Of a stretch of DNA of 64,000 nucleotides, positions 1 through 64,000 are shown one piece after another. The number at the start of each line of letters is the position of its first letter. Position 1 is the stretch's first letter. The notes beneath the pieces are model-generated. The model searched no databases. It was not told the DNA's origin and saw nothing but the letters and a program-made list of their open reading frames with translations. The DNA is from Nitrospirota bacterium. Its GTDB lineage: Bacteria; Nitrospirota; Thermodesulfovibrionia; SZUA-242. The position numbers and the translations under genes were made by a program. Location of the stretch: positions 1-64,000 of the forward strand of contig JACRHH010000022.1 of NCBI GenBank assembly GCA_016212095.1, in the 5' to 3' direction.

Positions 1-216
1 GGAAACAAGCCCCTGCTTTTCGAGGTACGCATTGGACAATCCGCTGTTCGTCGATAGCGTCTTTGCAAGATGCCAGTAGCCTTTCCGGCTCAGGCCCGTG
101 AGTATCGCGTGATACCTCGGCGCTCCAAGCCGGATCAACTCTCCGATTCTCCTTCCGCACCTGCGCCACTGCTTCCGGTAGCACATTCTGATTCGCCTGC
201 GCAAACAGGCGGCAGC
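1..216 (-). pseudogene. Group II intron reverse transcriptase/maturase, 3' remnant
   Basis: Reading the minus strand from 216 to the window edge gives 72 open codons that match the C-terminal maturase/DNA-binding end of group II intron-encoded proteins. Visible signatures are LRRRIRMCYRKQW, then RRIGELIRLGAP, SRKGYW and NAYLEKQGL, in the order expected for this family. The frame is closed upstream by a TGA at 217-219, and the next gene ends only about 60 bases away, so the reverse transcriptase and most of the protein are missing. The true C-terminus lies beyond the left edge. It is a decayed mobile intron fragment and cannot encode an active maturase. The function is known from the family; truncation is seen directly. 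Confidence 0.85.
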
Positions 217-279
217 TCATGATGAAACCGGCTGCGTCCGGTACGATCACAGGAAATTACTTTACTTGCACAGAGTTGC

Positions 280-585
280 CTACGCATGAATAGGCTGCGC
301 AACCAAACGTACTCCAAGGGCAGCGCACACACGAATAATGGTGTCGAAACGGGGGTGAGCATCAGGGCGGAGGGCTTTGTACAAGGCCTCGCGGGTGATG
401 CCTGCGGACTTCGCTATCTCGCTCATCCCCCGCGCACGGGCCGCAATGCCCAAGGCGTGGGCAAGCTCCGAGGCGTCGCCATCTTCAATCGCCATAGTCA
501 CATAGGCGGCTATGTCCTCTTCGCTTCTCAACTGCCTGGCCATGTCAAAATCAGGCAGATCGGCAATGCGGATGTTCTTGGTCAT
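280..585 (-). CDS. HigA-type addiction-module antitoxin (XRE-like)
   Basis: A 101-residue protein of the 'probable addiction module antidote' family, which pairs with a phage Gp49-like/HigB-type RNase toxin. Landmarks are the acidic EDGDASELAHALGIAARARG stretch (about residues 34-53) and the helix-turn-helix segment MSEIAKSAGITREALYKAL. Such proteins neutralise the toxin and repress their own operon. The start at 585 follows the toxin frame by 3 bases, with a GGAG ribosome-binding sequence lying inside the end of the toxin gene. The upstream toxin is frameshifted, so this may be an orphan antitoxin. Family assignment is confident; current activity is unknown. Confidence 0.85.
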   Translation of the reverse strand: MTKNIRIADLPDFDMARQLRSEEDIAAYVTMAIEDGDASELAHALGIAARARGMSEIAKSAGITREALYKALRPDAHPRFDTIIRVCAALGVRLVAQPIHA

Positions 586-588
586 GGA

Positions 589-887
589 TTAATCCTCCAG
601 ATTAATTGCAAGGGTAATGGCCTTGGCAATATCGGCGGCTTGCGTACTCTTTTCCCCGCCTCCCATCATCACAATCAGCACATCGCCTCGCCGAACGTAG
701 TACATGCGCCATCCAGTGCCGAAATGCTCGCGCATCTCAAACACGCCGTGTCACCCACAGGCTTAATATCGCCAAGGTTCCCGCGTTGCGCTTTGTCAAG
801 GCGACGACTCAAGCGCAGACGAGTGATGTGGTCTTTAAGGCCATCAAGCCAAGCGTCAAATTCAGGGATAGTCTTGATTATGAGCAT
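589..887 (-). pseudogene. HigB/RelE-type toxin (Gp49-like), frameshifted
   Basis: The start frame from 887 reads like the N-terminus of RelE-superfamily addiction toxins (PEFDAWLDGLKDH, then GNLGDIKPVGD). After VGD it runs into unrelated residues. Shifting frame near 741-751 restores the family C-terminus: VFEMREHFGTGWRMYYVRRG, then DVLIVMMGGGEKSTQ, ending at a TAA at 589-591, 3 bases before the antitoxin ATG. Restoring one G in the gacacggc run would rejoin the halves. The frameshift removes the RNase core from the normal product, so the toxin is probably dead, unless this is a sequencing error or a programmed shift. The two halves together have the normal length for the family. Confidence 0.82.
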
Positions 888-1101
888 GACTAAATTGTAA
901 TCGTTCGATCACGGGAAAGCAATTAATTTTGGGAGCCAAGCAAGCAATATCTTCCCTGTATTATCAATTCTGCGATCAATCGTCTTCAAGAAAGAAGAGA
1001 CAAGGGCGCTTCGTTACTCTGCATAAATCCTTAAACAGGCATTTACAACGACGCAAGATACGATGCGCATTTCGGGACGGGAAGCCGATCCGCCGGATCG
1101 A

Positions 1102-1135
1102 GAGGGGCCTGGGCGCTAAAACCGCCCAGCCCCTC
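1102..1135. terminator. Strong stem-loop between the two TA loci
   Basis: GAGGGGCCTGGGCG pairs with CGCCCAGCCCCTC around a short loop (ctaaaac), with one bulged C. There is no clear U tract on either strand, so this is terminator-like only. The 888-1204 gap otherwise holds only the higBA promoter; I see no convincing gene in it. Confidence 0.4.
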
Positions 1136-1169
1136 CTCGGCCCCCCGCCTCACTGAGCCCGCAAGCTTC

Positions 1170-1198
1170 TTGACATCGATAAACAAATTGTTTACATT
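1170..1198 (+). promoter_or_regulatory. higBA promoter with built-in operator
   Basis: TTGACA at 1170-1175 and TACATT at 1193-1198 are separated by 17 bases, a near-consensus sigma-70 promoter. Between them lies a perfect hyphenated palindrome AAACAA-A-TTGTTT (1181-1193), the sort of site at which a HigA-type antitoxin would repress. The higB ATG is only 6 bases after the -10, so the transcript would begin at or next to the start codon and lack a ribosome-binding site. Confidence 0.75.
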
Positions 1199-1204
1199 CA
1201 TTTC

Positions 1205-1486
1205 ATGATTCAAACATTTGCCTCTTCCGAAACGGAACGCTTCTTTGCCACCGGAAAATCACGCCGCTTACCGCAGGATATATTGAAGCGTGCAGCGATG
1301 CGTTTGACACAGTTGGATGGAGCCGTCAGCCTCGACGATCTGCGTATCCCTTCTTCCAACAGGCTGGAAGCGTTAGCTCATGACCGCGCCGGTCAATGGA
1401 GCATTCGCATTAACGACCAGTGGCGGGTATGTTTCCGCTTTGAAAATGGCGATGCTTATGACGTTGAAATCGTTGATTATCACTAA
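1205..1486 (+). CDS. higB: HigB toxin (RelE-superfamily ribosome-dependent mRNase)
   Basis: A 93-residue protein with the hallmarks of the HigB 'plasmid maintenance killer' family: FASSETERFFATGKSRRLP at the N-terminus, LEALAHDRAGQWSIRINDQW in the core and a C-terminal WRVCFRFENGDAYDVEIVDY strand pair. Family members cut mRNA on the ribosome and are neutralised by the following antitoxin gene. Toxin-first order with a 13-base gap to higA is the standard higBA arrangement. The promoter lies immediately upstream and implies a leaderless or nearly leaderless message for the toxin. No disruption is seen, so the pair appears functional. Confidence 0.9.
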   Translation: MIQTFASSETERFFATGKSRRLPQDILKRAAMRLTQLDGAVSLDDLRIPSSNRLEALAHDRAGQWSIRINDQWRVCFRFENGDAYDVEIVDYH

Positions 1487-1499
1487 AGGAGACACAGAC

Positions 1500-1796
1500 A
1501 TGGTTAAGAATGGTTTGCCTGCAATCCATCCGGGAGAATTCCTGGCAGAAACCCTGGGAGATATGGGTATATCTCAGGCTGAGTTCGCGCGGACTATCGG
1601 GGTCTCGTCGATGCGGATTTGGCATGTTATCAAGGGAGATCGCCCGGTGACGGCAGAACTGGCGCTACTGTTCGGTCGCGCGTTTAACCAGACGCCGCAA
1701 TACTGGCTCAATCTTCAGTCGTCTTATGATCTAAAAATAGCGAAAGCCCACATCGGTAAACGCCTTGCCGGTATACATGCCCTCGCGCAGGCCTAA
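1500..1796 (+). CDS. higA: HigA antitoxin / autorepressor
   Basis: A 98-residue XRE-family protein. It begins MVKNGLPAIHPGEFLAETL and contains a helix-turn-helix (GISQAEFARTIGVSSMRIW, about residues 27-45), followed by the family pattern RPVTAELALLFGRAFNQTPQ-YWLNLQ. It binds and inhibits HigB and, by family precedent, represses the operon. The palindrome inside the promoter (1181-1193) is the likely operator. The ATG at 1500 was chosen because AAAGGAG lies 9 bases upstream and the HigA family starts here; a longer in-frame extension runs through the higB gene and is not credible. Unlike the toxin, it has a good ribosome-binding site. Confidence 0.9.
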   Translation: MVKNGLPAIHPGEFLAETLGDMGISQAEFARTIGVSSMRIWHVIKGDRPVTAELALLFGRAFNQTPQYWLNLQSSYDLKIAKAHIGKRLAGIHALAQA

Positions 1797-2139
1797 TTCA
1801 CCGCCGAGCAATACACGCGAGTAATTCCAATCGGGCCAAGGGACGGCATCTAACCGTCCCCCCCAACACCACCCATCGTGCGTCTCCGCCCATTTATCCG
1901 GAATATGCGCGGTTCGCGGAAATCATCTGGCCGTAGCCGGATGGTGAATCCTGATCCACATTATTCGCATCTGCGTCCGGCAAGGCGGCGCAGCCGGGTT
2001 TTGAATCCATTGACGGCTTGGCCGGTGGCGGTCAGCCGGTTTCTCGTGAATGTGAAGCCGGGAAACGAACTTTCCTGAGCGAGGACAACATTGCTTTTGT
2101 CACGGTTACGATTGTGAACGGAAGGGTTTGCGAGAACTT
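1797..2139. other. Gene-poor gap after higBA
   Basis: GGGACGG (1840-1846) pairs with CCGTCCC (1854-1860) and is followed by more C residues; it is a plausible transcription stop for higBA, though without a U tract. The remainder (about 1860-2139) shows no recognisable gene. A plus-strand frame ending at the TAA near 2140 reads like ordinary coding sequence for about 40 codons, but has no start and no family I recognise, so it may be a gene remnant. Confidence 0.4.
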
Positions 2140-4884
2140 TCAGGGGGTGGAATAAACGCCCGACCTTCTTTCCATATATTTTCTAACCTCTTCAACGATC
2201 AGGATCGTCGATGAAACAGCGGTTATCAGCAGCCAGTCGGCAGCCGACAGTGGCGCCGTATGCAGTATCCCGTTCAGGAACGGGATGTATGAAAACGCCA
2301 TCATCATGGCGATGGACACGGCAACAGCGGCAACCAGATATTTATTGCCGAGAGGATTGGTTTTCAGGAGGCTCTCTGTTATGGTTTTCGAATTGAACGC
2401 GTTGAACATCTGAAACATTACCAGCGTGAAAAACGCCATCGTAGTTGCCTTCACGTAGGCAGCTTCATGAGTTGCGAGCGAGTCACCGAATTTCCATCCG
2501 GACGAGGCCAGTTCCCGGTAAAACAGCATGAGCGCCCCGGATGCGATCAACAAGCCGCTGACTCCTATCCGCTTCAGAAAACGCTTATCGACTATTCTTG
2601 CCGACGGATTTCTCGGCGTTTTTGTCATCAGCCCTTTTTCCTCCGGTTCCATCGCAAGCGCCAGAGAGGGCAGCACTTCAACGCCAAGATCGATCAACAG
2701 TATCTGAATTGCAAGCAGAGGCAACACCGAAAAATCGTAAAACAGGCCGATCATCACCGCGGCAACCACGGTGAACAGCTCTCCGGTGATGCCGGCAAAA
2801 TTGTAGTAAACCAGCTTGCTTAAATTGTCGTAAATTTTCCGCCCTTCCCTTATGGCCGTCACAATGGTTGCAAACGAGTCGTCCAGAAGCACCATGTCGC
2901 TCGACTCCTTCGATACTTCGGTTCCCGCGATGCCCATGGCAACTCCGATGCTCGCTTTTTTTAGCGCTGGAGCGTCGTTGACGCCGTCGCCTGTAACCGC
3001 CACAACCTCGCCCATATCCTGAAGCAGGCTGACGATTCTAAGCTTGTGCGAAGGCGAAACTCGCGCGAATATCGTTTCCGAACGCAATATTTTCTCAAGC
3101 CGCGTATCATTCATCTTCTCCAGCTCAACTCCGGTTATTACCGCAGTGCTCTTATTTGCGATGCCAACCTCCATCGCCACGGCCTTTGCGGTCGCTCCGT
3201 AGTCTCCGGTGATGATATTGATTTTTATTCCCGCATCCTTGCATACCCTTACGGCCCCGGCTATCTCCGCGCGCGGGGGATCGATCATGCCCATGAATCC
3301 GGCAAATATGAAATCCCTTTCGGCAATCCTCATCGAAGCCTCTGGCGACAGCTTTTTGTAAGCGAAGCCGAGCACCCGAAGCGCCTGCCTGCCCATGTCT
3401 TCCTCATGCTTCGCAAGACGCGCCACGGTTTCGGCGTCGAGCGCCGGTTCATTGCCGTCCGCCAGAATCCGGTTGCACATGCGCATGATCTCGTCCGGCG
3501 CGCCCTTGGCGAAGGCGTAGTGATGCCCGCCATGGCTGTGAATGGTTATCATCCTCTTTTTCTCGGAGTCGAACGGCATCTCGTGAATCCGCTCGTATTG
3601 CTTCTCCAGTGCGTCCCGGTCTATCCCCGCCTTGGCCGCTGCCACAATCAAGGCACCCTCGGTCGGATCACCGGCTATCGCATAATCTTTTTCCGCGCCA
3701 TCCTGTCGCACCAATCGGGCGTTGTTGCATAGCGCGGCGATATTGAGCAGCATATTAAAACCGCCTGAATCAGCCGGATCGATCCTGTTTCCGCTTTCCA
3801 GGAACTCGCCCGCAGGTTCATATCCGGCTCCGGTCGCCTCGATGATTCTGCCGTTTGTGATCAATGTTTTCACGGTCATCTGGTTTTTCGTGATGGTTCC
3901 GGTCTTGTCGGAACAGATAACCGTTGTAGCGCCGAGGGTTTCAACCGATGACAGTCTGCGGACAATCGCGTTTTTCCGGGCCATCTTCTGAAGAGCCATG
4001 GCAAGCGATATGGTCATGGTTGTAGGAAGGCCTTCTGGAACCACCGCCACGGCGATGCTTATCGCAAAGAAAAACATGTACAAGAAATCCTGCCCTTTGA
4101 ACAGGCCCAGAGCGATTACACCAATCGAAATGACAACCGTCACCTTCGCAGTGATCCTGCCTATCACCATAAGTTCTTTCTGTAGCGGGCTTGGCTCTTC
4201 CTCTGTTTCCTGCGTCAGGCCGGCAATCCTGCCGAATTCGGTTCTCATGCCGGTGGCAACGACAACCGCCCTGGCGTTGCCGTGGGCGACGCCTGTTCCC
4301 ATGAAAACCATGTTCCGCTGATCCTGCGCCAAAAGGTCGGACTTCAGCGTGGTTCCGGAAGTTTTTCTCCGTGGAAGGCTTTCACCGGTAAGCAGCGACT
4401 CGTCCGCCTTGAGTTCGTTTTCTTCGAATATTCTGGCGTCTGCGGCAACCTTGTCTCCTTCGGAGAGAACCAATATATCACCGACAACAACTTCCGACGC
4501 CTTGATATTGCAGAATTGACCGTCTCGGACAACCGCGGCAACCGGAGAGATCATGTTTCTTAACGATTCGATGGCCTTCGACGCCTTGTATTCCTGCAGG
4601 AAACCAACGCCGGAGTTGAGCAGGATGATGCACAGAAGCACTATCGCGTCGCTGCGCTGCCCGAAGGCAAGCGACAGTATCGCGGCCACTATCAGGATAA
4701 TTATCAGTATGTTCGAAAACTGCGAAAAGAGAATCCGGATGGTCGATGTATCGACCTTTTTTCTTATCTCGTTGGCTCCGTCCCGTTCGAGGCGGACCTT
4801 TGCCTCATGGCCGGAAAGGCCGAACACTCCCGTTGAGAGTTCCTCGAAAATCTCATCCACATGCTTCCCTGACATTTTCATCAT
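2140..4884 (-). CDS. P2-type cation-transporting ATPase
   Basis: A 914-residue P-type ATPase. It has an N-terminal cation-ATPase domain, two membrane helices (about 48-95), an actuator domain with TGES (166-169), PEGLP in helix M4 (283-287), the phosphorylation loop DKTGT (D326), a nucleotide-binding domain, TGDGVNDAP in the hinge and about six C-terminal helices. The PEGLP and M6 region (IDLGVEVLP) place it in the Ca2+/Na+,K+-like P2 group rather than the heavy-metal P1B group. M6 reads DLGVEVLP, whereas many Na+,K+-like bacterial relatives have DLGTD-x-xP, so the ion is uncertain. It is monocistronic, with a 117-bp gap to the upstream operon. ATG at 4884 is preceded by a GGAAGG-like site; nearby in-frame ATGs are alternatives. 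Confidence 0.88.
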   Translation of the reverse strand: MMKMSGKHVDEIFEELSTGVFGLSGHEAKVRLERDGANEIRKKVDTSTIRILFSQFSNILIIILIVAAILSLAFGQRSDAIVLLCIILLNSGVGFLQEYKASKAIESLRNMISPVAAVVRDGQFCNIKASEVVVGDILVLSEGDKVAADARIFEENELKADESLLTGESLPRRKTSGTTLKSDLLAQDQRNMVFMGTGVAHGNARAVVVATGMRTEFGRIAGLTQETEEEPSPLQKELMVIGRITAKVTVVISIGVIALGLFKGQDFLYMFFFAISIAVAVVPEGLPTTMTISLAMALQKMARKNAIVRRLSSVETLGATTVICSDKTGTITKNQMTVKTLITNGRIIEATGAGYEPAGEFLESGNRIDPADSGGFNMLLNIAALCNNARLVRQDGAEKDYAIAGDPTEGALIVAAAKAGIDRDALEKQYERIHEMPFDSEKKRMITIHSHGGHHYAFAKGAPDEIMRMCNRILADGNEPALDAETVARLAKHEEDMGRQALRVLGFAYKKLSPEASMRIAERDFIFAGFMGMIDPPRAEIAGAVRVCKDAGIKINIITGDYGATAKAVAMEVGIANKSTAVITGVELEKMNDTRLEKILRSETIFARVSPSHKLRIVSLLQDMGEVVAVTGDGVNDAPALKKASIGVAMGIAGTEVSKESSDMVLLDDSFATIVTAIREGRKIYDNLSKLVYYNFAGITGELFTVVAAVMIGLFYDFSVLPLLAIQILLIDLGVEVLPSLALAMEPEEKGLMTKTPRNPSARIVDKRFLKRIGVSGLLIASGALMLFYRELASSGWKFGDSLATHEAAYVKATTMAFFTLVMFQMFNAFNSKTITESLLKTNPLGNKYLVAAVAVSIAMMMAFSYIPFLNGILHTAPLSAADWLLITAVSSTILIVEEVRKYMERRSGVYSTP

Positions 4885-5001
4885 TCAGGCTGCCTTCCGG
4901 ATCGATTTTGTAATGACATGCGGTTATTTTTATGGATTATCAGAACAGTATCTTAAAAAAACCTTTCTCCTTTTTCATCCTTCCCCCTAGCTCCAGCCAC
5001 A

Positions 5002-5880
5002 CTACTTCGTCCCCTGCTGCTTTTCAGGCGCGCCACCCTTCTGCTTGACCGTATCGTTCATCATTCCCTTTCTCTCAGGCCCGGCTGGCGGAAGTTGTTT
5101 AACCACAATATCGGTATTAACAATCATCCCATGCTCGCCAACCCTTACAGGCGCGGGTTTGTCGCCGCCGAACACGCCGATCACCCCGCCTTCAACCATC
5201 GGCCCTCCTCCATAGTCCGAACGCACACGCAGATAGAATTTCCCCGCGCCTCCGGTTCGTAAAAGATACGTTCCGTCGGCCAGCGTTCTTTCCGACACAT
5301 AAGCAGGCAGGCCAGACATGTCAGGACTCGAATACGCCAGAACAACCGCACCGGCCACAGGCTGTTTATCAACATAGAGCACTTTACCGGAAATGCCCGT
5401 TGCCAGTGAAGTCGGATCTCCGGGGGTGGCGGAAGGCGGACGATACTCGTATGCCTGCGAGAGCATCCCGGCATCAAGCGTCTTGCCGGCTTCCACAGTA
5501 TATTTCACGGCCTTCTGCTCCGGATCACGGCTGATAATGATCATGTCGCCATTACGCGGCGGGCCAAGCTCCGGCCCGTTTGTGCGCCGCACGATTGCTC
5601 CAAGATAATAGATTCCGGGAGGCGCAACAATGCTGATCGAACCGTCCGGTTTAAGCATCTCGACCAGTTCCGGCACGCGAAGATAGCGCATCGGATCGGG
5701 AGCCGGGCCGGTGGAGGCGTCAAATAAAAAGACGCCGCCCCTTACCGGCTCAGGCTTTTCGCCCAACTGCACACGCCCGGTAACCGTTCCATCGCCGGTC
5801 TCTGCCGAAACGGCAAGCACCACAAGCAAGACAACGACCATCGGAATGCACAATATTGCGATAACATTACGGATTTTCAT
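5002..5880 (-). CDS. Secreted protein with carboxypeptidase-regulatory-like domains
   Basis: A 292-residue exported protein, the last gene of the cytochrome operon. The start MKIRNV at 5880 is chosen because AGGTG lies 7 bases upstream. It overlaps the previous gene's stop by 14 bases, suggesting translational coupling; a longer start would reach further into that gene. A signal peptide (about residues 1-26, ending VSA) precedes two beta-sandwich modules of the transthyretin-like/carboxypeptidase-regulatory type: GTVTGRVQLGEKPEPVRGG and ISGKVLYVDKQPVAGAVV with the usual LADGTYLLR phrase. The C-terminal tail (about 30 residues) is charged, Lys/Gln-rich and probably disordered. There are no haem motifs. 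The role is probably structural at the cell surface; this is inference from domain type and context. Confidence 0.7.
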   Translation of the reverse strand: MKIRNVIAILCIPMVVVLLVVLAVSAETGDGTVTGRVQLGEKPEPVRGGVFLFDASTGPAPDPMRYLRVPELVEMLKPDGSISIVAPPGIYYLGAIVRRTNGPELGPPRNGDMIIISRDPEQKAVKYTVEAGKTLDAGMLSQAYEYRPPSATPGDPTSLATGISGKVLYVDKQPVAGAVVLAYSSPDMSGLPAYVSERTLADGTYLLRTGGAGKFYLRVRSDYGGGPMVEGGVIGVFGGDKPAPVRVGEHGMIVNTDIVVKQLPPAGPERKGMMNDTVKQKGGAPEKQQGTK

Positions 5881-6835
5881 GTGGTTGCACCTCATTTCGC
5901 GTGCTGTCAGCCACGCCTGTTTTTTTAATGCTGCCGTAACGAACTCCTGCGTTCGCAGCCGGGCGTTCAAGAAACGGACGGTATAACGCTGATCCTAGCG
6001 AAATATCGCGATTCCTGTCGAAAATTTTTATTCCCATCTCCATTGATCCGCCCGATCCCCACCAGTTGCCGGAAACATCCAGATCCCATGACTGCCGCTC
6101 CCCCAGGTTCAGATTGTACCAAAGATTATCGTGTATGTTGTTACCGCTTATGCTCAGCTTGCCGGTATTCCACGGGCGACCGCTTCGCTCCGGCTCAAAG
6201 AAATCGGCGATGTTCTGCCCGGACGGGGCCAGAAACATGCCGATCCTGTTTTGGGTAATGTTGTTGCGGCTGATGATTACCGGCCCTTCCATGCGAGTAA
6301 AGCGGATCCCTATGTCATTATGGTGGAATTCGCTGTTTTCGATTACAAGCCGCGCACGTCCGAAACGCATTCCCTCGTTGTTTCCGTGAAATATGCAGCA
6401 AGATACAGCCGCGGTTGAGAAGTGCGCCTGAAGTCCGGTGAACGCGCCGGAAAACTCGCAATAACGAATGACATTATTTTGCGGCGAGGTAAAGATCATT
6501 ACATATGACCAGTCACCTGGCGAGGAAGAGGCTTCGGCAGACATGAAACGGATCATGCGATCAGGCATGCCGATGGCGTTGATTCCGCCAAGCACACGAA
6601 GCTCGGAGTCGCCGATGCCATCGCCGTTTCTGTCCACCTTCTCGAAGCGCACTGTCGTTCCAGGCTCGATCGTGAGCGTGGCCGCACGGGCAACAACAAC
6701 CACGCCGCGCACAGTCACTTCACCATACCAGTGAGTGTCGGAGGCAAGCACCGTGTCCGCCTGAACCGTTGCGGATTCGCACCTTGCGGCAAACAACAAC
6801 AGAGCGGAAAACAGAAACGGCAGAAGCCGTATCAT
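5867..6835 (-). CDS. Secreted right-handed beta-helix protein
   Basis: A 322-residue protein with a signal peptide (MIRLLPFLFSALLLFAARCE) followed by a beta-helix of the NosD/pectate-lyase-like kind. A typical entry strand is seen (LTIEPGTTVRFEK, about residues 53-66), a DRNGDGIGDSE loop, then repeating turns rich in N, G and I: NNVIRYCEFSGAFTGL, VIENSEFHHNDIGIRF, IISRNNITQNRIGMFL, LSISGNNIHDNLWYNLNLG. It ends with DVSGNWWGS, a common closing phrase of such proteins. No catalytic residues are recognisable, so it may bind polysaccharide or act as a scaffold. It starts in an ATGA overlap with the upstream gene and overlaps the downstream gene, so it belongs to the operon. Confidence 0.78.
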   Translation of the reverse strand: MIRLLPFLFSALLLFAARCESATVQADTVLASDTHWYGEVTVRGVVVVARAATLTIEPGTTVRFEKVDRNGDGIGDSELRVLGGINAIGMPDRMIRFMSAEASSSPGDWSYVMIFTSPQNNVIRYCEFSGAFTGLQAHFSTAAVSCCIFHGNNEGMRFGRARLVIENSEFHHNDIGIRFTRMEGPVIISRNNITQNRIGMFLAPSGQNIADFFEPERSGRPWNTGKLSISGNNIHDNLWYNLNLGERQSWDLDVSGNWWGSGGSMEMGIKIFDRNRDISLGSALYRPFLERPAANAGVRYGSIKKTGVADSTRNEVQPHENP

Positions 6836-7986
6836 GGCGTCTTGACGGCAGGCATCACCGGGGCTGTCCGAATGTCGATGCCTGTCAATTCGCTGCCTTC
6901 AACAGCATCAACCGAATGGTTTGCATTGCCCTCGTACAGCCCGAACATCTCGCCGGCATCCGGAGCTTCGCCCGATTTTTGTCTTGCGACAAGATAGTAC
7001 ATTCCTGGCTGAGAAAGCCCGATCCTGTAGCGCCCGTCATCATCCGTTATTGCCATGTTCGGCGTCTTTGTCCGGATTATATGCATCTGGAACAATCTGT
7101 CACGCCCGGCATTGTAGGCTGTAACAAACGCGCCACTGACAGGTTGCCCCCTCATATCGGTCACGCGACCGCTAATGGACAACGAGTGCGATGCGGCATC
7201 GGACGGGCCACGCCTGAAATCGCGCATCCTGATGCCGCCTGTTGAAACAATACTGTTTCCTCTCACTCTCCGTTCAGGAGGCAGTTTGGACGGATCATCC
7301 AGAAACGCATAAAGATCATCCTTCGGATAGCATTCAATCGAAACAGAACAAGATTGTCCGGTCGTCACGGTTACCTGATTTCCGGTGTGCCGACAGTACA
7401 GGTCGCCCTTTTCTAGAGGCTTCATCTGCTCTTTCCCGTTCCTTCTGCGCGCCACAACCGCATATGATCCCGGCCCGATATCAAAACGAAAATTCCCACG
7501 ACTGTCGATTGTGGTTGTAAGGAGCCCCATTCCGCGAAAATACCCGTCATTGGCCGGATAGATGGAAACCCGGCCTCCGGATACCGGATTTCCCTTGAAC
7601 GTGACATGCCCAGACACGCCCTCCCTCCCGTCGGAGCAAACGGCATCGGTTGCCGGCAAGGCCATTAATGGGATCCAGGCAGGCGCGTCGGATATTGTCA
7701 CCGGATTTGCGCCGTGATATGCGACATGTTTCAGTCCGCCTGAATAACCGCTTGCGGTCAGATAATATGAACCTGCCGGAAGTTTCAGACGATATTCACC
7801 AGGCTTGTCGCCGCCGACCGCCCTGAATCCGCCTGTTTTCGATATAAAGGCCGAGTAATCGGAATACGCCTCGACAATGGCGTTCTCCACCGGCCCGCTG
7901 CTCGAAAAAACGATTCCTTCGACCGGCCCGCAGTGCGCAGCCGAAGGAATCAGCAGGGGGAGAAAGAATAATGCGACAAGTAACAC
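6832..7986 (-). CDS. Secreted carboxypeptidase-regulatory-like domain protein
   Basis: About 384 residues. A GTG at 7986, 13 bases after the giant gene's stop and preceded by AGGA, is the best start; no ATG fits without entering the upstream gene. A hydrophobic export signal (LLVALFFLPLLIPSAAHC) is followed by at least three Ig-like carboxypeptidase-regulatory modules: GPVEGIVFSSSGPVENAIVE, GVSGHVTFKGNPVSGGRVS and SISGRVTDMRGQPVSGAFVT. Each carries the phrase pattern GxYxLxLPAGSYYL or GRYRIGLSQPGMYYLVA. It resembles the 292-residue protein two genes later, so the two flank the beta-helix gene and may be paralogues. Cell-surface location is inferred. The exact start is uncertain. Confidence 0.68.
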   Translation of the reverse strand: MLLVALFFLPLLIPSAAHCGPVEGIVFSSSGPVENAIVEAYSDYSAFISKTGGFRAVGGDKPGEYRLKLPAGSYYLTASGYSGGLKHVAYHGANPVTISDAPAWIPLMALPATDAVCSDGREGVSGHVTFKGNPVSGGRVSIYPANDGYFRGMGLLTTTIDSRGNFRFDIGPGSYAVVARRRNGKEQMKPLEKGDLYCRHTGNQVTVTTGQSCSVSIECYPKDDLYAFLDDPSKLPPERRVRGNSIVSTGGIRMRDFRRGPSDAASHSLSISGRVTDMRGQPVSGAFVTAYNAGRDRLFQMHIIRTKTPNMAITDDDGRYRIGLSQPGMYYLVARQKSGEAPDAGEMFGLYEGNANHSVDAVEGSELTGIDIRTAPVMPAVKTP

Positions 7987-7999
7987 GCCATATAATATC

Positions 8000-10900
8000 C
8001 TAAGGCGCGCAAGTGCCGTCGCCTGCCGCGTATGCCGGGGCTGTAACCGCTGCCTCCGAGCTGTACTGAGAGGTATCGGAGCCGCGATACGACCGCACAC
8101 GATAGCGATGCTCCTTGCCCGGCTCAATGGACATGGTGTCGGTAAACGTGGTCACATTCGGCCCGACCGTGGCTATCTGCTTGAACCGTCCGTTCCATAG
8201 CTTTACCTCGATCATGAATCCATCCTCGTCGGAGGCGTTATCGATCCAGTTCAGGCGTATCATCCGCGAGTTGATCGGAGTTGCGGCAAGTCCGGACGGG
8301 CCGTCCGGACGCGTGAGGTTGCAAACTGTGCCGGTATACAGAAGAGGCCACGCGCATGACGCGCTCTTGTATGAACGAATCCGGTAACAGTAAGTTGTGG
8401 ACGCCTGCAGCCCGGAATCGGAATAATGGCCGGTTGACGAACTCAGCCTGAAATCGTCAACACGAGCGGTGAGTGTGACGGCTGCCGTTCGCTGGGCATG
8501 TTGAGATATTTCCACGGCGGCCGGCTCGCCTGCCGTCGATGCCTGAGTGTGGGTGAGCATCAGTGTCCATGCGCTTCCGTTCCATCTATACGCGGACAAC
8601 ATGCCGGCAACTCTTGTGATGCGGAGCTTGCCGCTCATGTCGGTGGTTGCCGCCAACTGGCTTTCAGTAGCGCTGTTAATGCGTGCGTACGCTGAATAAT
8701 TTCCTGCGGTTCCGGTGTAATTACGATCCACGTAAATGTAATCGGCGGTTGCAGGGCCGCTACCGTCCGGATCCGCGAACAATACATACAGTCGAGCATA
8801 AACACTGCTCTGGGCAACCGTAATTTCGCCGTTTGGAAGCGTGAAGCTTACCTGCATGTCGAAATCGGCGTTGCCGATGGCCGAAGGATTCGCCAGATAA
8901 ATCTTCGACGTGTTCCAATTGGAACTTAATCCGGTTACGGTCGTATACAACTGAACCATGCCGCCCGTTACTGTGATGCGCGAGGTTCCGCTTGAATCGG
9001 TTACATCTATGGGCACGGTTGTGTCGGAGCTCGATGCAAGAAAGCCTGCCTGGCTCCAGGATGCGGAATCGATCCCGGTGTCGAAGCCGTCGATGTTCAC
9101 CATTGATGAAACATTGGCTATTTCGGCGAAACTTGAACATCCGTCACCGGCGCATCGCTCCACCTTGAATCCGGTTTCGTCGATGTTCTCGTCCTTCCAT
9201 TGCAGGTCTATTCTCTTCGTGGGAAGCGCATCGTCTATCTTCTCCACGACTGCAAGATCATGCGGTGTTGCAGCGGTCATGGTCGTGGCTGAAGACTGCG
9301 CTCCATAACCAGACTGCCAGGTCGCGCTCTTGACGGCGCGAACCCGATAGCTGTACGGTGTCGCCTGACAGACCGATGTGTCGCTATAGGTTGTTGCATT
9401 GGCGGCGGCGGCATAAAGCAGGGTAAAATCGGAGCATCCGCTTCCGGCGCAACGCTCGATCTCGAATCCGGTTTCGGAACCGCTGTTGTCTACCCATGAA
9501 AGATCCATCCTCGTTGTGTTCATGACGGACGTTGTCAGCGATGCAGGCGCTGTAACGGTAGTCTCGCCGGTTGCCGTGTTGCTGTAATCGGTATTCCATG
9601 CGTTTGTCGCTGTCTTGTAGGCGCGCACCCTGTAACAATACGTGGTCGAAAAGTCCAGCCCTGTATTGGAATATGTTGACACGTTTGCCGCAACCGTGGC
9701 GATTTCGGCAAATCCGTTGCACGTTGCGTCGCCGCGCTCGATGCTGAATCCTGTTTCATCGACGGGATTGTCAGTCCACGACAGGTTAAGCTGAACCTCC
9801 GAAACCCAAGCGACTGCAAGTCCTGAAGGAGCAACCGGGGTAAGCGTTGCTACATCGGCCAACGTGTTGCTGTAGCCGGAATTCCACGGGAATGTGCCAT
9901 TGACCGCGCGGACTCGGTAGCTATACACACTGGAGTGAACAGCCGATGTATCGCAGTATGTATTGACGCCGGCGGCTGTAGACGCCAGCGTGGCGAAATC
10001 CGCGCATCCGGTTCCTGCGCACCGCTCGATCTCGAAGCCTGTCTCGGATGAAGTGGTGTCTGTCCACGACATGCAAGCCTGTGTTGTGTTAACGCTTGTC
10101 GCGGCCAGACCGGTTGGCGACGGAACTGTTGTGCCTGTTTCCGCGCTTCCGGCGAAGTTGCTCCATGTTCCACATGTAACCGGCTTGTACGGATAAACGC
10201 GCCAGCAGTATGAATTGAACGGCGACAGCGTGGTGTCGCGGAACTTGAACGTGCCGCTCGATCCGTTGAACTTGAAGTTGTCAAACCGCGTGGTATAGGT
10301 CTTGGCCTCGTCCCTGCGCGTGAAATTGCTGACCTGGACAGCCTGAACCGCGGCATCGGCAGGTATGCTAGCCGAAGCTGTAACCAGGAGCGTCCATGCG
10401 CCGTTTGTCCAGGCGTATGTCGAGATGACATTGCTGCTCCGGACAATCCGGAGCTTTCCCGATACATCGGTCGTGGAAATCGTGGAGGCATTACAGTACC
10501 ACGTATCGTTCACCATCACGCAGCCGTTGTATGTGCCGCCCGTGCTGGTAGCCTTCCGGCTGACAACAATACGGTTTGAATTCGCATATCCGGCAGGTGT
10601 CGGAAAATCCACCCTCAAACGCGCCATGTCGATTGTGTTGGTAACCGTCTGGTTGCCGTTCGGCAGCGAATAATCAACCTGCATGTCGAAGTCCGCTGTT
10701 CCGAAGATGGACGGATTGGCAAGAGTAAGCTCGGCACGGTTGTTTTCCGCCGCGCCGCCGCCCTTCGACTGGTTATAAAGCTCGACGGCTCCCAGTGAAG
10801 CGTTGTGTGTGATCGTTATCTTGCCCGATGTATCTTCAGCCGAAATCGGCGCTGTTGAATATGTTGTGCTTCCAAGCACAGCCGCCTGATTCCAGACTGC

Positions 10901-13900
10901 CGTATCGATCCCGCCTGTAAAGGTGTCTTCGTTGACCACCGTGCCGACCTGTGCGAACGAAAGCGTATTGGATGCGCACGATTCCGTCTTGCGCTCGATG
11001 CGGTAACCGGTTTCCCCGGTCATTGAATCGATCCATGACAGATCGGCTGTTGTTTCGGTTGCCGCAACTGCCGTAACACCGGTTGGAGCCGCAGGGCTTA
11101 CAGTCGTGACATCCGCTGGCACGCTGACGTTGTAATCAGTCTGCCAGGACAAAGCGCCTGACTGTTTCGCTCCGACTGCAACGGACGGCTCGGTGGTCAC
11201 GTCATTCTTGACCGCAATCCAGTCAACACGCATTCCGTGCGAATACTGTGTGAATGCGATACGCATTGTGCTGTCGTTATACGTCGTTGAATCATAAATC
11301 AGTCGCCAATCAGGATAAATATCGCCCCTGATGTAGAATTTAGCACCCGTGGCCTTCAGCACAACCTTTTCTTCGTAATCGGTATTGGCCAGATATGAGG
11401 TGTAATTGCTGCTGACATAACTGCCGCCCTTCTGATACACAAGGAAGTTGAAGTTTCCCCAGTACAGACCGTGGACAAGCTGTGTGTAGTTTGGATCGGT
11501 TGTCTGATTCAGCTCCCAGCCGATCATCAGATGGTCATCCACGCCTGCCGAATCCGATGTCCGCATCTTGGCGTAAACCGTTTTATTGGCAGTACGCGTG
11601 AATGTCTGCTGCGATATGAGAGCCTTCGACCATGCCGTATTCGCATACTGGAAATACATTCCGTTGTTCTGATAGATCGAGTTGTTCGGGTCGATCTCGA
11701 TCCATTTCGACGTATTGATGGCGGTTCCCCTGAAGTCGTCGAAGAACTCGAATGTTGACGAACCGTTGCTTGAAGCGGTGGCAAGCGGATTTCCGTAATA
11801 CAACGAAATATTGTTGTTGGCGCCGGTCTTTAGCCAGATTGTGGCGGTTGTTCCGTCTGCCTTCTTCTCGATCCAGTACGGAAGCTCAAGCAATGCGGTT
11901 TCGTCAAAGAATCTGATATCGTCGAAATCAGGCTGCATGTCCGGATCGTAAGCCAGCTCAAACTTAGTCTCATGTCCGGCCACGAAATTGGTTACAGTAA
12001 TCGCCGATTTTCTGGACCATGCTCCGCCACCCCCATTCGACATGCCCGAAACCGACGGGAAAGACTCGCTGATACCCATTATCCGGTAGTTATACGGGGT
12101 GTCAGGACAGGCATTGGCGTCCGAATACGAAGTCGCGTTGCCCGTTACACTCGCAAGCGCCGCGTAATCGACGCATCCAGAACCTGAGCAGCGCTCGATG
12201 GCGAAACCGGTATTGGAAGCGGTGTTATCCGTCCAGCTCAGACCGATCGTTGAGGCGTTCACGCCCGAAGCGGAAAGTCCGGTTGGAGGCGGCGGCGCAA
12301 GAGTTGTTGCCGATACGGATTCGCTGTATAGCGGCCCCCATGTGCAGGTGGCTGTCTTGTAAGCGTAAACCCTGTAGGTGTAAGCAGTGCTGAGTGGAAG
12401 AGTATTGTTGAGATAGCTTGAAACGTTAGGGCCAAGCGCGGCTATTTCAGCAAAGTCGGAACAGCCGACGCCAAGGCAACGCTCCACCTTGAAACCTGTT
12501 TCATCCGATGTATTGTCGGCCCAGGACAGGTTGATCTCGGATTCCGAAATTGCCGTCGCGGTCAGGCCCGACGGAGACACTGACGCAGGCGTCGCGGCGG
12601 TTGCGGTATTCGACGGCACGCCTGTCCATGTATGCGCGAAAGCATAGCAGCCGGGAGACTCCTCCGCTCCAAACGCAACCGATGGCGCGGATACAGTGTA
12701 TTTCATCACGGCAGCCCACTGTATCTTCATCTTGTGGGTGCTATGGGTGAAAGCCAAACGCATGGCGCTGTCATTGTAAGTGGAGGTTTCCTTTACAAGA
12801 CTCCAGTTCGTCAATGAGCCGCCCTTGACATAATAACGGGCGCCGGTGTCCTTAAGCTCTATCTTCACCTCATAGTCAACATTCGCACGGCTATATGTGT
12901 AGTACGTCGAATAGCCGGTATTACCGCCTTTCTCATAGGTATTGAAATAGCTGTCCACCCAGTAAAGGCCATGTATCAGCTTTGTGTAACTCGGATCGGT
13001 TGTCTGGTTGGTTTCCCATCCCATCATGATGTAATCGGAAGCCGCGGAGTCCATGCTTGTCAGCTTGACGTAAAACTGCCTGTCCGACGATCTCGCGAAT
13101 GTCTGTTTGGAGATGAGTGCCTTTGTCCAGTTGGAATCGACATAATCGAGAAGCAACCCGTTATTCTGGCTTATCGATCCGTTCGGATCGATCTCCGTCC
13201 ACTTGCCGGTATCTATCGAAGCACCGGTGAAATTGTCGAAAAACTCGAAAACGCTCGCGCCGGACGACGCGGATGCGGCAGCGGCGTTGCCGTAATACAT
13301 CGATATTGTGCTGTTTGCGCCGGTCTTCACCCATACCGATGCGGTCAAACCGTCGCTTTTCGATTCGATCCAGTACGGCAGTTCAAGATGAGCCGTCTCG
13401 TCGTAGAACCTGACATCATCGAAGTCTGCCTGCATGTCCGCATCATAGGCAATGGTCAATTTCATCTGGTAGTTCGGTTGAAATCCGGTCACGGAAAGCG
13501 GAACCCTGCGCGTCCAGCAGCCGCCAAGTCCGTTGCTCAAACCCTCGTCCAACGCCTTAACCCTGTAGCTGTATGAGGTGTCGGCGCAGGCTGATGTGTC
13601 GGAATAGGCTGTCGTTCCTGACGCAACGGCCCCTGAAGCAGCGTAATCAGAACATCCGACGCCTGCGCAGCGTTCAACCGCAAAACTCGTTTCGTTGCCG
13701 GTGCTATCAGTCCATGCCAGATCAACCCGTGTGGTGTTTACCGGCGTTGCCGTCAGGCCCGACGGCGGATTCATGGTGGTTACCGCCTCGGCTGTGCCTG
13801 TGTAACCCGTGCTCCATGAACAGGTTGCAGTCTTGTACGCGCGAACCCTGTAGCGATATGTCGTATCCGGAGTCAACTGCGTATCCGTATATGTATTGAC

Positions 13901-16900
13901 CGCGCTTGCCGCCGTCATGGTTGTGCTTGTCGAAAAATCGCAACCCACGCCAGAACAGCGGTCTATTTCAAAGCCTGTTTCATCGGTTGTGGTCAATGTC
14001 CATGTCAGGCGTATGGATTCCTCCGACATTCTGTCGGCAGACAGGCCTGTTGGCGTTGCCGGATTCTGCGTCGTGGCCGATGCCGTGAGCGTATAGTTCG
14101 AATCCCATGCTGGAGCGGTTGCCTTGACCGCCTTCACGCGATAACTGTAAGAGGTATTTGCGCAGACGGAAGTGTCCGAATAAGTTGTGACGTTTGCTCC
14201 AACCGTCCCTGTCTGGGCGAAATCGGAACATCCTGCCCCGGAGCATCGCTCAACCACGAATCCGGTTTCCACTCCGGTGTTGTCAACCCATGAGAGGTTG
14301 ATGGTGGTGGTATTTGCAGCCGTCGCGGTCAGGCCGCTTGGCGGAACAAGCGTTGTGGTTGTTTCAGCCATTACACTCTGCGCGGTTTCCCACGAGCATG
14401 ATGCATTCTTGAATGCCGTCACGCGATACCTGTATGTTGTATTCGCCTCAACATTTGTATCCTGCCACGTCGTCTTCACAAAAGCGCCGGTATTGTAACG
14501 GCTTGAAACTTCAGTGGATGTCAGCGCGCGATTGTAGACAACAGCCTCGTCGATCAAACCCTTGAACATGCCGACCACGCCGCCAGATTCAACTACTCCG
14601 CCCAACGTCAGCGGCGAAGTGGTTGATGCAAGATTGCCGGCGGCATTCGACCACTGCCCAAGCAGCGAGCCGTTCAGGTATAGCTTGAGTTCGTTGGTGT
14701 CGTTCTTGTCATATGTGACTACCAGATGATACCAGGTGTTGTTCTGTATGCCGGCATTTGTATAGGTATGCAGAAGCTGTCCGCCGGACACGGAATAAGT
14801 GAAGATCTTTACGTCCGAACCGGTTGTCCCTATCTCTAAAATGTCGTTCGCCGATACGGATGACACTCCGGCCAGAACATTGTTCACACCGTGCGATGTG
14901 GCGGATGTCTGATCCGCTGTCCGGTTGAACCAGAGTTCGAGGCTTGCCGCTGCCGGATTATTCAGCGCGCTCAGCGCGCCGAAATCCAGATAGTCATTGG
15001 TGCCGTCGAACGACCCGGCCAACCCGGATTTACCTCCCGCGGCAGTATTGGCTCCGTTGACCGCGCGTCCGTTTCTTCCGTTGCCAGAACTGTCAAGCAC
15101 TTCTCCGGCAGTCCCGTTCCAAGCAGCCTCATCCAGCTTGTACCATGCCGCGGCAAGCTGCAGATCCGGATTGATGTAATCGACAGGCGTGTAAACGGCG
15201 CTGAAATCGGTGCAGCCAACTCCGGAACAGCGATACACGTTGATACCGGACTCATCGCTGTTGGCGTCTGTCCACGACAGATTGATCTGGCCTTCCGACG
15301 CACGCGTTGCGGTGAGAACGGACTGCACAGCCGCGGCAGTGGAGGCAACATTAGAGACAGTCGCGTATGCGCTTGTCCACTCGCCGGTTTTATATGCGAC
15401 AATCCTGTAGCTGTAAACGGTTCCCTGACATACCGAATTGTCGTTGAAGGTTACAGCACCGGCAGTCACTGTGGTAAGTGTCGAGAAGATCGAGCAACCG
15501 GTTCCCTCGCATCGTTCGATCCTGAAGCCGTCTTCACCTGTTACGGTATCTGTCCAGTCCAAACGAATCAGTGTTGTGCTTGCCGGCGTCGCTGAAATGG
15601 GCGTGGGTGCAGGCGGCGTAACGGTGGTTGCTTCGCTTTCAAGCCAACGCGATTCATCGCCGTTGTTTTCGAACGACTGGATACGGTAACAGTATGTAGC
15701 ACTGATATTGAGACCGGTGTCGGTATAGGATGTCGTGTTGGCCGAAGCTGTATGGATCAGCTGCCATGCATTCGCGGACGCACAGTTACCGTTCTTGCGC
15801 TCGATCCTGTACCCATCCTCGGCGGTGGCGTTATCGAACCATGAAAGAGCAACCTGCGTGTAATACGCCGACGCCGTGAAAGGCGAAGGAACCTGAATGT
15901 GATCCCATGCGCATTTGAACATGAGGAAATCGGTGTTTCCGCTCGCGTTGGTGGTGTAACCGCCAATGAACGCCTCGCCAAGAGAATTTATGGCCACGCC
16001 GGATGCCTCGTCATGGCCGCCTGATATTCCGCTGAAAAGGGTGGCTCCAATTATGCTGCCGTCGTAGTGATATTTAACCGAAAGAATGTCCGAATCTGTT
16101 CCGTTATTGGTATTCCCCACGACACATACATTTCCGGAAATATCCATCCCCATAGTCACGGCAAGGTCATCATTCAACGGCCTGTCGAGCGTCTTCTCCC
16201 AAACAATGTTTCCGTCGGAATCGTACCTTATTACATGAAAATCGTTATTCCCGGCTCCGGTCTGCGTTGTTCCGGATATGACGATTGAATGATCGACAGG
16301 GTCTATCCTTAGACCTTTCACATAATCATCACCGCTTGAGATACCGTCATATGTTTTTGTCCAGGTTCGCGCGCCGGTCGAACTGTTGTACTTGACCAGA
16401 GCGAAATCCTTGCCGCCGGAAGCGGCGGACATGTAACCGCCTGCGTAAATATTGCCGGACGAATCGATGCCGATCACGCTTATCCTGTCATCGCCGTTTC
16501 CAGTGCCGTTGTAAACATCGTGCCAGAGCATGGAGCCGTTTGAACCGGCATATTTGGCGATAAACATGTCGTAGTTCGCGCCGTTGCCCACATAGCCGCC
16601 GACATAAATATCTCCGGCAGCGTCATAGGCTATTGAGGTCGGGTAGTCATTGCCGCCAACGCCGTTATCGTACGGAGCGGCAGCCCAGATGCGTGTTCCA
16701 TTCGACTGATATTTCAGCAGATAAATATCGTCATTCCATGCCACGTTGCGCCCGTAGCCGGTAATCGCATAACTTGTGGTTCCAAGGGTAGCAACCGCAA
16801 CGGACGATGATCTGTCGTCATCGCCGGCGGGGCCGTTATACTGATCGCTCCAGCTTGCCGGCGGGCCTGACGCAGGATAGGCGATAGTGTAGATGTCGTT

Positions 16901-18853
16901 GGTGTTCTGACCCGCTCCGGGGCTGTACATGTAAGAATATCCGGAAACAATCACGTTGTTTGCAGTGTCCACACCCACATCGGTCGCGATATCCAGATCG
17001 TTCTGGTCGCTATCGAAACGCGCATCCCAGATGAGCGCGCCGCTAACCCTGTCGAGCTTGACGGTATAGTAGTCGAACTGCCCTGCTATCGATGTGCTGA
17101 AACCGGCCGCCACGGGGTTGTTGTCGGGGCCAACCGCTATTGCATTCACATAATCATCGCCGTTGTCGGCGCCGTTATATTGATGCTGCCATGTTGGAGG
17201 CAGATACTGGATGACGGTTGTCTTTGCAGACGCCTCATCGCTGTAATGCGAGTTTCCGAGCGACGCGGTGAACGCCTTGATGCGATAATAATATTTCGTG
17301 TCCGGAGCAAGGGGAGTGTCGTTGAAGCCGGTAACATTCGGGCCGAGCGGTGGGGTAAGTTCCGCGTAGGTTCCATACAGGCCGATCTTGCGCTCGATTA
17401 TGAATCCGTCCTCGTTGGCCGAATTATCGATCCAGGATAGCGCAATCTCTGTGGTTGAAACAGTCGTGGCGGTCAGTCCGGTCGGACGGTCGAGCAGACC
17501 TGGATCGTACTTGACGACATAATAGTCTAAGTCGCCTGCCGACACGCCTTCCGACCACCCGGCCAGAATCGGCTCTCCTGTCGGTGAAAGCCCCAGGCCA
17601 ACCGGTCTGTCGTCTCCGTGAGCGCTCCCGTCGAAGCTTGCGCTCCATAAAAGGTTGCCGCTGCTCTTTGCGTATTTGATCGTCCGGAAGTTGTAATCTC
17701 CGGAAACCACATCAAACGTATAACCGGCAACGAAAACGTCACCCGATTCGTCAACCTCGATCGCAACCGGCGAATCGCCGTTTCCGTCGTTCGAGTTGTA
17801 TATGGCGCTCCAGACAGTCGAGCCTGTAGAGCCGTTGTATCGCGCCGTGTATATATCGGTTGCGCCGGTAACCGAGAAAGTCCAGCCTGTGATATAGGCA
17901 TTACCGGAAGCATCGAGATGAAGGGCAACCGGCTCTTCGTCAAATCCGTTATTGAAGGTGTTCTGCCATGTGACCGCACCGGAGGCACCGTTGTATTTCG
18001 CGCAATAAATATCCTTGTCTGTTCCGTTGAAAGAAACCGCGCCGACGATCACATTGCCGGAAGCATCAAAACCGGCAACCGTTCCGCGTTCATCTCCGGA
18101 TGCGATGTATTTGCGCTCCCAGAGAAAGGAACCGTCGGAAGCGTATTTAATTGTAAGAGCATCGAAGTTCGTTGCGTTGCGGGACTCGCCGGTCACCACC
18201 ACGCCGAACGATGACGCTGTTACCGAAGTTATGCGGTCATGACTGTTCGATGCGCCATTATACGTGACTACCCATATCGGATTGCCGTCGAGACCGGGGC
18301 CGTCTGTTCCATACTTGAGAAGCAACATGTCATCGCTGCCGCTTGCCCCTTGGGCATATCCGCCGACATACGCGTTTCCAAGCGCGTCAACAGCCACTGA
18401 TGCCGGATAGTCGTTGCCGTTGACGGAAGAATTGAATGTGTGCTGCCAGAGCACAGTCCCGTTTGTTCCGTTGTATTTGACGGTATGGACATCGAAATTG
18501 AGACCATTCCAGACATAACCGGTCACTATCACGTTGTCGGACGCATCGACAGCAACGAATACTGGAACGTCTTCTCCGCCGGATTTGTCGAATGCCGCCG
18601 TCCACGCCGTGCCGGTTCCATTGGCCAGGAACTTCGCGGTATAGAAATCGTGATTGCCGGAATTGTTGGTGAATCCGGTCACGATAACATTCCCGGCGGA
18701 ATCGACCGCTGAAGACTTGGCGTCCTGAATATCGGCTTTAACGTCGCCGCGCTGCCAGACAATGTCGCCGCCTACCGCCATCGCTGTCGCGGCCCACAAC
18801 AGCGCGAACATCACGACCAAAACCGGATAACGTTTCACAAAGACCCGTTTCAT
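8000..18853 (-). CDS. Giant secreted modular protein: SBBP propellers, 15 FnIII, LamG and DUF2341-like modules
   Basis: A 3617-residue exported protein. Start MKRVFVKRY at 18853 is preferred; a start about 20 bases upstream is possible. After a signal peptide (to about 18785) come eight beta-propeller repeats of the SBBP kind (AVDASDNVIVTGY type, about 17480-18780), one FnIII domain (about 17210-17480), and a second eight-blade propeller (about 15890-17200). Fourteen more FnIII domains follow. Most FnIII domains carry a cysteine-bearing signature, ERCxGxGCxDF. Five modules are embedded among or inside them: a LamG/concanavalin-like fold (about 14490-15160), two DUF2341-like domains (about 12655-13516 and 11160-12025; LPYWIESK and MYYGNAAA phrases), and two related lectin-like modules (about 10235-10932 and 8435-9095). 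There is no C-terminal anchor or sorting signal. It sits between the cytochrome and small secreted genes of the same operon. The likely role is a surface filament or adhesin/scaffold; binding partners are unknown. Confidence 0.85.
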   Translation of the reverse strand: MKRVFVKRYPVLVVMFALLWAATAMAVGGDIVWQRGDVKADIQDAKSSAVDSAGNVIVTGFTNNSGNHDFYTAKFLANGTGTAWTAAFDKSGGEDVPVFVAVDASDNVIVTGYVWNGLNFDVHTVKYNGTNGTVLWQHTFNSSVNGNDYPASVAVDALGNAYVGGYAQGASGSDDMLLLKYGTDGPGLDGNPIWVVTYNGASNSHDRITSVTASSFGVVVTGESRNATNFDALTIKYASDGSFLWERKYIASGDERGTVAGFDASGNVIVGAVSFNGTDKDIYCAKYNGASGAVTWQNTFNNGFDEEPVALHLDASGNAYITGWTFSVTGATDIYTARYNGSTGSTVWSAIYNSNDGNGDSPVAIEVDESGDVFVAGYTFDVVSGDYNFRTIKYAKSSGNLLWSASFDGSAHGDDRPVGLGLSPTGEPILAGWSEGVSAGDLDYYVVKYDPGLLDRPTGLTATTVSTTEIALSWIDNSANEDGFIIERKIGLYGTYAELTPPLGPNVTGFNDTPLAPDTKYYYRIKAFTASLGNSHYSDEASAKTTVIQYLPPTWQHQYNGADNGDDYVNAIAVGPDNNPVAAGFSTSIAGQFDYYTVKLDRVSGALIWDARFDSDQNDLDIATDVGVDTANNVIVSGYSYMYSPGAGQNTNDIYTIAYPASGPPASWSDQYNGPAGDDDRSSSVAVATLGTTSYAITGYGRNVAWNDDIYLLKYQSNGTRIWAAAPYDNGVGGNDYPTSIAYDAAGDIYVGGYVGNGANYDMFIAKYAGSNGSMLWHDVYNGTGNGDDRISVIGIDSSGNIYAGGYMSAASGGKDFALVKYNSSTGARTWTKTYDGISSGDDYVKGLRIDPVDHSIVISGTTQTGAGNNDFHVIRYDSDGNIVWEKTLDRPLNDDLAVTMGMDISGNVCVVGNTNNGTDSDILSVKYHYDGSIIGATLFSGISGGHDEASGVAINSLGEAFIGGYTTNASGNTDFLMFKCAWDHIQVPSPFTASAYYTQVALSWFDNATAEDGYRIERKNGNCASANAWQLIHTASANTTSYTDTGLNISATYCYRIQSFENNGDESRWLESEATTVTPPAPTPISATPASTTLIRLDWTDTVTGEDGFRIERCEGTGCSIFSTLTTVTAGAVTFNDNSVCQGTVYSYRIVAYKTGEWTSAYATVSNVASTAAAVQSVLTATRASEGQINLSWTDANSDESGINVYRCSGVGCTDFSAVYTPVDYINPDLQLAAAWYKLDEAAWNGTAGEVLDSSGNGRNGRAVNGANTAAGGKSGLAGSFDGTNDYLDFGALSALNNPAAASLELWFNRTADQTSATSHGVNNVLAGVSSVSANDILEIGTTGSDVKIFTYSVSGGQLLHTYTNAGIQNNTWYHLVVTYDKNDTNELKLYLNGSLLGQWSNAAGNLASTTSPLTLGGVVESGGVVGMFKGLIDEAVVYNRALTSTEVSSRYNTGAFVKTTWQDTNVEANTTYRYRVTAFKNASCSWETAQSVMAETTTTLVPPSGLTATAANTTTINLSWVDNTGVETGFVVERCSGAGCSDFAQTGTVGANVTTYSDTSVCANTSYSYRVKAVKATAPAWDSNYTLTASATTQNPATPTGLSADRMSEESIRLTWTLTTTDETGFEIDRCSGVGCDFSTSTTMTAASAVNTYTDTQLTPDTTYRYRVRAYKTATCSWSTGYTGTAEAVTTMNPPSGLTATPVNTTRVDLAWTDSTGNETSFAVERCAGVGCSDYAASGAVASGTTAYSDTSACADTSYSYRVKALDEGLSNGLGGCWTRRVPLSVTGFQPNYQMKLTIAYDADMQADFDDVRFYDETAHLELPYWIESKSDGLTASVWVKTGANSTISMYYGNAAAASASSGASVFEFFDNFTGASIDTGKWTEIDPNGSISQNNGLLLDYVDSNWTKALISKQTFARSSDRQFYVKLTSMDSAASDYIMMGWETNQTTDPSYTKLIHGLYWVDSYFNTYEKGGNTGYSTYYTYSRANVDYEVKIELKDTGARYYVKGGSLTNWSLVKETSTYNDSAMRLAFTHSTHKMKIQWAAVMKYTVSAPSVAFGAEESPGCYAFAHTWTGVPSNTATAATPASVSPSGLTATAISESEINLSWADNTSDETGFKVERCLGVGCSDFAEIAALGPNVSSYLNNTLPLSTAYTYRVYAYKTATCTWGPLYSESVSATTLAPPPPTGLSASGVNASTIGLSWTDNTASNTGFAIERCSGSGCVDYAALASVTGNATSYSDANACPDTPYNYRIMGISESFPSVSGMSNGGGGAWSRKSAITVTNFVAGHETKFELAYDPDMQPDFDDIRFFDETALLELPYWIEKKADGTTATIWLKTGANNNISLYYGNPLATASSNGSSTFEFFDDFRGTAINTSKWIEIDPNNSIYQNNGMYFQYANTAWSKALISQQTFTRTANKTVYAKMRTSDSAGVDDHLMIGWELNQTTDPNYTQLVHGLYWGNFNFLVYQKGGSYVSSNYTSYLANTDYEEKVVLKATGAKFYIRGDIYPDWRLIYDSTTYNDSTMRIAFTQYSHGMRVDWIAVKNDVTTEPSVAVGAKQSGALSWQTDYNVSVPADVTTVSPAAPTGVTAVAATETTADLSWIDSMTGETGYRIERKTESCASNTLSFAQVGTVVNEDTFTGGIDTAVWNQAAVLGSTTYSTAPISAEDTSGKITITHNASLGAVELYNQSKGGGAAENNRAELTLANPSIFGTADFDMQVDYSLPNGNQTVTNTIDMARLRVDFPTPAGYANSNRIVVSRKATSTGGTYNGCVMVNDTWYCNASTISTTDVSGKLRIVRSSNVISTYAWTNGAWTLLVTASASIPADAAVQAVQVSNFTRRDEAKTYTTRFDNFKFNGSSGTFKFRDTTLSPFNSYCWRVYPYKPVTCGTWSNFAGSAETGTTVPSPTGLAATSVNTTQACMSWTDTTSSETGFEIERCAGTGCADFATLASTAAGVNTYCDTSAVHSSVYSYRVRAVNGTFPWNSGYSNTLADVATLTPVAPSGLAVAWVSEVQLNLSWTDNPVDETGFSIERGDATCNGFAEIATVAANVSTYSNTGLDFSTTYCYRVRAYKTATNAWNTDYSNTATGETTVTAPASLTTSVMNTTRMDLSWVDNSGSETGFEIERCAGSGCSDFTLLYAAAANATTYSDTSVCQATPYSYRVRAVKSATWQSGYGAQSSATTMTAATPHDLAVVEKIDDALPTKRIDLQWKDENIDETGFKVERCAGDGCSSFAEIANVSSMVNIDGFDTGIDSASWSQAGFLASSSDTTVPIDVTDSSGTSRITVTGGMVQLYTTVTGLSSNWNTSKIYLANPSAIGNADFDMQVSFTLPNGEITVAQSSVYARLYVLFADPDGSGPATADYIYVDRNYTGTAGNYSAYARINSATESQLAATTDMSGKLRITRVAGMLSAYRWNGSAWTLMLTHTQASTAGEPAAVEISQHAQRTAAVTLTARVDDFRLSSSTGHYSDSGLQASTTYCYRIRSYKSASCAWPLLYTGTVCNLTRPDGPSGLAATPINSRMIRLNWIDNASDEDGFMIEVKLWNGRFKQIATVGPNVTTFTDTMSIEPGKEHRYRVRSYRGSDTSQYSSEAAVTAPAYAAGDGTCAP

Positions 18854-18867
18854 CGCCTCCGTCCCCC

Positions 18868-21800
18868 TTACCATGGCGTCACGCTGTTCCACTTCTGATT
18901 ACCGGGCCAAATCGAAGACCCGCTTGCGCTCGACGACTCATGACAAGCCCAAGTCGAATTCTTGCCGCGCGGATACTGGTAGCTGCCGTAGCTGCCCGGA
19001 TAACCACCGGAAACAACCTGCCCCTTGTGGCTGTAATCAAGGCAGTTTGTCTGCATCAAACGCGGCAATGCTGAATTATGCGGCTGGTGGCACTTCGCGC
19101 ACGGCCATGAATGCTCGGCATTCGTACCCCAACCCTTCACGGATTCGTGAATCCTGTCCTTCGACTTCCATGCGCTGTTCTTGTTTATGCCGTCGGTCAG
19201 ATTCGCCTTCGGATGACATTTCAGGCAAAGCCCGGCAAACTGCTCCTCGCTCTCATATATGCGGGAACCGTTGAACGTGTTCCTGTCGGTGTGCCAGTTC
19301 AGCGCCGGAGTGCTGTACCTGTAGTATGTTGACGCGCCCGACGGGAAATCATCCTTGTACGGCGTCGTCAGCCATGTTCCCTTGAGAAGAGGCATGGCAT
19401 ATGCCGCATCTGAGCCCAGCGTGGGAGTTACTCCGTGAGGATCGTGGCATGGCGTGCAGAGTCCGTTGATGGTTCCCATGGCCGGACTTGTCAATGCAGA
19501 GGAAGCCTTCAGGTGTCCGCCAAGAATCGGCCTGCTGTTGTTTCGATAGGAGAAGCGCGATGTCGATGCCTTTGTCCCTTGGCCGAAGGCCGCCGTATCC
19601 TTGTAGCCTCGAATCGGCTGGCTTGCACCGAAAGTGGAATTGTAGCCCCATGGCCTCGTCCCCGATGTCTGGGTATCGTGGCAATCAAAGCAGAGACCGG
19701 CGCCTGCCGCGTATGGATTGACCGAGCCGGTATCAGCATTGGCTGACGGCTTGTAAGTCATCTGATAGCCGCCCTTTCCTGCCTGCGTCTCTTTCAGGTT
19801 GGCGCCGTTGTATGTGCCGTTAAATGTCACATAACTGGAAGTCACGCCCGTGGCCTTCGATCCATGCGAGCTGTGGCAGTCGTAGCACTGAACATTCTGT
19901 GTGCCGTTTCTGGTGTTCGTGATCGTTTCATCAACACCGTTCGTAGCATCCCATCCGCCCTGATTGGCGACAGCGTTGCCGTGCGCCGAAAATGCCTTGG
20001 TGATGTTCTTCTTCGCAGCTGCATCTATGGTTGTGTACTTGCCCCATGTCGCGGTAGCGGTTTGGGAATATCTTGCCGCAACGCTCGTCCTGTCCCAGGC
20101 ATACTGACGCGGCGTCTTGCAGTCGCCATGATCGGGATCGACTATCTTGAACGGCTGGAAGTCGTTGTTCTGGTCGCTGTGACATCCAAGACAGACCTGC
20201 GTCACCTTTCCGACCTCGGTTCGTTCATCAGCCGTTCCAATCTTGTTTGCGGTAAATGTTACGGCAGTGGTTCCGGTCTGATAACTCGTCGGGCGCTGAC
20301 CCGGCCCCCAGATGACCAGATCGACAGGGGCTTCCGTAGTAGTGGTATGTGTGATGTAGTTGTAGCCCGCATGATAATCCACATTGATAAGCCCGTTCTC
20401 GGTCGCTTCCCAATGACATGCGTAGCAATGCTTGTTTGTGGTATCCACGCCCTGGACATGGTGCGAGTTCGAACGGAACTGGCCCATAATGTCCATGCGC
20501 TTCTTTATCACGCCGTTGTGGCACTTCGTGCAGTCACGCGGCAGGCCGAAACCGCTGTGACGCGGGATCGGCTTGTTCAAATGGCATTCCGTGCATGACT
20601 TGCCTGAGGCATGGCTGTCGCTGAACCTGTGCTCGTGGCAGGTGGTGCATATGCGTCCGGTGTTATGGCCATCGCCGTAATCGAAACGGTAATGCTGCCC
20701 CATCTCCGTATGGCAGACGTTGCAGATTCCGTCGTAGGGCGCCGATGTCCTTGCGTAATCGAGGCCGCTCTGCTTGCGCGTGAACGTTACATCTGCACGT
20801 TGATCGGGTATGCCGAATGTGCCATCGGTCTGGGTCGCAACCTTCTTCTGTATCATGTATATGTTGCTGTCGCCGTGCGGATCGTGACAGTCCCAGCAGA
20901 ACTTGCCGCCCTTCCACACGCCCTGCTGCAGATATTGACCGTAATGCTTGTAGCCGAAGTGAACGGATGTGGCCTTGGACACTGACGCGCTGATAAATCC
21001 GGTGCCGGGATCGTATCCAAGCACATACTGACTTCCCGTGTGGCACAAATTGCATCGGTTGTTCCGGTCGTCATCGTGGCATTTAAGGCAGACGCCCATC
21101 ATTACATACTGATTCTTCACATCATTTTTCTGTTCGACTGACCAGCTTCCCGCTCCAGTCTTGTGTCTCTGGGCATCCGTGGCATGACATACGGAAACAC
21201 ACGATGTCAGGCCGTCCGCATAGCCGGCATGTTCCTGGGAAAACGGCGGGTTATTAATTGCGCCAAGCTGCGGAGCAAGCGATCCTGCGGCATTGTGGCA
21301 GCCAAGACATTCTGTGTCGATTCCCTGCATATGGCAATAAACACATTCCTTCTCGAAGCGGGCCTCGAACTGGCTGTGCTGTTTCAGCCTGAACGGATTC
21401 GTTGTGTCGTTATGAAGGATGTTGTTGTCGTGACAGTACCAGCACGGGTTGCCGGGGAAGTTGGCCGGAGGATTGCCGGAAGAATAATTCCCTGACGCCG
21501 AAGTTCTGCCGTGGCCGCTCTGCACCCACTCGTTCATGTTGATCTTGGCGCGAGTGCCGTTGAACTTGGCGAAATCGTCAACGTCCAACTCAGTTGTTCC
21601 GTGGCATGTAAGGCATATCACCTGTCCGCCAACAGAGTCTCCCCATTGAGGATCCGCTCCGGTGTGGCAAACGGTGTTGGAGCATTTCTTTGTGGCGTAG
21701 CTATATGAACCGCCGTTTTTGAAAACTACATCCTTGGCTTTGTTCACATGATAATCCGGATTGATATGACTGACCTCATCCATCGTTCCCGCCGGAAGAC

Positions 21801-24087
21801 CGTTAACATGACATTCGGTGCATGCGCCGTTCCGTATGGTGGCGTCATGACAGTTCTCGCAAGTGAAATTAGTAAGAAGATGCCTCGGATGCGAGTTTGC
21901 GCGTTCGGTTCCGGGGCCGGTGTTGGTGTACATCGGCATCGCGCTCTTCCACTCCTGCCCGGCGGCCCACCCGGTGCGCCCATCGGTATGACAGTTCTCC
22001 TGCGAACAGGTTCCGGCAGGATGGCCGTGGCAAGTATTACAGGACGTTCTTCCCTGAGTCCACGCAAACGGCCTGACCTCCGGATTAACCGTGGTTCCAT
22101 CGCTGTGGCAATAGATATTGTTGCAGACCTTAGAGCTTGAATTGAAACTTGGCGGCATGTTGCCGACAATAGACCATCTTGAGTTGATCGCCACGTCGGC
22201 GAATTCATTTACATGTTTCGAATAATCCTTTATATTCCCGGATAAATCGACCGTATTATCGTGGCAGTAGTAACACGGATATTTTCTGACCCACGACAGG
22301 CCGGCAAGCCTTTCATGGCCATTGGAGCTCATCACCAGAGTGTCGATGTTTGTTCGCCCCTTGTGGCAGGAATCGCAATTCAGGGCTACAGTATCCGACC
22401 AGGCCACGGCCTGATTCGGGCTCCCGCCTCTTGCGTCGCTGTGACAATATGTTCCGCTACAGCCGCGGCTTCCTGTGCTGTACGAGCCGCCGCGCGAGAA
22501 AACCACGTCTTTGGCCGTATCTGAATGGGGTGCTCCAGCCTTTATTGCAGAGCTTCCGCTTGCGGTTGCGCTGTGACACTTCTCGCACGCAAACCCGTAT
22601 GTCCCGGCGTTTGTATGCGCCGCATGACGCCCGCTAAGCCCTGTTGTCGCGCCGCCGGTGTCGTGGCATGAAGAGCATGTACGCGCCGGGTCGCCCCAGT
22701 TTTGAGTCCTGAAGATGTTTGCCTTGTCGAATGGAGCGGCGTTGCTGTGGCAATAAATATTCGTGCAGGTTCCGTATCCGCTTCCGGGCGAATGATCATC
22801 GAAACCGTTGCCGTTGTACGACGCTGAACCGCCGTATATTGCAGGGAAACTTACGTCTATCACGTTATCGGCATGTTTCGCGGTTCCCGAACCTGCTCCG
22901 TTATGACATGTGGAGCAGGAATATCCGGGCTGGGAAAGATGCTTGCCATGCGAGCCGCTGTCCATGCGCGAACCATCGCCAAGCGTACCGTTGGACTTGT
23001 GGCACGAACCGCACTGAACAGACGCGGGGCTATCCCAAACCGGCGTTCCATATGCCGTAGGAGCGCCGTTACCGGATAAACCCTGCACGTTGCCATGACA
23101 ATAAATGTTTGAGCATGTGAGGTTGTTCATCCCCTTGGCGCCGGTTGCAGTCACGGTTGTTCCATTATGGGCGCGATAACCGGCTACAACCGCCTGCCCA
23201 TTGTATGCCGTGCCGTTTCCGCCGCTGGAGAAAATGTTGAAACCTATGTCGATGACATGATTGCCGCTGTCGGGCATGTTTCCAGGGTAGCCGTAATGAC
23301 ATATTTCGCAGGAATAGCCTTGCCCTTCGGCTGACGCGTGCTTGCCGTGAGCACCGGAGGTCGTCGATCCGGTTGAACCCGGAATCTCGGCCAGCCCTTT
23401 GGTTCCGCCTGTGCTCTGGCTGTTTACGACATCCTCCACCGGCGGGTTTCCGTGGCATCCATCGCAACCAATCGGTTTGAACCCCCTGCCATGACTATGG
23501 CAGCTAATGCAATCCGCCTTGTTGTAATGGATGAATTCAGTCTGTCCCGTGGCATTGAAGCGATGAAAACGGGTCAGGCTGTGACAAACCTCGCACGGCC
23601 TGGTTGACGAAGCATGAGTGTTGGAGTCGTCGCCGAATTCCGAATCGCCGTTAGTGGTCTTCTGGAATGAAGTTGAGCAACCCTGCTGCTGGGCTGTCTC
23701 GCACGGGAACATGTTGGCCGGATAATTTGGTGACGAGATTACAGGCTGAAATAATTTAATGTTTGGCGACGGACGGACATGGCATGTTTCACATGAAAAT
23801 CCGCCATATTGCCCCGTATCGGTTCCCCAGTTGCCGCTCCATTTGGCTGTTGGCGTCCAGACACCGTTTCCCTTTGCCGGATCTTCGCAATCGGCCTGCG
23901 ATGTGCCGCTATACGTGGCGTTTGAACATGTGCCGAACCTGTTACTGTTATGGATCAGATAAGAATCGTTCCATGCGATTGCCTTGAAGGGCTGGATCAG
24001 TGCGACCAAGAAAACGACGGCAATAAATGCCTTGACTGTCAGCCCGGATCTCCGACTCCTGGCATTACTCATGCTCGTGTTTGCCAT
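18868..24087 (-). CDS. Giant multihaem c-type cytochrome (32 CXXCH plus 7 variant haem sites)
   Basis: A 1739-residue exported cytochrome with a signal peptide (VKAFIAVVFLVALIQPFKAIA). I count 32 CXXCH motifs, six CX4CH motifs (CSNIYCH, CTNIYCH, CSGTYCH, CNNIYCH, CSQENCH, CSNTVCH) and one CX3CH (CVSVCH), up to 39 covalent haems. In the N-terminal half, five CX4CH sites are each followed by a CXXCH, the arrangement known as the Geobacter CxxxxCH...CXXCH domain. The C-terminus has an isolated Cys and, 32 residues later, WACHES, a possible further unusual site. The protein lacks membrane helices and a lipobox, so it is probably periplasmic, secreted or held at the surface. It is the first gene of the operon, its stop lying 14 bases before the giant protein's start. 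Extracellular electron transfer is inferred from the family. Confidence 0.92.
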   Translation of the reverse strand: MANTSMSNARSRRSGLTVKAFIAVVFLVALIQPFKAIAWNDSYLIHNSNRFGTCSNATYSGTSQADCEDPAKGNGVWTPTAKWSGNWGTDTGQYGGFSCETCHVRPSPNIKLFQPVISSPNYPANMFPCETAQQQGCSTSFQKTTNGDSEFGDDSNTHASSTRPCEVCHSLTRFHRFNATGQTEFIHYNKADCISCHSHGRGFKPIGCDGCHGNPPVEDVVNSQSTGGTKGLAEIPGSTGSTTSGAHGKHASAEGQGYSCEICHYGYPGNMPDSGNHVIDIGFNIFSSGGNGTAYNGQAVVAGYRAHNGTTVTATGAKGMNNLTCSNIYCHGNVQGLSGNGAPTAYGTPVWDSPASVQCGSCHKSNGTLGDGSRMDSGSHGKHLSQPGYSCSTCHNGAGSGTAKHADNVIDVSFPAIYGGSASYNGNGFDDHSPGSGYGTCTNIYCHSNAAPFDKANIFRTQNWGDPARTCSSCHDTGGATTGLSGRHAAHTNAGTYGFACEKCHSATASGSSAIKAGAPHSDTAKDVVFSRGGSYSTGSRGCSGTYCHSDARGGSPNQAVAWSDTVALNCDSCHKGRTNIDTLVMSSNGHERLAGLSWVRKYPCYYCHDNTVDLSGNIKDYSKHVNEFADVAINSRWSIVGNMPPSFNSSSKVCNNIYCHSDGTTVNPEVRPFAWTQGRTSCNTCHGHPAGTCSQENCHTDGRTGWAAGQEWKSAMPMYTNTGPGTERANSHPRHLLTNFTCENCHDATIRNGACTECHVNGLPAGTMDEVSHINPDYHVNKAKDVVFKNGGSYSYATKKCSNTVCHTGADPQWGDSVGGQVICLTCHGTTELDVDDFAKFNGTRAKINMNEWVQSGHGRTSASGNYSSGNPPANFPGNPCWYCHDNNILHNDTTNPFRLKQHSQFEARFEKECVYCHMQGIDTECLGCHNAAGSLAPQLGAINNPPFSQEHAGYADGLTSCVSVCHATDAQRHKTGAGSWSVEQKNDVKNQYVMMGVCLKCHDDDRNNRCNLCHTGSQYVLGYDPGTGFISASVSKATSVHFGYKHYGQYLQQGVWKGGKFCWDCHDPHGDSNIYMIQKKVATQTDGTFGIPDQRADVTFTRKQSGLDYARTSAPYDGICNVCHTEMGQHYRFDYGDGHNTGRICTTCHEHRFSDSHASGKSCTECHLNKPIPRHSGFGLPRDCTKCHNGVIKKRMDIMGQFRSNSHHVQGVDTTNKHCYACHWEATENGLINVDYHAGYNYITHTTTTEAPVDLVIWGPGQRPTSYQTGTTAVTFTANKIGTADERTEVGKVTQVCLGCHSDQNNDFQPFKIVDPDHGDCKTPRQYAWDRTSVAARYSQTATATWGKYTTIDAAAKKNITKAFSAHGNAVANQGGWDATNGVDETITNTRNGTQNVQCYDCHSSHGSKATGVTSSYVTFNGTYNGANLKETQAGKGGYQMTYKPSANADTGSVNPYAAGAGLCFDCHDTQTSGTRPWGYNSTFGASQPIRGYKDTAAFGQGTKASTSRFSYRNNSRPILGGHLKASSALTSPAMGTINGLCTPCHDPHGVTPTLGSDAAYAMPLLKGTWLTTPYKDDFPSGASTYYRYSTPALNWHTDRNTFNGSRIYESEEQFAGLCLKCHPKANLTDGINKNSAWKSKDRIHESVKGWGTNAEHSWPCAKCHQPHNSALPRLMQTNCLDYSHKGQVVSGGYPGSYGSYQYPRGKNSTWACHESSSASGSSIWPGNQKWNSVTPW

Positions 24088-24304
24088 CCTGCGTAGCTAC
24101 CCCCATCCATACCTAACCTCGCACAAGGTATTTCACTACCCGAACAACGCCTTGGCAATTCCCGCAGCAACAAACAGCCTCCGGCAATTACAATTATTCA
24201 ACAAAGCTATACTTTAAAGATATTAATGCAATTTACGAGCCGGATTCATTTATTTAACACGCGCCACCTGGCAGGACATCCCCCGACATTGATTTTATTG
24301 CCAC

Positions 24305-24415
24305 TGACACATCGCGTCATATTGCTCACCTACGCCACACCAATGACAATGCGTCATTTAGCTCATGCCTTAACTGACACTTTGAGGCATATAACACCAT
24401 GACATCAATGTCATG
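24305..24415. promoter_or_regulatory. Cluster of TGAC/GTCA operator-like dyads
   Basis: Three inverted repeats share TGAC/GTCA half-sites: TGACACATCGCGTCA (24305-24319), AATGACAATGCGTCATT (24342-24358) and the perfect 8+2+8 palindrome CATGACATCAATGTCATG (24398-24415). A lone half-site (TGACAC) lies at 24375-24380. Gaps between half-sites are 7, 5 and 6 bases. The arrangement suggests cooperative binding of a dimeric regulator upstream of the cytochrome operon; the regulator is not identifiable from the window. Confidence 0.5.
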
Positions 24416-24565
24416 TGGCATTTCGCACAGGCATATCCCGCTGAAATTCGAATCGCGTGATCTCATCCGCTGACGCCTTCCCACATCAATTCAGAACTTC
24501 ATTCTGACTTCATCGATCGTTATCGGAAGAATAAATAGTCATCTTTAGAGGCAAACGAAATTGCA

Positions 24566-24579
24566 ACATCAATTGATGT
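24566..24579. promoter_or_regulatory. Perfect 14-bp palindrome upstream of gph
   Basis: ACATCAATTGATGT is a perfect palindrome ending 15 bases before the gph ATG. It could be an operator or the -10 neighbourhood of gph; no protein can be assigned. Confidence 0.35.
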
Positions 24580-24594
24580 ATTATTTCTGTCTCA

Positions 24595-25260
24595 ATGGGA
24601 ATTTCGCTCATCATATTCGATCTCGACGGCACGCTTGTCGATTCATCCGGCGATCTGACCGCCGCCCTGAACCATGCAGCCGCGCCGCTTGGCCATGCGC
24701 CGCTAACGAGTGAGCAAGTGAAGCGGCTGGTTGGAGAAGGCGTATCAAGGCTTGTTGAAAAAATACTTCCCGATAGCGAACGAGGCTTCAATGCCGAAAC
24801 ACTGGAGCGATTCCGCGCGCATTACCAATCACATTTAACTGACCAGACCCGGCCCTATTCCGGAGTTGTCGATACGCTGCCCCTTCTTGCCGGATATAAG
24901 AAGGCATTGGTTTCCAATAAGGAAGAAACGCTTTCACGCAACGTTCTGGCCGAATTCGGCCTGCTGGATCATTTCGACATCGTAATGGGAAGCGACAGCG
25001 CGCCGGAGAAGAAACCGTCTCCGGTTCCGCTTCTGCTTGCAGCCGAGCGTCTCGGCATAAAACCATGCGATTCCGTCATCGTTGGCGACAGCGAATTTGA
25101 CATCATGGCGGGCCATGCCGCCGGAATTTTGACAATCGGCGCGGCATGGGGTTTCCGGACAAGCGATGAATTGCTTGCGGCAGGAGCCGATTACATTGCC
25201 CGCTCGTTCCACGATCTACCCCGCATCATCCGGGAGATCGAAGCATCCGCAACCGAATGA
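24595..25260 (+). CDS. gph: Phosphoglycolate phosphatase-type HAD hydrolase
   Basis: A 221-residue HAD-superfamily phosphatase. Motif I is FDLDGTLVDS (residues 8-17, with both catalytic Asp), motif II is ALVSNK, the motif III Lys lies in PEKKPSP, and motif IV is VGDSEFDIMAG. The alpha-helical cap between motifs I and II (GEGVSRLVEKILP) matches phosphoglycolate phosphatases, which remove 2-phosphoglycolate formed during DNA repair or oxygenase activity. Related HAD phosphatases share the fold, so substrate is family-level inference. No clear ribosome-binding site precedes the ATG. It overlaps the following exchanger gene by ATGA, so the two are likely co-transcribed. Confidence 0.82.
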   Translation: MGISLIIFDLDGTLVDSSGDLTAALNHAAAPLGHAPLTSEQVKRLVGEGVSRLVEKILPDSERGFNAETLERFRAHYQSHLTDQTRPYSGVVDTLPLLAGYKKALVSNKEETLSRNVLAEFGLLDHFDIVMGSDSAPEKKPSPVPLLLAAERLGIKPCDSVIVGDSEFDIMAGHAAGILTIGAAWGFRTSDELLAAGADYIARSFHDLPRIIREIEASATE

Positions 25261-26249
25261 CGGAATCGATACTGGCAGTAGTTGCTGGAATCGCAATCCT
25301 TGTTTTTGGGGCCGACAGGTTTGTTGCCGGATCGGCGGCAATTGCCCGCAACCTTGGCGTATCTCCGCTTGTGATCGGTCTGACGATTGTGGCGTTCGGC
25401 ACATCGGCTCCGGAGATAATCGTATCGGCCATGGCGGCGTTCAAGGGCAATCCCGGTCTCTCTGTCGGAAACGCCATCGGTTCAAACATAACCAATGTGG
25501 CGCTGGTTCTCGGCATGACGGCGCTTGCGCAGCCGATCACAGTTCATTCGGCCATGCTCCGACGCGAATTTCCGGTGCTGCTTGGCATCATGCTGGCAGC
25601 GTTCCTGCTAGTTTGCGATGGAGAACTCGGACGAGTTGACGGCATTATTCTTCTAACCGGGCTTGCGGCTCTTGTCTGGTGGCTCATACGCATGGGAATG
25701 CAGACGCGCACATGTCCTCAGCCCGCAAACCCCGATCCTGCATCCTGCGATCCAATGGGATCGGAGTTCGAAGCCGAAATCCCGGCTGAAATGCATACAC
25801 CCATTGCAGCAATGTGGTTTATCGTGGGGCTGACACTGCTACTGATCGGCTCGCGCGCGCTTGTCTGGGGCGCAGTGCGAATTGCTCACGGGCTTGGCGT
25901 CAGCGACATCGTGATAGGCATCGGCATTGTCGGCGTCGGAACCAGCCTTCCGGAACTGGCGGCGTCCATGACCAGCGCCATCAGGAAGGAGGACGACATC
26001 GCAGTGGGCAACGTAATCGGCTCGAACATGTTCAACCTCTTGGCTGTCCTTGGCCTCCCCGGCGTCATCATGCCGCTGCGGATTGATAATATCGTGCTTA
26101 TCCGCGATTTCCCGGTCATGGCAGCGCTCACTCTTGCGCTTTTCATCATGGCGTTCGGCTGCCGAAAGGCAGGAAGGATAACCCGGCTGGAAGGCGCGAT
26201 GCTTGTCGTTTCATTTTTCGCATATCAGATCGCTCTTTTCAAATATTGA
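25257..26249 (+). CDS. Na+/Ca2+ exchanger family membrane protein (YrbG-like, CaCA)
   Basis: A 330-residue integral inner-membrane protein with about ten helices. It has the two inverted alpha-repeats of the CaCA superfamily: GTSAPEIIVSAMAAFKG with VGNAIGSNITNVALVLG in the first half, and GTSLPELAASMTSAIRK with VGNVIGSNMFNLLAVLG in the second. The GxSxPE and GSNxxN segments form the ion-binding sites in this family. A loop of about 40 hydrophilic residues separates the halves. It exchanges Na+ or H+ for Ca2+ by family precedent; substrate is inferred. It overlaps gph at ATGA and is followed 13 bases later by the methyltransferase, so all three may form an operon. Confidence 0.88.
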   Translation: MTESILAVVAGIAILVFGADRFVAGSAAIARNLGVSPLVIGLTIVAFGTSAPEIIVSAMAAFKGNPGLSVGNAIGSNITNVALVLGMTALAQPITVHSAMLRREFPVLLGIMLAAFLLVCDGELGRVDGIILLTGLAALVWWLIRMGMQTRTCPQPANPDPASCDPMGSEFEAEIPAEMHTPIAAMWFIVGLTLLLIGSRALVWGAVRIAHGLGVSDIVIGIGIVGVGTSLPELAASMTSAIRKEDDIAVGNVIGSNMFNLLAVLGLPGVIMPLRIDNIVLIRDFPVMAALTLALFIMAFGCRKAGRITRLEGAMLVVSFFAYQIALFKY

Positions 26250-26262
26250 TGGGGCAAACAGC

Positions 26263-26928
26263 ATGACAGGTCTGACGCTCGATTCGATCAAATCAGTGCG
26301 GCTTTGCCAACGCAAGGCCGGTTACAGGTTCAGCATCGACGCCGTCTGGCTTGACGACTTCGTCCGGGCCGACAATGTGGCAAGATGCATCGATCTCGGA
26401 ACCGGATCTGGAATAATCGCGCTTCTGCTGGCATCGCGGTGTCCGGAGATGGCGATAACCGCCGTGGAGATTCAGCCGGGGCTTGCGGAACTTGCGCGAA
26501 AGAACGCCGCGCTTAACGGTTTCGATGGGCGGATTTCAGTAATCGACGTCGACATCAGGCAACTCGACCAATTTCTTCAGGCGTCATTCGCCGATCTTGT
26601 CGTGTCGAATCCGCCATACAAAAAACGCGGCTCCGGACGCCCCAATCCCGATGATGAACGCTTGATCGCGCGTCATGAAATTCACCTTTCATTTCAGGAG
26701 CTTTGCGCCGCCGCCTCGCGGCTTCTGAAAATCGGCGGAACCTTCTGCGTGGTTCATCTTGCCGAGAGGCTGGCAGAATTATTCGGGGAACTCCGCGCCG
26801 CGCGGCTTGAACCAAAGCGCGCGCGGTTTGTGCATCCGGCTGCCGGCATGGCGGCGAAGACCGTGCTGATCGAGGCGGTCAAGGGCGGCAAGCCTGGGCT
26901 TGTGATTGAGCAGCCGCTGATTCCGTAA
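26263..26928 (+). CDS. N6-adenine methyltransferase, tRNA1(Val) TrmN6-like
   Basis: A 221-residue class I SAM-dependent methyltransferase. The SAM-binding motif is IDLGTGSGIIALLLA (about residues 39-53), the acidic motif II is AVEIQPG, and the catalytic NPPY (VSNPPYKKRGSG) marks N6-adenine methylation. The N-terminal TLDSIKSVRLCQRKAGYRFS-IDAV is typical of the YfiC/TrmN6 group, which modifies A37 of tRNA-Val. Start MTGLTL at 26263 is chosen because the family begins here and the longer frame would overlap the exchanger gene. Specificity for tRNA1(Val) rather than another RNA or protein is inferred. It lies 13 bases after the exchanger, likely in the same transcript. Confidence 0.8.
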   Translation: MTGLTLDSIKSVRLCQRKAGYRFSIDAVWLDDFVRADNVARCIDLGTGSGIIALLLASRCPEMAITAVEIQPGLAELARKNAALNGFDGRISVIDVDIRQLDQFLQASFADLVVSNPPYKKRGSGRPNPDDERLIARHEIHLSFQELCAAASRLLKIGGTFCVVHLAERLAELFGELRAARLEPKRARFVHPAAGMAAKTVLIEAVKGGKPGLVIEQPLIP

Positions 26929-26985
26929 GGCTTGTACGTTCTGTTATTATTCAACTGTTCAAATTGCAGACAGGTGGGTATTACA

Positions 26986-27318
26986 ATGGCATCCGACCGA
27001 AAAACAGCACGAGTTCCAGACAAATTTCGCGAACTTTCTGACAGGGAATTAAACAAGATCACGAAAGCCTTCGGTGAAGTTGTGCGGGCGCAAACAATCG
27101 AACAGAAGGAACGAATGAGAACAAGTCTGCGGCAGGAGATCGACGCGGCCCGCGCCGCGTTTGATATTCGAAAACGTGCGGAGAGAGCAGCAGAGTTTAT
27201 GCGCCAGCAGTTTGATGCAACTAACGTGAAGAATGTGACGGCCATGCAGGACATTGTGCGCAAGGAGATTGATGCGACCCGCGCCGTTTTTAACGCCCAG
27301 AGCAAAAAAGGTGCTTAA
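26986..27318 (+). CDS. Small charged coiled-coil protein, partner of the downstream kinase
   Basis: A 110-residue highly charged, predicted helical protein that I do not recognise by family. Start MASDRK at 26986 has AGGTGGG about 7 bases upstream. An internal duplication is visible: LRQEIDAARAAFD in the middle and VRKEIDATRAVFN near the end. It overlaps the next gene (zeta-toxin-like kinase) by 8 bases, an arrangement typical of antitoxin-toxin pairs, so an antitoxin or regulatory-partner role is plausible. There is no membrane segment, signal peptide or clear helix-turn-helix. The function is inferred only from position and size. Confidence 0.6.
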   Translation: MASDRKTARVPDKFRELSDRELNKITKAFGEVVRAQTIEQKERMRTSLRQEIDAARAAFDIRKRAERAAEFMRQQFDATNVKNVTAMQDIVRKEIDATRAVFNAQSKKGA

Positions 27319-27949
27319 ACCCAAGCTCATCGTAATAGCCGGACCAAACGGTTCAGGCAAGACCACATTCACGGATCAGGCGCTTCGGCATGACTGGTCT
27401 GAGGGTTGTCTCTTCATAAATCCCGACGAAATCGCAAAGAACGACTTCGGAGACTGGAATTCACCGGAAGCCGTCATGAAGGCCGCTGTTCGCGCACAGA
27501 AGCTACGCGAGGAGTGCCTTCGAGACAGACGAAGCATGCTCATCGAAACGGTCTTTTCAGCGCCGGACAAACTCGATTTCATCCGATGGGCAATTGAGGC
27601 GGATTTTTTCATACGTTTCTTTTTCATCGGAACCGACAGCCCGCAGATCAACGCCGCACGGATTACCAAACGGGTAATGGACGGCGGCCACGACGTTCCA
27701 ATAACCAAGATAATCTCCCGATACAATCGTTCCATAGCAAACGGCACTGTTGCCATTTCGATGGTGGATAGAGCCTACGGCTACGACAATTCGGTTGACG
27801 ACAGGGAACCGAAGAAACTTTTCCGAGCCAAGGATGGATTGATCGTCAAGACCTATGCCAACCTCATGGATCACGAATGGGCGCGGACAATGGCCGGGGA
27901 ACTGGTAGCGTCTGCGGTTGAAAGCCCGCGCAGATTTGCATTAGACTAA
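27311..27949 (+). CDS. Zeta-toxin-like P-loop kinase
   Basis: About 212 residues from a GTG at 27311 that overlaps the upstream stop by 8 bases. An ATG at 27272 in the same frame is an alternative, but would add a poorly conserved leader. The Walker A is IAGPNGSGKTTF near the N-terminus, followed by FINPDEIAKNDFG and MLIETVFSAPDKLDFIRWA, the substrate-facing region in zeta/PezT-like enzymes. IGTDSPQINAARITKRVMDGGHDVP matches the predicted ABC-type ATPase/zeta group. Zeta toxins phosphorylate UDP-N-acetylglucosamine; many chromosomal relatives are untested. The pair with the small upstream protein suggests a toxin-antitoxin or stress kinase locus. Family is confident, toxicity is not. Confidence 0.75.
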   Translation: MLKPKLIVIAGPNGSGKTTFTDQALRHDWSEGCLFINPDEIAKNDFGDWNSPEAVMKAAVRAQKLREECLRDRRSMLIETVFSAPDKLDFIRWAIEADFFIRFFFIGTDSPQINAARITKRVMDGGHDVPITKIISRYNRSIANGTVAISMVDRAYGYDNSVDDREPKKLFRAKDGLIVKTYANLMDHEWARTMAGELVASAVESPRRFALD

Positions 27950-27950
27950 C

Positions 27951-28077
27951 CGCCGGGCGAAGCTCTGGCGGTTTGGTTAAATCACCCCGCCGGGCGAAGC
28001 TCTGGCGGTTTGGTTAAATCACCCCGCCGGGCGAAGCTCTGGCGGTTTGGTTGAATCACCCGCCGGGCGAAGCTGGC
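27951..28077. repeat. 37-bp tandem hairpin repeat, 3.4 copies
   Basis: Units begin at 27951, 27988, 28025 and 28061 (periods 37, 37, 36; the last copy is cut after about 16 bases). Each unit contains CCGCC...GGCGG arms around gggcgaagctct, followed by TTTGGTT. The array starts directly after the kinase stop codon. Each unit could fold as a terminator-like hairpin. It has no spacers, so it is not a CRISPR. Confidence 0.85.
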
Positions 28078-28174
28078 AGTCACAGCTTCCGCCGCATTAA
28101 CTTTACTTGCTTAATTCCGGGCGACATTTCGAAGCCCGCAATCGCATCACACGCACACATCGAGAGGAGATGGC

Positions 28175-28852
28175 ATGAACATTCTTATCTTTGGTCCAAA
28201 CGGAAGCGGCAAGGGAACACAGGGCGCGATCGTCCAGAAGAAATTCCCGGTTACGCATGTTGAATCCGGCGCAATATTCCGCGTCAACATCAAGGGCGGC
28301 ACCGAGCTCGGCAAAAAGGCGAAGGCATTCATCGACAAGGGCGACCTTGTGCCGGATGACATAACCATTCCGATGATCCTGAACCGCCTGCAGGAAGACG
28401 ACTGCAAGAACGGCTGGCTCCTTGACGGATTCCCGCGCAATCCTGTTCAGGGCGAAACGCTTGCCAAGGCGCTTAAAGAGGCCGGAATGAAGATAGACTT
28501 CGTGATCGAGATCGACCTCGACCGCCAGATCGCCAAAGACCGCATCATGGGCCGCAGGCTCTGCGCCAACGACAACAACCACCCCAACCACATCGCCTTC
28601 GACGCCATCAAACCGGTTGAAAAAGACGGCAAACTGGTTTGCCGCGTCTGCGGCGGCGACCTTTCGGCGCGCGCCGACGATCAGGACGAGGCGGCCATCA
28701 ACAAGCGCCACGACATTTACTACGATGACAAAACCGGCACAATGGCCGCCATAAACTACTTCCGCAAGGGCGACGGCTGGAAGTTCATCAACGTGGACGG
28801 CTCGAAGTCAATCGACGCGGTTTCGCAGGAACTGATGGCCAAGCTGGCATAA
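28175..28852 (+). CDS. adk: Adenylate kinase, long zinc-lid type
   Basis: A 225-residue adenylate kinase (ATP + AMP to 2 ADP, cytosolic). The P-loop is FGPNGSGKGTQG (residues 6-17), the AMP site contains ESGAIFR, and WLLDGFPRN marks the NMP-binding motif. The lid (about residues 125-175) is long and carries Cys residues (RRLCAND, CRVCGG) that probably bind zinc, with DDQDEAAINKR closing it. The first Cys is far from the CRVC pair, so metal binding is inferred. This variant lid is common in sulfate reducers and relatives. GAGGAG lies just upstream of the ATG, and a strong terminator follows, so it is a single-gene unit. Confidence 0.93.
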   Translation: MNILIFGPNGSGKGTQGAIVQKKFPVTHVESGAIFRVNIKGGTELGKKAKAFIDKGDLVPDDITIPMILNRLQEDDCKNGWLLDGFPRNPVQGETLAKALKEAGMKIDFVIEIDLDRQIAKDRIMGRRLCANDNNHPNHIAFDAIKPVEKDGKLVCRVCGGDLSARADDQDEAAINKRHDIYYDDKTGTMAAINYFRKGDGWKFINVDGSKSIDAVSQELMAKLA

Positions 28853-28877
28853 CAGCCGCATTTTACGCGTTTCACAC

Positions 28878-28906
28878 AAAAGCCCCGCTTAAAATGCGGG
28901 GCTTTT
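28878..28906 (+). terminator. Rho-independent terminator after adk
   Basis: AAAAGCCCCGC pairs perfectly with GCGGGGCTTTT around TTAAAAT. The arms end in A/T runs, so it can act on both strands and would also stop the minus-strand efflux operon. Confidence 0.88.
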
Positions 28907-28931
28907 CATTGATGATTGGCTCGATATGCCC

Positions 28932-29156
28932 CTACCCCTCCCGCACCCCCAGCTTATGCAAAATCATCGCCATAGGGCACAGCCCGGTGAGCGAAAACAC
29001 CACCAGATTCACCCCCACCAGCGCCGGAAGCGCGATCCAGTACGGGTGAACCCACGCCGAAAGCGCAATTCCAAGCAGCACGAACGTTCCGGCCATAAGC
29101 CGGATTACCCGTTCGAGCGTCCAGATTTTCGTCTGCGCGATATATAACTTCGTCAT
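28932..29156 (-). CDS. YgaP-type transmembrane protein (DUF2892)
   Basis: A 74-residue membrane protein. MTKLYIAQTKIWTLERVIRL is followed by two hydrophobic segments (about 22-36 and 41-60) and ends LTGLCPMAMILHKLGV; the ERVIRLMAGTFVL and SLTGLCPM patterns mark the DUF2892 inner-membrane domain, also found fused to rhodanese in YgaP. Its function is not established in free-standing form. The start at 29156 is chosen because the RND pump stop lies one base upstream; the longer frame would overlap the pump. As the last gene of the efflux operon it may assist the pump or handle small sulfur or metalloid species; that is inference. Confidence 0.78.
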   Translation of the reverse strand: MTKLYIAQTKIWTLERVIRLMAGTFVLLGIALSAWVHPYWIALPALVGVNLVVFSLTGLCPMAMILHKLGVREG

Positions 29157-29157
29157 T

Positions 29158-32100
29158 TCAGTTGCTCCCTTCGTCGTCATCATGCTCAATCGTCTTGTTG
29201 CGGAAGAATTCGTAGTACAGAAGCGGCACGGCCACCAGCGTGAGCGCCGTTGACGCAACCGCGCCGAACATCATGGATATGGCCAATCCCTGAAAAATCG
29301 GATCGAACAGCATCACGAACGAGCCGACCACAACAGCCGCCGCCGTAAGCGCAATCGGCCTGAACCGAACAGCCCCGGCCATAACCAGCGCGTCTTTGAG
29401 GCTGCCCTTCTCGCGCCATTCCATGCGGACGAAATCAACCAAAAGTATCGAATTTCGCACGATAATTCCTGCAAGCGCGATGAAGCCGATCATGGATGTT
29501 GCGGTGAAGAACGCGCCGAATATCCAGTGGCCGGGCAAAATGCCGACCAGCGTTAGCGGAATCGGGGCCATGATCACAAGCGGCGTCACGAAATCCCGGA
29601 ACCATGCCACAACCAGCACGTAGATCAGAATAAGCACCGCCGCGAACGCAATTCCCATGTCGCGGAAAACCTCGTAGGTTATGTGCCACTCGCCGTCCCA
29701 TTTCATCGCGTACCTGTCGGTAAGCTCCGGCTGGGTTGATGAATACTGCTTTAGCTCGTAGCCTTCCGGAAGCCGCATGGCCGCAAGCTTCTCCTTCATC
29801 TTCATAATGGCGTAAACCGGGCTTTCCTCGGTTCCGGCAACGTCGCCGGTGACGTAGATCACGTTTTTCAGGTTTTTGTGATATATCGTCTGCTCCTCAG
29901 TGCCGCGCCGCACGCTCACGAGTTCCGCAAGCGGAACCTGAGCGCCAGTTGTCGATGGCACGGTTATGCCCGAAATCGCAGCCAGACCGGCGCGTTCCGA
30001 CACCGGCAGGCGAACCATCATCTCTACCGGCTCCTTCTCGCGCGGCATGTGGGCCTGCCCGGCGGTCATGCCGCCAAGCGCAACCGCAAGCGTTTTCGAC
30101 ACGCTGTCGGCGCTTATTCCGCTCATCGCGGCCTTGGTGCGGTCTACCTCGAACGTTATCTTGTCCTGCGCGTCTTCAACGTACCAGTCAACATCCACAA
30201 CTCCGTCGGTTGTCTCGAAGACGCGCCTCACTTCTCGCGCAATCTCGGTCATGCGCCTTGAATCCGGGCCGTAGATTTCGGCCACCAGAGTTGACAGAAC
30301 CGGCGGGCCGGGAGGGATTTCGGCTATCTTCACGTTCGCGCCGTGGCGCTTGCCGATCTCGATAATCGCCGGGCGAATGCGCTTGGCGATGTCGTGGCTC
30401 TGGAGCGAACGTGCGGATTTCGGCGCGAAATTCACCTGAATGTCTGCCTCGTGCGGGGCCGCCCGCATGAAGTAATGGCGCACCAGCCCGTTGAAGTTGT
30501 ACGGCGAGGCCGCGCCGGTGTAAAGCTGATAGTCTGTAACCTCCGGCACTGTCCTCAGGTACTGCCCGATCTCCGAGCCCACGCGCGCCGTTGTTTCGAG
30601 CGTTGCGCCCTCCGGCATGTCGATGATCACCTGAAGCTCGCTTTTGTTGTCGAACGGCAGCATCTTCATCGTGACCTTCTTAAGCGGCACAAGCGTAATT
30701 GAGGCAAGAAGCAGCAGCAGAACCATGCCAAGCGCAATGAAGCGTTTTTTGCGGCTTTCAAGCAGCGGGCGCATGAGCGCGCCATAAAATCTGGTTAGGC
30801 CCTCTCCTTCGTCGTGGTTATGCCCGCCTTTAACCTTGCCGAGCACCTTGTACGAAAGCCACGGACTGACGATGAACGCCACAAGCAGCGAGAATATCAT
30901 CGCAGCCGACGCGCCGATCGGAATCGGACTCATGTACGGCCCCATCAGCCCGCGCACGAACGCCAGCGGAAGAAGCGCGGCAATCACCGTGAAAGTGGCC
31001 AGAATCGTGGGGTTGCCCACCTCGTCAACCGCCTCGACCGCAATGCGCGGCCCAACGCCGCGCATCCTGAAATGGCGGTGTATGTTCTCCACAACCACAA
31101 TCGCGTCGTCAACCAGAATGCCGATCGAGAATATCAGCGCAAAGAGCGTCACCCGGTTAAGCGTGTAGCCGTTAAGGTAGTTGACAAGCAGTGTGAGCGC
31201 CAGCGTAACCGGAACCGCCACGGCCACAACCACCGATTCGCGCCATCCAAGCGCAAGCGCAATAAGGATAATCACCGAGATCGTTGCGATAAGCATGTGC
31301 TCAAGCAGTTCGTCGGACTTGTCCTTCGCGGTCTCGCCGTAGTTGCGGGTTACGGTCATCGCAACCTCCGACGGAATCACCGTGGCCCGCATCGATTCCA
31401 GCCGCTTGATAGCCTCTTCCGCAACAACGCTGGCGTTCGATCCCTTCTTTTTCGACACGGCGATCGTCACAGCCGGATACTCGCGGTTTCTGTCCGCCGA
31501 CGCCTTCACGCCCTTCATGCCCGCCGCCGGGCCAAGGCCCATCAGCACATAGTTCGTCGGGTCAGCAGGGCCGTCTTCCACCCTGGCAACATCGCGCAGA
31601 TATACTGGCCGCCCCTGAAACACGCCGATCACAACATTCGACGCGTCTTCGGCGCTGGTTATAAAACCGCCGGTCTGAACCAGAACCTCGCGCCCCGCTT
31701 CCGGATAGCTGCCGGATGGCAGAAGCGTGTTGGCCTGCCCAAGCGCGCCAAGCACCTGAAGCGCGGAAAGATTCGTGCCGCGCAGGCGCACCGGATCGAG
31801 CTGGATTTTCACCTGCCGCCGCTCGCCGCCGGTTATTTTTACCTCCGAAACGTTGTCGATGCTGCTTAAGTTGTCGGTCATTTCAGCCGCAACGCGGCGC
31901 AGGTCGAACGCCGAGAGCTTGTCGGACCAGAGCGTGGCCGCGAAAACCGGCACGTCGTCTATCGAGCGCGGCTTCACAAGCGGCTGCATCACGCCGGAAG
32001 GAATGATGTCGTAGTTCGACATCAGCTTGTTGTAGAGGCGGACGATGCTCTTTTCCATGTCCTCGCCCACATAGAACCTCACAACCGCCATGCTCATTCC

Positions 32101-32385
32101 GGGCCGGGTGATCGAGTAGAGATATTCCACGCCCTCGACCTCCCACAGCTTCTTCTCCATGGGCTTGGTTACGCGCTCCTCAACCTCCTTGGCGGTTGCG
32201 CCGGGGTAGGGAACGAAGACGTCCATCATCGGAACGACGATCTGCGGCTCCTCCTCGCGCGGCGTGATGACCACAGCGAAAACGCCAAGCAGAAGCGACG
32301 CGATTACGAGAAGCGGCGTCAGCCTCGACCGCAGAAACGCCTTTGCGACCTTGCCGGATATGCCTGTTTTCGGGTGTTCGCTCAT
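29158..32385 (-). CDS. RND family efflux pump, inner-membrane subunit
   Basis: A 1075-residue AcrB/COG0841-type transporter with the expected twelve helices in two duplicated halves. Visible hallmarks are the N-terminal helix ([19 protein letters not shown]), [20 protein letters not shown] in the pore domain, the long helix M4-M6 region [20 protein letters not shown] with the proton-relay Asp pair, and the second-half equivalent [20 protein letters not shown]. It works with the downstream-listed adaptor and outer-membrane channel as a proton-driven tripartite pump. Substrate is unknown; the upstream CVC-type ArsR suggests a metal or metalloid signal. Its ATG directly follows the adaptor's TAA, with no gap. 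Confidence 0.93.
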
Positions 32386-33477
32386 TTATCTCACCTGCGA
32401 AATGTCAACTCTTGCGCCGTCGCTTGCCCGTTCGGTTCCACTTGCAACGATCATCTCGCCGACATCAAGCCCGGAAGTAACCTCGATGCGTCCGGGCGCT
32501 GCCGGGCGACCAAGCTTCACTATTCTGTATCTCATAACCCCGTCGCCCTTGTTCACCACGAACACGCCGTCCATCTGGCCGCGCCTTGAGACTGCGGTTT
32601 CCGGAATGGTGATCGTCTCCTTTTTGCCAAGCGAAATCGATGCCTTTACGTACTGGCCTGAACGCAGGCGCGCGTCGGCGGGCAGGTTTGCCTTGACGAT
32701 GAACGTGCGCGACATCTGATCGACCGACGGCATGATCTCGCTGACGGCAACCCTCGTGTTCATTCCGATGTCGTCAATCGAAACGCCGATGACCGCGCCA
32801 ATGCGCACACTATCCGACAGCGACATGTCCACCGGAATTTCCGCATGATAGCGTCCTTCCGGCTCGATGCTGAAAAGCGGCATTCCGGGGTTCGCCATCG
32901 AGCCTTCGTCGATGGACTTGGCCACAATTCTGCCGCTCACCGGCGAACGAATCTCTGAAAACGCGATGTATGAACGCGCCTCTTCAACTCCGCCAGCCGC
33001 CTGATTGACGGCTTCCGACGCGATTTTGTCCTGCGCGGCCACGGTGTCGTACTCCTGCTTCGATACGGCTTTGCCTTCAAGCAGCGCCTTGTAACGTTCA
33101 TGCGTGGAGCGGGCAAGCTCGCGCTGTGCCTCGGCCTGCCGCAATGCTCCTTCCGCCTGCTTGAGTTTGGCCTGAAGCTCGCGGTCGTCGAGCGTTAAAA
33201 GCACGTCGCCGGCCCGCACGAATTCGCCTTCGCGAACGCGAACCGCAAGCACCCGCGCCATTATCCTGGCCGACACGTTGCTGACCGACGCGGCGCGAAC
33301 CGTTCCGGCAAGCTCCCGCGAGTTCTCGGTTTCGCCAGGCCTGACGGCTTCGATGGCGAGGCCGCTGACGCGCGCCGTATCCTGCACGGCAACAGGCTGA
33401 GGCTCGTTTTTCTGGCATCCGGCTGGCAGCATCGCGATGGAAATCAATGCAACAATCGTCAATATCTGATGTCTCAT
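32386..33477 (-). CDS. RND periplasmic adaptor (membrane-fusion lipoprotein)
   Basis: A 363-residue adaptor. The N-terminus has a lipoprotein signal (IAMLPAGC, lipidated Cys about residue 21). It is followed by a biotinyl-lipoyl half-motif (VSNVSARIMARVLAVRVREG), an alpha-helical hairpin rich in Ala/Gln/Glu (LKQAEGALRQAEAQRELA) and the second lipoyl half (FSEIRSPVSGRIVAKSIDEG), then a beta-barrel and membrane-proximal domain. It links the RND pump to the TolC-like channel across the periplasm. It abuts the pump gene with no gap, while 136 bases with a strong hairpin separate it from the outer-membrane gene upstream. Confidence 0.92.
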   Translation of the reverse strand: MRHQILTIVALISIAMLPAGCQKNEPQPVAVQDTARVSGLAIEAVRPGETENSRELAGTVRAASVSNVSARIMARVLAVRVREGEFVRAGDVLLTLDDRELQAKLKQAEGALRQAEAQRELARSTHERYKALLEGKAVSKQEYDTVAAQDKIASEAVNQAAGGVEEARSYIAFSEIRSPVSGRIVAKSIDEGSMANPGMPLFSIEPEGRYHAEIPVDMSLSDSVRIGAVIGVSIDDIGMNTRVAVSEIMPSVDQMSRTFIVKANLPADARLRSGQYVKASISLGKKETITIPETAVSRRGQMDGVFVVNKGDGVMRYRIVKLGRPAAPGRIEVTSGLDVGEMIVASGTERASDGARVDISQVR

Positions 33478-33579
33478 ATCGTTATCTCCGTGTAAGTCGA
33501 ATTATCCACAACCCCTCCGGCCTTTCGGCCACCTCCCCTTGCCAAGTGGAGGAACAGGAGTGCGGGGCAGTTACTCTTC

Positions 33580-33601
33580 CCCCTCTCCTTCAGGAGAGGG
33601 G
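33580..33601. repeat. Palindromic intergenic element (9-bp arms)
   Basis: CCCCTCTCC-TTCA-GGAGAGGGG is a perfect stem with a four-base loop, in the 136-bp gap between the outer-membrane channel and adaptor genes. A second weaker inverted repeat (CCGGCC...GGCC) lies nearby. The sequence type recurs between genes in many genomes. It could attenuate or process the operon transcript. Confidence 0.7.
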
Positions 33602-33613
33602 CCGGGGGTGAGG

Positions 33614-34981
33614 TTAAAAATTCCCGTTCCCGGTCAGTTCCGAAAGCAGCGTTCCGGCCCGATGGCGAAGATCACCGTGCGCCATCAGAAGCTCCATTCG
33701 CACGCGCACGGCGTCGGAGCGGGCCTTGTCGAGCGCGGTCTGAGCGTCGAGCAGCGCAACCATGGGGGCAAGCCCGTTTTCATAGCGCATCTCGATTAGC
33801 CGCACTCCTTCTTCCGCCGCCTTTACAGCAGCTTCCGCAATTGCAAGCGACTGTCGCGCCTCTTTCAATCGTAGCGCCGCTTCGGCAACGCGAAACCGCG
33901 CCTCACGCTTCATCCACTCGAACATGCTTTCGGCCCGCGCCAGTTCCGCCCGCGCTCCGGCTTTCTGCGCCGCGGTTGCAGCTCCGTCGAATATCGTCCA
34001 GCTCAGAGCGGCTCCAACGCGGTAGCTTGTGCCTGCCATGCCAAGCGGCATGTTGTGGTCGTTGGCCTGCCACGCGCCGAAAAGCGCCACGTTCGGCGAA
34101 TAACCGGCAGCCGCGAACTGAACATTGGTTTCGCCGTTTTCCACCCGCGCTGCCATGGCGCGAATGTCGGCGCGGTTTTCAACCGCATCGGAAAGAACGT
34201 TAATGTCCGGATCGGCATCGGGAATGATCTCCGTTGTGGGCTCAACAGGCTGATCAACTCCCATCACAAGCCCCAGTCCGCGCCGCGCGATCTCAACATC
34301 GTTTTCAACCCTGATCCGGTTTCGTGCAGCTTCTCCAGCCGCAACCTGCGCCCGCAGCCGGTCGGAGGCCAGTCCAACTCCCGACTGCTCCATCACGCTT
34401 GCAAGGCGAAGATGCTCGGCGGCGTCGTGTTCAGCCGCCTTTGCCGTGTCGAGATATGCCCCAGCCATGAGCGCGCCAAGAAAAGCCCTGTAAACTTCGT
34501 GGGTTATGTTTTCCCGTGTCCGCCCGACGTCGAGGTCAACAGCCACGGCCTCGGCTCCGGCCATCCTGTAGCCAAGGCGCGCCTTCTTCACGTAAAGCGG
34601 ATATTCCACGGACAGCGAGGTCTGAAAATCGTTGATAGCCTCCGGATTGTTGAACGAGCCGGGCGCTCCGGCCAGATCGGTTCCGGTGAATCGCCCCTGA
34701 TTGATCCTGGTCATGAAGTCGTAGCCAGGATTATCGGTGCGCATGAAGCGCTCCTCGAAAACCACCTTCGGATAGAGATTGCTTTTCGCGTAATCGGCGC
34801 GGCTGCGCGCTGCCTCGCTTCGCGCGCCTTCGGCCCTAAGCATGTCGTTCGACTCAAGCGCGGAAAGCACCGCCGCCTTCAGCGATATCGGCTCGCCTGC
34901 CCCGGCAACATGCACCGGCATAATCAGCAATGATGCGATGAATATGGTTGCGGTTATTGAACTCCCGGCAGCAAACCTCAT
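33614..34981 (-). CDS. TolC-like outer-membrane efflux channel
   Basis: A 455-residue outer-membrane efflux protein with a signal peptide (TATIFIASLLIMPVHVAGA). Two duplicated OEP domains show the usual helical hairpins: ISLKAAVLSALESNDMLRA, SRADYAKSNLYPKV and, in the second half, ADIRAMAARVENGETNVQ and RMELLMAHGDLRHRAG. The inserted beta-strand GASRYRVGAALSWTIFDGA-type phrase is represented by YRVGAALSWTIFDG. The start at 34981 is chosen because ATG overlaps the ArsR stop as ATGA, and the longer frame would run through arsR. It forms the exit duct of the tripartite pump. No lipobox is evident. Confidence 0.9.
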   Translation of the reverse strand: MRFAAGSSITATIFIASLLIMPVHVAGAGEPISLKAAVLSALESNDMLRAEGARSEAARSRADYAKSNLYPKVVFEERFMRTDNPGYDFMTRINQGRFTGTDLAGAPGSFNNPEAINDFQTSLSVEYPLYVKKARLGYRMAGAEAVAVDLDVGRTRENITHEVYRAFLGALMAGAYLDTAKAAEHDAAEHLRLASVMEQSGVGLASDRLRAQVAAGEAARNRIRVENDVEIARRGLGLVMGVDQPVEPTTEIIPDADPDINVLSDAVENRADIRAMAARVENGETNVQFAAAGYSPNVALFGAWQANDHNMPLGMAGTSYRVGAALSWTIFDGAATAAQKAGARAELARAESMFEWMKREARFRVAEAALRLKEARQSLAIAEAAVKAAEEGVRLIEMRYENGLAPMVALLDAQTALDKARSDAVRVRMELLMAHGDLRHRAGTLLSELTGNGNF

Positions 34982-35388
34982 GCGGCACCCCCAGATGATA
35001 TTGCGTATTGCTGGGCATATTCCCGGAACGCCTCGATGTCGCAACGTCCCGTCACCTTCTCGAATTCCTCGCATTTGCGAAGACGCTGCCGGTCGCTCAT
35101 TATACGCGCGTCGGCTTCCGCTGCCCGACGCACAATTTTCATTAGACCGCTTTTGCCGCCCGCCCTCGCTTCCTCTGATAACGAATAGTAACTCTGTTTG
35201 CCGCCTTTGCGAAGCACGACGATTCCGGCATCCTTCAGCACCGACAGATGGCGCGACACAAGCGGCTGCGATATGCCAAGCACCACCATGAGCTGGCAGA
35301 CGCAAAGCTCGCGTTCCATGAGAAGCATCACAATGCGCAGACGGTTCTCGTCGCCCATCGCCCTCAGGCATCTAAGTATGTGTTCCAT
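34978..35388 (-). CDS. arsR: ArsR/SmtB-family metal-responsive repressor
   Basis: A 136-residue winged-helix repressor. The DNA-reading region is LGISQPLVSRHLSVLKDAGIV (about residues 36-56), followed by the wing KGGKQSYYSLS. Just before it lies RELCVCQL, the Cys-X-Cys (CVC) site that binds As(III)/Sb(III) in ArsR; the residue after Q-L is not the third Cys of ArsR (usually CDLC). A C-terminal extension carries one more Cys (RKCEEF) and another (GRCDIE), which could complete a metal site; this is inference. It heads the efflux operon and overlaps the channel gene by ATGA. An inverted repeat 30 bases upstream is its probable operator. Confidence 0.88.
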   Translation of the reverse strand: MEHILRCLRAMGDENRLRIVMLLMERELCVCQLMVVLGISQPLVSRHLSVLKDAGIVVLRKGGKQSYYSLSEEARAGGKSGLMKIVRRAAEADARIMSDRQRLRKCEEFEKVTGRCDIEAFREYAQQYAISSGGAA

Positions 35389-35417
35389 GGCTCACTCCGT
35401 TATTGAAAGATAAACGC

Positions 35418-35441
35418 ATTAACATATGTGCATATGATAAT
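35418..35441. promoter_or_regulatory. Probable ArsR operator upstream of the efflux operon
   Basis: ATTA-A-CATATG-TG-CATATG-A-TAAT is an extended dyad of the kind bound by ArsR/SmtB repressors (A/T-rich arms about a 12-2-12 core). It lies 30 bases before the arsR start and thus where the operon's promoter must be, consistent with autorepression. Confidence 0.65.
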
Positions 35442-35472
35442 AAGGCGAAGCGGGTTTGTCAAGTGGCGGCTC

Positions 35473-35500
35473 TTGACATCGTAATACACCGCCGTATATA
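35473..35500 (+). promoter_or_regulatory. Promoter of the DUF4337-type gene
   Basis: TTGACA (35473-35478) and TATATA (35495-35500) are 16 bases apart; the TATATATA run also permits an 18-base spacing. It points rightward into the membrane-protein gene, leaving a leader of about 40 bases that contains GGAGG. Confidence 0.65.
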
Positions 35501-35547
35501 TATTTCAGGCCGCTGATGAGGCTGAATTTACCTGGAGGTACGGAGCC

Positions 35548-36087
35548 ATTAGTAACGTCAAGGAAAACTGGACAACGTGGGTTGCTCTTTCGAGCGCGAT
35601 TATTGCTGTCATAGCCGCCATTTCCACGATGTATCTGGGAAAATATTCGTCGCGCACCATTATGGCGCAGGCACAGGAAACCGATCAGTGGGCCTTTTAT
35701 CAGGCGAAAAGCATCAAGTCCCACACCTTCACGCTTCAGAAGGAGCGCATGGAGATAGACCTGATGGCGCAGGAAAAAACGCTTTCCGCTGATGTTGCCC
35801 GGAGGTATCGTGACGCCATCGCGGGCTATGAGAAAACCGTCAAGCGGTACGATACAGAAAAAGAGGAGATAAAGAAGAAGGCCGAGGAGCTTGCCGCGCA
35901 GAAAGCAATATCGCAGGAGCGAGGCGGCAACTTCGGCTACGGACTGATTTTCCTGCAGATCGCCATCATGATGTCGTCCATTGCGGCTATTACCAAAAAA
36001 CCGCCGCTCTGGTATCTTGGGATTTTTTCGGCATCAATAGGCGCGGTATTCGCGCTGAACGGATTCTATCTTTTCTTTGCATTTTGA
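35548..36087 (+). CDS. DUF4337-type membrane protein with apparent ATT start
   Basis: About 179 residues. The first in-frame ATG (35629) would delete the conserved opening and has no ribosome-binding site. Upstream the same frame encodes SNVKENWTTWVALSSAIIAV, the expected family N-terminus and first membrane helix. The frame is closed by TAA at 35479-35481 and contains no ATG, GTG or TTG before 35629. GGAGG at 35534-35538 sits 9 bases before ATT at 35548, so ATT is the best start. After the helix comes the family phrase AQETDQWAFYQAKSIKSHTF, a charged coiled coil (about residues 80-125) and two C-terminal helices. Its function is unknown. The start may instead reflect a base substitution. Confidence 0.72.
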   Translation: MSNVKENWTTWVALSSAIIAVIAAISTMYLGKYSSRTIMAQAQETDQWAFYQAKSIKSHTFTLQKERMEIDLMAQEKTLSADVARRYRDAIAGYEKTVKRYDTEKEEIKKKAEELAAQKAISQERGGNFGYGLIFLQIAIMMSSIAAITKKPPLWYLGIFSASIGAVFALNGFYLFFAF

Positions 36088-36090
36088 ACG

Positions 36091-36120
36091 CCGGTTGCGA
36101 TGCTTGAATCGACGTGCGGA
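36091..36120 (+). repeat. Diverged copy of the flanking repeat
   Basis: This 30-bp segment (CCGGTTGCGATGCTTGAATC and onward) matches the 3' part of the repeat at 37765-37808 with about four mismatches, directly after the DUF4337-type stop. Confidence 0.6.
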
Positions 36121-36134
36121 TTAGTTGTCCCGCG

Positions 36135-36178
36135 TCAGGTTATCCGCCTGCCGGTTGCGATTATCGACTTGATGTACG
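36135..36178 (+). repeat. 44-bp direct repeat, left copy
   Basis: Starts TCAGGTTATCCGCCTGCCGG. It is identical for the first 27 bases and last 13 bases to 37765-37808, with two mismatches between. It bounds the A+T-rich lipoprotein gene on the left. Confidence 0.85.
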
Positions 36179-36319
36179 AAGCGTGCTTTTTTGATCTCAT
36201 CCCACTATGAAAGCAATTAGGTGATAGACTAACAATACAATTCAGAGCGTCGGCTTGTGGAATGGTCGTGAAAAGTCAGATGCAAAGATACCTGCAGCCA
36301 TGAACTGAGAGGGTGTAAC

Positions 36320-37678
36320 ATGACAAGCAATGTTATCAATGTGATAGTGGGGTTGTTGCTCTCAATAGTGCTTGGGATGGCAGGATGTGGAAGTGGCGCA
36401 GGCAGCGACAACGATGCTTCAATTGCAACAACCAATAAAGTTGTTGCTGTAGTCTCAATAGTCGACGGCAATAATCAAACAGCAACCGTTGGCACAGAAC
36501 TCTCCAATCCACTTGTGGCGCTAATCAAAAACAGTGAAGGGCAACGTATTCCAAGTCAAACCGTTAATTTCAGAGTCACAAAGGGTGGTGGAACTGTTTT
36601 TGCTGGTGCAGCGACATCTGATGCCTATGGAATAGTCAGAGAACGTTGGACTCTGGGGCCAGAGTCAGGTGAACAACAGGTAGAGGTCAGAGCCGTTGAT
36701 TCACATGGTGCGGCTGTGGTGTTTGCGACGTTTACTGCAACAGCTGTCTCAGCGGCGCCTCAATATATTTACATTATTTCTGGCAACAATCAGAGCGCAC
36801 AACAACTTCAGCAGCTTCCTTTGCCAGTAAAAGTTCAAGTAAAGGATGCGTATGGAAACCTGAATACTGGAGTTTCAGTGGTGTTTACCGCTAACAACGG
36901 AGGAACCGTCACTCCTGTAACGGTGAATACCAATGTGTTAGGTGAGGCTGAATCGTCATGGACTCTAGGTTTAGTGATTGGAGTTCAAACTTTAAGTGTG
37001 ACTGTTACCGGATTGTCCACTGTTATTTTCAGTGCAACTGCAACTCAAGCGCCTCCAACGGATGCAGTGTCTATGACAAAAATCTCCGGCGACTTGCAAA
37101 CAATCGTGCAACACACGACATCGTCATGGAATCTGAAAGTAATCATCACCGATGCCCTTGGAAATGGCGTTCCGGGCGAAAGCGTTTCGTTTTCTGCTGT
37201 CCCTGAAACCGGATATGTCAAGCCGGTAGTCACATCCTCTGATTCCGACGGGGCAGCCGTAGGCTCTATGAGCTACGTTCACACATCAGGCCAGATGCAA
37301 ATTATGGTATCGGTTACCGGGGTTCCATCTGTGGTATTCACCATCAACGTCACCCCTAATGATCATCTTTATGACGGATATTACATTGGTTCCGGAGTTG
37401 AGTTTACTGTGACAAATGGTATCTTCAAAAGGTTGAGTCCTTCTGCTTCACTTGGAGCCGGAACTTTAAATGAGGCAGATGGGACACTAAACTTTTGGTA
37501 CGGCCATGTCGCCAGGACGGTTCATTACGGTCAAATTGTTATTGACTCACTTCAAAATGCCACAGCTTCAGGAACAAAGGCCGGTTGGAACACATCGCAG
37601 CCTTGGCCTTTACCTGTTTGTAGCGATGGCACTTTGGCTTGCTACGGCGCAGAAACGTGGACATGTGAAAGGCAATAG
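36320..37678 (+). CDS. Ig-like (Big_1) repeat lipoprotein
   Basis: A 452-residue lipoprotein with lipobox LGMAGC (Cys 22-24 region) and three Ig-like domains of the invasin/Big_1 type. Each has the phrase for a polypeptide 'VFxA...GGTV' and a domain-closing strand: QTVNFRVTKGGGTVFAGAAT, VSVVFTANNGGTVTPVTV and ESVSFSAVPETGYVKPVVT. A C-terminal region of about 100 residues (YDGYYIGSGVEFTVTNGIF) is unique and includes three Cys. The family displays adhesin-like arms on the outer membrane; function here is inferred. The gene is clearly more A+T-rich than its neighbours and lies between 44-bp direct repeats, suggesting recent transfer. GAGGGTG precedes the ATG. Confidence 0.82.
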   Translation: MTSNVINVIVGLLLSIVLGMAGCGSGAGSDNDASIATTNKVVAVVSIVDGNNQTATVGTELSNPLVALIKNSEGQRIPSQTVNFRVTKGGGTVFAGAATSDAYGIVRERWTLGPESGEQQVEVRAVDSHGAAVVFATFTATAVSAAPQYIYIISGNNQSAQQLQQLPLPVKVQVKDAYGNLNTGVSVVFTANNGGTVTPVTVNTNVLGEAESSWTLGLVIGVQTLSVTVTGLSTVIFSATATQAPPTDAVSMTKISGDLQTIVQHTTSSWNLKVIITDALGNGVPGESVSFSAVPETGYVKPVVTSSDSDGAAVGSMSYVHTSGQMQIMVSVTGVPSVVFTINVTPNDHLYDGYYIGSGVEFTVTNGIFKRLSPSASLGAGTLNEADGTLNFWYGHVARTVHYGQIVIDSLQNATASGTKAGWNTSQPWPLPVCSDGTLACYGAETWTCERQ

Positions 37679-37764
37679 GTTGACACCGCTTCATTCAATT
37701 TGTTGGTTTCGATCATTTTCAATGATACGTTCTGCCGGATTCGTCGGAATGGGCACGCCAAACT

Positions 37765-37808
37765 TCAGGTTATCCGCCTGCCGGTTGCGATGATTGACTT
37801 GATGTACG
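37765..37808 (+). repeat. 44-bp direct repeat, right copy
   Basis: Right-hand copy of the repeat at 36135-36178 (2 mismatches in 44), about 86 bases after the lipoprotein stop and 65 bases before the end of pyrF on the other strand. Confidence 0.85.
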
Positions 37809-37873
37809 GATCGGTTTCGTCAAAATCCGTTCGCACATACGCCAGCCGAACTTTCAATGCCGCCCACTTCCCT

Positions 37874-38596
37874 CTACCCAAACAACCTCCCAATCCTCTC
37901 CTGAATCCCCTCCGCCGCCGCCTTCGGATCGGGCGCGGCCTTGATCGGCCTGCCGACCACGATGTAATCCGCGCCGTTTAAGAACGCTTCCTCCACGTCA
38001 ACCGTGCGTTTCTGGTCATCCACCGGCTTGTTCTCCACCGGCCTGATGCCCGGCGTAATAACAATAAGCTTGTCGCTGACGCTCTCCCGGAGCGCGGCAA
38101 CCTCAAGCCCGGAGGAAATCACGCCGTCGCAGCCAAGTTCCAGCGCGCGGCGGGCGCGTGAAAGCACCAGCTTCGGCACGTCAACCGAAAAGCCGAGGTC
38201 GTCCATGTCGCCCCGGTCGAGGCTGGTAAGCACGGTCACGCCCAGAATCTTCACGTCGCCCTTTGCCTCGGCGGCGGCGCGAAGGATGCTGTCGTTTCCA
38301 TGCACCGTGGCAAACGTGATTCCGTGTCCGCTCAGCCGGCTCACGGCGCGTTTCACGGTTTCAGGCACGTCGAAGAACTTCAAATCAACGAATATCTTTT
38401 TGCCCTGATACACAAGCCGGTTAATAAGCTCGTAATACCGTCCGGCCATGAACAGCTCAAGCCCAAGCTTGTAGAAGATCACCGAATCGCCAAGGGTTTC
38501 GACCATGCGCTCGGCCTCCTCGTTCGTGGCTACATCAAGCGCGAAAATCAACCTTTCACGCGGCGGAATGTTTTTTGTGGAAAGGAAATTGTTCAT
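37874..38596 (-). CDS. pyrF: Orotidine 5'-phosphate decarboxylase
   Basis: A 240-residue cytosolic enzyme that decarboxylates OMP to UMP, the last step of pyrimidine synthesis. It is a TIM barrel. The catalytic Lys/Asp array is FVDLKFFDVPETV, the N-terminal strand is LIFALDV, and the phosphate-binding end is ITPGIRP with DYIVVGRPI. Start MNNFLS at 38596 is preferred because it overlaps the upstream stop as TAATG; longer starts run into the ABC gene. Its position after two peptide-transport ATPases is unusual, and coupling to them appears incidental to function. Confidence 0.93.
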   Translation of the reverse strand: MNNFLSTKNIPPRERLIFALDVATNEEAERMVETLGDSVIFYKLGLELFMAGRYYELINRLVYQGKKIFVDLKFFDVPETVKRAVSRLSGHGITFATVHGNDSILRAAAEAKGDVKILGVTVLTSLDRGDMDDLGFSVDVPKLVLSRARRALELGCDGVISSGLEVAALRESVSDKLIVITPGIRPVENKPVDDQKRTVDVEEAFLNGADYIVVGRPIKAAPDPKAAAEGIQERIGRLFG

Positions 38597-39579
38597 TATC
38601 GGCTCCATAAGTGACATGCGACGATGCGATTAGTACCAACTTCGCGCAGTTCAGGCACAACCTTGTCGCATGGCTCAAAACGTTTCGGGCATCTGGTGTG
38701 AAACCGGCAGCCGGGCGGAATATCGGTCGGGCGCGGAACATCGCCCTGTAGAATAATCCGGACGCGGCGTTTCGCCGGATCAGGCTCAGGAACTGCCGAA
38801 AGCAGCGCCTCGGTGTACGGATGAAGCGGCTCGGCAAACAGCGCCTCGGTGTCGGATTGTTCAACAATTACGCCAAGATACATCACCGCAACGCGGTCGG
38901 AAAAATGATTGACTACATGCAGGTCGTGGCTGATAAACAGATACGCCAGGTTCCGTTCGCGCCTGAGGTCTTCCAGCAGATTAAGAATCTGCGCCTGAAT
39001 CGAGACATCGAGCGCCGAAAGCGGCTCGTCGGCCACAATCAACTCCGGCGAGAGCGCAAGCGCGCGGGCGATGCATATGCGCTGCCGCTGGCCGCCGCTG
39101 AACTCGTGCGGGTAGCGATTGGCGGCGTCCGCCGGAAGCCCGACTTTCTGCAATAAATCGAGCACTTGCCGCCGAAGTTCATCGCCTCGCGCCATTTCGT
39201 GAATCACAAGCGGCTCGCCCACGGCGTCGATCACGCGCATTCGCGGGTTCAGCGAGGCAAACGGGTCTTGAAATATAACCTGCATCCGGCGGCGAATGGC
39301 CTTCATCGCCTTCTTGTCGGCGGCTAAAACGTCCTGCCCGTCGAAGTAAACTTTGCCCGCAGTCGGATCAAGCAGCCGAAGCGCAAGCCGAGCCAGCGTT
39401 GATTTCCCGCAGCCGGATTCCCCAACAACAGCGCAGACTTCGCCGCGCGCAACCGAGAGCGAAACGCCGTCAACCGCGCGGACAAGCGTTTTGCCGCCGC
39501 CAAAAACTCCGGAGCCGAAAATCCCGCCGCCGGAGGCAAAATGCTTTTTTACGCCCTCGATGCGGAGCAGATCAGCCAT
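38596..39579 (-). CDS. Oligopeptide/dipeptide ABC transporter ATPase (OppF/DppF type)
   Basis: A 327-residue ABC ATPase. Walker A is GESGCGKST, the Q-loop region holds VIFQDPFASLNPRM, the ABC signature is FSGGQRQRICIARAL, and Walker B is LIVADEPLSALD. The C-terminal oligopeptide extension has PPGCRFHTRCP and further Cys residues, which mark the Opp/Dpp subgroup. An extra Gly-rich loop (about residues 17-28) lies before the first beta-strand. MADLLR at 39579 overlaps the preceding gene by 8 bases. It pairs with the OppD-type ATPase upstream; no permease or binding-protein gene is within this window. Confidence 0.88.
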   Translation of the reverse strand: MADLLRIEGVKKHFASGGGIFGSGVFGGGKTLVRAVDGVSLSVARGEVCAVVGESGCGKSTLARLALRLLDPTAGKVYFDGQDVLAADKKAMKAIRRRMQVIFQDPFASLNPRMRVIDAVGEPLVIHEMARGDELRRQVLDLLQKVGLPADAANRYPHEFSGGQRQRICIARALALSPELIVADEPLSALDVSIQAQILNLLEDLRRERNLAYLFISHDLHVVNHFSDRVAVMYLGVIVEQSDTEALFAEPLHPYTEALLSAVPEPDPAKRRVRIILQGDVPRPTDIPPGCRFHTRCPKRFEPCDKVVPELREVGTNRIVACHLWSR

Positions 39580-40537
39580 GCAGGAAGTCCTCGGCCTTAA
39601 CGCACCGAACTTTTCTGCCGTTTCCGATTTCTCGGAATTCCGGCTCAGCCCGGTCGCAAACGTCGATTTTGTAACCGCAGCGCGGCGCGAAGCGGCAGCC
39701 GGGCGGAAATTCGCCGGGTTGCGGAACGGATCCGGGAATCGGCTGGAGTTTTTTCCCTTTGCCCGACGGTAGCGATTCCAGCAGCCCGCGCGTGTACGGA
39801 TGAAGCGGTTCGCGGAAGAGATCGGCTGAATCGGCAAGTTCCATCGCCGCGCCGGCGTACATAACCATCGTGCGCCGCGCCATCTCGGAAACTATGCCCA
39901 AGTCGTGCGTGATAAACAGCATCGATGTTCCGGTCGTGGCCCGAAGTTCGTCCATCAGTTCAAGAATCTGCGCCTGAATCGTCACGTCGAGCGCGGTCGT
40001 CGGCTCGTCGGCTATTATCAGTTCCGGATTGCAGGCAAGAGCCATCGCAATCATCACACGCTGGCGCATTCCGCCGCTCATCTGGTGCGGATACTGCTTC
40101 ACGCGGACATCGGGAGACGGAACCTTCACAAGCGCAAGCAGTTCCACGGCCCGCGCCATGGCGTCTTTTTTCGACATATCCCGGTGGGTTATCAGCATTT
40201 CCGCAATCTGGTAGCCGATTGTGAGCACCGGATTCAGCGATGTCATCGGCTCCTGGAATATCATGGCAAATCGCCCGCCGCGAACCCCGCGCATCTTGTC
40301 TTCGGTAAGCGAAAGCAGGTTTTCGCCGTTAAAAAGAATCTCGCCGCTGATTTTTGCTGAAGACGGCAACAGGTGCATGATCGAAAGCGCGGTCATGGAC
40401 TTGCCGCAGCCGGATTCGCCCACAAGCCCGAACACCTCGCCCTTTTCGATGTCGAACGAAAGATTGTCAACGGCCTTAAGCGTGTGCTTGCCGTGCGGAA
40501 TGCTTACGGAAAGGTTGCGTATCGAAAGCAGCGGCAC
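39572..40537 (-). CDS. Oligopeptide/dipeptide ABC transporter ATPase (OppD/DppD type)
   Basis: A 321-residue ABC ATPase beginning [16 protein letters not shown]. Walker A is GESGCGKSM, the signature is [15 protein letters not shown], and Walker B is [18 protein letters not shown]. The C-terminal Opp-type extension reads [19 protein letters not shown]. It would form the asymmetric ATPase pair of a peptide or nickel-type importer with the OppF-type gene. Membrane subunits and a binding protein are not in the window, so they must be elsewhere or lost. It follows the TPR gene by only 2 bases, so both belong to one minus-strand transcript. Confidence 0.9.
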
Positions 40538-40539
40538 GT

Positions 40540-41253
40540 TTAAGAAGCTTCCTGTTTCAGCATTTCAAGGTACGAACGCGCGTCTTTGAGATCCGGCATG
40601 AGGCGAACAGCCTCTTCCAGTTCGCAGACCGCGTCAGCCGCGCTTCCGGAGCTGTAAAGCGTGATGCCAAGCTGAATCCATGCCGGTTCATACCACGGGT
40701 TTATGTCGCGGGCGCTACGGATTTTTGCAAGCGCCTCCTCGATGCGCCCAGCATTTCTTAGCGCGATGCCATGCTTGACCAGTATGTCAACAAAATGCGG
40801 CGAAAATTTCTCGGCCTTCACGAACTCGTCAATGGCTTCGGCATTCATGCACATGTCGATATATATGCAGCCAAGGCGGAAATGTTCGTTCGCAAGCTTT
40901 TTAGCGGTATAGGCATCGACAGAGCCGGAAGCTCTTCCGCCTGACGATGCCTGCGCCGACCTGCGCATAACCTCGCCCGCGCGTTCGGCGTTGCCGGTTT
41001 CGCTCAGCACCACAGCCAGATTAAGGGCCGCCTCGGTGTACGCAGGATTGATCGTGACCGCGCTTTCGAAATGGGCGATGGCTCCGGTGACGTCGCCGCG
41101 CTGGTGGAGAATCAGGCCAAGCTTGTTGTGGACGTCGGCGAAACCCGGATTCACGGCCAGAAGACGCATGAAGATATTCTCGGCCTCGGTTAAAAAGCCG
41201 TTTTCGTAATGCCGGATTCCCCTGACGTATAGATCGTGCGCTTCTGGTGTCAT
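40540..41253 (-). CDS. Tetratricopeptide-repeat protein
   Basis: A 237-residue soluble protein of stacked TPR units with no signal peptide or membrane segment. Repeats read YVRGIRHYENGFLTEAENIF, NPGFADVHNKLGLILHQRGD, NPAYTEAALNLAVVLSETGN and, towards the end, NPWYEPAWIQLGITLYSSGS; the fourth-to-fifth stretch is separated by a polar linker. TPRs mediate protein contacts, so an adaptor or chaperone-like role is likely. It is the first gene of the transcript that continues into the ABC ATPases and pyrF. It starts at ATG 41253, just downstream of a truncated toxin remnant. No catalytic motif is visible, so its specific role is unknown. Confidence 0.78.
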   Translation of the reverse strand: MTPEAHDLYVRGIRHYENGFLTEAENIFMRLLAVNPGFADVHNKLGLILHQRGDVTGAIAHFESAVTINPAYTEAALNLAVVLSETGNAERAGEVMRRSAQASSGGRASGSVDAYTAKKLANEHFRLGCIYIDMCMNAEAIDEFVKAEKFSPHFVDILVKHGIALRNAGRIEEALAKIRSARDINPWYEPAWIQLGITLYSSGSAADAVCELEEAVRLMPDLKDARSYLEMLKQEAS

Positions 41254-41289
41254 GACGGTTTGTGAGTATAAGAACGCGTGTGAACTAAG

Positions 41290-41388
41290 TCAAGGATTAG
41301 GCGGGGCATTTTCGATGCGATGAAGAAATGAGGCAATAGCGATTACATCCTCGATAGCTTCCGGTGACCAGGCTAGGATACGAGCCAT
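41290..41388 (-). pseudogene. ParE/RelE-type toxin, truncated to its N-terminus
   Basis: A 32-codon frame: MARILAWSPEAIEDVIAIAS then FLHRIENAPPNP and TGA. The opening is a typical ParE-family start (beta1 and the first helix). Functional ParE proteins need roughly 90-100 residues, so the catalytic remainder is missing and the TPR gene follows within about 40 bases. It overlaps the antitoxin stop by 16 bases, as in intact antitoxin-toxin pairs. It was evidently cut off by a deletion or rearrangement. It is unlikely to be toxic. Confidence 0.72.
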
Positions 41389-41531
41389 GTATCCAGACGG
41401 GCCTTGGCGTTTTCATGGGAAACAACTCCCTCGGTTTCCGCTCGTTCCAACCCACGCTGCACCTTTTCCAAAACATAAAGGTGGTACTGAATATCCTCGA
41501 AGCTGCTGGAATCCGGGAGGGTATTCAGCAT
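41373..41531 (-). CDS. Small antitoxin-like protein upstream of the ParE remnant
   Basis: A 52-residue protein starting MLNTLPDSSSFEDIQYHLYV and ending with a helix (AETEGVVSHENAKARLDTWL). Small chromosomal antitoxin-like proteins preceding ParE/RelE genes commonly end in this EEGxVxSHEEAKxRLxxWL pattern; this is the basis for the call. It has GGAAG 8 bases before ATG 41531. A GTG 15 bases upstream in frame is an alternative start. It overlaps the truncated toxin, so it is now an orphan antitoxin. The flanking 41532-41726 gap shows no other gene. Confidence 0.65.
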   Translation of the reverse strand: MLNTLPDSSSFEDIQYHLYVLEKVQRGLERAETEGVVSHENAKARLDTWLVS

Positions 41532-41726
41532 CGAAAACACTTCCGCTTTGGTGTATTCATAATTCCTCCGGTCAAAGTCGGCTTTATTGAACTGGTAAAT
41601 TATAGCAAAACAATCAGCCAAAGGCCGCGCAAGACAAACACTCTTGCCGCTTGCAAAGAATCCTTTTGCCGGCAACAGTATGATAGATGATCGGATTTGC
41701 AAACTTTGGCTGCACAGGAGAATGAA

Positions 41727-42614
41727 ATGCCCGGTTCCGAAACCGGCCTTGGCGGGAAAAACAGGGGCGCGATAATTTCCGCGCTTCTTTCGGTGTACAT
41801 AATTTGGGGATCGACGTATCTCGGCATCCGCATCGCCATCGAGACGATTCCTCCGTTGCTTATGGCCGCAACGCGTTTCATCGTCGGCGGAGTTGGACTG
41901 TACGCGTTTCTGCGTCTGCGCGGCGAGCCGTCGCCAACCAGCAGGCAGTGGCGCGACGCCTCGATTGTTGGCGGCCTGCTTCTGTTTGGCGGAAACGGGT
42001 GCGTTGTGCTTGCCGAGCAGTGGGTGGCGTCGGGGCTTGCGGCTCTGGTGGTATCGACAACGCCGATATGGCTTGTGCTGTTTTCTGCAATCTGGGGGCA
42101 GCGCCCAGGAAAGATTGAAATATTCGGTCTTGGCGTGGGGCTTGCCGGAGTCGCCATCCTGAACATGCATGGCGAGCTTCGCGCCCAGCCGCTTGGAGCC
42201 GCGCTTCTTGTGTTCGCCACGCTCTCATGGGCGTTCGGATCGGCCTGGAGCCGCAGGCTGACGCTTCCGCCCGGCATGATGGCAAGCGCCGCGCAGATGA
42301 TCGCGGGCGGCCTGATTTTCCTTGCGGCGGCGATGCTTTCCGGGGAATCGATTCAGGCGATGCCGTCTGCCCGGTCGATTATGGCGCTTCTGTATCTTAT
42401 TGTGTTCGGTTCGCTGATCGGCTTCAGCGCCTATCTCTATCTGCTTCGAAGCGTGCGCCCCGCATTTGCCGGAAGCTATGCGTATATCAATCCGGTTGTG
42501 GCGGTTGTTCTGGGCGTTGTGTTTGCCGGAGAGAGAATCGGTGCAACGGAAGTTCTCGCGATGATCGTGATTATTGCAGGCGTCGGCATTGTGGTTGTTG
42601 GCGGCAGAAGGTGA
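41727..42614 (+). CDS. EamA/DMT-family transporter
   Basis: A 295-residue inner-membrane protein with about ten helices in two EamA repeats (drug/metabolite transporter superfamily). Start MPGSET at 41727 has AGGAG 6 bases upstream; the longer frame lacks this signal. The first repeat contains WGSTYLGIRIAIETIPPLLM and TRFIVGGVGLYAFL, and the second contains SAYLYLLRSVRPAFAGSYAY and NPVVAVVLGVVFAGE, both typical of YedA-like members. The family exports amino acids or other metabolites; substrate cannot be read from sequence. It is followed 76 bases later by the EmrAB-type genes, so all may form an export cluster. Confidence 0.88.
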   Translation: MPGSETGLGGKNRGAIISALLSVYIIWGSTYLGIRIAIETIPPLLMAATRFIVGGVGLYAFLRLRGEPSPTSRQWRDASIVGGLLLFGGNGCVVLAEQWVASGLAALVVSTTPIWLVLFSAIWGQRPGKIEIFGLGVGLAGVAILNMHGELRAQPLGAALLVFATLSWAFGSAWSRRLTLPPGMMASAAQMIAGGLIFLAAAMLSGESIQAMPSARSIMALLYLIVFGSLIGFSAYLYLLRSVRPAFAGSYAYINPVVAVVLGVVFAGERIGATEVLAMIVIIAGVGIVVVGGRR

Positions 42615-42690
42615 GACAACTGGAAATATTGTAAAATTCATGCCGCAGCCAAACATCAATATGTGAAAAACAAGCGGGGAATTAACACTC

Positions 42691-43869
42691 ATGGAAAGTA
42701 GCGACAGTCAGCCGGGCATGGCGGCGGGAAAGCGGAAGGCTCTCACCGTATTGGGCGTGATCACCGTAATCGGCTGCGTAATTGGATATTTCTCGTGGCG
42801 CTATTCCGAAACGCATATCTCGACAGACGACGCCTTTGTCGAGGGGGCCATTCATATCATTGCGGCAAGAGTTCCGGGCGCGGTGAAAGCCGTGGCTGCG
42901 GATCACAACCGCGAGGTTCGCGCCGGTGATCTGCTGGTTGAGCTTGACGCCGAGCCGTACAGGCGCAGACTGGCCGAGGCCGAGGCCGCAGTGGAGGCGG
43001 AGCGGGCGCGTCTGGCCGAACTGGCTGCGGCTGTTGCCACGCAGGAAGCGCGGGCAACAGTTGCCGATGCGTCGCTTGAGCGCGCATCGGCTGTAAAGGA
43101 AGAGCTTTCAGCCGCAACTGCGGTGCGCGAAGCCGACCTGAAGGCGAAAAAGGCGCTCGAAAGCCAGGCCGAGGCGAATCTGGCGCGGGCCGATGATTTA
43201 TTGCAGAACGAATACGTCACGCGCGAGCGTTACGATGACGCGAAAACCAGACGAGAGACGTCGGCCAGCCAGACCGAGGCGGCGGAGCAGTTGAAGCGTC
43301 AGGCCGAGGCTGCCGCAACCACCGGCAACGCCGCGATAAATCAGGCAAAAGCCGCGCTCGACGCCGAACGCGCCGCGCTTGCACAGGCGCGAGCGGCGGT
43401 CGAGAGCCAGAAGGCGCAGATAAGGAAGCGCGAAGCCGAGCTTGAAACCGCGCGGCTAAATCTTTCCTACACAAAGGTATTGGCGCCAGCCGACGGGTTT
43501 GTTACGCGCAGATCGGTTGAGGCCGGCAATCAGGTTCAGGCCGGTCAGCCGCTCATGAGCATCGTGCCGCTTCGGAGGGTTAACGTTCTTGCCAACTTCA
43601 AGGAGACGCAGCTTGGGAAAATCAAGCCGGGCCAGCGCGTTTCAATCAAAATAGACTCGCATCCCGGCGTTGAACTTGCGGGCCGCGTTGAGAGCATAAT
43701 GGCCGGTTCCGGCGCGGTATTCAGCCTTTTTCCGCCCGAAAACGCAAGCGGCAACTACGTGAAGGTGGTTCAGCGCATTCCGGTGCGAATAGTGTTCGAC
43801 GACAGCGCAAGGGCCGACAGCCTGCTTCGCGTGGGCATGTCGGTTGTTCCAACTGTAATTGCCGAATAG
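42691..43869 (+). CDS. EmrA/HlyD-family membrane-fusion protein
   Basis: A 392-residue adaptor anchored by one N-terminal helix (about residues 15-37, VLGVITVIGCVIGYFSWRYS). The EmrA-type opening is ETHISTDDAFVEGAIHIIAA, followed by a split lipoyl domain. A long Ala/Glu/Arg-rich coiled-coil hairpin (about residues 95-260) carries two blocks of the ERYDDAKTR type. The second lipoyl half is LSYTKVLAPADGFVTRRSVEAGNQVQAG. It partners the DHA2 MFS pump encoded 3 bases downstream to export drugs or metabolites across both membranes. No outer-membrane partner is adjacent. Family and role are well established; substrate is not. Confidence 0.9.
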   Translation: MESSDSQPGMAAGKRKALTVLGVITVIGCVIGYFSWRYSETHISTDDAFVEGAIHIIAARVPGAVKAVAADHNREVRAGDLLVELDAEPYRRRLAEAEAAVEAERARLAELAAAVATQEARATVADASLERASAVKEELSAATAVREADLKAKKALESQAEANLARADDLLQNEYVTRERYDDAKTRRETSASQTEAAEQLKRQAEAAATTGNAAINQAKAALDAERAALAQARAAVESQKAQIRKREAELETARLNLSYTKVLAPADGFVTRRSVEAGNQVQAGQPLMSIVPLRRVNVLANFKETQLGKIKPGQRVSIKIDSHPGVELAGRVESIMAGSGAVFSLFPPENASGNYVKVVQRIPVRIVFDDSARADSLLRVGMSVVPTVIAE

Positions 43870-43872
43870 TCT

Positions 43873-45408
43873 GTGAGCGGGCATCCGTCACAGCCAGGCA
43901 GATCGGCAGGCGCAAGCAAATGGCTTGTGGCGCTTACGGTTATGCTGCCCACGCTTATCGAGATAATCGACACATCAATAGTCAACGTCTCGCTCGATCA
44001 CATACGCGGCTCGATGTCCGCCGGAATCGACGAGGCCACATGGGCCATTAGCGCGTATCTCGTCTCGAACGCCATAGTCATTCCGATGGCCGGTTGGCTG
44101 AGCAGGCTGATGGGCAGGCGGCGGTATCTGATTACGTCCATCTCGGTGTTCACCGTAAGCTCGTTTCTCTGCGGCTCGGCGTGGAGCTTGCAAAGCCTGA
44201 TATTTTTCCGCATTTTGCAGGGAATCGGCGGCGGCGGGCTTGTGCCGGTCAGCCAGTCTATTCTGCTTGAGGCGTTTCCGCGCGAGGAGCACGGCACTGC
44301 CATGGCTATTTTCGGCATAGGCGCGATGTTCGGCCCCATCGCCGGGCCTATGCTCGGCGGCTGGATAACCGACAACTGGTCGTGGCGCTGGATTTTCTAC
44401 ATCAATATACCGATTGGCATCATCTCGATCATCCTGAACATGATCGTGATCCGCGATCCGTCGTACATGAAAAAGACGGAGATGAAGATCGACTATTGGG
44501 GGCTTGCGCTGCTTGCGCTGGGGCTTGGCTCGCTTCAGTTCGTGCTGGACAAGGGGCAGAGGGAAGACTGGCTGGCCTCGCCGCTGATTGTTACGTTCTC
44601 GCTTGTGGCGCTGATTTCGCTAATTCTTCTTGTTATCAACGAGTTATATTCCGATCATCCTGTCATTAACCTCCGGCTGTTCAAGGACAAAACCTTCGCA
44701 AGCGGCACAATGGTTATGTTTTTCGTGTTCTTCAACCTGTTTTCTAGCATCGTTCTGCTGCCCATATACGTGCAATCTCTGATGGGCTATACGGCATATC
44801 ACGCCGGAATGGTGCTTGGGCCGGGCGGTTTGGCCACGCTTGTGGCGATGCCGGTGATCGGCAAGCTGGCCGGGCGCGTTAATCCGAAGCGGATTTTGAC
44901 CGCCGGCGTTCTGGTATGCGCGCTCACCACATACATGATGTCGCGGTTTAACCTGCAAGCCGATTTCTGGACGTTCGTCTGGCCGCGCGTCACGCTTGGG
45001 CTTGGCATGGGACTGTCGTTCATCCCGCTAACGATGCTCACGCTGTCGCACATCCCGCGCGAGCGGATGACTGAGGCAACGTCGATGTATAACCTGCTTC
45101 GAAACATGGGCGGAAGCGTCGGAATAGCGTTTGCAACAACGATGGTTGCGCGAAGGGCGCAGTTTCACCAGTCGCGTCTGGTGGAGCATCTGACGCCGTT
45201 CGATCCGGCGTATGTGATCGCCAAACACAAGGCGGAGGCGATTTACACGGCAAAGGGCGTAAGCGCGTCGGCGGTGGATGGCGGCATTTACCGTGAGCTT
45301 GTGCGGCAGGCCAACATGCTGGCTTTTGTGGATACGTTCCTGATCGTCTCGATGATGATGCTCTCGATTCTGCCGGTGGTGCTGATGATGAAGAGGGCGA
45401 AGAGGTAA
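43873..45408 (+). CDS. EmrB/DHA2-family MFS exporter
   Basis: A 511-residue MFS protein with the fourteen helices of the DHA2 drug:H+ antiporter family. The start is GTG at 43873, 3 bases after the adaptor stop. Motifs include the first-helix DTSIVNVSL with Asp, motif A-like GWLSRLMGRRRYLI, and motif C GPIAGPMLGGWI in helix 5. A cytoplasmic C-terminal tail is short and basic. It works with the EmrA-type protein just upstream to extrude toxic compounds. A convergent hairpin follows directly at its stop. Substrate range is unknown, and the pair has no adjacent regulator. Confidence 0.9.
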   Translation: MSGHPSQPGRSAGASKWLVALTVMLPTLIEIIDTSIVNVSLDHIRGSMSAGIDEATWAISAYLVSNAIVIPMAGWLSRLMGRRRYLITSISVFTVSSFLCGSAWSLQSLIFFRILQGIGGGGLVPVSQSILLEAFPREEHGTAMAIFGIGAMFGPIAGPMLGGWITDNWSWRWIFYINIPIGIISIILNMIVIRDPSYMKKTEMKIDYWGLALLALGLGSLQFVLDKGQREDWLASPLIVTFSLVALISLILLVINELYSDHPVINLRLFKDKTFASGTMVMFFVFFNLFSSIVLLPIYVQSLMGYTAYHAGMVLGPGGLATLVAMPVIGKLAGRVNPKRILTAGVLVCALTTYMMSRFNLQADFWTFVWPRVTLGLGMGLSFIPLTMLTLSHIPRERMTEATSMYNLLRNMGGSVGIAFATTMVARRAQFHQSRLVEHLTPFDPAYVIAKHKAEAIYTAKGVSASAVDGGIYRELVRQANMLAFVDTFLIVSMMMLSILPVVLMMKRAKR

Positions 45409-45430
45409 GGGCAACCAGATTTATTGCCCT
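45408..45430. terminator. Hairpin between convergent emrB-type and peroxiredoxin genes
   Basis: AGGGCAA (45408-45414) pairs with TTGCCCT (45424-45430). It lies in the 26-bp gap where two operons converge and begins at the pump's stop codon. It lacks a long U run, so termination is plausible but weak. Confidence 0.45.
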
Positions 45431-45434
45431 CCCC

Positions 45435-46043
45435 TCAATTCATCGCCTCATGAACCTTGCCCACAATCTTCGCTGAAGGCGTTATCGTTTTAGCACCCTG
45501 CGTCCACCTTGCCGGACAGACCTCAGCGCCGTGTTTTGCAAGGTAAACGTTGGCCTGAAGCTTGCGCAATAGCTCTTCCGAATTGCGGCCCACGTTGTAG
45601 TAGTTCACCTCCGAGGCGCGCAGAATGCCCTCCGGGCTGATGATGAATGTTCCGCGAAGCGCCAGGCCGGTGTTTTCGTCATACACGCCAAACAGTTTGG
45701 ACACCTTGCCGGTTGTGTCGGCAGCCATCGGGAATTTCACGTTTTCAAGCGATGTTTCCTCGCGCTGCCATGCAAGATGAACATATTTCGAGTCTGTGCT
45801 TACGCTGATGACCTCGGCGCTCAATTCCTTGAAATTATGGTATTGATCGGCAAGGTCTGCCATCTCGGTAGCGCAGACGAACGTGAAATCTCCCGGATAG
45901 AAGAAAAGGATCGTCCATATGCCGTCATTCATCAGCCTTGCAAGGCTGATTCTGCCGAAATCGCCCTTAGATGTTTCAAAGGAATCGAGTTCAAAATCCG
46001 GAACGATCTGGCCGACTTTCAGGCCGCAACATACATCACCCAT
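45435..46043 (-). CDS. Typical 2-Cys peroxiredoxin (AhpC/TSA)
   Basis: A 202-residue thiol peroxidase that reduces H2O2 and organic peroxides in the cytoplasm. The peroxidatic Cys lies in FYPGDFTFVCATEM and the resolving Cys in VCPARW near the C-terminus, the classical 2-Cys arrangement. Two extra Cys (DVCCGL) lie near the start. Its ATG at 46043 overlaps the superoxide reductase gene by 25 bases, so the two are translationally coupled. Together they would convert superoxide to peroxide and then to water, a common anaerobe defence. The reductant (thioredoxin or other) is not encoded nearby. Confidence 0.93.
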   Translation of the reverse strand: MGDVCCGLKVGQIVPDFELDSFETSKGDFGRISLARLMNDGIWTILFFYPGDFTFVCATEMADLADQYHNFKELSAEVISVSTDSKYVHLAWQREETSLENVKFPMAADTTGKVSKLFGVYDENTGLALRGTFIISPEGILRASEVNYYNVGRNSEELLRKLQANVYLAKHGAEVCPARWTQGAKTITPSAKIVGKVHEAMN

Positions 46044-46516
46044 CCCTCGAACCCTCCTTTCCCTTCATCAGGCACGGATTCCTCGAAATCGTCCTCCGGA
46101 AATTGATCGGAGATTTCATCACCAACAAACGGATCGGCTGCAACGCTGTTCACGACAACTTCCTTCATGGACTCCCATTGCCCGTGAATGTTGCAACTGT
46201 GAATAGCCCTGAGGGTGAATGCCTCGTTTTTGGCTGTCTGCGCCATGGTGAACACGACCTCAGGACGTGTTATCTCAGGCGCAAGATCTATTCGCGAGCA
46301 GAAATCGTCGCCGCAATAAACATCGATCCATTGAACATGATGATCGTGATCCATTGGATGATGGATTTCTCCTATCCGGACGCGAACCTGAAAAGGCTCG
46401 CCGGAGATGACGATATCGGGGCATTCGATCACAGGCATATGCCGTCTTTCGAGATCCCACCGTTTTACGATGGTCTCCGATTGATCGAAACCGGAGAAAA
46501 GATGTTTCCCTGCCAT
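46019..46516 (-). CDS. Superoxide reductase (neelaredoxin/desulfoferrodoxin-type) with acidic tail
   Basis: A 165-residue protein. The iron centre II ligands of superoxide reductases are visible: HHPMDHDHHVQWIDVY (His cluster) and SCNIHGQWES (Cys and His). The CX2C rubredoxin-type N-terminal centre I of two-iron desulfoferrodoxins is absent, so it is the one-iron form. The start at 46516 is set by GGAGG 7 bases upstream and the family N-terminus. An extra tail of about 40 residues after VVVNSV is acidic and Phe/Gly-rich (DDFEESVPDEGKGGFEG) and is not part of the core. It reduces superoxide without releasing oxygen. It leads the operon with the peroxiredoxin from a good promoter upstream. Confidence 0.88.
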   Translation of the reverse strand: MAGKHLFSGFDQSETIVKRWDLERRHMPVIECPDIVISGEPFQVRVRIGEIHHPMDHDHHVQWIDVYCGDDFCSRIDLAPEITRPEVVFTMAQTAKNEAFTLRAIHSCNIHGQWESMKEVVVNSVAADPFVGDEISDQFPEDDFEESVPDEGKGGFEGWVMYVAA

Positions 46517-46596
46517 GCTGCCTACCTCCTGACGGTTTGTTCTCCGCTCCCACCCTGTAGGCAATCTATTTATTTGATTCAACAGAACGACAAGCC

Positions 46597-46625
46597 ACAA
46601 TATCGCAAATAACTTGATATGTCAA
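46597..46625 (-). promoter_or_regulatory. Promoter of the superoxide reductase operon
   Basis: On the minus strand TTGACA (46620-46625) and TATTGT (46597-46602) are exactly 17 bases apart. The transcript would have a leader of about 75 bases before the superoxide reductase ATG at 46516. Confidence 0.75.
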
Positions 46626-46720
46626 TGAATTTCGCGAAAAAGTGATCCGGCGACGAACAGGCCGCGATTGTTGCCGCGCAAGTCGCGACAACCGCCGCGC
46701 CGTTGCGCTATACTTCCGGC

Positions 46721-47764
46721 ATGATTACTCAATTCAGTACAACAGGAATCGGCAGCCTGCCGCACTCCGATCCGCGCGCCGCGTGCCGCGTTGTTCTCGA
46801 CCACGCCGAGATTCCGTTCTGGCCGCAGCTTCCAGCGCTCGGTTTCCGCGAGTTGATGATCCCGATGTATTCCGAAGGTTTCCCGTTCGTTGCGTTTGAA
46901 GGCGGCGACGCGGTGGCTGTCGATCCGCCGGAAGAGGATGCGTTTGCCTTCTATACGGCACTGGAATCTGGCGATGGTTTCCCGGTCAGCCGCGAATCGT
47001 CAGCCGGGCTTTACGCGTTTCTGGATGAGATCGCAAGCCGCCCGCGTTTTGCAACGCTTAAAGGCCACATAACCGGCCCGCTCACATACACGCTCGGCAT
47101 CTCAGACCGGATCAAGCGCCCGCTCTATTACGATGACGAGAAGCGCGAGCTTGCGCTTTCGCTGTTGAAGGGAAAGGCGCTCTGGCAGGTCAACCTGCTG
47201 AAAAAATACGCCAGCGAGGTGATAATCTTCATCGACGAGCCGATTCTTTCGGCGCTCGGCACTTCGGCGTATCTGGGCGTGTCGGACGAAGAGGCCGGGC
47301 GCATGTTGCGCGAGACTGTTGACGCCGTTCGCGAGGCTGGCGGCATATCCGGAATTCACTGCTGCGGCAAGGCGCACTGGCCGCTGGTGCTGGCGTCGGG
47401 CGTTGACATCCTGAACTTCGACGCATACGACTACGGCGATTCGATCCGGCTCTACCCGGAAGAGGTCAGGCGGTTCATCAACGGCGGCGGACGCATCGCC
47501 TGGGGCGTTGTGCCCACAACCGACGAGGCCGCGACCGCAACCCTTGAAAACATTGGCGAAAAGCTTCGTTCCGTGCTGGACGCGCTTCTTGCAATGGGCA
47601 TTTCAGGCGAAACCATAGCGAACCAGAGCCTGATTACGCCGTCGTGCGGAACCGGCTCCTTGAGCGTTAAAGATGCCGAACGTGTCTTTTCGCTTCTTAA
47701 AACGCTAAAGGCGGAACTTGCGCGGTTTCTGCCTGATGCCGTGCGCGGGGCGCTGAAGCCGTGA
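46721..47764 (+). CDS. Cobalamin-independent methionine synthase/UroD-like protein
   Basis: A 347-residue TIM-barrel protein of the MetE-C/uroporphyrinogen decarboxylase superfamily. It begins MITQFSTTGIGSLPHSDPRA, a typical opening for short MetE-like proteins. Zinc-type ligands are suggested by GIHCCGKAH (His-Cys) and TPSCGTGSL (Cys). Full MetE has a duplicated N-terminal half that this protein lacks. Such short forms methylate thiols or serve in corrinoid or methionine metabolism; the methyl donor and acceptor are not identified. Its stop overlaps the tmk GTG by 4 bases, so it is the first gene of the tmk-holB-ricT-metG run. A hairpin at 46670-46692 (one mismatch) precedes the start. Confidence 0.78.
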   Translation: MITQFSTTGIGSLPHSDPRAACRVVLDHAEIPFWPQLPALGFRELMIPMYSEGFPFVAFEGGDAVAVDPPEEDAFAFYTALESGDGFPVSRESSAGLYAFLDEIASRPRFATLKGHITGPLTYTLGISDRIKRPLYYDDEKRELALSLLKGKALWQVNLLKKYASEVIIFIDEPILSALGTSAYLGVSDEEAGRMLRETVDAVREAGGISGIHCCGKAHWPLVLASGVDILNFDAYDYGDSIRLYPEEVRRFINGGGRIAWGVVPTTDEAATATLENIGEKLRSVLDALLAMGISGETIANQSLITPSCGTGSLSVKDAERVFSLLKTLKAELARFLPDAVRGALKP

Positions 47765-48390
47765 ATCCCGAAAGGGGTTGTTTCATCGTGCTTGAGGGCG
47801 TGGAGGGCGCGGGAAAGACAACCCAGATTCCGCGTCTTGCCGCATGGATTTCGTCGCTCGGCAGAACCGTGATAACCACCGTCGAGCCGGGCGGAACAGC
47901 AATCGGGCGGCAGATTCGCGCCGTCTTGCTCGATCCGGCGAACACCGCCATGTCCGCTACTACAGAGCTTCTTCTTTATAACGCCGCGCGCGCCCAGCAT
48001 GTTTCCGAGGTTATCCTGCCCGCGCTTGAGTCGGGCGTTTTCGTTGTGTGCGACAGGTATTCGGATTCAACAATGGCCTATCAGGGATACGCGCGCGGAC
48101 TTGACCGCGACATGATCGGCGCGCTGGACGGAATATCCACCGGCGGACTCAAGCCAGATCTCACTATCATTCTGGATCTGCCGGTAGAGGCCGGACGCGA
48201 GCGAAACGTGAGCGCCGGAAAGTCCGATCGCCTGGAACTGGAATCAGCCGCTTTTCATGAGCGCGTGCGAGCCGGTTTTCACGAACTTGCGGCGCAGAGC
48301 GAACATGCGGTCATGGTGTCGGCGGACGGAACTCCGGACGAGGTTCACGAGCGGATTAAACACGCGGTTTCGGAGCGGTTATGCCTTTAG
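47761..48390 (+). CDS. tmk: Thymidylate kinase
   Basis: A 209-residue kinase that phosphorylates dTMP to dTDP. P-loop FIVLEGVEGAGKTTQ (about residues 8-22), the dTMP-binding VEPGGTAIG, the DRYSDSTMAYQGYARGLD motif and the lid region complete the fold. The usual Arg before EPGGT is replaced (TTVEPGG), a visible departure from the family's common REPGGT. The start is GTG within a GTGA overlap with the preceding gene. It overlaps holB by 10 bases. The tmk-holB-ricT-metG order is common in Deltaproteobacteria and Firmicutes. Confidence 0.92.
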   Translation: MNPERGCFIVLEGVEGAGKTTQIPRLAAWISSLGRTVITTVEPGGTAIGRQIRAVLLDPANTAMSATTELLLYNAARAQHVSEVILPALESGVFVVCDRYSDSTMAYQGYARGLDRDMIGALDGISTGGLKPDLTIILDLPVEAGRERNVSAGKSDRLELESAAFHERVRAGFHELAAQSEHAVMVSADGTPDEVHERIKHAVSERLCL

Positions 48391-49331
48391 CCTCGATAAT
48401 CGGGCAGGACAGGACAATCGCGCTTCTTCGCGGCATCCTGCGACGAAACATAGCGGCGCACTGCTACCTTTTTTCGGGCGAGGGCGGCATAGGCAAAACA
48501 CAGGCTGCGCACGAGTTCGCCAAGGCGCTGCTATGCCGCGAGATTCCCGACGACGCATGCGGCGTCTGCGCCAACTGTGAACGGATAGACGCCGGAATTC
48601 ATCCGGATGTGCGGACTATCGGCGGCGAGGAACGCCAGATCAAGATCGACGAGATTCGTGCCATCGACGAGTCGCTTGGCAAAAAGGCGTTCGAGGGCGG
48701 GCGGAAGGTTGTTGTCGTGCGGCAGGCCGACACGATGAATTCGGCGGCTGCGAACGCATTCCTGAAAACGCTTGAGGAGCCGCCGCCCGAAAGCGTGATA
48801 ATTCTGGTCAGTTCGCGTCCGGAGCTTCTGCCCGACACCATACGCTCGCGCGCCCAGAATGTTCGATTCTACCCTGTTCCGCGCGGCGAAATAGTCAGAA
48901 TGCTTGAGCCGGAATTTCGCGGCGAGGCCGATATTCGCTCGCGTCTGGCGTCCGGCAGGGCAAGCCTTGCTGTCGATCCGGAGCTTCTGAAGCGTCGGGA
49001 CGAATTTCTTGACGGCCTGCGCCGGGCGGTTCGCGGCGAGGCGGAGGCCGATCAAATATGGGGCGGGCGGGAAGAGATTGATTTATGGATGGATCAGGCG
49101 ATTGCATGGCTGCGCGACATCGTTGCGTGGCAGGCGTCCGGATCGTCGGCGCTGCTTGTGAACGCAGACCGCGAGCGCGAGATTCAGGCTGCGGCGTCAC
49201 GCTCGAACATCAAGGCTGTGTCGTCACTGCTTTCCGAAATATACCGTGTCAAAGAGCTTTTGAGGTTTAATCTGAACAAGCAGATAACATTTCAGTACAT
49301 TCTCATGCGCCTCGCGCCGGTTCTGAGGTAA
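48381..49331 (+). CDS. holB: DNA polymerase III delta' subunit
   Basis: A 316-residue clamp-loader subunit. Opening IIGQDRTIALLRGILRRN and YLFSGEGGIGKTQAA show a degenerate P-loop (GxxGxGKT preserved here). A zinc module is visible (CGVCANCERIDAGIHPD; third and fourth Cys partly visible as CREIPDDACGVCANC). Sensor-1 region FLKTLEEPPPESVIILVSS is typical of the AAA+ fold. It helps load the beta clamp at replication forks. Its start overlaps tmk by 10 bases. A gap of 166 bases with an inverted repeat separates it from ricT. Confidence 0.9.
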   Translation: MPLASIIGQDRTIALLRGILRRNIAAHCYLFSGEGGIGKTQAAHEFAKALLCREIPDDACGVCANCERIDAGIHPDVRTIGGEERQIKIDEIRAIDESLGKKAFEGGRKVVVVRQADTMNSAAANAFLKTLEEPPPESVIILVSSRPELLPDTIRSRAQNVRFYPVPRGEIVRMLEPEFRGEADIRSRLASGRASLAVDPELLKRRDEFLDGLRRAVRGEAEADQIWGGREEIDLWMDQAIAWLRDIVAWQASGSSALLVNADREREIQAAASRSNIKAVSSLLSEIYRVKELLRFNLNKQITFQYILMRLAPVLR

Positions 49332-49375
49332 AATACTCATTGAATAATGATGGACTCGAAGAAAAGCAGAAATTA

Positions 49376-49435
49376 ACCGCAGAGGGCGCGGAGACACCCT
49401 CCATCTTCTCAGCCTTTTCTCTGCGTCTCTGCGGT
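49376..49435. repeat. Intergenic inverted-repeat element
   Basis: ACCGCAGAGGGCGCGGAGA pairs imperfectly with TCTCTGCGTCTCTGCGGT across about 23 bases. The consensus-like arm is known as a widespread intergenic sequence in many bacteria; the match is from memory. It is the main content of the 49332-49497 gap between holB and ricT. Confidence 0.7.
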
Positions 49436-49497
49436 GGAATTTTCTTCTATTCCGGTTGCCTTATCCGGCTGCCGCATTCACGAACGGACAGTAAAAA

Positions 49498-50451
49498 ATG
49501 CCGATAATTGTTAGCGCGCGCCTGAAGTCAGGGTGCAAACATACGCAGTACCTCACGGATGACGCGGGCATCAGGCGGGGCGACCATGTGATCGTTGACG
49601 CCGAGATCGGGCAGGAGGTGGCGGTGGTGCTTTCGGTGAAGCCCGATGCGCCCGATCCCGAACAGCCGATCAAGAAAGTGCTTCGCAAGCTTACGCGCGA
49701 GGACAAGGCCAAACTCGACGACAACGCGCGAATGGAGACCGAGGGACGGCTGTTCTGCCACGAACGCATTGAGGCTCGCGGCCTGCCGATGAGGCTCTCC
49801 GGCACGTCTGTTTCATTCGACCGCAAGAAATTCATCTTTTACTTCACGGCAGAGAAACGTGTGGATTTCCGCGAGCTTGTGAAAGACCTTGCATCGAAAT
49901 TCAAGACACGGATAGAGCTTCGACAGATCGGCATCCGCGATGAATCGAAGCTGATCGGCGGGCTTGGAAGCTGCGGACGCGAGGTCTGCTGCAAGCTGTT
50001 TCTCTCGCACTTCGAGCCTGTATCAATCCGCATGGCCAAGGGGCAGGACTTGGCGCTAAACCCGAACAAGATATCCGGCCTCTGCGGACGCCTGATGTGC
50101 TGCCTGAGCTACGAGTTCGAGGGCAAGCGCAAGCCGGGAAAGGCGTTGCGAGCGCCGGGAACCCGTTCGGCCTGCATCGACGAACAGCAGGACGAGACGA
50201 TGCCGGAGGAAGCGGCAGCCGCCATCGACGCGCATTCAGCCGAGAGAAAGCCGTCCGCCGAGAGCAAACCGGTTGCCGAGGCGATGGCCCCTGTTTTGCC
50301 GGAACCACCGCAAACGCCTGAAATGCCGGAATCCCAGGCGGCACAGGAATCCGGCGCTTCGCCTGACAGCGCGAAAAAGGACAAGCGCCGCTATTTCATA
50401 CGGCGCGGCAAGTTCGGAAAACGCAAACCCAAGGACAGTCCGCCTCAATGA
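49498..50451 (+). CDS. ricT: RicT/PSP1-domain protein
   Basis: A 317-residue protein whose first 210 residues match PSP1/YaaT: MPIIVSARLKSGCKHTQYL, RLSGTSVSFDRKKFIFYFTA, and two Cys clusters, GSCGREVCC and GLCGRLMCCLSYE. In Bacillus the homologue binds an iron-sulfur cluster with RicA and RicF and controls RNase Y. In Gram-negatives the role is less clear. A low-complexity Ala/Glu/Pro-rich tail (about residues 225-300) ends in a basic stretch (KDKRRYFIRRGKFGKRKPK), which could bind RNA. It overlaps metG by 4 bases (ATGA). Confidence 0.88.
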   Translation: MPIIVSARLKSGCKHTQYLTDDAGIRRGDHVIVDAEIGQEVAVVLSVKPDAPDPEQPIKKVLRKLTREDKAKLDDNARMETEGRLFCHERIEARGLPMRLSGTSVSFDRKKFIFYFTAEKRVDFRELVKDLASKFKTRIELRQIGIRDESKLIGGLGSCGREVCCKLFLSHFEPVSIRMAKGQDLALNPNKISGLCGRLMCCLSYEFEGKRKPGKALRAPGTRSACIDEQQDETMPEEAAAAIDAHSAERKPSAESKPVAEAMAPVLPEPPQTPEMPESQAAQESGASPDSAKKDKRRYFIRRGKFGKRKPKDSPPQ

Positions 50452-52475
50452 GCAAGTATTACGTAACAACACCGATTTATTATGTCAACGACATTCCGCA
50501 CATCGGCCACGCGTACACAACGATAGCTGCCGACATACTGGCGCGGTATCACAGGATTTGCGGGCATGACGTGTTTTTTCTCACCGGAACCGACGAGCAT
50601 GGCCAGAAGGTGGAGGAGGCGGCAGCCAAACGCGGGCTAACGCCCAAGGCGCATGCCGACGGCATGGTAGAAAACTTCCGCTCGCTCTGGAAAAAGCTTG
50701 GGATAAGCAACGACGCCTTCATCCGCACCACCGACGAGCCGCACATTAAAACCGTGCAGGCGCTTCTGCAGTCGCTTTGGGAAAAGGGCGAGATCGAAAA
50801 ACGCACGTGGCGCGGCTGGTACTGCACGCCGGATGAGCGTTTCTGGACTGAGAAGGATCTGGTCGAGGGCAACTGCCCGGACTGCGGACGTCCTGTTCAT
50901 GAGGTCGAGGAGGAGAACTATTTCTTTCTCATGTCGAAGTATCACGAACGCCTTGTCGCGCATATCGAAAGCCATCCGGGCTTCATCCTGCCGGAATCGC
51001 GCCGCAACGAGGTGCTTGGGTTTCTGCGCAGCCAGACGCTCGGAGACCTCTGCATCACGCGCCCCAAGAGTAGGCTTTCGTGGGGCATTACCGTGCCGTT
51101 CGACGAGGCGTTTGTGACATATGTCTGGTTCGACGCGCTGGTGAACTATTTTTCGGCAACTGGGTATCTGGCTCCATCCTTGGTGTCAACAGAGGGCTTT
51201 AGCCCTCTGCTGACTATGCGTACACCTTTTCACGAAACCGGGTGTGGTTCTGGGCGATTCTGGCCCGCCGATCATCATCTTGTTGGCAAGGACATCCTCA
51301 CCACCCACGCTGTTTACTGGTCTACGATGCTGATGGCGCTCGACATGCCGCTTCCCAAAACGCTTTTCGCCCACGGCTGGTGGACGGTTGACGGCAAAAA
51401 GATGTCGAAAAGCCTCGGCAATGTTGTCGATCCCGGAGCTGTCGCGGAAAAATTCGGCGTTGACGCGTTCCGCTATTTCCTCTTCCGCGAGGTTCCGTTC
51501 GGGCTTGACGGCGATTTCTCGATCGCGGCGATGATCGGGCGCGTAAACAGCGACCTTGCCAACGATCTGGGCAATCTGGCAAGCAGGGCGCTGAACATGA
51601 TAGTTCGTTACCGGGGCGGCGCTGTTCCCGCGCCCGTCGTGGAAACGGAACGCGAGGAGCATATCAGACAGGTTGCCGAAGCTCTTCCGGCAAGGCTTGC
51701 GGAGTCGCTTGCGGCTCCCCGCTTCCAGCGGGCGCTTGAAGATGTGTGGGAGCTTGTGTCGCTTGGCAACAAGTATATTGAAGACACCGCGCCGTGGGCG
51801 CTTGCGAAAAATCCGGCTGACGCCGGACGGCTCGATACCGTGCTTTACACGACAGCCGAAACATTGCGCGTGTTGGCCATTACGCTCTGGCCGTTCATGC
51901 CGGGCAGTATGCAGACATTGTGGGAACGCCTTGGACTGGCCGGAAAGGCCGGAAATATTTCCGCCATGAAAAATTTCGATGAGGAGGTAAAGTGGGGACG
52001 GCTTGCGCCCGGAACAAAGGTTTTCAAGGGCGACGCGCTGTTTCCGCGAATAGATATGGAGAACTTGAACGAACAGGCGGCGCCGAAGGAGAATGCGCCG
52101 GTTACCACTTCGGAGCCGCCACCGGAAAAGACTCCAGCCACTCCGCCGGAGAACGTGATAACAATCGACGAATTCGCGCGTGTGCAGCTCAAAACCGGCA
52201 AGATAATCGAGGCCGAGCGCGTGCCGAAGTCGAACAAGCTGCTGCGGCTTCAGGTGGACACCGGCGAGATGCGTCAGGTGGTTGCCGGAATCGCCAAGTG
52301 GTACACGCCGGAGGAGATCGTCGGCAAAACCGTTGTCATCGTCTGCAACCTTGCGCCCGCGAAGCTGATGGGCGTAGAGTCGCAAGGCATGATACTTGCC
52401 GCGTCGGACGCGGAGGGCAATCTGGCGGTTATCTCGCCTGAGAAGCCGATAGGGGCCGGAAACCGGGTAAAGTAG
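50448..52475 (+). CDS. metG: Methionyl-tRNA synthetase with C-terminal tRNA-binding domain
   Basis: A 675-residue class I synthetase charging tRNA-Met. HIGH-type motif HIGHAYTT (about residues 21-28), a zinc-type knuckle CPDCGRP, KMSKS (about residue 314), and a C-terminal Trbp111/EMAP-like domain (DEFARVQLKTGKIIEAERVP) after an Ala/Pro/Glu linker. Between ATGYLAP and RFWPADHHLVGKD about 20-25 residues not seen in common MetG proteins are inserted (about residues 242-264, DNA 51172-51250). The insert contains the perfect palindrome at 51190-51209 and keeps the reading frame. It is probably a small mobile element tolerated in a surface loop. The start overlaps ricT. Confidence 0.93.
   Translation: MSKYYVTTPIYYVNDIPHIGHAYTTIAADILARYHRICGHDVFFLTGTDEHGQKVEEAAAKRGLTPKAHADGMVENFRSLWKKLGISNDAFIRTTDEPHIKTVQALLQSLWEKGEIEKRTWRGWYCTPDERFWTEKDLVEGNCPDCGRPVHEVEEENYFFLMSKYHERLVAHIESHPGFILPESRRNEVLGFLRSQTLGDLCITRPKSRLSWGITVPFDEAFVTYVWFDALVNYFSATGYLAPSLVSTEGFSPLLTMRTPFHETGCGSGRFWPADHHLVGKDILTTHAVYWSTMLMALDMPLPKTLFAHGWWTVDGKKMSKSLGNVVDPGAVAEKFGVDAFRYFLFREVPFGLDGDFSIAAMIGRVNSDLANDLGNLASRALNMIVRYRGGAVPAPVVETEREEHIRQVAEALPARLAESLAAPRFQRALEDVWELVSLGNKYIEDTAPWALAKNPADAGRLDTVLYTTAETLRVLAITLWPFMPGSMQTLWERLGLAGKAGNISAMKNFDEEVKWGRLAPGTKVFKGDALFPRIDMENLNEQAAPKENAPVTTSEPPPEKTPATPPENVITIDEFARVQLKTGKIIEAERVPKSNKLLRLQVDTGEMRQVVAGIAKWYTPEEIVGKTVVIVCNLAPAKLMGVESQGMILAASDAEGNLAVISPEKPIGAGNRVK
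51190..51209. repeat. Palindromic element inside metG
   Basis: CAGAGGGCT-TT-AGCCCTCTG is a perfect 9-bp-arm hairpin in frame within metG. Surrounding bases (GGTGT at 51182-51186 and ACACC at 51222-51226) form a longer, weaker dyad, hinting at an element of about 45-75 bp. Confidence 0.8.
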
Positions 52476-52550
52476 CCGTTTAATGAGATTTCACGTACTC
52501 ATGCTTTCGGAGTAGTGCATAGCGGTCTGAATGTCTTTCGAGGATTTCGC

Positions 52551-53237
52551 GTGAAAATTCTGCTTGTCGAGGATGAAAAAAGCATAGCCGATTTCATCAA
52601 AAAGGGGCTGTCCGAAGAATACTATACGGTGGATTCGGCCTCGAACGGTGATGACGGTCTGAGCCTCGCCCTTGTAAACCGCTATGATCTGGTCATCCTC
52701 GACGTGATGCTTCCGGGAATTAGCGGAATCGAGCTCTGCCGCCGGATACGAAAAGAGGGAATAGCCACGCCGGTCATGATGCTTACGGCGAGGGATACGG
52801 TGAGGGACAAGGTTGCCGGACTCGACAGCGGAGCGGACGACTATATAACAAAACCTTTTTCCTTCGAGGAATTTCTGGCCAGGGTACGCGCCCTCACCAG
52901 GCGAACCCGCGATGTGGTTGTTGAACTTCGGTGCGGAAGCCTGCTGATAGATCCGCTGGCGCGAAGGGTCACCGTTGGAAACCGCGAGATCAGCTTGAGG
53001 CCGAAGGAATATTCCATACTGCACTTCCTGGTCGTGAACAAGGGCAGGGTTCTTTCACGCACCCGTATCATGGAGAATGTCTGGGGTTACGATTTCGATC
53101 CCGGAACAAACGTGGTGGATGTTCACATGAAGGCGCTGAGGGACAAGCTGGGCGAGGCTTCGGCTGCCGGTTTCATAAGAAGCGTGCGCGGCGCGGGCTA
53201 TGTAATCGATGAGCCACCGGAACTGCCTGGATCATGA
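52551..53237 (+). CDS. OmpR-family response regulator
   Basis: A 228-residue regulator. Start GTG at 52551 (GAGGA 6 bases upstream) begins KILLVEDEKSIADFIKKGL. The receiver has the acidic pair (VEDE), phosphoacceptor Asp in DLVILDVMLPG (about residue 51) and Lys in ITKPFSF. The C-terminal winged helix shows SLRPKEYSILHFLVVNKGRV and the recognition region TRIMENVWGYDFDPGTNVVDVHMKALRDK. It resembles metal- or envelope-stress regulators of the CusR/OmpR type. It pairs with the following histidine kinase and may control the octahaem lipoprotein directly downstream. Confidence 0.9.
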   Translation: MKILLVEDEKSIADFIKKGLSEEYYTVDSASNGDDGLSLALVNRYDLVILDVMLPGISGIELCRRIRKEGIATPVMMLTARDTVRDKVAGLDSGADDYITKPFSFEEFLARVRALTRRTRDVVVELRCGSLLIDPLARRVTVGNREISLRPKEYSILHFLVVNKGRVLSRTRIMENVWGYDFDPGTNVVDVHMKALRDKLGEASAAGFIRSVRGAGYVIDEPPELPGS

Positions 53238-53277
53238 TAAGGCCACCAACACGGGATTGCAGCCCGTGATAAGGCCA
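53235..53277. repeat. Palindromic insertion with 11-bp target duplication
   Basis: TGATAAGGCCA occurs at 53235-53245 and 53267-53277, flanking a 21-bp core (53246-53266) whose ends form CACGGG/CCCGTG arms with the right repeat. The first copy contains the regulator's TGA. The second creates the kinase GTG start. Removing 32 bp restores a simple ATGA stop-start overlap between regulator and kinase. Confidence 0.78.
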
Positions 53278-54492
53278 ACCGAGCGCAGGCTCGCCCTCAT
53301 CTTTACGGCCGTCGTGACAGCCTTCACGCTCCTCATCCTGTCGGTAAACTATCTCATTTTAAACAGGGCGCTGATGGAAGGAATGCGCCGGCATGTAAGG
53401 GCGGAGATCGAGAAGGACTTCATTCCGCATTACCTTGAGGGCAGCATCAGCGCAGTTGCGTCGCCCATGGAAGACGAGCACTATCAGGTGCTCGACCGTC
53501 AGGGCGCGGTAGCTGCCTTGTCCCGCGACGCAAGGCATTTCGGCCTTCAGCCGAACATGGAGCTTCTGGCTAAATCCTTCGCCGGACGCACGGAATATGA
53601 GGTCGGCGAATATCAGGATGACCGTTATCTCATCGCGTACTTCCCCCTTGACGATCAATACTCCGGCAGGATAGCCATTGCCATGGATCTGCTCGGCAAG
53701 TACATGGATGATTTCATGGAGGGCCAGCTTGTTGCGTTTCCGGGAATCATGCTGGCCGTCTATCTGGTAAGCAGGGCCCTTCTGCGTTTTGCCATGAAGC
53801 CGATTGCCGACGCATTCACATTTCAGGAAACGTTCTCCTCGAACGTCAGCCACGAGCTGCGTTCGCCGCTCACATCATTGCAGGGCAATTTCGAGGTCGC
53901 GCTTCGACGCCCGCGCCAGGCGGATGAATACCGCGAGGCGTTGGCGGTTGGCCTGAAGGAAACCGGCAGGATCATCACGGTGCTGAACAACCTGACGCTC
54001 CTTGCCTCGTCAAAGTTCAGACCGCTTGAGCTGATGAAAAGACCTGTGGACATAAAGCCCGTGATCGATGCCGCGGCAGCCGCCTTGCGGCAGGATGCGG
54101 AAGCGGCGGACATATCGGTTGCCTTCGAGGTTGAAGGCTCGGAACTTGTCTGCGCTTGCGACGAAAGCCTTGTTCGAAGGGTGATCGAAAACCTCGTTTC
54201 GAACGCCGTGAAATACACGGCGCGACATGGCCATGTCCGGATGAAAGCGGCGCGCGGGCATGGTAAGGTTGTTTTCGGAATAACCAATACCTGCGTTGGC
54301 CTGACTGCGGATGACCTGCCACATGTTTTCGCCCCCTTCTTCAGGGGAAGGAACGCGGCGGCATCCGGCGCTCAGGGGCATGGAATCGGTCTCTACGTCT
54401 CCCGATACATAATCGCTTCGCACGGCGGAGAGATGAAGGCGGAGATGGGCGAAGACGGCAGTTTCAGCGTATGGTTCTCGATTCCGGCCTGA
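53266..54492 (+). CDS. Sensor histidine kinase
   Basis: A 408-residue membrane kinase. GTG at 53266 reads VIRPTERRLALIF; the original start was probably the ATG at 53234, now separated by the inserted element. An in-frame ATG at 53209 is possible but lies inside the regulator gene. There are two membrane helices (about 9-30 and 160-180) around a periplasmic sensor domain of about 125 residues. The kinase core follows: H-box SSNVSHELRSPLT, N-box ENLVSNAVKYTA and G-box GHGIGLYVSRY. No HAMP domain is obvious. It phosphorylates the adjacent OmpR-type regulator. The stimulus is unknown; redox or metal sensing is speculative. Confidence 0.88.
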   Translation: MIRPTERRLALIFTAVVTAFTLLILSVNYLILNRALMEGMRRHVRAEIEKDFIPHYLEGSISAVASPMEDEHYQVLDRQGAVAALSRDARHFGLQPNMELLAKSFAGRTEYEVGEYQDDRYLIAYFPLDDQYSGRIAIAMDLLGKYMDDFMEGQLVAFPGIMLAVYLVSRALLRFAMKPIADAFTFQETFSSNVSHELRSPLTSLQGNFEVALRRPRQADEYREALAVGLKETGRIITVLNNLTLLASSKFRPLELMKRPVDIKPVIDAAAAALRQDAEAADISVAFEVEGSELVCACDESLVRRVIENLVSNAVKYTARHGHVRMKAARGHGKVVFGITNTCVGLTADDLPHVFAPFFRGRNAAASGAQGHGIGLYVSRYIIASHGGEMKAEMGEDGSFSVWFSIPA

Positions 54493-54590
54493 TTCCGGCC
54501 TGATTTCAGAAAATTAAGCAAATTTAATCTCCCGTTCATTCCCGCTTAATCGGCCTCACTGATAATGAATGCATCAAGGAGGTGTACTTT

Positions 54591-56039
54591 ATGACTAATT
54601 CAAAGCTGTACAATGGAACTGGATTATTGTTGTTATTGGCTTTTCTCTGCATTTTCAACATTTCATGCGCCGTCGAGACGCCCGGAGGCACGAAAACGGA
54701 AACCGACTCATCCGGCAACGATACAGAATCCTCAGACTCATCATCAGACTCATCCTCAGACTCATCCTCAGGTGAATCGGATTCGGATGATTCTTCACCT
54801 TCCACCACCGGCACTCCGCCGTCGATCTCGAATTCCGGGTATGTTGTTTTCGCCTGGAACGATCTTGGAATGCACTGTCTGAACCCCAGGTACGATCAGG
54901 CTGTAATCCTCCCGCCATACAACACGCTGGTTGCACAGGTTGTGCGAAAGGGCAATCCGCCGGAGATAGTCACGTCCGGCCTTTCAGTTGAGTACCGGAT
55001 AATCGGCAACACCTGGTCATACGGCAAGACCGATTCGTTCGGCGCTGCATTCGGCCAGTTCTGGGACAATGCCCTCTCGCTGTTCGGAATAACCCTTGAA
55101 AAGGACAAAGGACTGAACCTTGCCGACTCAGGCATTCATAACGGGCTTTCGGGGCAGATGCTTTCCAGGGGAGATTACTTCACCGTTAACGGAATACCCG
55201 TTACGCCGGTGAGCGACTCCGGAGTCTGGAACCCGTACCAGACAGCCGAAATTACGGTGAAGAACGCGACAGGCTCCATTGTGGCGCAGACTCGGACGAC
55301 AGTTCCGGTGTCTGATGAGATAAACTGCGCCAAATGCCACGGCGCGGACGCGTTCGCTGACATTCTGCAAAAGCACGACCAGATGCATGGCACGGCGCTT
55401 GTTAACAGCAAGCCGGTGCTCTGCGCAAACTGCCATGGAAGTCCGGCGCTAGGCCAGAGCGGAGCCGGGCCAACCGGGAAATATCTTTCTTACGCCATCC
55501 ACAACTCCCATGCCGGAAGGGGCGCAGGATGTTACGACTGCCATCCCGGAACCAATACCAGGTGCAACAGAAGTTCAGCCCATGCCGCATCCGACGGAAA
55601 CTGCGTCGCCTGTCATGGCACCATGGCTGAACTGGCCGGTTCCATCGCGTCCGGCACGCGAATTCCGTGGGCCGGAGAGCCGAAATGCTTCACATGCCAT
55701 AACGTAAGCGGCGTCGATACCGGAAGCACGCTTTACAAGGATGCACGGGGTCACGGGAACCTCTTCTGCGCCGGATGCCACGGAAGCCCGCACGCCATGG
55801 TTCCCACAACACAGGCTTCGGACAACTATCAGGCGATCCAGTATCAGGGCAAGGCGAAGACCATCGGAAGCTGCGGAGCCTGCCATTCGGGATCGAGGGG
55901 CGTTGACAATATTTCCGAATTCGCCGAAGAACATGGCGGCGCGAATCCGGAGCACACCAATGCATGTCACATCTGCCATACATCGGTATCGACGGATACC
56001 GCCAGATGGCCGCACGCCTTTGGCTGGAAAAACCGGTAA
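54591..56039 (+). CDS. Octahaem c-type cytochrome lipoprotein
   Basis: A 482-residue lipoprotein. AAGGAGGTG lies 6 bases upstream of ATG 54591. The lipobox is FNISC. An Asp/Ser-rich linker (about residues 38-68, SDSSSDSSSD-type repeats) is followed by a beta-rich domain opening YVVFAWNDLGMHCLNPRYDQ and the haem domain with eight CXXCH motifs: CAKCH, CANCH, CYDCH, CVACH, CFTCH, CAGCH, CGACH and CHICH. The FAWNDLGMHC domain is met in cytochromes of metal-reducing Deltaproteobacteria. It probably sits on the outer membrane and moves electrons. It directly follows the two-component system, which may control it. Confidence 0.9.
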   Translation: MTNSKLYNGTGLLLLLAFLCIFNISCAVETPGGTKTETDSSGNDTESSDSSSDSSSDSSSGESDSDDSSPSTTGTPPSISNSGYVVFAWNDLGMHCLNPRYDQAVILPPYNTLVAQVVRKGNPPEIVTSGLSVEYRIIGNTWSYGKTDSFGAAFGQFWDNALSLFGITLEKDKGLNLADSGIHNGLSGQMLSRGDYFTVNGIPVTPVSDSGVWNPYQTAEITVKNATGSIVAQTRTTVPVSDEINCAKCHGADAFADILQKHDQMHGTALVNSKPVLCANCHGSPALGQSGAGPTGKYLSYAIHNSHAGRGAGCYDCHPGTNTRCNRSSAHAASDGNCVACHGTMAELAGSIASGTRIPWAGEPKCFTCHNVSGVDTGSTLYKDARGHGNLFCAGCHGSPHAMVPTTQASDNYQAIQYQGKAKTIGSCGACHSGSRGVDNISEFAEEHGGANPEHTNACHICHTSVSTDTARWPHAFGWKNR

Positions 56040-56095
56040 GGCTGATTTGACCCCATAATTGTATGGCAACACGCTTTTAATGTATATTTGCTCTC

Positions 56096-58969
56096 GTGAA
56101 ACGATGGGGGATTACGCTTCTGACAATAGCCATGCTGCTTGCTGCTTCATCGGCGCATGGCGCTCAGATCGATCCCTCATTTCGTTTTTCGACCATCGAC
56201 ACCCCGCATTTTCATATCCACTATCATCAGGGGCTTGATCAGACCGCAAGCCGCGCTGCTGAGATAGCCGAAGAGGCTTTCGCCCGTCTTACACCGGCGC
56301 TCGGATGGACTCCGACGGAGCGGACGCATATCGTTTTGGTGGATAACACCGACTTCGCAAACGGATTCGCCACGCCGCTTCCTTACAATATTATATATAT
56401 CTTCCCGGTTCAGCCGATGGCCGACATGCCGGTTGGAGTATACGACGACTGGTTGCGGCTCGTTATCACGCACGAATACGCGCATATTCTTACGACGGAC
56501 ACCACCAGAGGCTATTCGTCGTTCATGCGGCGCGTCTTCGGCAGAACCATGCCCGGAGCCGACTGGCTGTCGTTCACGATGTTTCTTGCAACCGCGCCGC
56601 CGAATCTTTTCCTTCCGCCGTGGTGGCTTGAAGGCGCGGCAACGTGGGCGGAAACGGAATTTGCCGAAGGAGGCAGGGGCGGCGGCGCGTATTTCGACAT
56701 GGTTTACAGGATGGCGGTGCTTGAAAGCAATCTGCCGTCGGTGGACAGGATAAACGGCGAAATGCCGGACATGCCAGGCCGGGAGATCCCGTATCTGTAC
56801 GGCTACGCCATGCAGCGGTATCTTTCGGGCAGATACGGCAAGGATGCCGTTTCCAGGCTGAACATCGCCCACGCCGGACGCCCGCCCTACTTCATCAGCG
56901 GCGCGGCTGACAACCTTTTCAATAAAGACTACGAGGAATTGTTCCGGGAGATGCTCGACGATCTGAAGAAGTCGCAGAACGCGAAATTTGCGGCGCTCAG
57001 GAAGATGCCGTTCACCAAAACCGGGCCGCTGGCTGTTGCCGGTGAAAAACTCGGCCCGCCACGGTTTTCTCCGGACGGTAGGCTGCTTGCCATGGTTCGG
57101 CGCGATCCGCACAGCCACGGCGGCATTGCGGTCATCGACACAACCACGATGTCAGAGCGAGCGTTCATCCGCAAGCTGCCGTCAGACGGCAGCATCTCGT
57201 GGTCGCCGGACGGAACGCGCATCTACTTCACGCAGGGCGAGCTTGCCGGATGGAATCTGTATCAGGACTTGTACGCCGCCGATATTAACTCCGGACATAT
57301 AACACGCCTGACCGAAAACATGCGCGTGAAGGATGCCGAACTATCGCGCGACGGCTCGATGTTCGTCTTCGTGAAGGTGCAGGCCGAAACGCAATCGCTG
57401 ATGACCATGAAGGCGGGCGGCTCCGGCGCGGGCGGGGTCGGCGCTAAAGAGCTTGCGGCCTTTCCCGGCTCCCGCGTTTCGAATCCGCGATGGTCGCCGG
57501 ACGGCAGACGAATTGTTTACGCGCTCAAGACCGGCAAGGGAAGCGCGCTCAAGGTTATAGACATTACAGCCGGAAGCGTAGAAACACTGATCGATGACGG
57601 CAATGAAAACAATCATCCGGCGTGGTCGCCGGACGGCGCTTTCGTGCTCTTCACCTCCGACAAGACAGGCGTTTTCAACCTTTTCGCGAAATCGCTTGCG
57701 GACGGTTCGATCCGGCAGATGACGCATATCGCGGGCGGCGCGTTTCATCCGGCTGTATCGCCGGACGGCAAGCGGATTTTCTTCTCGTCATATCACTCGA
57801 AAGCGATTCGGATTGAACAGATGGCGTTCGATCCGGCCACTTGGCTGGCCGGAAACAGCCCGTCGATAAAAAACAGCGCCAAGGTTGTGCCATTGCCGGA
57901 CGGCCCGAAACAGGAGAAGGCTCCGGCATCTACCCCAAGGGAATATTCGTCGCTGGAAAGCGTGATGCCGCGCTTCTGGCTGCCGACCGCGAAACTCGAT
58001 CACGCCGGGCCGGTTTACGGCGCGTTCACGGCAGGCCAGGATCTGCTCGGCTATCACACCTACACGCTCGAAGCCGGAAGAGGGCTGGACGGCGACACCT
58101 ATTATCTTGCCGATTACGTTTTCGACAGGTATTACCCCACGGTGCATATTTCCGCTTTCGCCCAGCCGGTGGTCTACACCGACTTCGACGCGAAAAACCG
58201 GCGTTCTCTTTATGAAAAGCAGACCGAATTCGGGGCCACTGTCACGCTTCCGCTTGCAAAACTCGAAACCTCATGGGCGTTCATCTTCGGATGGCATTTC
58301 AGGCATCAGGAGAGGCTGGCCGGAACTGTTGACGTTTTCGAGGGAAATCGCGGGCATCTGACAGCCGGAATTCTGTTTGACAACTCGCTCCAGTATCCTT
58401 ACTCGATAAGCAGGGAGGAAGGGCGGACAAGTTCGCTTACGCTCAGGCATTACACCGCGGCGTTCGGCAGCGATGTCGATTCCGGTGAGCTTGTCGCGTC
58501 TGACGAGGAGCATTTCCGCCTGATCGGACACGGCGTTTTATATGGCCGCGTGAAGGCCGCCACATCGTGGGGCGATGTGATTCCGCAGCAGGCGTTTCGC
58601 ATGGGCGGCGATCCGGCGCAAAATCTTGCCTTCCCGCTTCGCGGTTTTCCCGCCGGATACCGGACTGGGCGTCAAGCAGGGATCGTAACCGCCGAAGCGA
58701 GGTATCCGCTTGCGTGGTTGTTCGAAGGATTCGGCACGAAACCGTTTTTCCTGAACAACATTCATGTCGTCCCGTTCGTTGACGCAGGAAATGTCTGGAA
58801 CGACGGAGGCGTTTCCACAAACAACGCCGACTTTGGCGTGGGCGTTGAGATGCGCCTGAACGCGGTTATCGGATACCACCTGGAGATCACACCGGCGTTC
58901 GGCATCGCGCGGGGCGTCACAAAAGGCGGCGAGACACAGGCATACATCACGATATACGCACCGCTGTAG
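56096..58969 (+). CDS. Secreted/outer-membrane peptidase-propeller-barrel protein
   Basis: A 957-residue protein starting at GTG 56096. After the signal peptide (LLTIAMLLAASSAHGA) comes a gluzincin-type metallopeptidase domain: ITHEYAHIL with HExxH-like HEYAH (about residue 127) and the third ligand region WWLEGAATW. A TolB-like beta-propeller follows (PD40/WD40-like repeats with FSPDGRLL, SWSPDGTRI, RWSPDGRRI, AWSPDGAFV and AVSPDGKRI). The C-terminal third is an Omp85/surface-antigen-like beta-barrel (FRMGGDPAQNLAFPLRGFPAG) ending in the sorting-type signature AYITIYAPL. It lies 56 bases after the cytochrome gene. The cysteine-free fold and barrel suggest an outer-membrane anchored enzyme. 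Substrate and catalysis are unproven. Confidence 0.8.
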   Translation: MKRWGITLLTIAMLLAASSAHGAQIDPSFRFSTIDTPHFHIHYHQGLDQTASRAAEIAEEAFARLTPALGWTPTERTHIVLVDNTDFANGFATPLPYNIIYIFPVQPMADMPVGVYDDWLRLVITHEYAHILTTDTTRGYSSFMRRVFGRTMPGADWLSFTMFLATAPPNLFLPPWWLEGAATWAETEFAEGGRGGGAYFDMVYRMAVLESNLPSVDRINGEMPDMPGREIPYLYGYAMQRYLSGRYGKDAVSRLNIAHAGRPPYFISGAADNLFNKDYEELFREMLDDLKKSQNAKFAALRKMPFTKTGPLAVAGEKLGPPRFSPDGRLLAMVRRDPHSHGGIAVIDTTTMSERAFIRKLPSDGSISWSPDGTRIYFTQGELAGWNLYQDLYAADINSGHITRLTENMRVKDAELSRDGSMFVFVKVQAETQSLMTMKAGGSGAGGVGAKELAAFPGSRVSNPRWSPDGRRIVYALKTGKGSALKVIDITAGSVETLIDDGNENNHPAWSPDGAFVLFTSDKTGVFNLFAKSLADGSIRQMTHIAGGAFHPAVSPDGKRIFFSSYHSKAIRIEQMAFDPATWLAGNSPSIKNSAKVVPLPDGPKQEKAPASTPREYSSLESVMPRFWLPTAKLDHAGPVYGAFTAGQDLLGYHTYTLEAGRGLDGDTYYLADYVFDRYYPTVHISAFAQPVVYTDFDAKNRRSLYEKQTEFGATVTLPLAKLETSWAFIFGWHFRHQERLAGTVDVFEGNRGHLTAGILFDNSLQYPYSISREEGRTSSLTLRHYTAAFGSDVDSGELVASDEEHFRLIGHGVLYGRVKAATSWGDVIPQQAFRMGGDPAQNLAFPLRGFPAGYRTGRQAGIVTAEARYPLAWLFEGFGTKPFFLNNIHVVPFVDAGNVWNDGGVSTNNADFGVGVEMRLNAVIGYHLEITPAFGIARGVTKGGETQAYITIYAPL

Positions 58970-58977
58970 TATAATTT
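58964..58977 (+). repeat. 14-bp direct repeat, left of hicBA
   Basis: CTGTAGTATAATTT spans the stop codon of the peptidase-barrel gene (TAG) and includes a TATAAT (58970-58975) that could be a -10 for hicBA. An identical copy lies at 59418-59431. Confidence 0.85.
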
Positions 58978-59008
58978 TTGCAAGGTTTTCAACAAGGAGA
59001 TCAACACC

Positions 59009-59221
59009 ATGAATGCAACTTATACCGCCGTAATCAAACAAGATGCCGATTGGTGGATTGGCTGGATTGAAGAAGTATCGGGCGTTAATTGTCAGGAGTC
59101 TTCGCGTGAAAAACTTATTAAGTCGCTTCAGGAAACCTTGGCTGAGGCAATCGCTTTAAACCGGGCGGATGCGCTGGAATCTGTCGGTGACAATTTTGAA
59201 GAGCTATCCATCGCCGTATGA
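59009..59221 (+). CDS. hicB: HicB-type antitoxin
   Basis: A 70-residue HicB-fold protein: MNATYTAVIKQDADWWIGWI, then EEVSGVNCQESSREKLIKSL and a helical LAEAIALNRADA. It has no C-terminal DNA-binding domain in this short form. It lies before hicA and overlaps it by 4 bases (ATGA), the reversed order seen in short chromosomal hicBA modules. AAGGAG precedes its ATG. It neutralises HicA by burying its active site, by family precedent. Confidence 0.85.
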   Translation: MNATYTAVIKQDADWWIGWIEEVSGVNCQESSREKLIKSLQETLAEAIALNRADALESVGDNFEELSIAV

Positions 59222-59412
59222 AGCGGCGAGACTTACTGGCACATCTCACCGCAAATGGCTGTGCATTACTCCGCGAAGGTGGCAACCACTCATGGTGGCG
59301 TCATATAAGCACAAACAGACGAAGCTCTGTCCCAAGGCACAATGAAGTCAATAATTACTTGGCTGTTAAAATCTGTCGCGACCTTGGCATCCCGGAGCCA
59401 AAGAAATTCTAG
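59218..59412 (+). CDS. hicA: HicA mRNA interferase toxin
   Basis: A 64-residue dsRBD-like toxin: MKRRDLLAHLTANGCALLRE, the catalytic His in GGNHSWW, and the end VPRHNEVNNYLAVKICRDLG-IPEP. It cuts mRNA and tmRNA independently of ribosomes in the known family. The usual G-x-H is intact, so it should be active. It overlaps hicB by ATGA. The two-gene cassette is flanked by identical 14-bp repeats, indicating insertion between the barrel-protein gene and the ATP-grasp gene. Confidence 0.88.
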   Translation: MKRRDLLAHLTANGCALLREGGNHSWWRHISTNRRSSVPRHNEVNNYLAVKICRDLGIPEPKKF

Positions 59413-59417
59413 CCCTC

Positions 59418-59431
59418 TGTAGTATAATTTA
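59418..59431 (+). repeat. 14-bp direct repeat, right of hicBA
   Basis: Exact copy of 58964-58977 (CTGTAGTATAATTT), six bases after the hicA stop. It again includes TATAAT (59424-59429), perhaps now the -10 of the following ATP-grasp gene. Confidence 0.85.
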
Positions 59432-59464
59432 CAGCTTGTTCATCTTTACTTCAGGAGTATTTCG

Positions 59465-60571
59465 TTGAAAATAGGACTCGCTTACGATCTGCGGAGCCAG
59501 TACCGCGACATAGGTTATTCCGAGGACGAGATCGCGGGTTTCGACATAGACGAAACCGTGGAAGCGGTCGAATCCGCCGTCAGCAGCCTCGGCCACGATG
59601 CCGCCCGAATAGGCAATGTGTTCGATCTTGTCGGCAAGCTTGCTTCCGGCGAGAGGTGGGACATGGTCTTCAACATGGCCATCGGGCTTCACGGCAGAAA
59701 CCGTGAACAACAGGTTCCGGCGATTCTTGAATCCCATAACATTGCTTACACTTTCAGCGATCCGCGTTCGCTTGCGCTTGCAACGGACAAGGCAATCGCC
59801 AAGGCGCTGGTCAGGAACGCCGGGGTAGCAACGTCGGACTTTATTGTCGTTCGGTCGCCGGACGAGCTTGACGACGCCGCATGGCAGGAACGGTTCGAGG
59901 CCGCTTTCCCGAAAAATCCGTTCATTCTGTTCAAGCGCAAGGGCGGAAATGACGAGATTGAGCATCCGTACCCCCTGTTCGTGAAGCCGCTTGCGGAAAG
60001 GCGCGGCAAAGGTGTTTCGGCCCGTTCAATTGTCAGGAACGATATCGATCTGAAGCGGCAGATAACGAACGTCTGCTTCACCTGCAATCAGCCGGTTATC
60101 GTCGAGCGTTATCTGCCCGGACGGGAATTCGCCGTCGGCATGTTCGGCACAGGCGAGAGCGCAAGGGTGGCGGGAATGGTTGAAACTGTTTACGAGAGTT
60201 CATCGGCCGGCAAGGTTGAATTTGCGAAGGTCAAAGACAGGGAAATCATTTCACGGGCATCTTCGGCGGCGCTGGAGGCATGGAAAACCCTGGAGTGCCG
60301 CGACGCCGGGGTGGTTGAACTTCGGGAGGATGCCTCCGGGCGGCTTCAGTTCATCGAGATAAACGCCATTCCGTGCTTCCATCCGGCAAACGGCGCGCTT
60401 CCCAATATATGCCTGATGAACAAGGCCGGATATGCAGGATTTATTTCCGCGGTCATCGAAGCTGCCATCGAACGAACTGTGGTGAAAAAGGCGGTCAGTC
60501 CGTTCAGTTTCAAAAGCGGCCCGGCTGAAACCGGTAAAGTGAAACGCACGGGCTGGCGTTCATTCACCTGA
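59465..60571 (+). CDS. D-Ala-D-Ala-ligase-like ATP-grasp enzyme
   Basis: A 368-residue ATP-grasp ligase with TTG start (GGAG 9 bases upstream). The N-terminal substrate region contains VFNMAIGLHGRNREQQVPAI, the conserved Ddl-like phrase (GLxGxxREAQVPALLE). The central ATP-binding part includes PLFVKPLAERRGKGVSARSI with Lys, and the metal-binding end is VVELREDASGRLQFIEINAI then PCFHP. D-Ala-D-Ala ligases join D-alanines for the cell wall, but this branch also includes peptide ligases of unknown substrate. The C-terminal about 35 residues are basic and unlike the core. No cell-wall gene flanks it, so substrate is uncertain. Confidence 0.75.
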   Translation: MKIGLAYDLRSQYRDIGYSEDEIAGFDIDETVEAVESAVSSLGHDAARIGNVFDLVGKLASGERWDMVFNMAIGLHGRNREQQVPAILESHNIAYTFSDPRSLALATDKAIAKALVRNAGVATSDFIVVRSPDELDDAAWQERFEAAFPKNPFILFKRKGGNDEIEHPYPLFVKPLAERRGKGVSARSIVRNDIDLKRQITNVCFTCNQPVIVERYLPGREFAVGMFGTGESARVAGMVETVYESSSAGKVEFAKVKDREIISRASSAALEAWKTLECRDAGVVELREDASGRLQFIEINAIPCFHPANGALPNICLMNKAGYAGFISAVIEAAIERTVVKKAVSPFSFKSGPAETGKVKRTGWRSFT

Positions 60572-60623
60572 TACCGGATACGGCACCTGATACCGGATAC
60601 GGGGCCCCTGATACCGGATACGG
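60565..60623 (+). repeat. Three 17-19-bp direct repeats at the end of the ATP-grasp gene
   Basis: CCTGATACCGGATACGG occurs three times (beginning near 60567, 60586 and 60607; periods 19 and 21). The first copy includes the gene's TGA stop. It is a tandem slippage product or short element; 60624-60711 holds only a palindrome. Confidence 0.8.
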
Positions 60624-60656
60624 ACGATCTAGCCAGTGATCCGCCTGGTGGACGGA

Positions 60657-60668
60657 ACGAACGTTCGT
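60657..60668. repeat. Perfect 12-bp palindrome
   Basis: ACGAACGTTCGT lies in the gap between the convergent ATP-grasp gene and the ABC operon, possibly part of a small element that starts with the GGACGGAACGA sequence. Confidence 0.45.
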
Positions 60669-60711
60669 GCTCCCGTGCTCCATGGAATAGCGCTTTCGGC
60701 GTCGGTTCACC

Positions 60712-61458
60712 CTACCCTATCGCAGCCTCAAGCCGTTTCCTCACAGCCTCCATTCGCGCACCGAATGCGTCGCTTATGCGGTCGCGTGGTTTCGGCTCGG
60801 CTATCTCCAGCGATTCAATGATTCTTCCCGGCCATGCAGAAACGATGTATATCCGGTCGGCAAGCCATACAGCCTCGTCTATCGAATGGGTGACGAACAG
60901 CACAGTGACATTTGTAGCGGCTGCGGTTTCGAGCAGGAGCTTCTGAAGCTGATGCCGGGTGCGTTCATCGAGCGATGAAAATGGCTCGTCAAGAAGCCAG
61001 CACGATGACTCAGACGCCATCAGCCTGCCAATTGCCGCCCTCTGCCGCATTCCTCCGGAAAGTTCATACGGGTAGAGCGAGCCGAAACCTGCCAGCCCAA
61101 GCGCCTCCATTATCTCGTTGACACGCGCTTTTCGCGCCGCATCATTCATACCCTTGACCTTGAGCGGCAGGCCAATGTTGTCCGTAGTAGTCATCCATGG
61201 AAGAAGCGTATGCTGCTGTGTCAGATAGCCGATCTCGCCGGAAGGCGACACAATCGTTCCGCTGTCGGGCGTTTCGAGTCCGGCGGCCAAGCGCAATATT
61301 GTTGTCTTGCCGCATCCGGTCATGCCTACCAGACATGCCACAGTGCCGCGCGGAACGTCGAATGTAACATTCTCCACCGCGCGAACGATTTCGCCATCGC
61401 GGCTGACAAACGATTTCGATACGCCGGAAAATGAGAGGCAAGGGGTGTTGGATGTCAT
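60712..61458 (-). CDS. NitT/TauT-type ABC transporter ATPase
   Basis: A 248-residue ABC ATPase starting MTSNTPCLSFSGVSKSFVSR at 61458. Walker A is VGMTGCGKTT, the Q-loop is GYLTQQHTLLPWMTTTDNI, the signature is LSGGMRQRAAIGRLM, and Walker B is CWLLDEPFSSLDE, with the switch His in FVTHSIDEAVWLADR. It powers the neighbouring permease in nitrate/sulfonate/taurine-type import. The start is about 50 bases after the permease stop. The longer frame would absorb a palindromic element (61487-61507) and is not credible. It is the last gene of the operon. Confidence 0.9.
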   Translation of the reverse strand: MTSNTPCLSFSGVSKSFVSRDGEIVRAVENVTFDVPRGTVACLVGMTGCGKTTILRLAAGLETPDSGTIVSPSGEIGYLTQQHTLLPWMTTTDNIGLPLKVKGMNDAARKARVNEIMEALGLAGFGSLYPYELSGGMRQRAAIGRLMASESSCWLLDEPFSSLDERTRHQLQKLLLETAAATNVTVLFVTHSIDEAVWLADRIYIVSAWPGRIIESLEIAEPKPRDRISDAFGARMEAVRKRLEAAIG

Positions 61459-61486
61459 GCTAACAGGGCGAATACTAATGATGATC

Positions 61487-61507
61487 GGGCGAACACAAGG
61501 TTCGCCC
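61487..61507. repeat. Palindromic element between ABC permease and ATPase genes
   Basis: GGGCGAAC-ACAAG-GTTCGCCC is a perfect 8-bp-arm hairpin. An additional half-like copy GGGCGAATAC lies at 61466-61475. It directly follows the permease stop and may pause or process the transcript. Confidence 0.75.
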
Positions 61508-62368
61508 CTACCGTTGAACTGCGCGCCAATGGCCCGTCCGTTCCTCGAACCGCCGAAGCAGGCTGTTTGTGACAAGCCCTATCGCGCCGATTACTATGAT
61601 GGCCGAAAACGTGTATTCGTATTCCGACGTTTTGCAGGCGGTGCATAGCATGTAGCCAAGCCCGCTTCTGGTTCCGGGGAAAATCTCGGCGGCAATAACC
61701 ACCAGCCAGACCGTGCCGAGCGCTATGCGCATTCCGTTTGCGATGAAGGGAAGCGTGTGCGGAAGGATTACGTGCCTGATCGTCTGCGCGTTGTCCGCGC
61801 CCATAAGCCGCATGGTCTCAAGCCATGCGGTGCCGACGCTTCTCACGCCCTGAATTGTGGCCGTGTAGATCGGGAAAAACGCGCCGTACCACAAAATTAA
61901 TATCATGGCGGTCTGCACCTGATCCGGAACATCGTGCCGCCACGCTTCCGTCTGCCCGTAAACAACTGTGGCGATTGACGATACGCCGAGCAGCACCGTG
62001 ATTATCGGCAGCAGCACAATCGGATTTATCGGCCTTGCAAGCTCCACGATCGGACTGAAGACATACTCCACAACGTGGTTGCGCGCCGCCAGAATTCCAA
62101 GCGGCACAGCCGTTGCGATTGCGAGCGCGAAGCCCAGAAAGAGGCGTATCAGCGTCATCATCACAGAGAATGCGAGCGAGCGCGAATTCAGATCGGGCGG
62201 CTCGTCGAATGGGTGTGTCAGAACGTTGAATACCTCGCCGAAGCTTGGAACCACTGCGCTTCCGCTTCTTGCGCCAAGCCACCACGCCAGAATCACGAGG
62301 CCGGGAATGATAGAGCCGAGCGCGTATTTTACCGGCGCGCTATCTTGCCATTTGGCGTCTGAACTCAT
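61508..62368 (-). CDS. NitT/TauT-type ABC transporter permease
   Basis: A 286-residue inner-membrane permease with about six helices. The opening helix is ALGSIIPGLVILAWWLGARS. The EAA loop that couples to the ATPase is AWLETMRLMGADNAQTIRHV-type; here GTAWLETMRLMGADNAQTIR followed by ILPHTLPFIANGMRIALGTV. A late segment WLVVIAAEIFPGTRSGLGYM is typical of SsuC/TauC proteins. It lies 12 bases after the binding-protein gene. Substrate cannot be read from sequence; sulfonates, taurine or other organic anions are typical. Confidence 0.9.
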   Translation of the reverse strand: MSSDAKWQDSAPVKYALGSIIPGLVILAWWLGARSGSAVVPSFGEVFNVLTHPFDEPPDLNSRSLAFSVMMTLIRLFLGFALAIATAVPLGILAARNHVVEYVFSPIVELARPINPIVLLPIITVLLGVSSIATVVYGQTEAWRHDVPDQVQTAMILILWYGAFFPIYTATIQGVRSVGTAWLETMRLMGADNAQTIRHVILPHTLPFIANGMRIALGTVWLVVIAAEIFPGTRSGLGYMLCTACKTSEYEYTFSAIIVIGAIGLVTNSLLRRFEERTGHWRAVQR

Positions 62369-62380
62369 TGCGGCTGGCGG

Positions 62381-63532
62381 CTACTTGCCCGATTGCAGCT
62401 TCATCCCCGACAGCGCCTTGTTGACCGGCCCAAGGTCGAGCAGCTTTGCGCGTATCCCGGATGCCTTCATGTCCTTGAAATTCTTGTCGAAGCGGTTCAT
62501 CGAGAGCATCAGATCAAGCCATGTGTCAACCGCTTTCTGCCACTGAATGTCCGGCCTGATAACATAGTTCACCGATGCGATGCTCTTCTGTCCAACCTCA
62601 GGAGGAGTTTTCGTCCAGCGCGATTCGGCGGCGAGCGCGGCCTGCTGGTTCATCGCCATAACATCAGCCCCGGCAATTATCGCGCGAAGAAGCGATTTCA
62701 CGGCGTCGGGCTTCTCCTTTAAAACTTTTTCGGTTGAGGCAACAACGCAGCACGGATGCCCTTCCCATTTGCCGTGTGGCGGCAGGCTAGAAAGATCGGC
62801 GGCCCGCTTCGCAAGCCCTTTATGCACAATCAATGTGCCTTCCGGCTCGTTAAGCACAACGGCATCGACAATCCCGGCCTCAACCGACGCGCCGATGTTT
62901 TCCGCGCCCTGAAGATTCACGGTTATTACCTGAACAGGTTTGCCATCCTTACCAATCGGCTCGTTGCCGAATGTCACCTTCTCCTCGGCCAAAGCCTTCG
63001 TGAGAATCATGTAGGCAACCGCCATCGGCGCCTTGTAGCCCACTCGCACCGGCTTCTCCGACTTTCTGACGGCAGCCATGAACGATTCCCAACTGTCAGC
63101 CGGGAAGTCGTTTCTAAGGATCAGCGAATCGCCGTCGTTGTTTAGCGGCGCGAGGATTTTTAGCGGCGCGCCCTTGTCAACGAACTTGGCAACCGGCCCA
63201 AGCCCTCCAAGGCCCATCTCAATATCGCCGCGCTCCATTGCGGCAGGCATTCCGGCTCCGCCCTCGACCTTTATCATGTGAACGCGGGCAACAACCTTTC
63301 CGGCGTCAACAAGCTCGTAAACCTCACGATCCTTCAGCGGATTGAGATACACGCCATACGGCCCTTCCAGCGCGCGGCCCTGATCCGCAGCCACATAAAG
63401 GGCGATCTGGTGATCGTGCCCAACATGGCCGAGGGTGAGCATGGGGACTTCAGGTTCGGCGGCATGGGCATGTGAAGATGCGGCAAAAACTGAAAAGACG
63501 AAAAACAAGATTAGATTGCCGATTGTTTTCAA
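62381..63532 (-). CDS. ABC transporter substrate-binding protein (SsuA/NMT1-like)
   Basis: A 383-residue exported binding protein with a signal peptide (LILFFVFSVFAASSHAHAAE). It belongs to the SsuA/THI5/NMT1 group: LTLGHVGHDHQIALYVAADQ near the N-terminus, ERGDIEMGLGGLGPVAKF as the loop that follows, and the C-lobe phrase VLKEKPDAVKSLLRAIIAGA. It carries His residues around residue 37 (GHVGHDHQ) and a GKWEGHPCC near the middle, which could matter for ligand or metal binding (inference). It captures a small organic anion for the permease. Its ATG overlaps the upstream partial gene's stop as ATGA, so the operon continues beyond the right edge. Confidence 0.88.
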   Translation of the reverse strand: MKTIGNLILFFVFSVFAASSHAHAAEPEVPMLTLGHVGHDHQIALYVAADQGRALEGPYGVYLNPLKDREVYELVDAGKVVARVHMIKVEGGAGMPAAMERGDIEMGLGGLGPVAKFVDKGAPLKILAPLNNDGDSLILRNDFPADSWESFMAAVRKSEKPVRVGYKAPMAVAYMILTKALAEEKVTFGNEPIGKDGKPVQVITVNLQGAENIGASVEAGIVDAVVLNEPEGTLIVHKGLAKRAADLSSLPPHGKWEGHPCCVVASTEKVLKEKPDAVKSLLRAIIAGADVMAMNQQAALAAESRWTKTPPEVGQKSIASVNYVIRPDIQWQKAVDTWLDLMLSMNRFDKNFKDMKASGIRAKLLDLGPVNKALSGMKLQSGK

Positions 63533-64000
63533 TGACTAGCTCCTTCAGAACGAATAAAAATATCAGGCTTCCACCGCTCAAAACGGTAAACGCCCCATTT
63601 TTTCAGGTATTGTTCACTATAGCCAAATACAAGCGTATCCCGGTCGAGCGCGAACGCCATTTCCCTTTTATACCAGAACAGGTTGCAGAATAGTAGCAGC
63701 AAACCGGCGCAGACAATCGTCAGCCCGGCCTTCACCATGCCCAGTCCGGCGTCGCGCACAGCCTGAACGCGAACCCAGACGCCGGTTTTGCCGATGGTGG
63801 GTTCCATGCCGCGCCCTTCAATCTTGAATGCCGGCGTATTTAGCCCTGCCGCCAAACGAAGCGTCGGCGCGGCAAGATTGTAAACCTCGCCGGAAAGCAG
63901 GCCTTTTCTGATCACGCGCTCCGGCGCAAGCGCAATCTTCACACTTGCGCCGTTAATGTCGATGGAATCCTCGCGTCCCGGCGGCAAAAGTTCAAGCCTG
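63529..64000 (-). CDS. Membrane-associated protein, partial, first gene of the importer operon
   Basis: An open frame of at least 157 codons reaching the right edge, so the N-terminus lies outside. Beta-rich residues are followed by one strong helix (about MVKAGLTIVCAGLLLLFCNL-FWY) and a cytosolic tail ending GYSEQYLKKWGVYRFERWKP. I do not recognise the family. A single late helix with a beta-rich outer part could suggest a cytochrome-biogenesis or assembly protein, but I see no haem or diagnostic motif. It is translationally coupled to the binding-protein gene (ATGA), so it is part of that operon. Confidence 0.6.
   Translation of the reverse strand, partial: RLELLPPGREDSIDINGASVKIALAPERVIRKGLLSGEVYNLAAPTLRLAAGLNTPAFKIEGRGMEPTIGKTGVWVRVQAVRDAGLGMVKAGLTIVCAGLLLLFCNLFWYKREMAFALDRDTLVFGYSEQYLKKWGVYRFERWKPDIFIRSEGASH

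Follow-up and report, generated by a model that had tools for sequence, protein, structure and literature searches.

The locus described here belongs to a Nitrospirota genome of 2.97 Mb in 39 contigs, and the window, by which we mean the whole stretch of 64,000 nucleotides that was analysed, corresponds to contig C16. The closest named relatives, as judged by the cytochrome of the locus, are Nitrospirota MAGs. A dsrA gene was identified in the same genome with a score of 536 bits, and the host is, on this sequence evidence, a sulfur-metabolising, dsrA-bearing member of the Nitrospirota. The listed dsrA match on contig C7 (L193, 21246-22406) contains one TAG, which may correspond to the terminal stop.

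An earlier sequence-only reading of the window had described five consecutive genes on the minus strand, separated by 14 bases or less or overlapping, and the open reading frames and translations between 24087 and 5002 bear this out: gaps of 14 and then 13 bases are followed by overlaps of 4 and then 14 bases, and the short intergenic spacing comes with a ribosome site. From this spacing alone we infer that the five genes are co-transcribed. The description of their products also agreed with our searches, in that the first gene was thought to carry up to 39 haem sites, the second to encode a giant modular protein and the last three to encode two carboxypeptidase-regulatory-like proteins flanking a beta-helix protein, although the fifth product has no Pfam match of its own. 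The signal peptides of the operon products were read by eye from the sequence. The Pfam search identified no barrel domain in the five products, and no secretion system is encoded in the operon. The features of the locus are as follows:

18868-24087, minus strand: mega-cytochrome (gene 1), 1739 aa, with 39 CX2-4CH sites and a signal peptide that looks Sec-type by eye, without a visible lipobox
18871-18909, minus strand: C-terminal tag of the cytochrome, WPGNQKWNSVTPW, kept at the extreme C-terminus and preceded by a hypervariable linker
8000-18853, minus strand: giant partner (gene 2), 3617 aa from an ATG start, with a propeller-FnIII-propeller region (about residues 40-1000), FnIII repeats, LamG, two DUF2341 domains and a conserved C-terminal end
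6832-7986, minus strand: CarboxypepD_reg protein (gene 3), assigned by its CarboxypepD_reg domain match, start uncertain
5867-6835, minus strand: right-handed beta-helix protein (gene 4), 322 aa, assigned by its Beta_helix domain match
5002-5880, minus strand: second CarboxypepD_reg-like exported protein (gene 5), about 292 aa from an ATG, assigned by kinship to the gene 3 product
24227-24242, minus strand: sigma-54-like -24/-12 site, CGGCTCGTAAATTGCA, a pattern match (weak evidence)
24413-24400, 24356-24344 and 24319-24305, minus strand: three TGAC...GTCA palindromes, possible regulator sites

The sigma-54-like pattern occurs 10 times in the window against 12.4 expected, which is not above chance, and the set of palindromes is not common to the relatives; we therefore treat the upstream sites as weak. 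A GEMM/c-di-GMP riboswitch upstream of the operon was considered and rejected, as neither the window nor 13 related loci contained one at the Rfam gathering threshold. A plasmid search gave no match. Elsewhere in the window there is an RND efflux set (AcrB-type, HlyD-type and OEP; 29158-35371) and a Big_1 Ig-like protein (36320-37678), both apparently unrelated to the operon, and its neighbouring genes in the window encode a P-type ATPase-like protein, a HAD hydrolase and a Na/Ca exchanger.

The cytochrome contains 32 CxxCH, 6 CX4CH and 1 CX3CH motifs, and the resulting 39 is a count of haem motifs in the sequence rather than of bound haems. Shuffled versions of the sequence contain on average 0.19 CxxCH motifs compared to the 32 observed, and the motifs are mostly invariant across 18 orthologues. 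A conserved lone CH (1715-1716) and a conserved Cys1682 could together form a 40th, non-canonical haem site. The protein scores well above the cut-offs of TIGR01904 (120.3 bits, cut-off 27) and PF09698 (GSu_C4xC__C2xCH; 79 bits, cut-off 21.7) and also matches the Cytochrome_C7 domain, but in the Pfam search it lacked both the MtrC/OmcA domain PF22113 and an S-layer domain. A profile of 18 sequences retrieved no PDB relatives at E<=1. The AlphaFold2 model of its C-terminal module is unreliable (mean pLDDT 48) and gave no Foldseek matches. In the aligned cytochromes, the pattern W-N-x-x-T/S-x-W, summarized as WNNVTPW, is located at the end or within a few residues of the end, after a variable linker, and a similar C-terminal end is retained in distant relatives. 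A pattern search of the host genome that allowed one mismatch recovered this tag only from the operon cytochrome and from a paralog on contig C37. The tag may act as a signal for docking or sorting. L085, L086 and L089 contain short, 8-haem relatives of the C-terminal module; two sulfatase genes directly adjoin the relative in L086, and the neighbours in L085 and L089 are similar in size.

The giant protein matches fn3, Laminin_G_3, DUF2341 (twice) and the SBBP/delta-60 propeller repeats. Its score against TIGR02608 (NCBIfam) is 74.7 bits, slightly under the cut-off of 76.5, and SBBP exceeds the cut-off in an orthologue. An AlphaFold model of residues 36-1004 or thereabouts, built from 18 sequences, has a mean pLDDT of 87.1 and displays regular, continuous strand repeats flanking an FnIII-like segment on either side; the spacing of the D-x-KY motif suggests about 8 blades per propeller. 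Foldseek searches with this model retrieved propeller proteins, CylK and tetrathionate hydrolase among them, as well as propeller-FnIII receptor ectodomains, which supports the fold class of the N-terminal region and not a function. With its propeller repeats, the giant is thus predicted to be an SBBP/delta-60 beta-propeller protein.

Genes 3-5 are the variable part of the operon. In seven related loci (L063, L064, L103, L105, L107, L109 and L113), genes 3 and 4 are a single fused gene, and homologs of gene 5 come after the fused gene in the relatives. The gene 5 product is weakly akin to the gene 3 product, as indicated by BLAST searches with homologs, and similar genes are also neighbours of other, shorter cytochromes. 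As for the start of gene 3, the GTG at 7986 is in frame, but a good ribosome-site-like AGGA at 7991-8000 lies ahead of an out-of-frame ATG, which could reflect a frameshift, an error or an unusual start.

A scan of contigs identified relatives of the locus in the Nitrospirota, the Geobacteraceae (including Geobacter sp. OR-1 and Geotalea toluenoxydans), one Desulfobulbaceae MAG and one MAG labelled "Deltaproteobacteria." The cytochrome is located upstream of the giant in all of the distinct giant loci in the Nitrospirota and Geobacteraceae (35/35), and the giant is located directly downstream in every full-length-class cytochrome locus with downstream DNA. Three loci that appeared to be unpaired (L114, L122, L126) were artefacts of the ORF filter, since the giant was present by tblastn. 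Among 230 genomes from the same class, only 7 have the propeller region of the giant at the cut-off used, and it directly follows the cytochrome in 9 of 9 loci. A shorter class of proteins that shares the C-terminal module of the cytochrome lacks the giant and frequently has a gene-5-like neighbour. Judging from this gene order, the cytochrome and the giant are an obligate pair in the loci examined, which cover two phyla. The search for the same five genes in the same order was successful in several Nitrospirota, where genes 3 and 4 are fused, while many Geobacteraceae have the two-gene pair only, often with genes 3-5 absent beside it. The earlier proposal, that the other products could scaffold or anchor the cytochrome in one extracellular structure, is partly supported: the cytochrome and the giant belong together, being adjacent in every relative checked in two phyla, and the five-gene order recurs in several Nitrospirota.

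The cytochrome and giant trees broadly agree, as expected for genes that are inherited as a unit, and the pairwise distances correlate at 0.89, although correlated inheritance of adjacent genes arises even without physical contact. The sequences of the Nitrospirota MAG GWC2_56_14 fall among the Geobacteraceae in both trees. This placement and the correlation fit a transfer of the pair as a unit, to which MAG contamination and plain adjacency could also contribute.

The comparison of gene neighbourhoods indicates that genes 3-5 belong to a larger ResB/YedE island. In several Nitrospirota, the island consists of the fused gene 3+4, gene 5, a beta-helix protein of about 850 aa, a CarboxypepD_reg protein, an OsmF-like binding protein and a ResB-like membrane protein, and continues with a PhnD-like binding protein, a TPR protein, YedE and an ArsP-like permease. 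In the host genome, the second half is detached and located on contig C21 (L031, 6942-16896), with ResB first; it contains genes for the ResB-like protein, an 869-aa beta-helix protein, the OsmF-like, CarboxypepD_reg and PhnD-like proteins, the TPR protein and YedE. None of the labelled genes was identified as ResC. The ResB-like gene is present in 27 of the 230 genomes and the C-terminal module of the cytochrome in 24, with both in 23 (Fisher 1.6e-26, genomes counted without correction for relatedness).

The sequence-only reading had also argued that the usual porin-cytochrome partners are absent and that the apparatus would therefore differ from known conduits. This argument is not supported: the operon does lack such partners, but the genome as a whole probably does not, as it contains a candidate cluster on contig C37 (20-49 kb) with a barrel-like protein of 729 aa, a PPIase, an NHL protein, tetrahaem and MtrC/MtrF-like cytochromes and further mega-cytochromes. 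The barrel-like protein has no Pfam match and its barrel character was judged by eye; PF22113 is present in a 7-haem protein on the same contig. The mega-cytochromes of this cluster (L094/L095, C37:20001-48600) contain 29, 40, 20 and 10 CxxCH motifs, and the one with 40 is, at 2076 aa, bigger than the operon cytochrome. A second cytochrome-giant pair, of 1622 aa with 31 CxxCH and 2755 aa, is located at C37:113126-126237 (L098), without genes 3-5.

The nanowire proteins OmcS, OmcE and OmcZ are secreted, contain multiple haems and have no porin of their own. The operon cytochrome differs from these in that it has no sequence or profile match to any PDB entry, contains several-fold more haems and is always accompanied by the giant. 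By score it belongs to the TIGR01904/PF09698 cytochromes, a domain family that is silent on the C-terminal module, the tag and the giant, and it lacks the S-layer domain of the S-layer fused ANME cytochromes. The operon resembles the porin-cytochrome conduits (Omb/Oma/Omc, OetABI, Mtr) in that multihaem cytochromes lie beside exported proteins, but encodes neither a barrel nor an MtrC/OmcA-type protein, the candidate cluster being elsewhere in the genome; a porin-cytochrome conduit is likely the upstream electron source. In syntrophic sulfate reducers, OetF is a cytochrome with fibronectin domains (PMC10553843). Both systems combine a haem protein with FnIII, which is inside the cytochrome in OetF but on a separate, propeller-containing partner in the operon. 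For Geobacter, co-transcription of ResB genes with genes for ResC/HemX-like proteins and multihaem cytochromes has been predicted (PMC2700814), and a ResB-related gene is thus grouped with multihaem cytochromes in both cases, although the island differs by its YedE, TPR, PhnD/OsmF-like, beta-helix and CarboxypepD_reg genes. Giant multihaem cytochromes are frequent in surveys (PMC11475568). We found no description of the obligate pair, the tag or the island in the PMC literature, which is weak evidence given that the search covered open papers only.

The recurrence of the pair in Geobacter and its tie to the wider island suggest that this is probably a dedicated apparatus for handling electrons outside the cell. 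On balance, we lean toward the interpretation that the operon encodes an extracellular electron-transfer assembly, in which a secreted cytochrome comes with its own scaffold. We infer the location, the redox role and the formation of a complex, and the role in extracellular electron transfer would follow from the established knowledge of multihaem cytochromes. The cytochrome would be exported, loaded with haem and, in the form of an elongated chain of haems, released or displayed beyond the outer membrane. The giant would bind it via the propellers and/or the conserved C-terminal WNNVTPW tail, and could fix it to the cell surface, the matrix or a mineral through the FnIII, LamG and DUF2341 domains, with the CarboxypepD_reg and beta-helix proteins perhaps aiding folding or attachment. 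The conduit that brings the electrons may be encoded in another part of the genome, with the barrel-cytochrome cluster on C37 as a candidate; the electrons could serve metal reduction, pass to partner cells or be taken up by the host, a sulfur metaboliser with dsrA. Speaking against this interpretation are the lack of profile similarity to any solved nanowire cytochrome, the absence of a secretion system from the operon and the fact that many Geobacteraceae do not have genes 3-5 next to the pair. More tentatively, and with some doubt on our part, this could represent a new class of apparatus in the Nitrospirota and Geobacteraceae, in which a docking tag (WNNVTPW) on a mega-cytochrome is read by an obligate giant propeller scaffold with a ResB/YedE island for biogenesis.

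We also considered a surface or adhesion complex of the two partners, whose cytochrome would act chiefly as a store of charge or a scavenger of electrons, while the giant would serve above all for attachment or contact between cells, with no long-range conduction. The FnIII, LamG and propeller content of the giant, the receptor ectodomains among the structural neighbours of its N-terminal region and the fibronectin-type adhesins next to extracellular electron transfer genes in syntrophic sulfate reducers (PMC10553843) are in line with such a complex. However, that the giant is so strictly paired with a 39-haem protein speaks for electron transfer, though conduction is not thereby demonstrated, and we regard the adhesion complex as unlikely.

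Improbable in our view is that the island mainly serves as a selenium/sulfur system, in which YedE, the PhnD-like lipoprotein and the OsmF-like protein import a chalcogen compound, the mega-cytochrome is an extracellular reductase of selenium oxyanions, polysulfide or elemental S/Se, and the giant binds the particle. The YedE of the host scores 403 bits against TIGR04112 (putative selenium transporter; cut-off 200) and YedE has been tied to selenium utilisation (PMC5322559); moreover, the island is kept together with the cytochrome, and dsrA is present. Yet many Geobacteraceae have the cytochrome and the giant without an adjoining YedE, which itself resembles transporters of sulfur compounds too. 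That the operon is a mere assembly of unrelated exported proteins is very improbable: genes 3-5 differ in presence and order among the relatives and gene-5-like proteins accompany other cytochromes, but the five-gene order is kept in several Nitrospirota and the idea is already contradicted for genes 1-2, which stay together in every locus examined across two phyla.

The obligate pair of a cytochrome and its putative scaffold, together with the conserved C-terminal tag, provides a testable handle on how the many giant cytochromes of uncultured metal and sulfur cyclers are assembled and retained outside the cell. As Geobacter sp. OR-1, which is a named strain, carries the pair in three copies, it is approachable in an isolate and not just in metagenomes.

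Follow-up and report, generated by a model that had tools for sequence, protein, structure and literature searches.

The locus studied here raises the question of whether large lectin-like modules can be nested inside single fibronectin type III domains (FnIIIs), and what such an arrangement would serve. The window, a stretch of 64,000 nucleotides of a Nitrospirota contig, contains at 8000..18892 the gene for a giant, probably secreted protein of 3630 aa, with two propeller regions, 15 FnIIIs and five inserted modules (this and all features below lie on the minus strand). A hydrophobic, signal-like segment at its N-terminus is taken as a signal peptide. A chance or misread frame was ruled out, because the gene is a single open frame of 3630 codons and the relatives agree. 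A sequence-only reading had proposed that three of the FnIIIs are split by inserts.

To follow the split domains, a hidden Markov model of 97 positions was built from 10 uninterrupted FnIIIs of the same protein. F4, F10 and F14 were found to break off after strand C' and to continue with strand E 223-235 residues later. On the model, the first halves reached position 50-54, and the second ones began at 56-58. For F4, the first half (strands A-C'; 15179..15322; model 6-50) scored 48.7 bits and the second half (strands E-G; 14351..14473; model 56-95) scored 31.5 bits. The respective values were 45.1 bits (10934..11095; model 3-52) and 15.8 bits (10130..10246; model 58-92) for F10, and 45.9 bits (9098..9271; model 13-54) and 31.6 bits (8309..8428; model 58-91) for F14. 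When the halves were joined, the scores rose to 79.2, 63.7 and 83.2 bits for F4, F10 and F14, respectively, over most of the model. The inserts, a Laminin_G_3 (LamG) module in F4 (14474..15178) and two copies of a module termed X in F10 (10247..10933) and F14 (8429..9097), lie within about 20 bases of where they had been placed. The two X modules had been called related on the basis of common phrases, and they are indeed 42% identical, the DFDMQV and SGKLRI phrases included. The proposed boundary motifs, an ERCxGxGC end and a TTYRYRV or TTYCYRIRS restart, did not hold for F10, where the first half reads ERKTESC and the restart NSYCWRV.

With the Pfam fn3 model (PF00041), the joined hosts F4, F10 and F14 reached 20.2, 21.5 and 16.3 bits, more than any half. 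All three values are below the cut-off of 25, as are those of several uninterrupted FnIIIs of the same protein. A plain Pfam search gave no fn3 match on F14 and, on F10, just one weak fragment. Domain pipelines miss the nesting, as each half stays below the fn3 cut-off.

The relatives decided the question. At the sites of F4 and F14, the FnIII is uninterrupted in a paralogue from the same genome and in five relatives, and both sites are empty in L026-L031. Together with the complementary halves, this confirms that the three FnIIIs are split, and on sequence grounds the nesting of modules in single FnIII loops is real. Structure prediction, which had been suggested as a check, agreed: in an AlphaFold2 model of F14, residues 1-57 and 281-321 formed one FnIII (block pLDDT 64-93), a seven-stranded beta-sandwich closed across the insert; F14 was the C'E host covered by this modelling. 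VIA-align superposed about 90 residues across 1..321 on FnIIIs of known structure, with Z values of about 12 and rmsd values mostly of 2.2-2.5; the input alignment held uninterrupted FnIIIs, so that the host fold was favoured in this model. The insert part had low pLDDT (block means 26-73). Complete FnIII folds flanking the modules, the outcome named in advance as speaking against nesting, are contradicted by the uninterrupted FnIIIs of these relatives and by the F14 model.

Two further inserts were found in another loop. For F7, strands A-F (13520..13774; 98 bits, model 3-78) are followed by a DUF2341 domain plus a concanavalin-A-like jelly roll (12647..13519; PF10102, E 4e-23), which is present in all five orthologues, and by a strand G segment (12581..12646; 13.3 bits, with 0 of 300 shuffles as good). 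F9 has the same arrangement, with strands A-F at 12023..12295 (93 bits, model 3-81), the DUF2341 and jelly roll insert at 11159..12022 (PF10102, E 5.2e-24) and the strand G segment at 11093..11158 (9.8 bits, a score reached by 3 of 300 shuffles). The DUF2341 domains had been thought to sit at positions comparable to those of the other inserts. This is not the case: they belong to inserts of 288-291 aa located downstream of strand F, within the FG loop and not in C'E. The strand G segments after FG inserts were weak in 3 of 13 cases, in which 8/300 (L029), 31/1000 (L122_b) and 18/1000 (L122_c) shuffles were as good. In the structure model of F7, strand G had pLDDT values below 50 and the FnIII values of 44-55, so that the FG nesting rests on sequence. 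The input for this model (alignment A10) comprised F7, F9 and six viral rows only. An alignment of the uninterrupted FnIIIs with F7 and F9 (A6) was not used for folding, because it placed strand G of the uninterrupted domains against the start of DUF2341.

There are thus three kinds of cargo, and all three look concanavalin-A-like. The F4 insert matched Laminin_G_3 (PF13385) over the entire model (1-151 of 151) with 78.3 bits and E 9e-22, the curated cut-off being 27.6 bits. Module X, of about 220 aa, stayed below the cut-off of every Pfam and NCBIfam family. PDB sequence searches returned chance-level rows only, with best E values of 0.19 for X and 0.13 for the DUF2341 unit. In the F14 model, with its low insert pLDDT, module X gave VIA-align Z values of 9.5-10.9 over about 55-283, and Foldseek matched it to lectins, CBM66 and galectin. 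The jelly roll behind DUF2341 (about 190-362 of the F7 model, block pLDDT 50-71) gave Z values of 13.3-14.3 to legume lectins and CBM66, and its copy in L122 reached 27.7 bits with the GH43_C2 Concanavalin A-like model (cut-off 22.7). PF13385 and PF10102 cover two of the cargo kinds, but neither model includes placement inside an FnIII. Judging by its fold, the cargo may bind sugars.

Two sockets occur in the family, C'E in one host type and FG in another, and there are empty as well as differently filled ones. The C'E inserts start at about equal model positions in 11 of 11 cases, and across proteins this socket was found empty or filled with LamG, with X or, in one case, with X plus LamG. 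At the socket equivalent to F14, L086 carries a LamG where the protein of the window carries X. A single insertion event was rejected, because the LamGs in the F4-equivalent sockets of the window protein, L086 and L087 are just 33-34% mutually identical, and the first LamG of L087 is 60% identical to one in the viral contig L053. One FnIII of L122, with LamG in C'E and DUF2341 in FG, is an exception to the cargo rule. The proposal that whole binding domains can be taken up by a loop of an FnIII is supported by the relatives and the F14 model, with binding and multivalency inferred from the fold. Loops that are empty or hold another module in relatives suggest a plug-in display system for sugar-binding domains.

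The FnIIIs alternate between two types, with a cysteine before strand F in domain n and in the FG loop in domain n+1. In nine proteins, both cysteines of such a pair were present in 43 cases, neither in 66, and discordant cases did not occur, whereas the opposite neighbour pairing was discordant in 21 of 109 cases. Further proteins yielded both in 7 cases, neither in 39, and one discordant case. Pairing within a domain was excluded, as 0 of 119 domains hold both cysteines. We read this co-occurrence as a probable inter-domain disulphide, which would join two FnIIIs to a doublet. All 11 C'E inserts are in the second member of a doublet, whereas the first member holds all 8 FG inserts. Since doublets have been duplicated, the inserts and the cysteine types do not count as independent events. 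The covariation of the cysteines leads to a prediction, open to direct test, on how FnIII chains are stiffened.

A multiheme cytochrome gene with 32 CXXCH motifs (18868..24087; TIGR01904) lies directly upstream of the giant FnIII gene as a conserved neighbour, and the order of the pair is conserved among relatives. With a probability of roughly 70%, we propose that a long, secreted rail of FnIIIs acts as a scaffold that displays lectin-like modules. In each doublet, a disulphide would run from the EF loop of the first FnIII (type O) to the FG loop of the second (type E) and pin the latter, so that cargo would go into C'E in type E and into the FG loop, which is left free, in type O. Both ends of each module would lie at the surface of the rail, from which the module would project to bind glycans of the organism's own matrix, of coated minerals or of partner cells. 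This binding would serve the large cytochrome encoded next door, and the pair might anchor or orient extracellular electron transfer. Doublet duplication and swaps at the sockets would account for the spread of cargo. A more far-reaching version is tentative: a standardised rail of disulphide-stapled doublets, with sockets at C'E of the second and FG of the first member, whose cassettes are swapped across species and retune the adhesion of the cytochrome complex.

The modules might instead be assembly joints that bind the neighbouring cytochrome, other surface proteins or the protein itself, and not glycans. The conserved gene pair would fit, LamG domains elsewhere bind proteins too, and the FG DUF2341 unit, kept in all five relatives, could still be such a joint. 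However, the same five relatives keep the cytochrome without C'E cargo, which is thus dispensable for the pairing, and we consider joints unlikely, with perhaps one chance in a few. Somewhat less likely still are structural spacers, which would stiffen the protein or add bulk to it without binding anything. A concanavalin-A-like fold does not entail binding, no ligand site was identified, and X has no described relatives in Pfam or NCBIfam; but a module in a side loop would add no length along the chain axis, and variable cargo at a fixed site fits binding specificity better than spacing. Ordinary sequential domains, with modules between complete FnIIIs and the halves as degenerate neighbours, are what pipelines would draw, given the weak fn3 fragment on F10 and the lack of a match on F14, yet this is highly improbable in view of the complementary halves, the uninterrupted sites in relatives and the F14 model.

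Few domains have been studied as well as FnIIIs, on which a binder technology is built: monobody engineers diversify loops including DE (equivalent to C'E here) and FG. The display scaffold proposed here would use the same two loops; loop residues are varied in monobodies, whereas whole domains of 190-290 residues are inserted here. Natural repeated insertion of lectin-like domains with matched empty sites would reveal which loops tolerate large cargo, and a route of exchange. Glycan binding by the modules, if it occurs, would make the protein a link between adhesion and the large cytochromes encoded beside it.

By analogy, the closest known kind is the split Ig-like domain that projects a sugar-binding domain in RTX adhesins, and the FnIII version would be new. 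Such adhesins are described for AhLap of Aeromonas hydrophila (PMC12077191) and for FrhA of Vibrio cholerae and for A. veronii (PMC10865825). In these adhesins, a beta-sandwich of a long protein is interrupted by a sugar-binding domain that leaves the axis with both ends on the same side; the host is likewise split here, as judged from the model halves and the F14 structure model, around cargo that may bind sugars. In contrast, those hosts are Ig-like domains (BIg-like) that occur in low number within an RTX adhesin, whereas the hosts of the present protein are FnIIIs, as many as five are filled per protein in two loops, relatives have empty sockets, the RTX nonapeptide motif GGxGxD is absent from the whole 3630-aa protein, and a multiheme cytochrome gene adjoins. 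Fibronectin is mentioned a single time in the main text of PMC12077191 and nowhere in that of PMC10865825. A survey of domain insertions (Schaeffer et al. 2026; PMC13114784) defines the A1-B-A2 arrangement seen in the window protein. It reports inserts smaller than their hosts in 77% of events and evenly spread positions, in contrast to inserts of two to three times the host size at fixed sites here; its main text mentions neither fibronectin nor lectin. In the open-access articles searched, we found no prior report of lectin domains nested in FnIIIs, of LamG inserted in an FnIII of a bacterial adhesin, of an inter-domain disulphide with FnIII, or of multiheme proteins with fibronectin in Thermodesulfovibrio. 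None of the matches listed for concanavalin A-like lectins and surface proteins contained DUF2341.

Some smaller observations concern the surroundings and the wider family. A riboswitch in front of the cytochrome gene was considered, and the idea was dropped as Rfam had 0 matches within the window. Scanning viral contigs with the F14 unit gave 0 relatives among 105 pattern matches, and scanning genome contigs with X gave one relative among 119; the short patterns limit this yield, as may biology. In L043 and L044, X is located after strand F and not in C'E. In two of nine viral contigs (L049 and L050), DUF2341 stands at the start of the protein.

The giant protein is encoded by one open frame of 3630 residues on the minus strand (8000-18892). 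In Pfam searches it yielded eleven fn3 stretches, two DUF2341 domains, one Laminin_G_3 (LamG) domain, and weak propeller repeats. We divided the sequence into 15 FnIIIs (F1-F15) and two putative propeller regions, one ahead of F1 and one between F1 and F2, the propeller assignment being suggested by weak SBBP, DUF5122 and delta-60 matches. The N-terminus was signal-like, and a motif check of the whole protein detected neither CXXCH nor RTX motifs. A short tail at the C-terminus was conserved in 9 of 9 giants (window 8000-8030, the own-genome paralogue L026, five relatives L027-L031, and L086 and L087 of another genome, G228). Its approximate pattern is P-x-[YW]-x-x-x-D-x-[TA]-C, a loosened version that is the tightest to accommodate L087; it is possibly a sorting or anchoring motif.

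The sequence-only reading had claimed that lectin-like modules are nested within split FnIIIs. An FnIII model was built from the ten uninterrupted FnIIIs of the giant, and the halves of F4, F10 and F14 matched complementary parts of it. The joined domains scored 79.2, 63.7 and 83.2 bits, respectively, which bears out the splitting of all three. The inserts in their C'E loops comprise 235-236 (F4, LamG), 229 (F10, module X) and 223 residues (F14, module X), and in a MAFFT alignment, to which no structure was supplied, uninterrupted FnIIIs abutted both ends of the X inserts.

Structure prediction was run for F14, with an alignment of 12 rows from window sequences only, and yielded a mean pLDDT of 59; blocks of the host reached 64-93 and those of the insert 26-73. 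Foldseek placed fibronectin at the top of the list, followed by lectins, CBM66, galectin and alginate lyase; both rows with E 0.001 or better were fibronectin, and coronavirus spike proteins were also among the weak rows. In agreement with the claimed nesting, VIA-align superposed about 90 residues of FnIIIs across the insert (model 1..321, Z about 12). Model residues ~55-283, including the insert blocks with their pLDDT of 26-73, matched concanavalin-A-like proteins (Z 9.5-10.9).

In F7 and F9, DUF2341 begins beyond strand F, by sequence probably in the FG loop. The segments following the insert scored as strand G of the giant's FnIII family in seven cases (8.7-13.6 bits, compared with 16.3-38.3 bits for the training strands); 0-8 of 300 shuffles and 0 of 554 insert-internal 26-mers were equally good. 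Further segments scored 16.0 (L086), 20.3 (L087) and 23.9 bits (L090), with 0 of 1000 shuffles as good for each, and the three of L122 scored 13.1, 4.8 and 5.7 bits (0, 31 and 18 of 1000). The F7 insert was kept in 5 of 5 relatives (L027-L031); that of L029 was overlooked by the automatic caller, the FnIII match extending beyond strand F. The F7 model (8 rows, mean pLDDT 58) matched legume lectins, CBM66 and thrombospondin-1 past DUF2341 (Z 13.3-14.3), and the corresponding region of L122 scored above the cut-off of GH43_C2, a Concanavalin A-like model. In L026, a DUF2341 unit at 7509-8342 lacks preceding FnIII strands A-F and is accompanied by a second, truncated DUF2341-like start; this looks like a deletion product.

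From F3 onward, the FnIIIs alternate between a cysteine directly before strand F (type O) and one directly after it, in the FG loop (type E). In nine giants, the cysteines of an O member and the following E member were both present in 43 pairs, both missing in 66 and half present in none; the reverse neighbour pairing was discordant in 21 of 109. These counts include related, non-independent rows, so no probability is attached, and L030 unit 12, which the script could not parse, was left out, its printed sequence having the FG cysteine. Both cysteines were lost together in F11-F12 and in L026 units 3-4. Another 47 neighbour pairs from other proteins gave 7 both, 39 neither and 1 discordant, the last one arising from counting the cysteine of the GGGC opening DUF2341 in L122. 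In known tandems, the EF and FG loops of neighbouring FnIIIs face each other. A tree of 81 FnIIIs, with 42 of 78 inner branches unresolved, required 10 odd/even changes versus 27 after shuffling (0 of 500 shuffles as low). A 3903-aa frame from another class of the phylum (L156, G299:C137) has about 20 FnIIIs, two propeller-sized gaps and the same O-E cysteine pairing.

The cargo followed the type: all 11 C'E inserts occurred in even-numbered members (type E), and all 8 FG inserts called occurred in odd-numbered ones (type O). The exception is L122 (G299:C127, another class; frame 319-9183), in which a single FnIII (residues 1337-1963) seems, from its sequence, to have two interruptions, a LamG at the C'E loop and a DUF2341 at the FG loop; this protein has N-terminal CXXCH motifs.

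In a genome search, five relatives belonging to the same class proved to have homologous giants, and F14 matched 7 of 61 genomes at E 1e-5, counting the window's own and G034. In L026 and these five relatives, 9 residues stand opposite the F4 insert and 5 opposite the 223-residue F14 insert (6 of 6 each); judged from the alignment, both sites are empty. F9-F10 has no counterpart there and, by the same comparison, is an extra pair. The X of L026 sits in a different FnIII, aligned with the uninterrupted F6. Laminin_G_3 occupies four FnIIIs of L086 and three of L087, always in the C'E loop. The penultimate FnIII holds LamG in L086, X in the window giant, and neither in L087, L026 and the five relatives. 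Across the 11 C'E inserts that were called in the window giant and in L026, L086 and L087, the first half ended at model position 38-62 and the second began at 40-55 (of 94). One FnIII of L042 contains X and LamG in tandem.

The LamGs of L086_4, L086_12, L087_6 and L087_8 share 55-64% identity despite different sockets, and three at the F4-equivalent socket share only 33-34%. The LamG tree had just two firm groupings, L086_6 with L086_8, and L087_4 with that of viral contig L053. Over 167 residues, the viral LamG, which follows DUF2341, shares 60% identity with one in an L087 FnIII (5102-6046); exchange with viruses is possible.

No Pfam family reached its cut-off on module X, and NCBIfam gave no match. 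At E 0.001 it was found in 6 of 230 genomes of the class; the long matches came from the window's genome (3), G187, G206 (2) and G194. It follows a strand F in G206; in G194 it lies in an 11-CXXCH protein, where no FnIII was detected. On a Desulfobacterales contig, X-like stretches alternate with others that read like DUF2341.

RTX adhesins are described as projecting sugar-binding domains from split Ig-like domains. By analogy, the giant may work as they do, but it is not an RTX adhesin, as the RTX motif is absent. No report of FnIII as host of projected domains was found in the open-access literature searched.

A 32-CXXCH cytochrome is encoded upstream of the giant, and a carboxypeptidase-regulatory gene (6832-8127) and a beta-helix gene (5867-6835) lie downstream. 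Within the extent of the stretches compared, relatives keep these genes and that of the giant together. The two downstream genes share four bases (ATGA) in the window; at the five relatives' loci, one frame of about 680-750 aa matches both.
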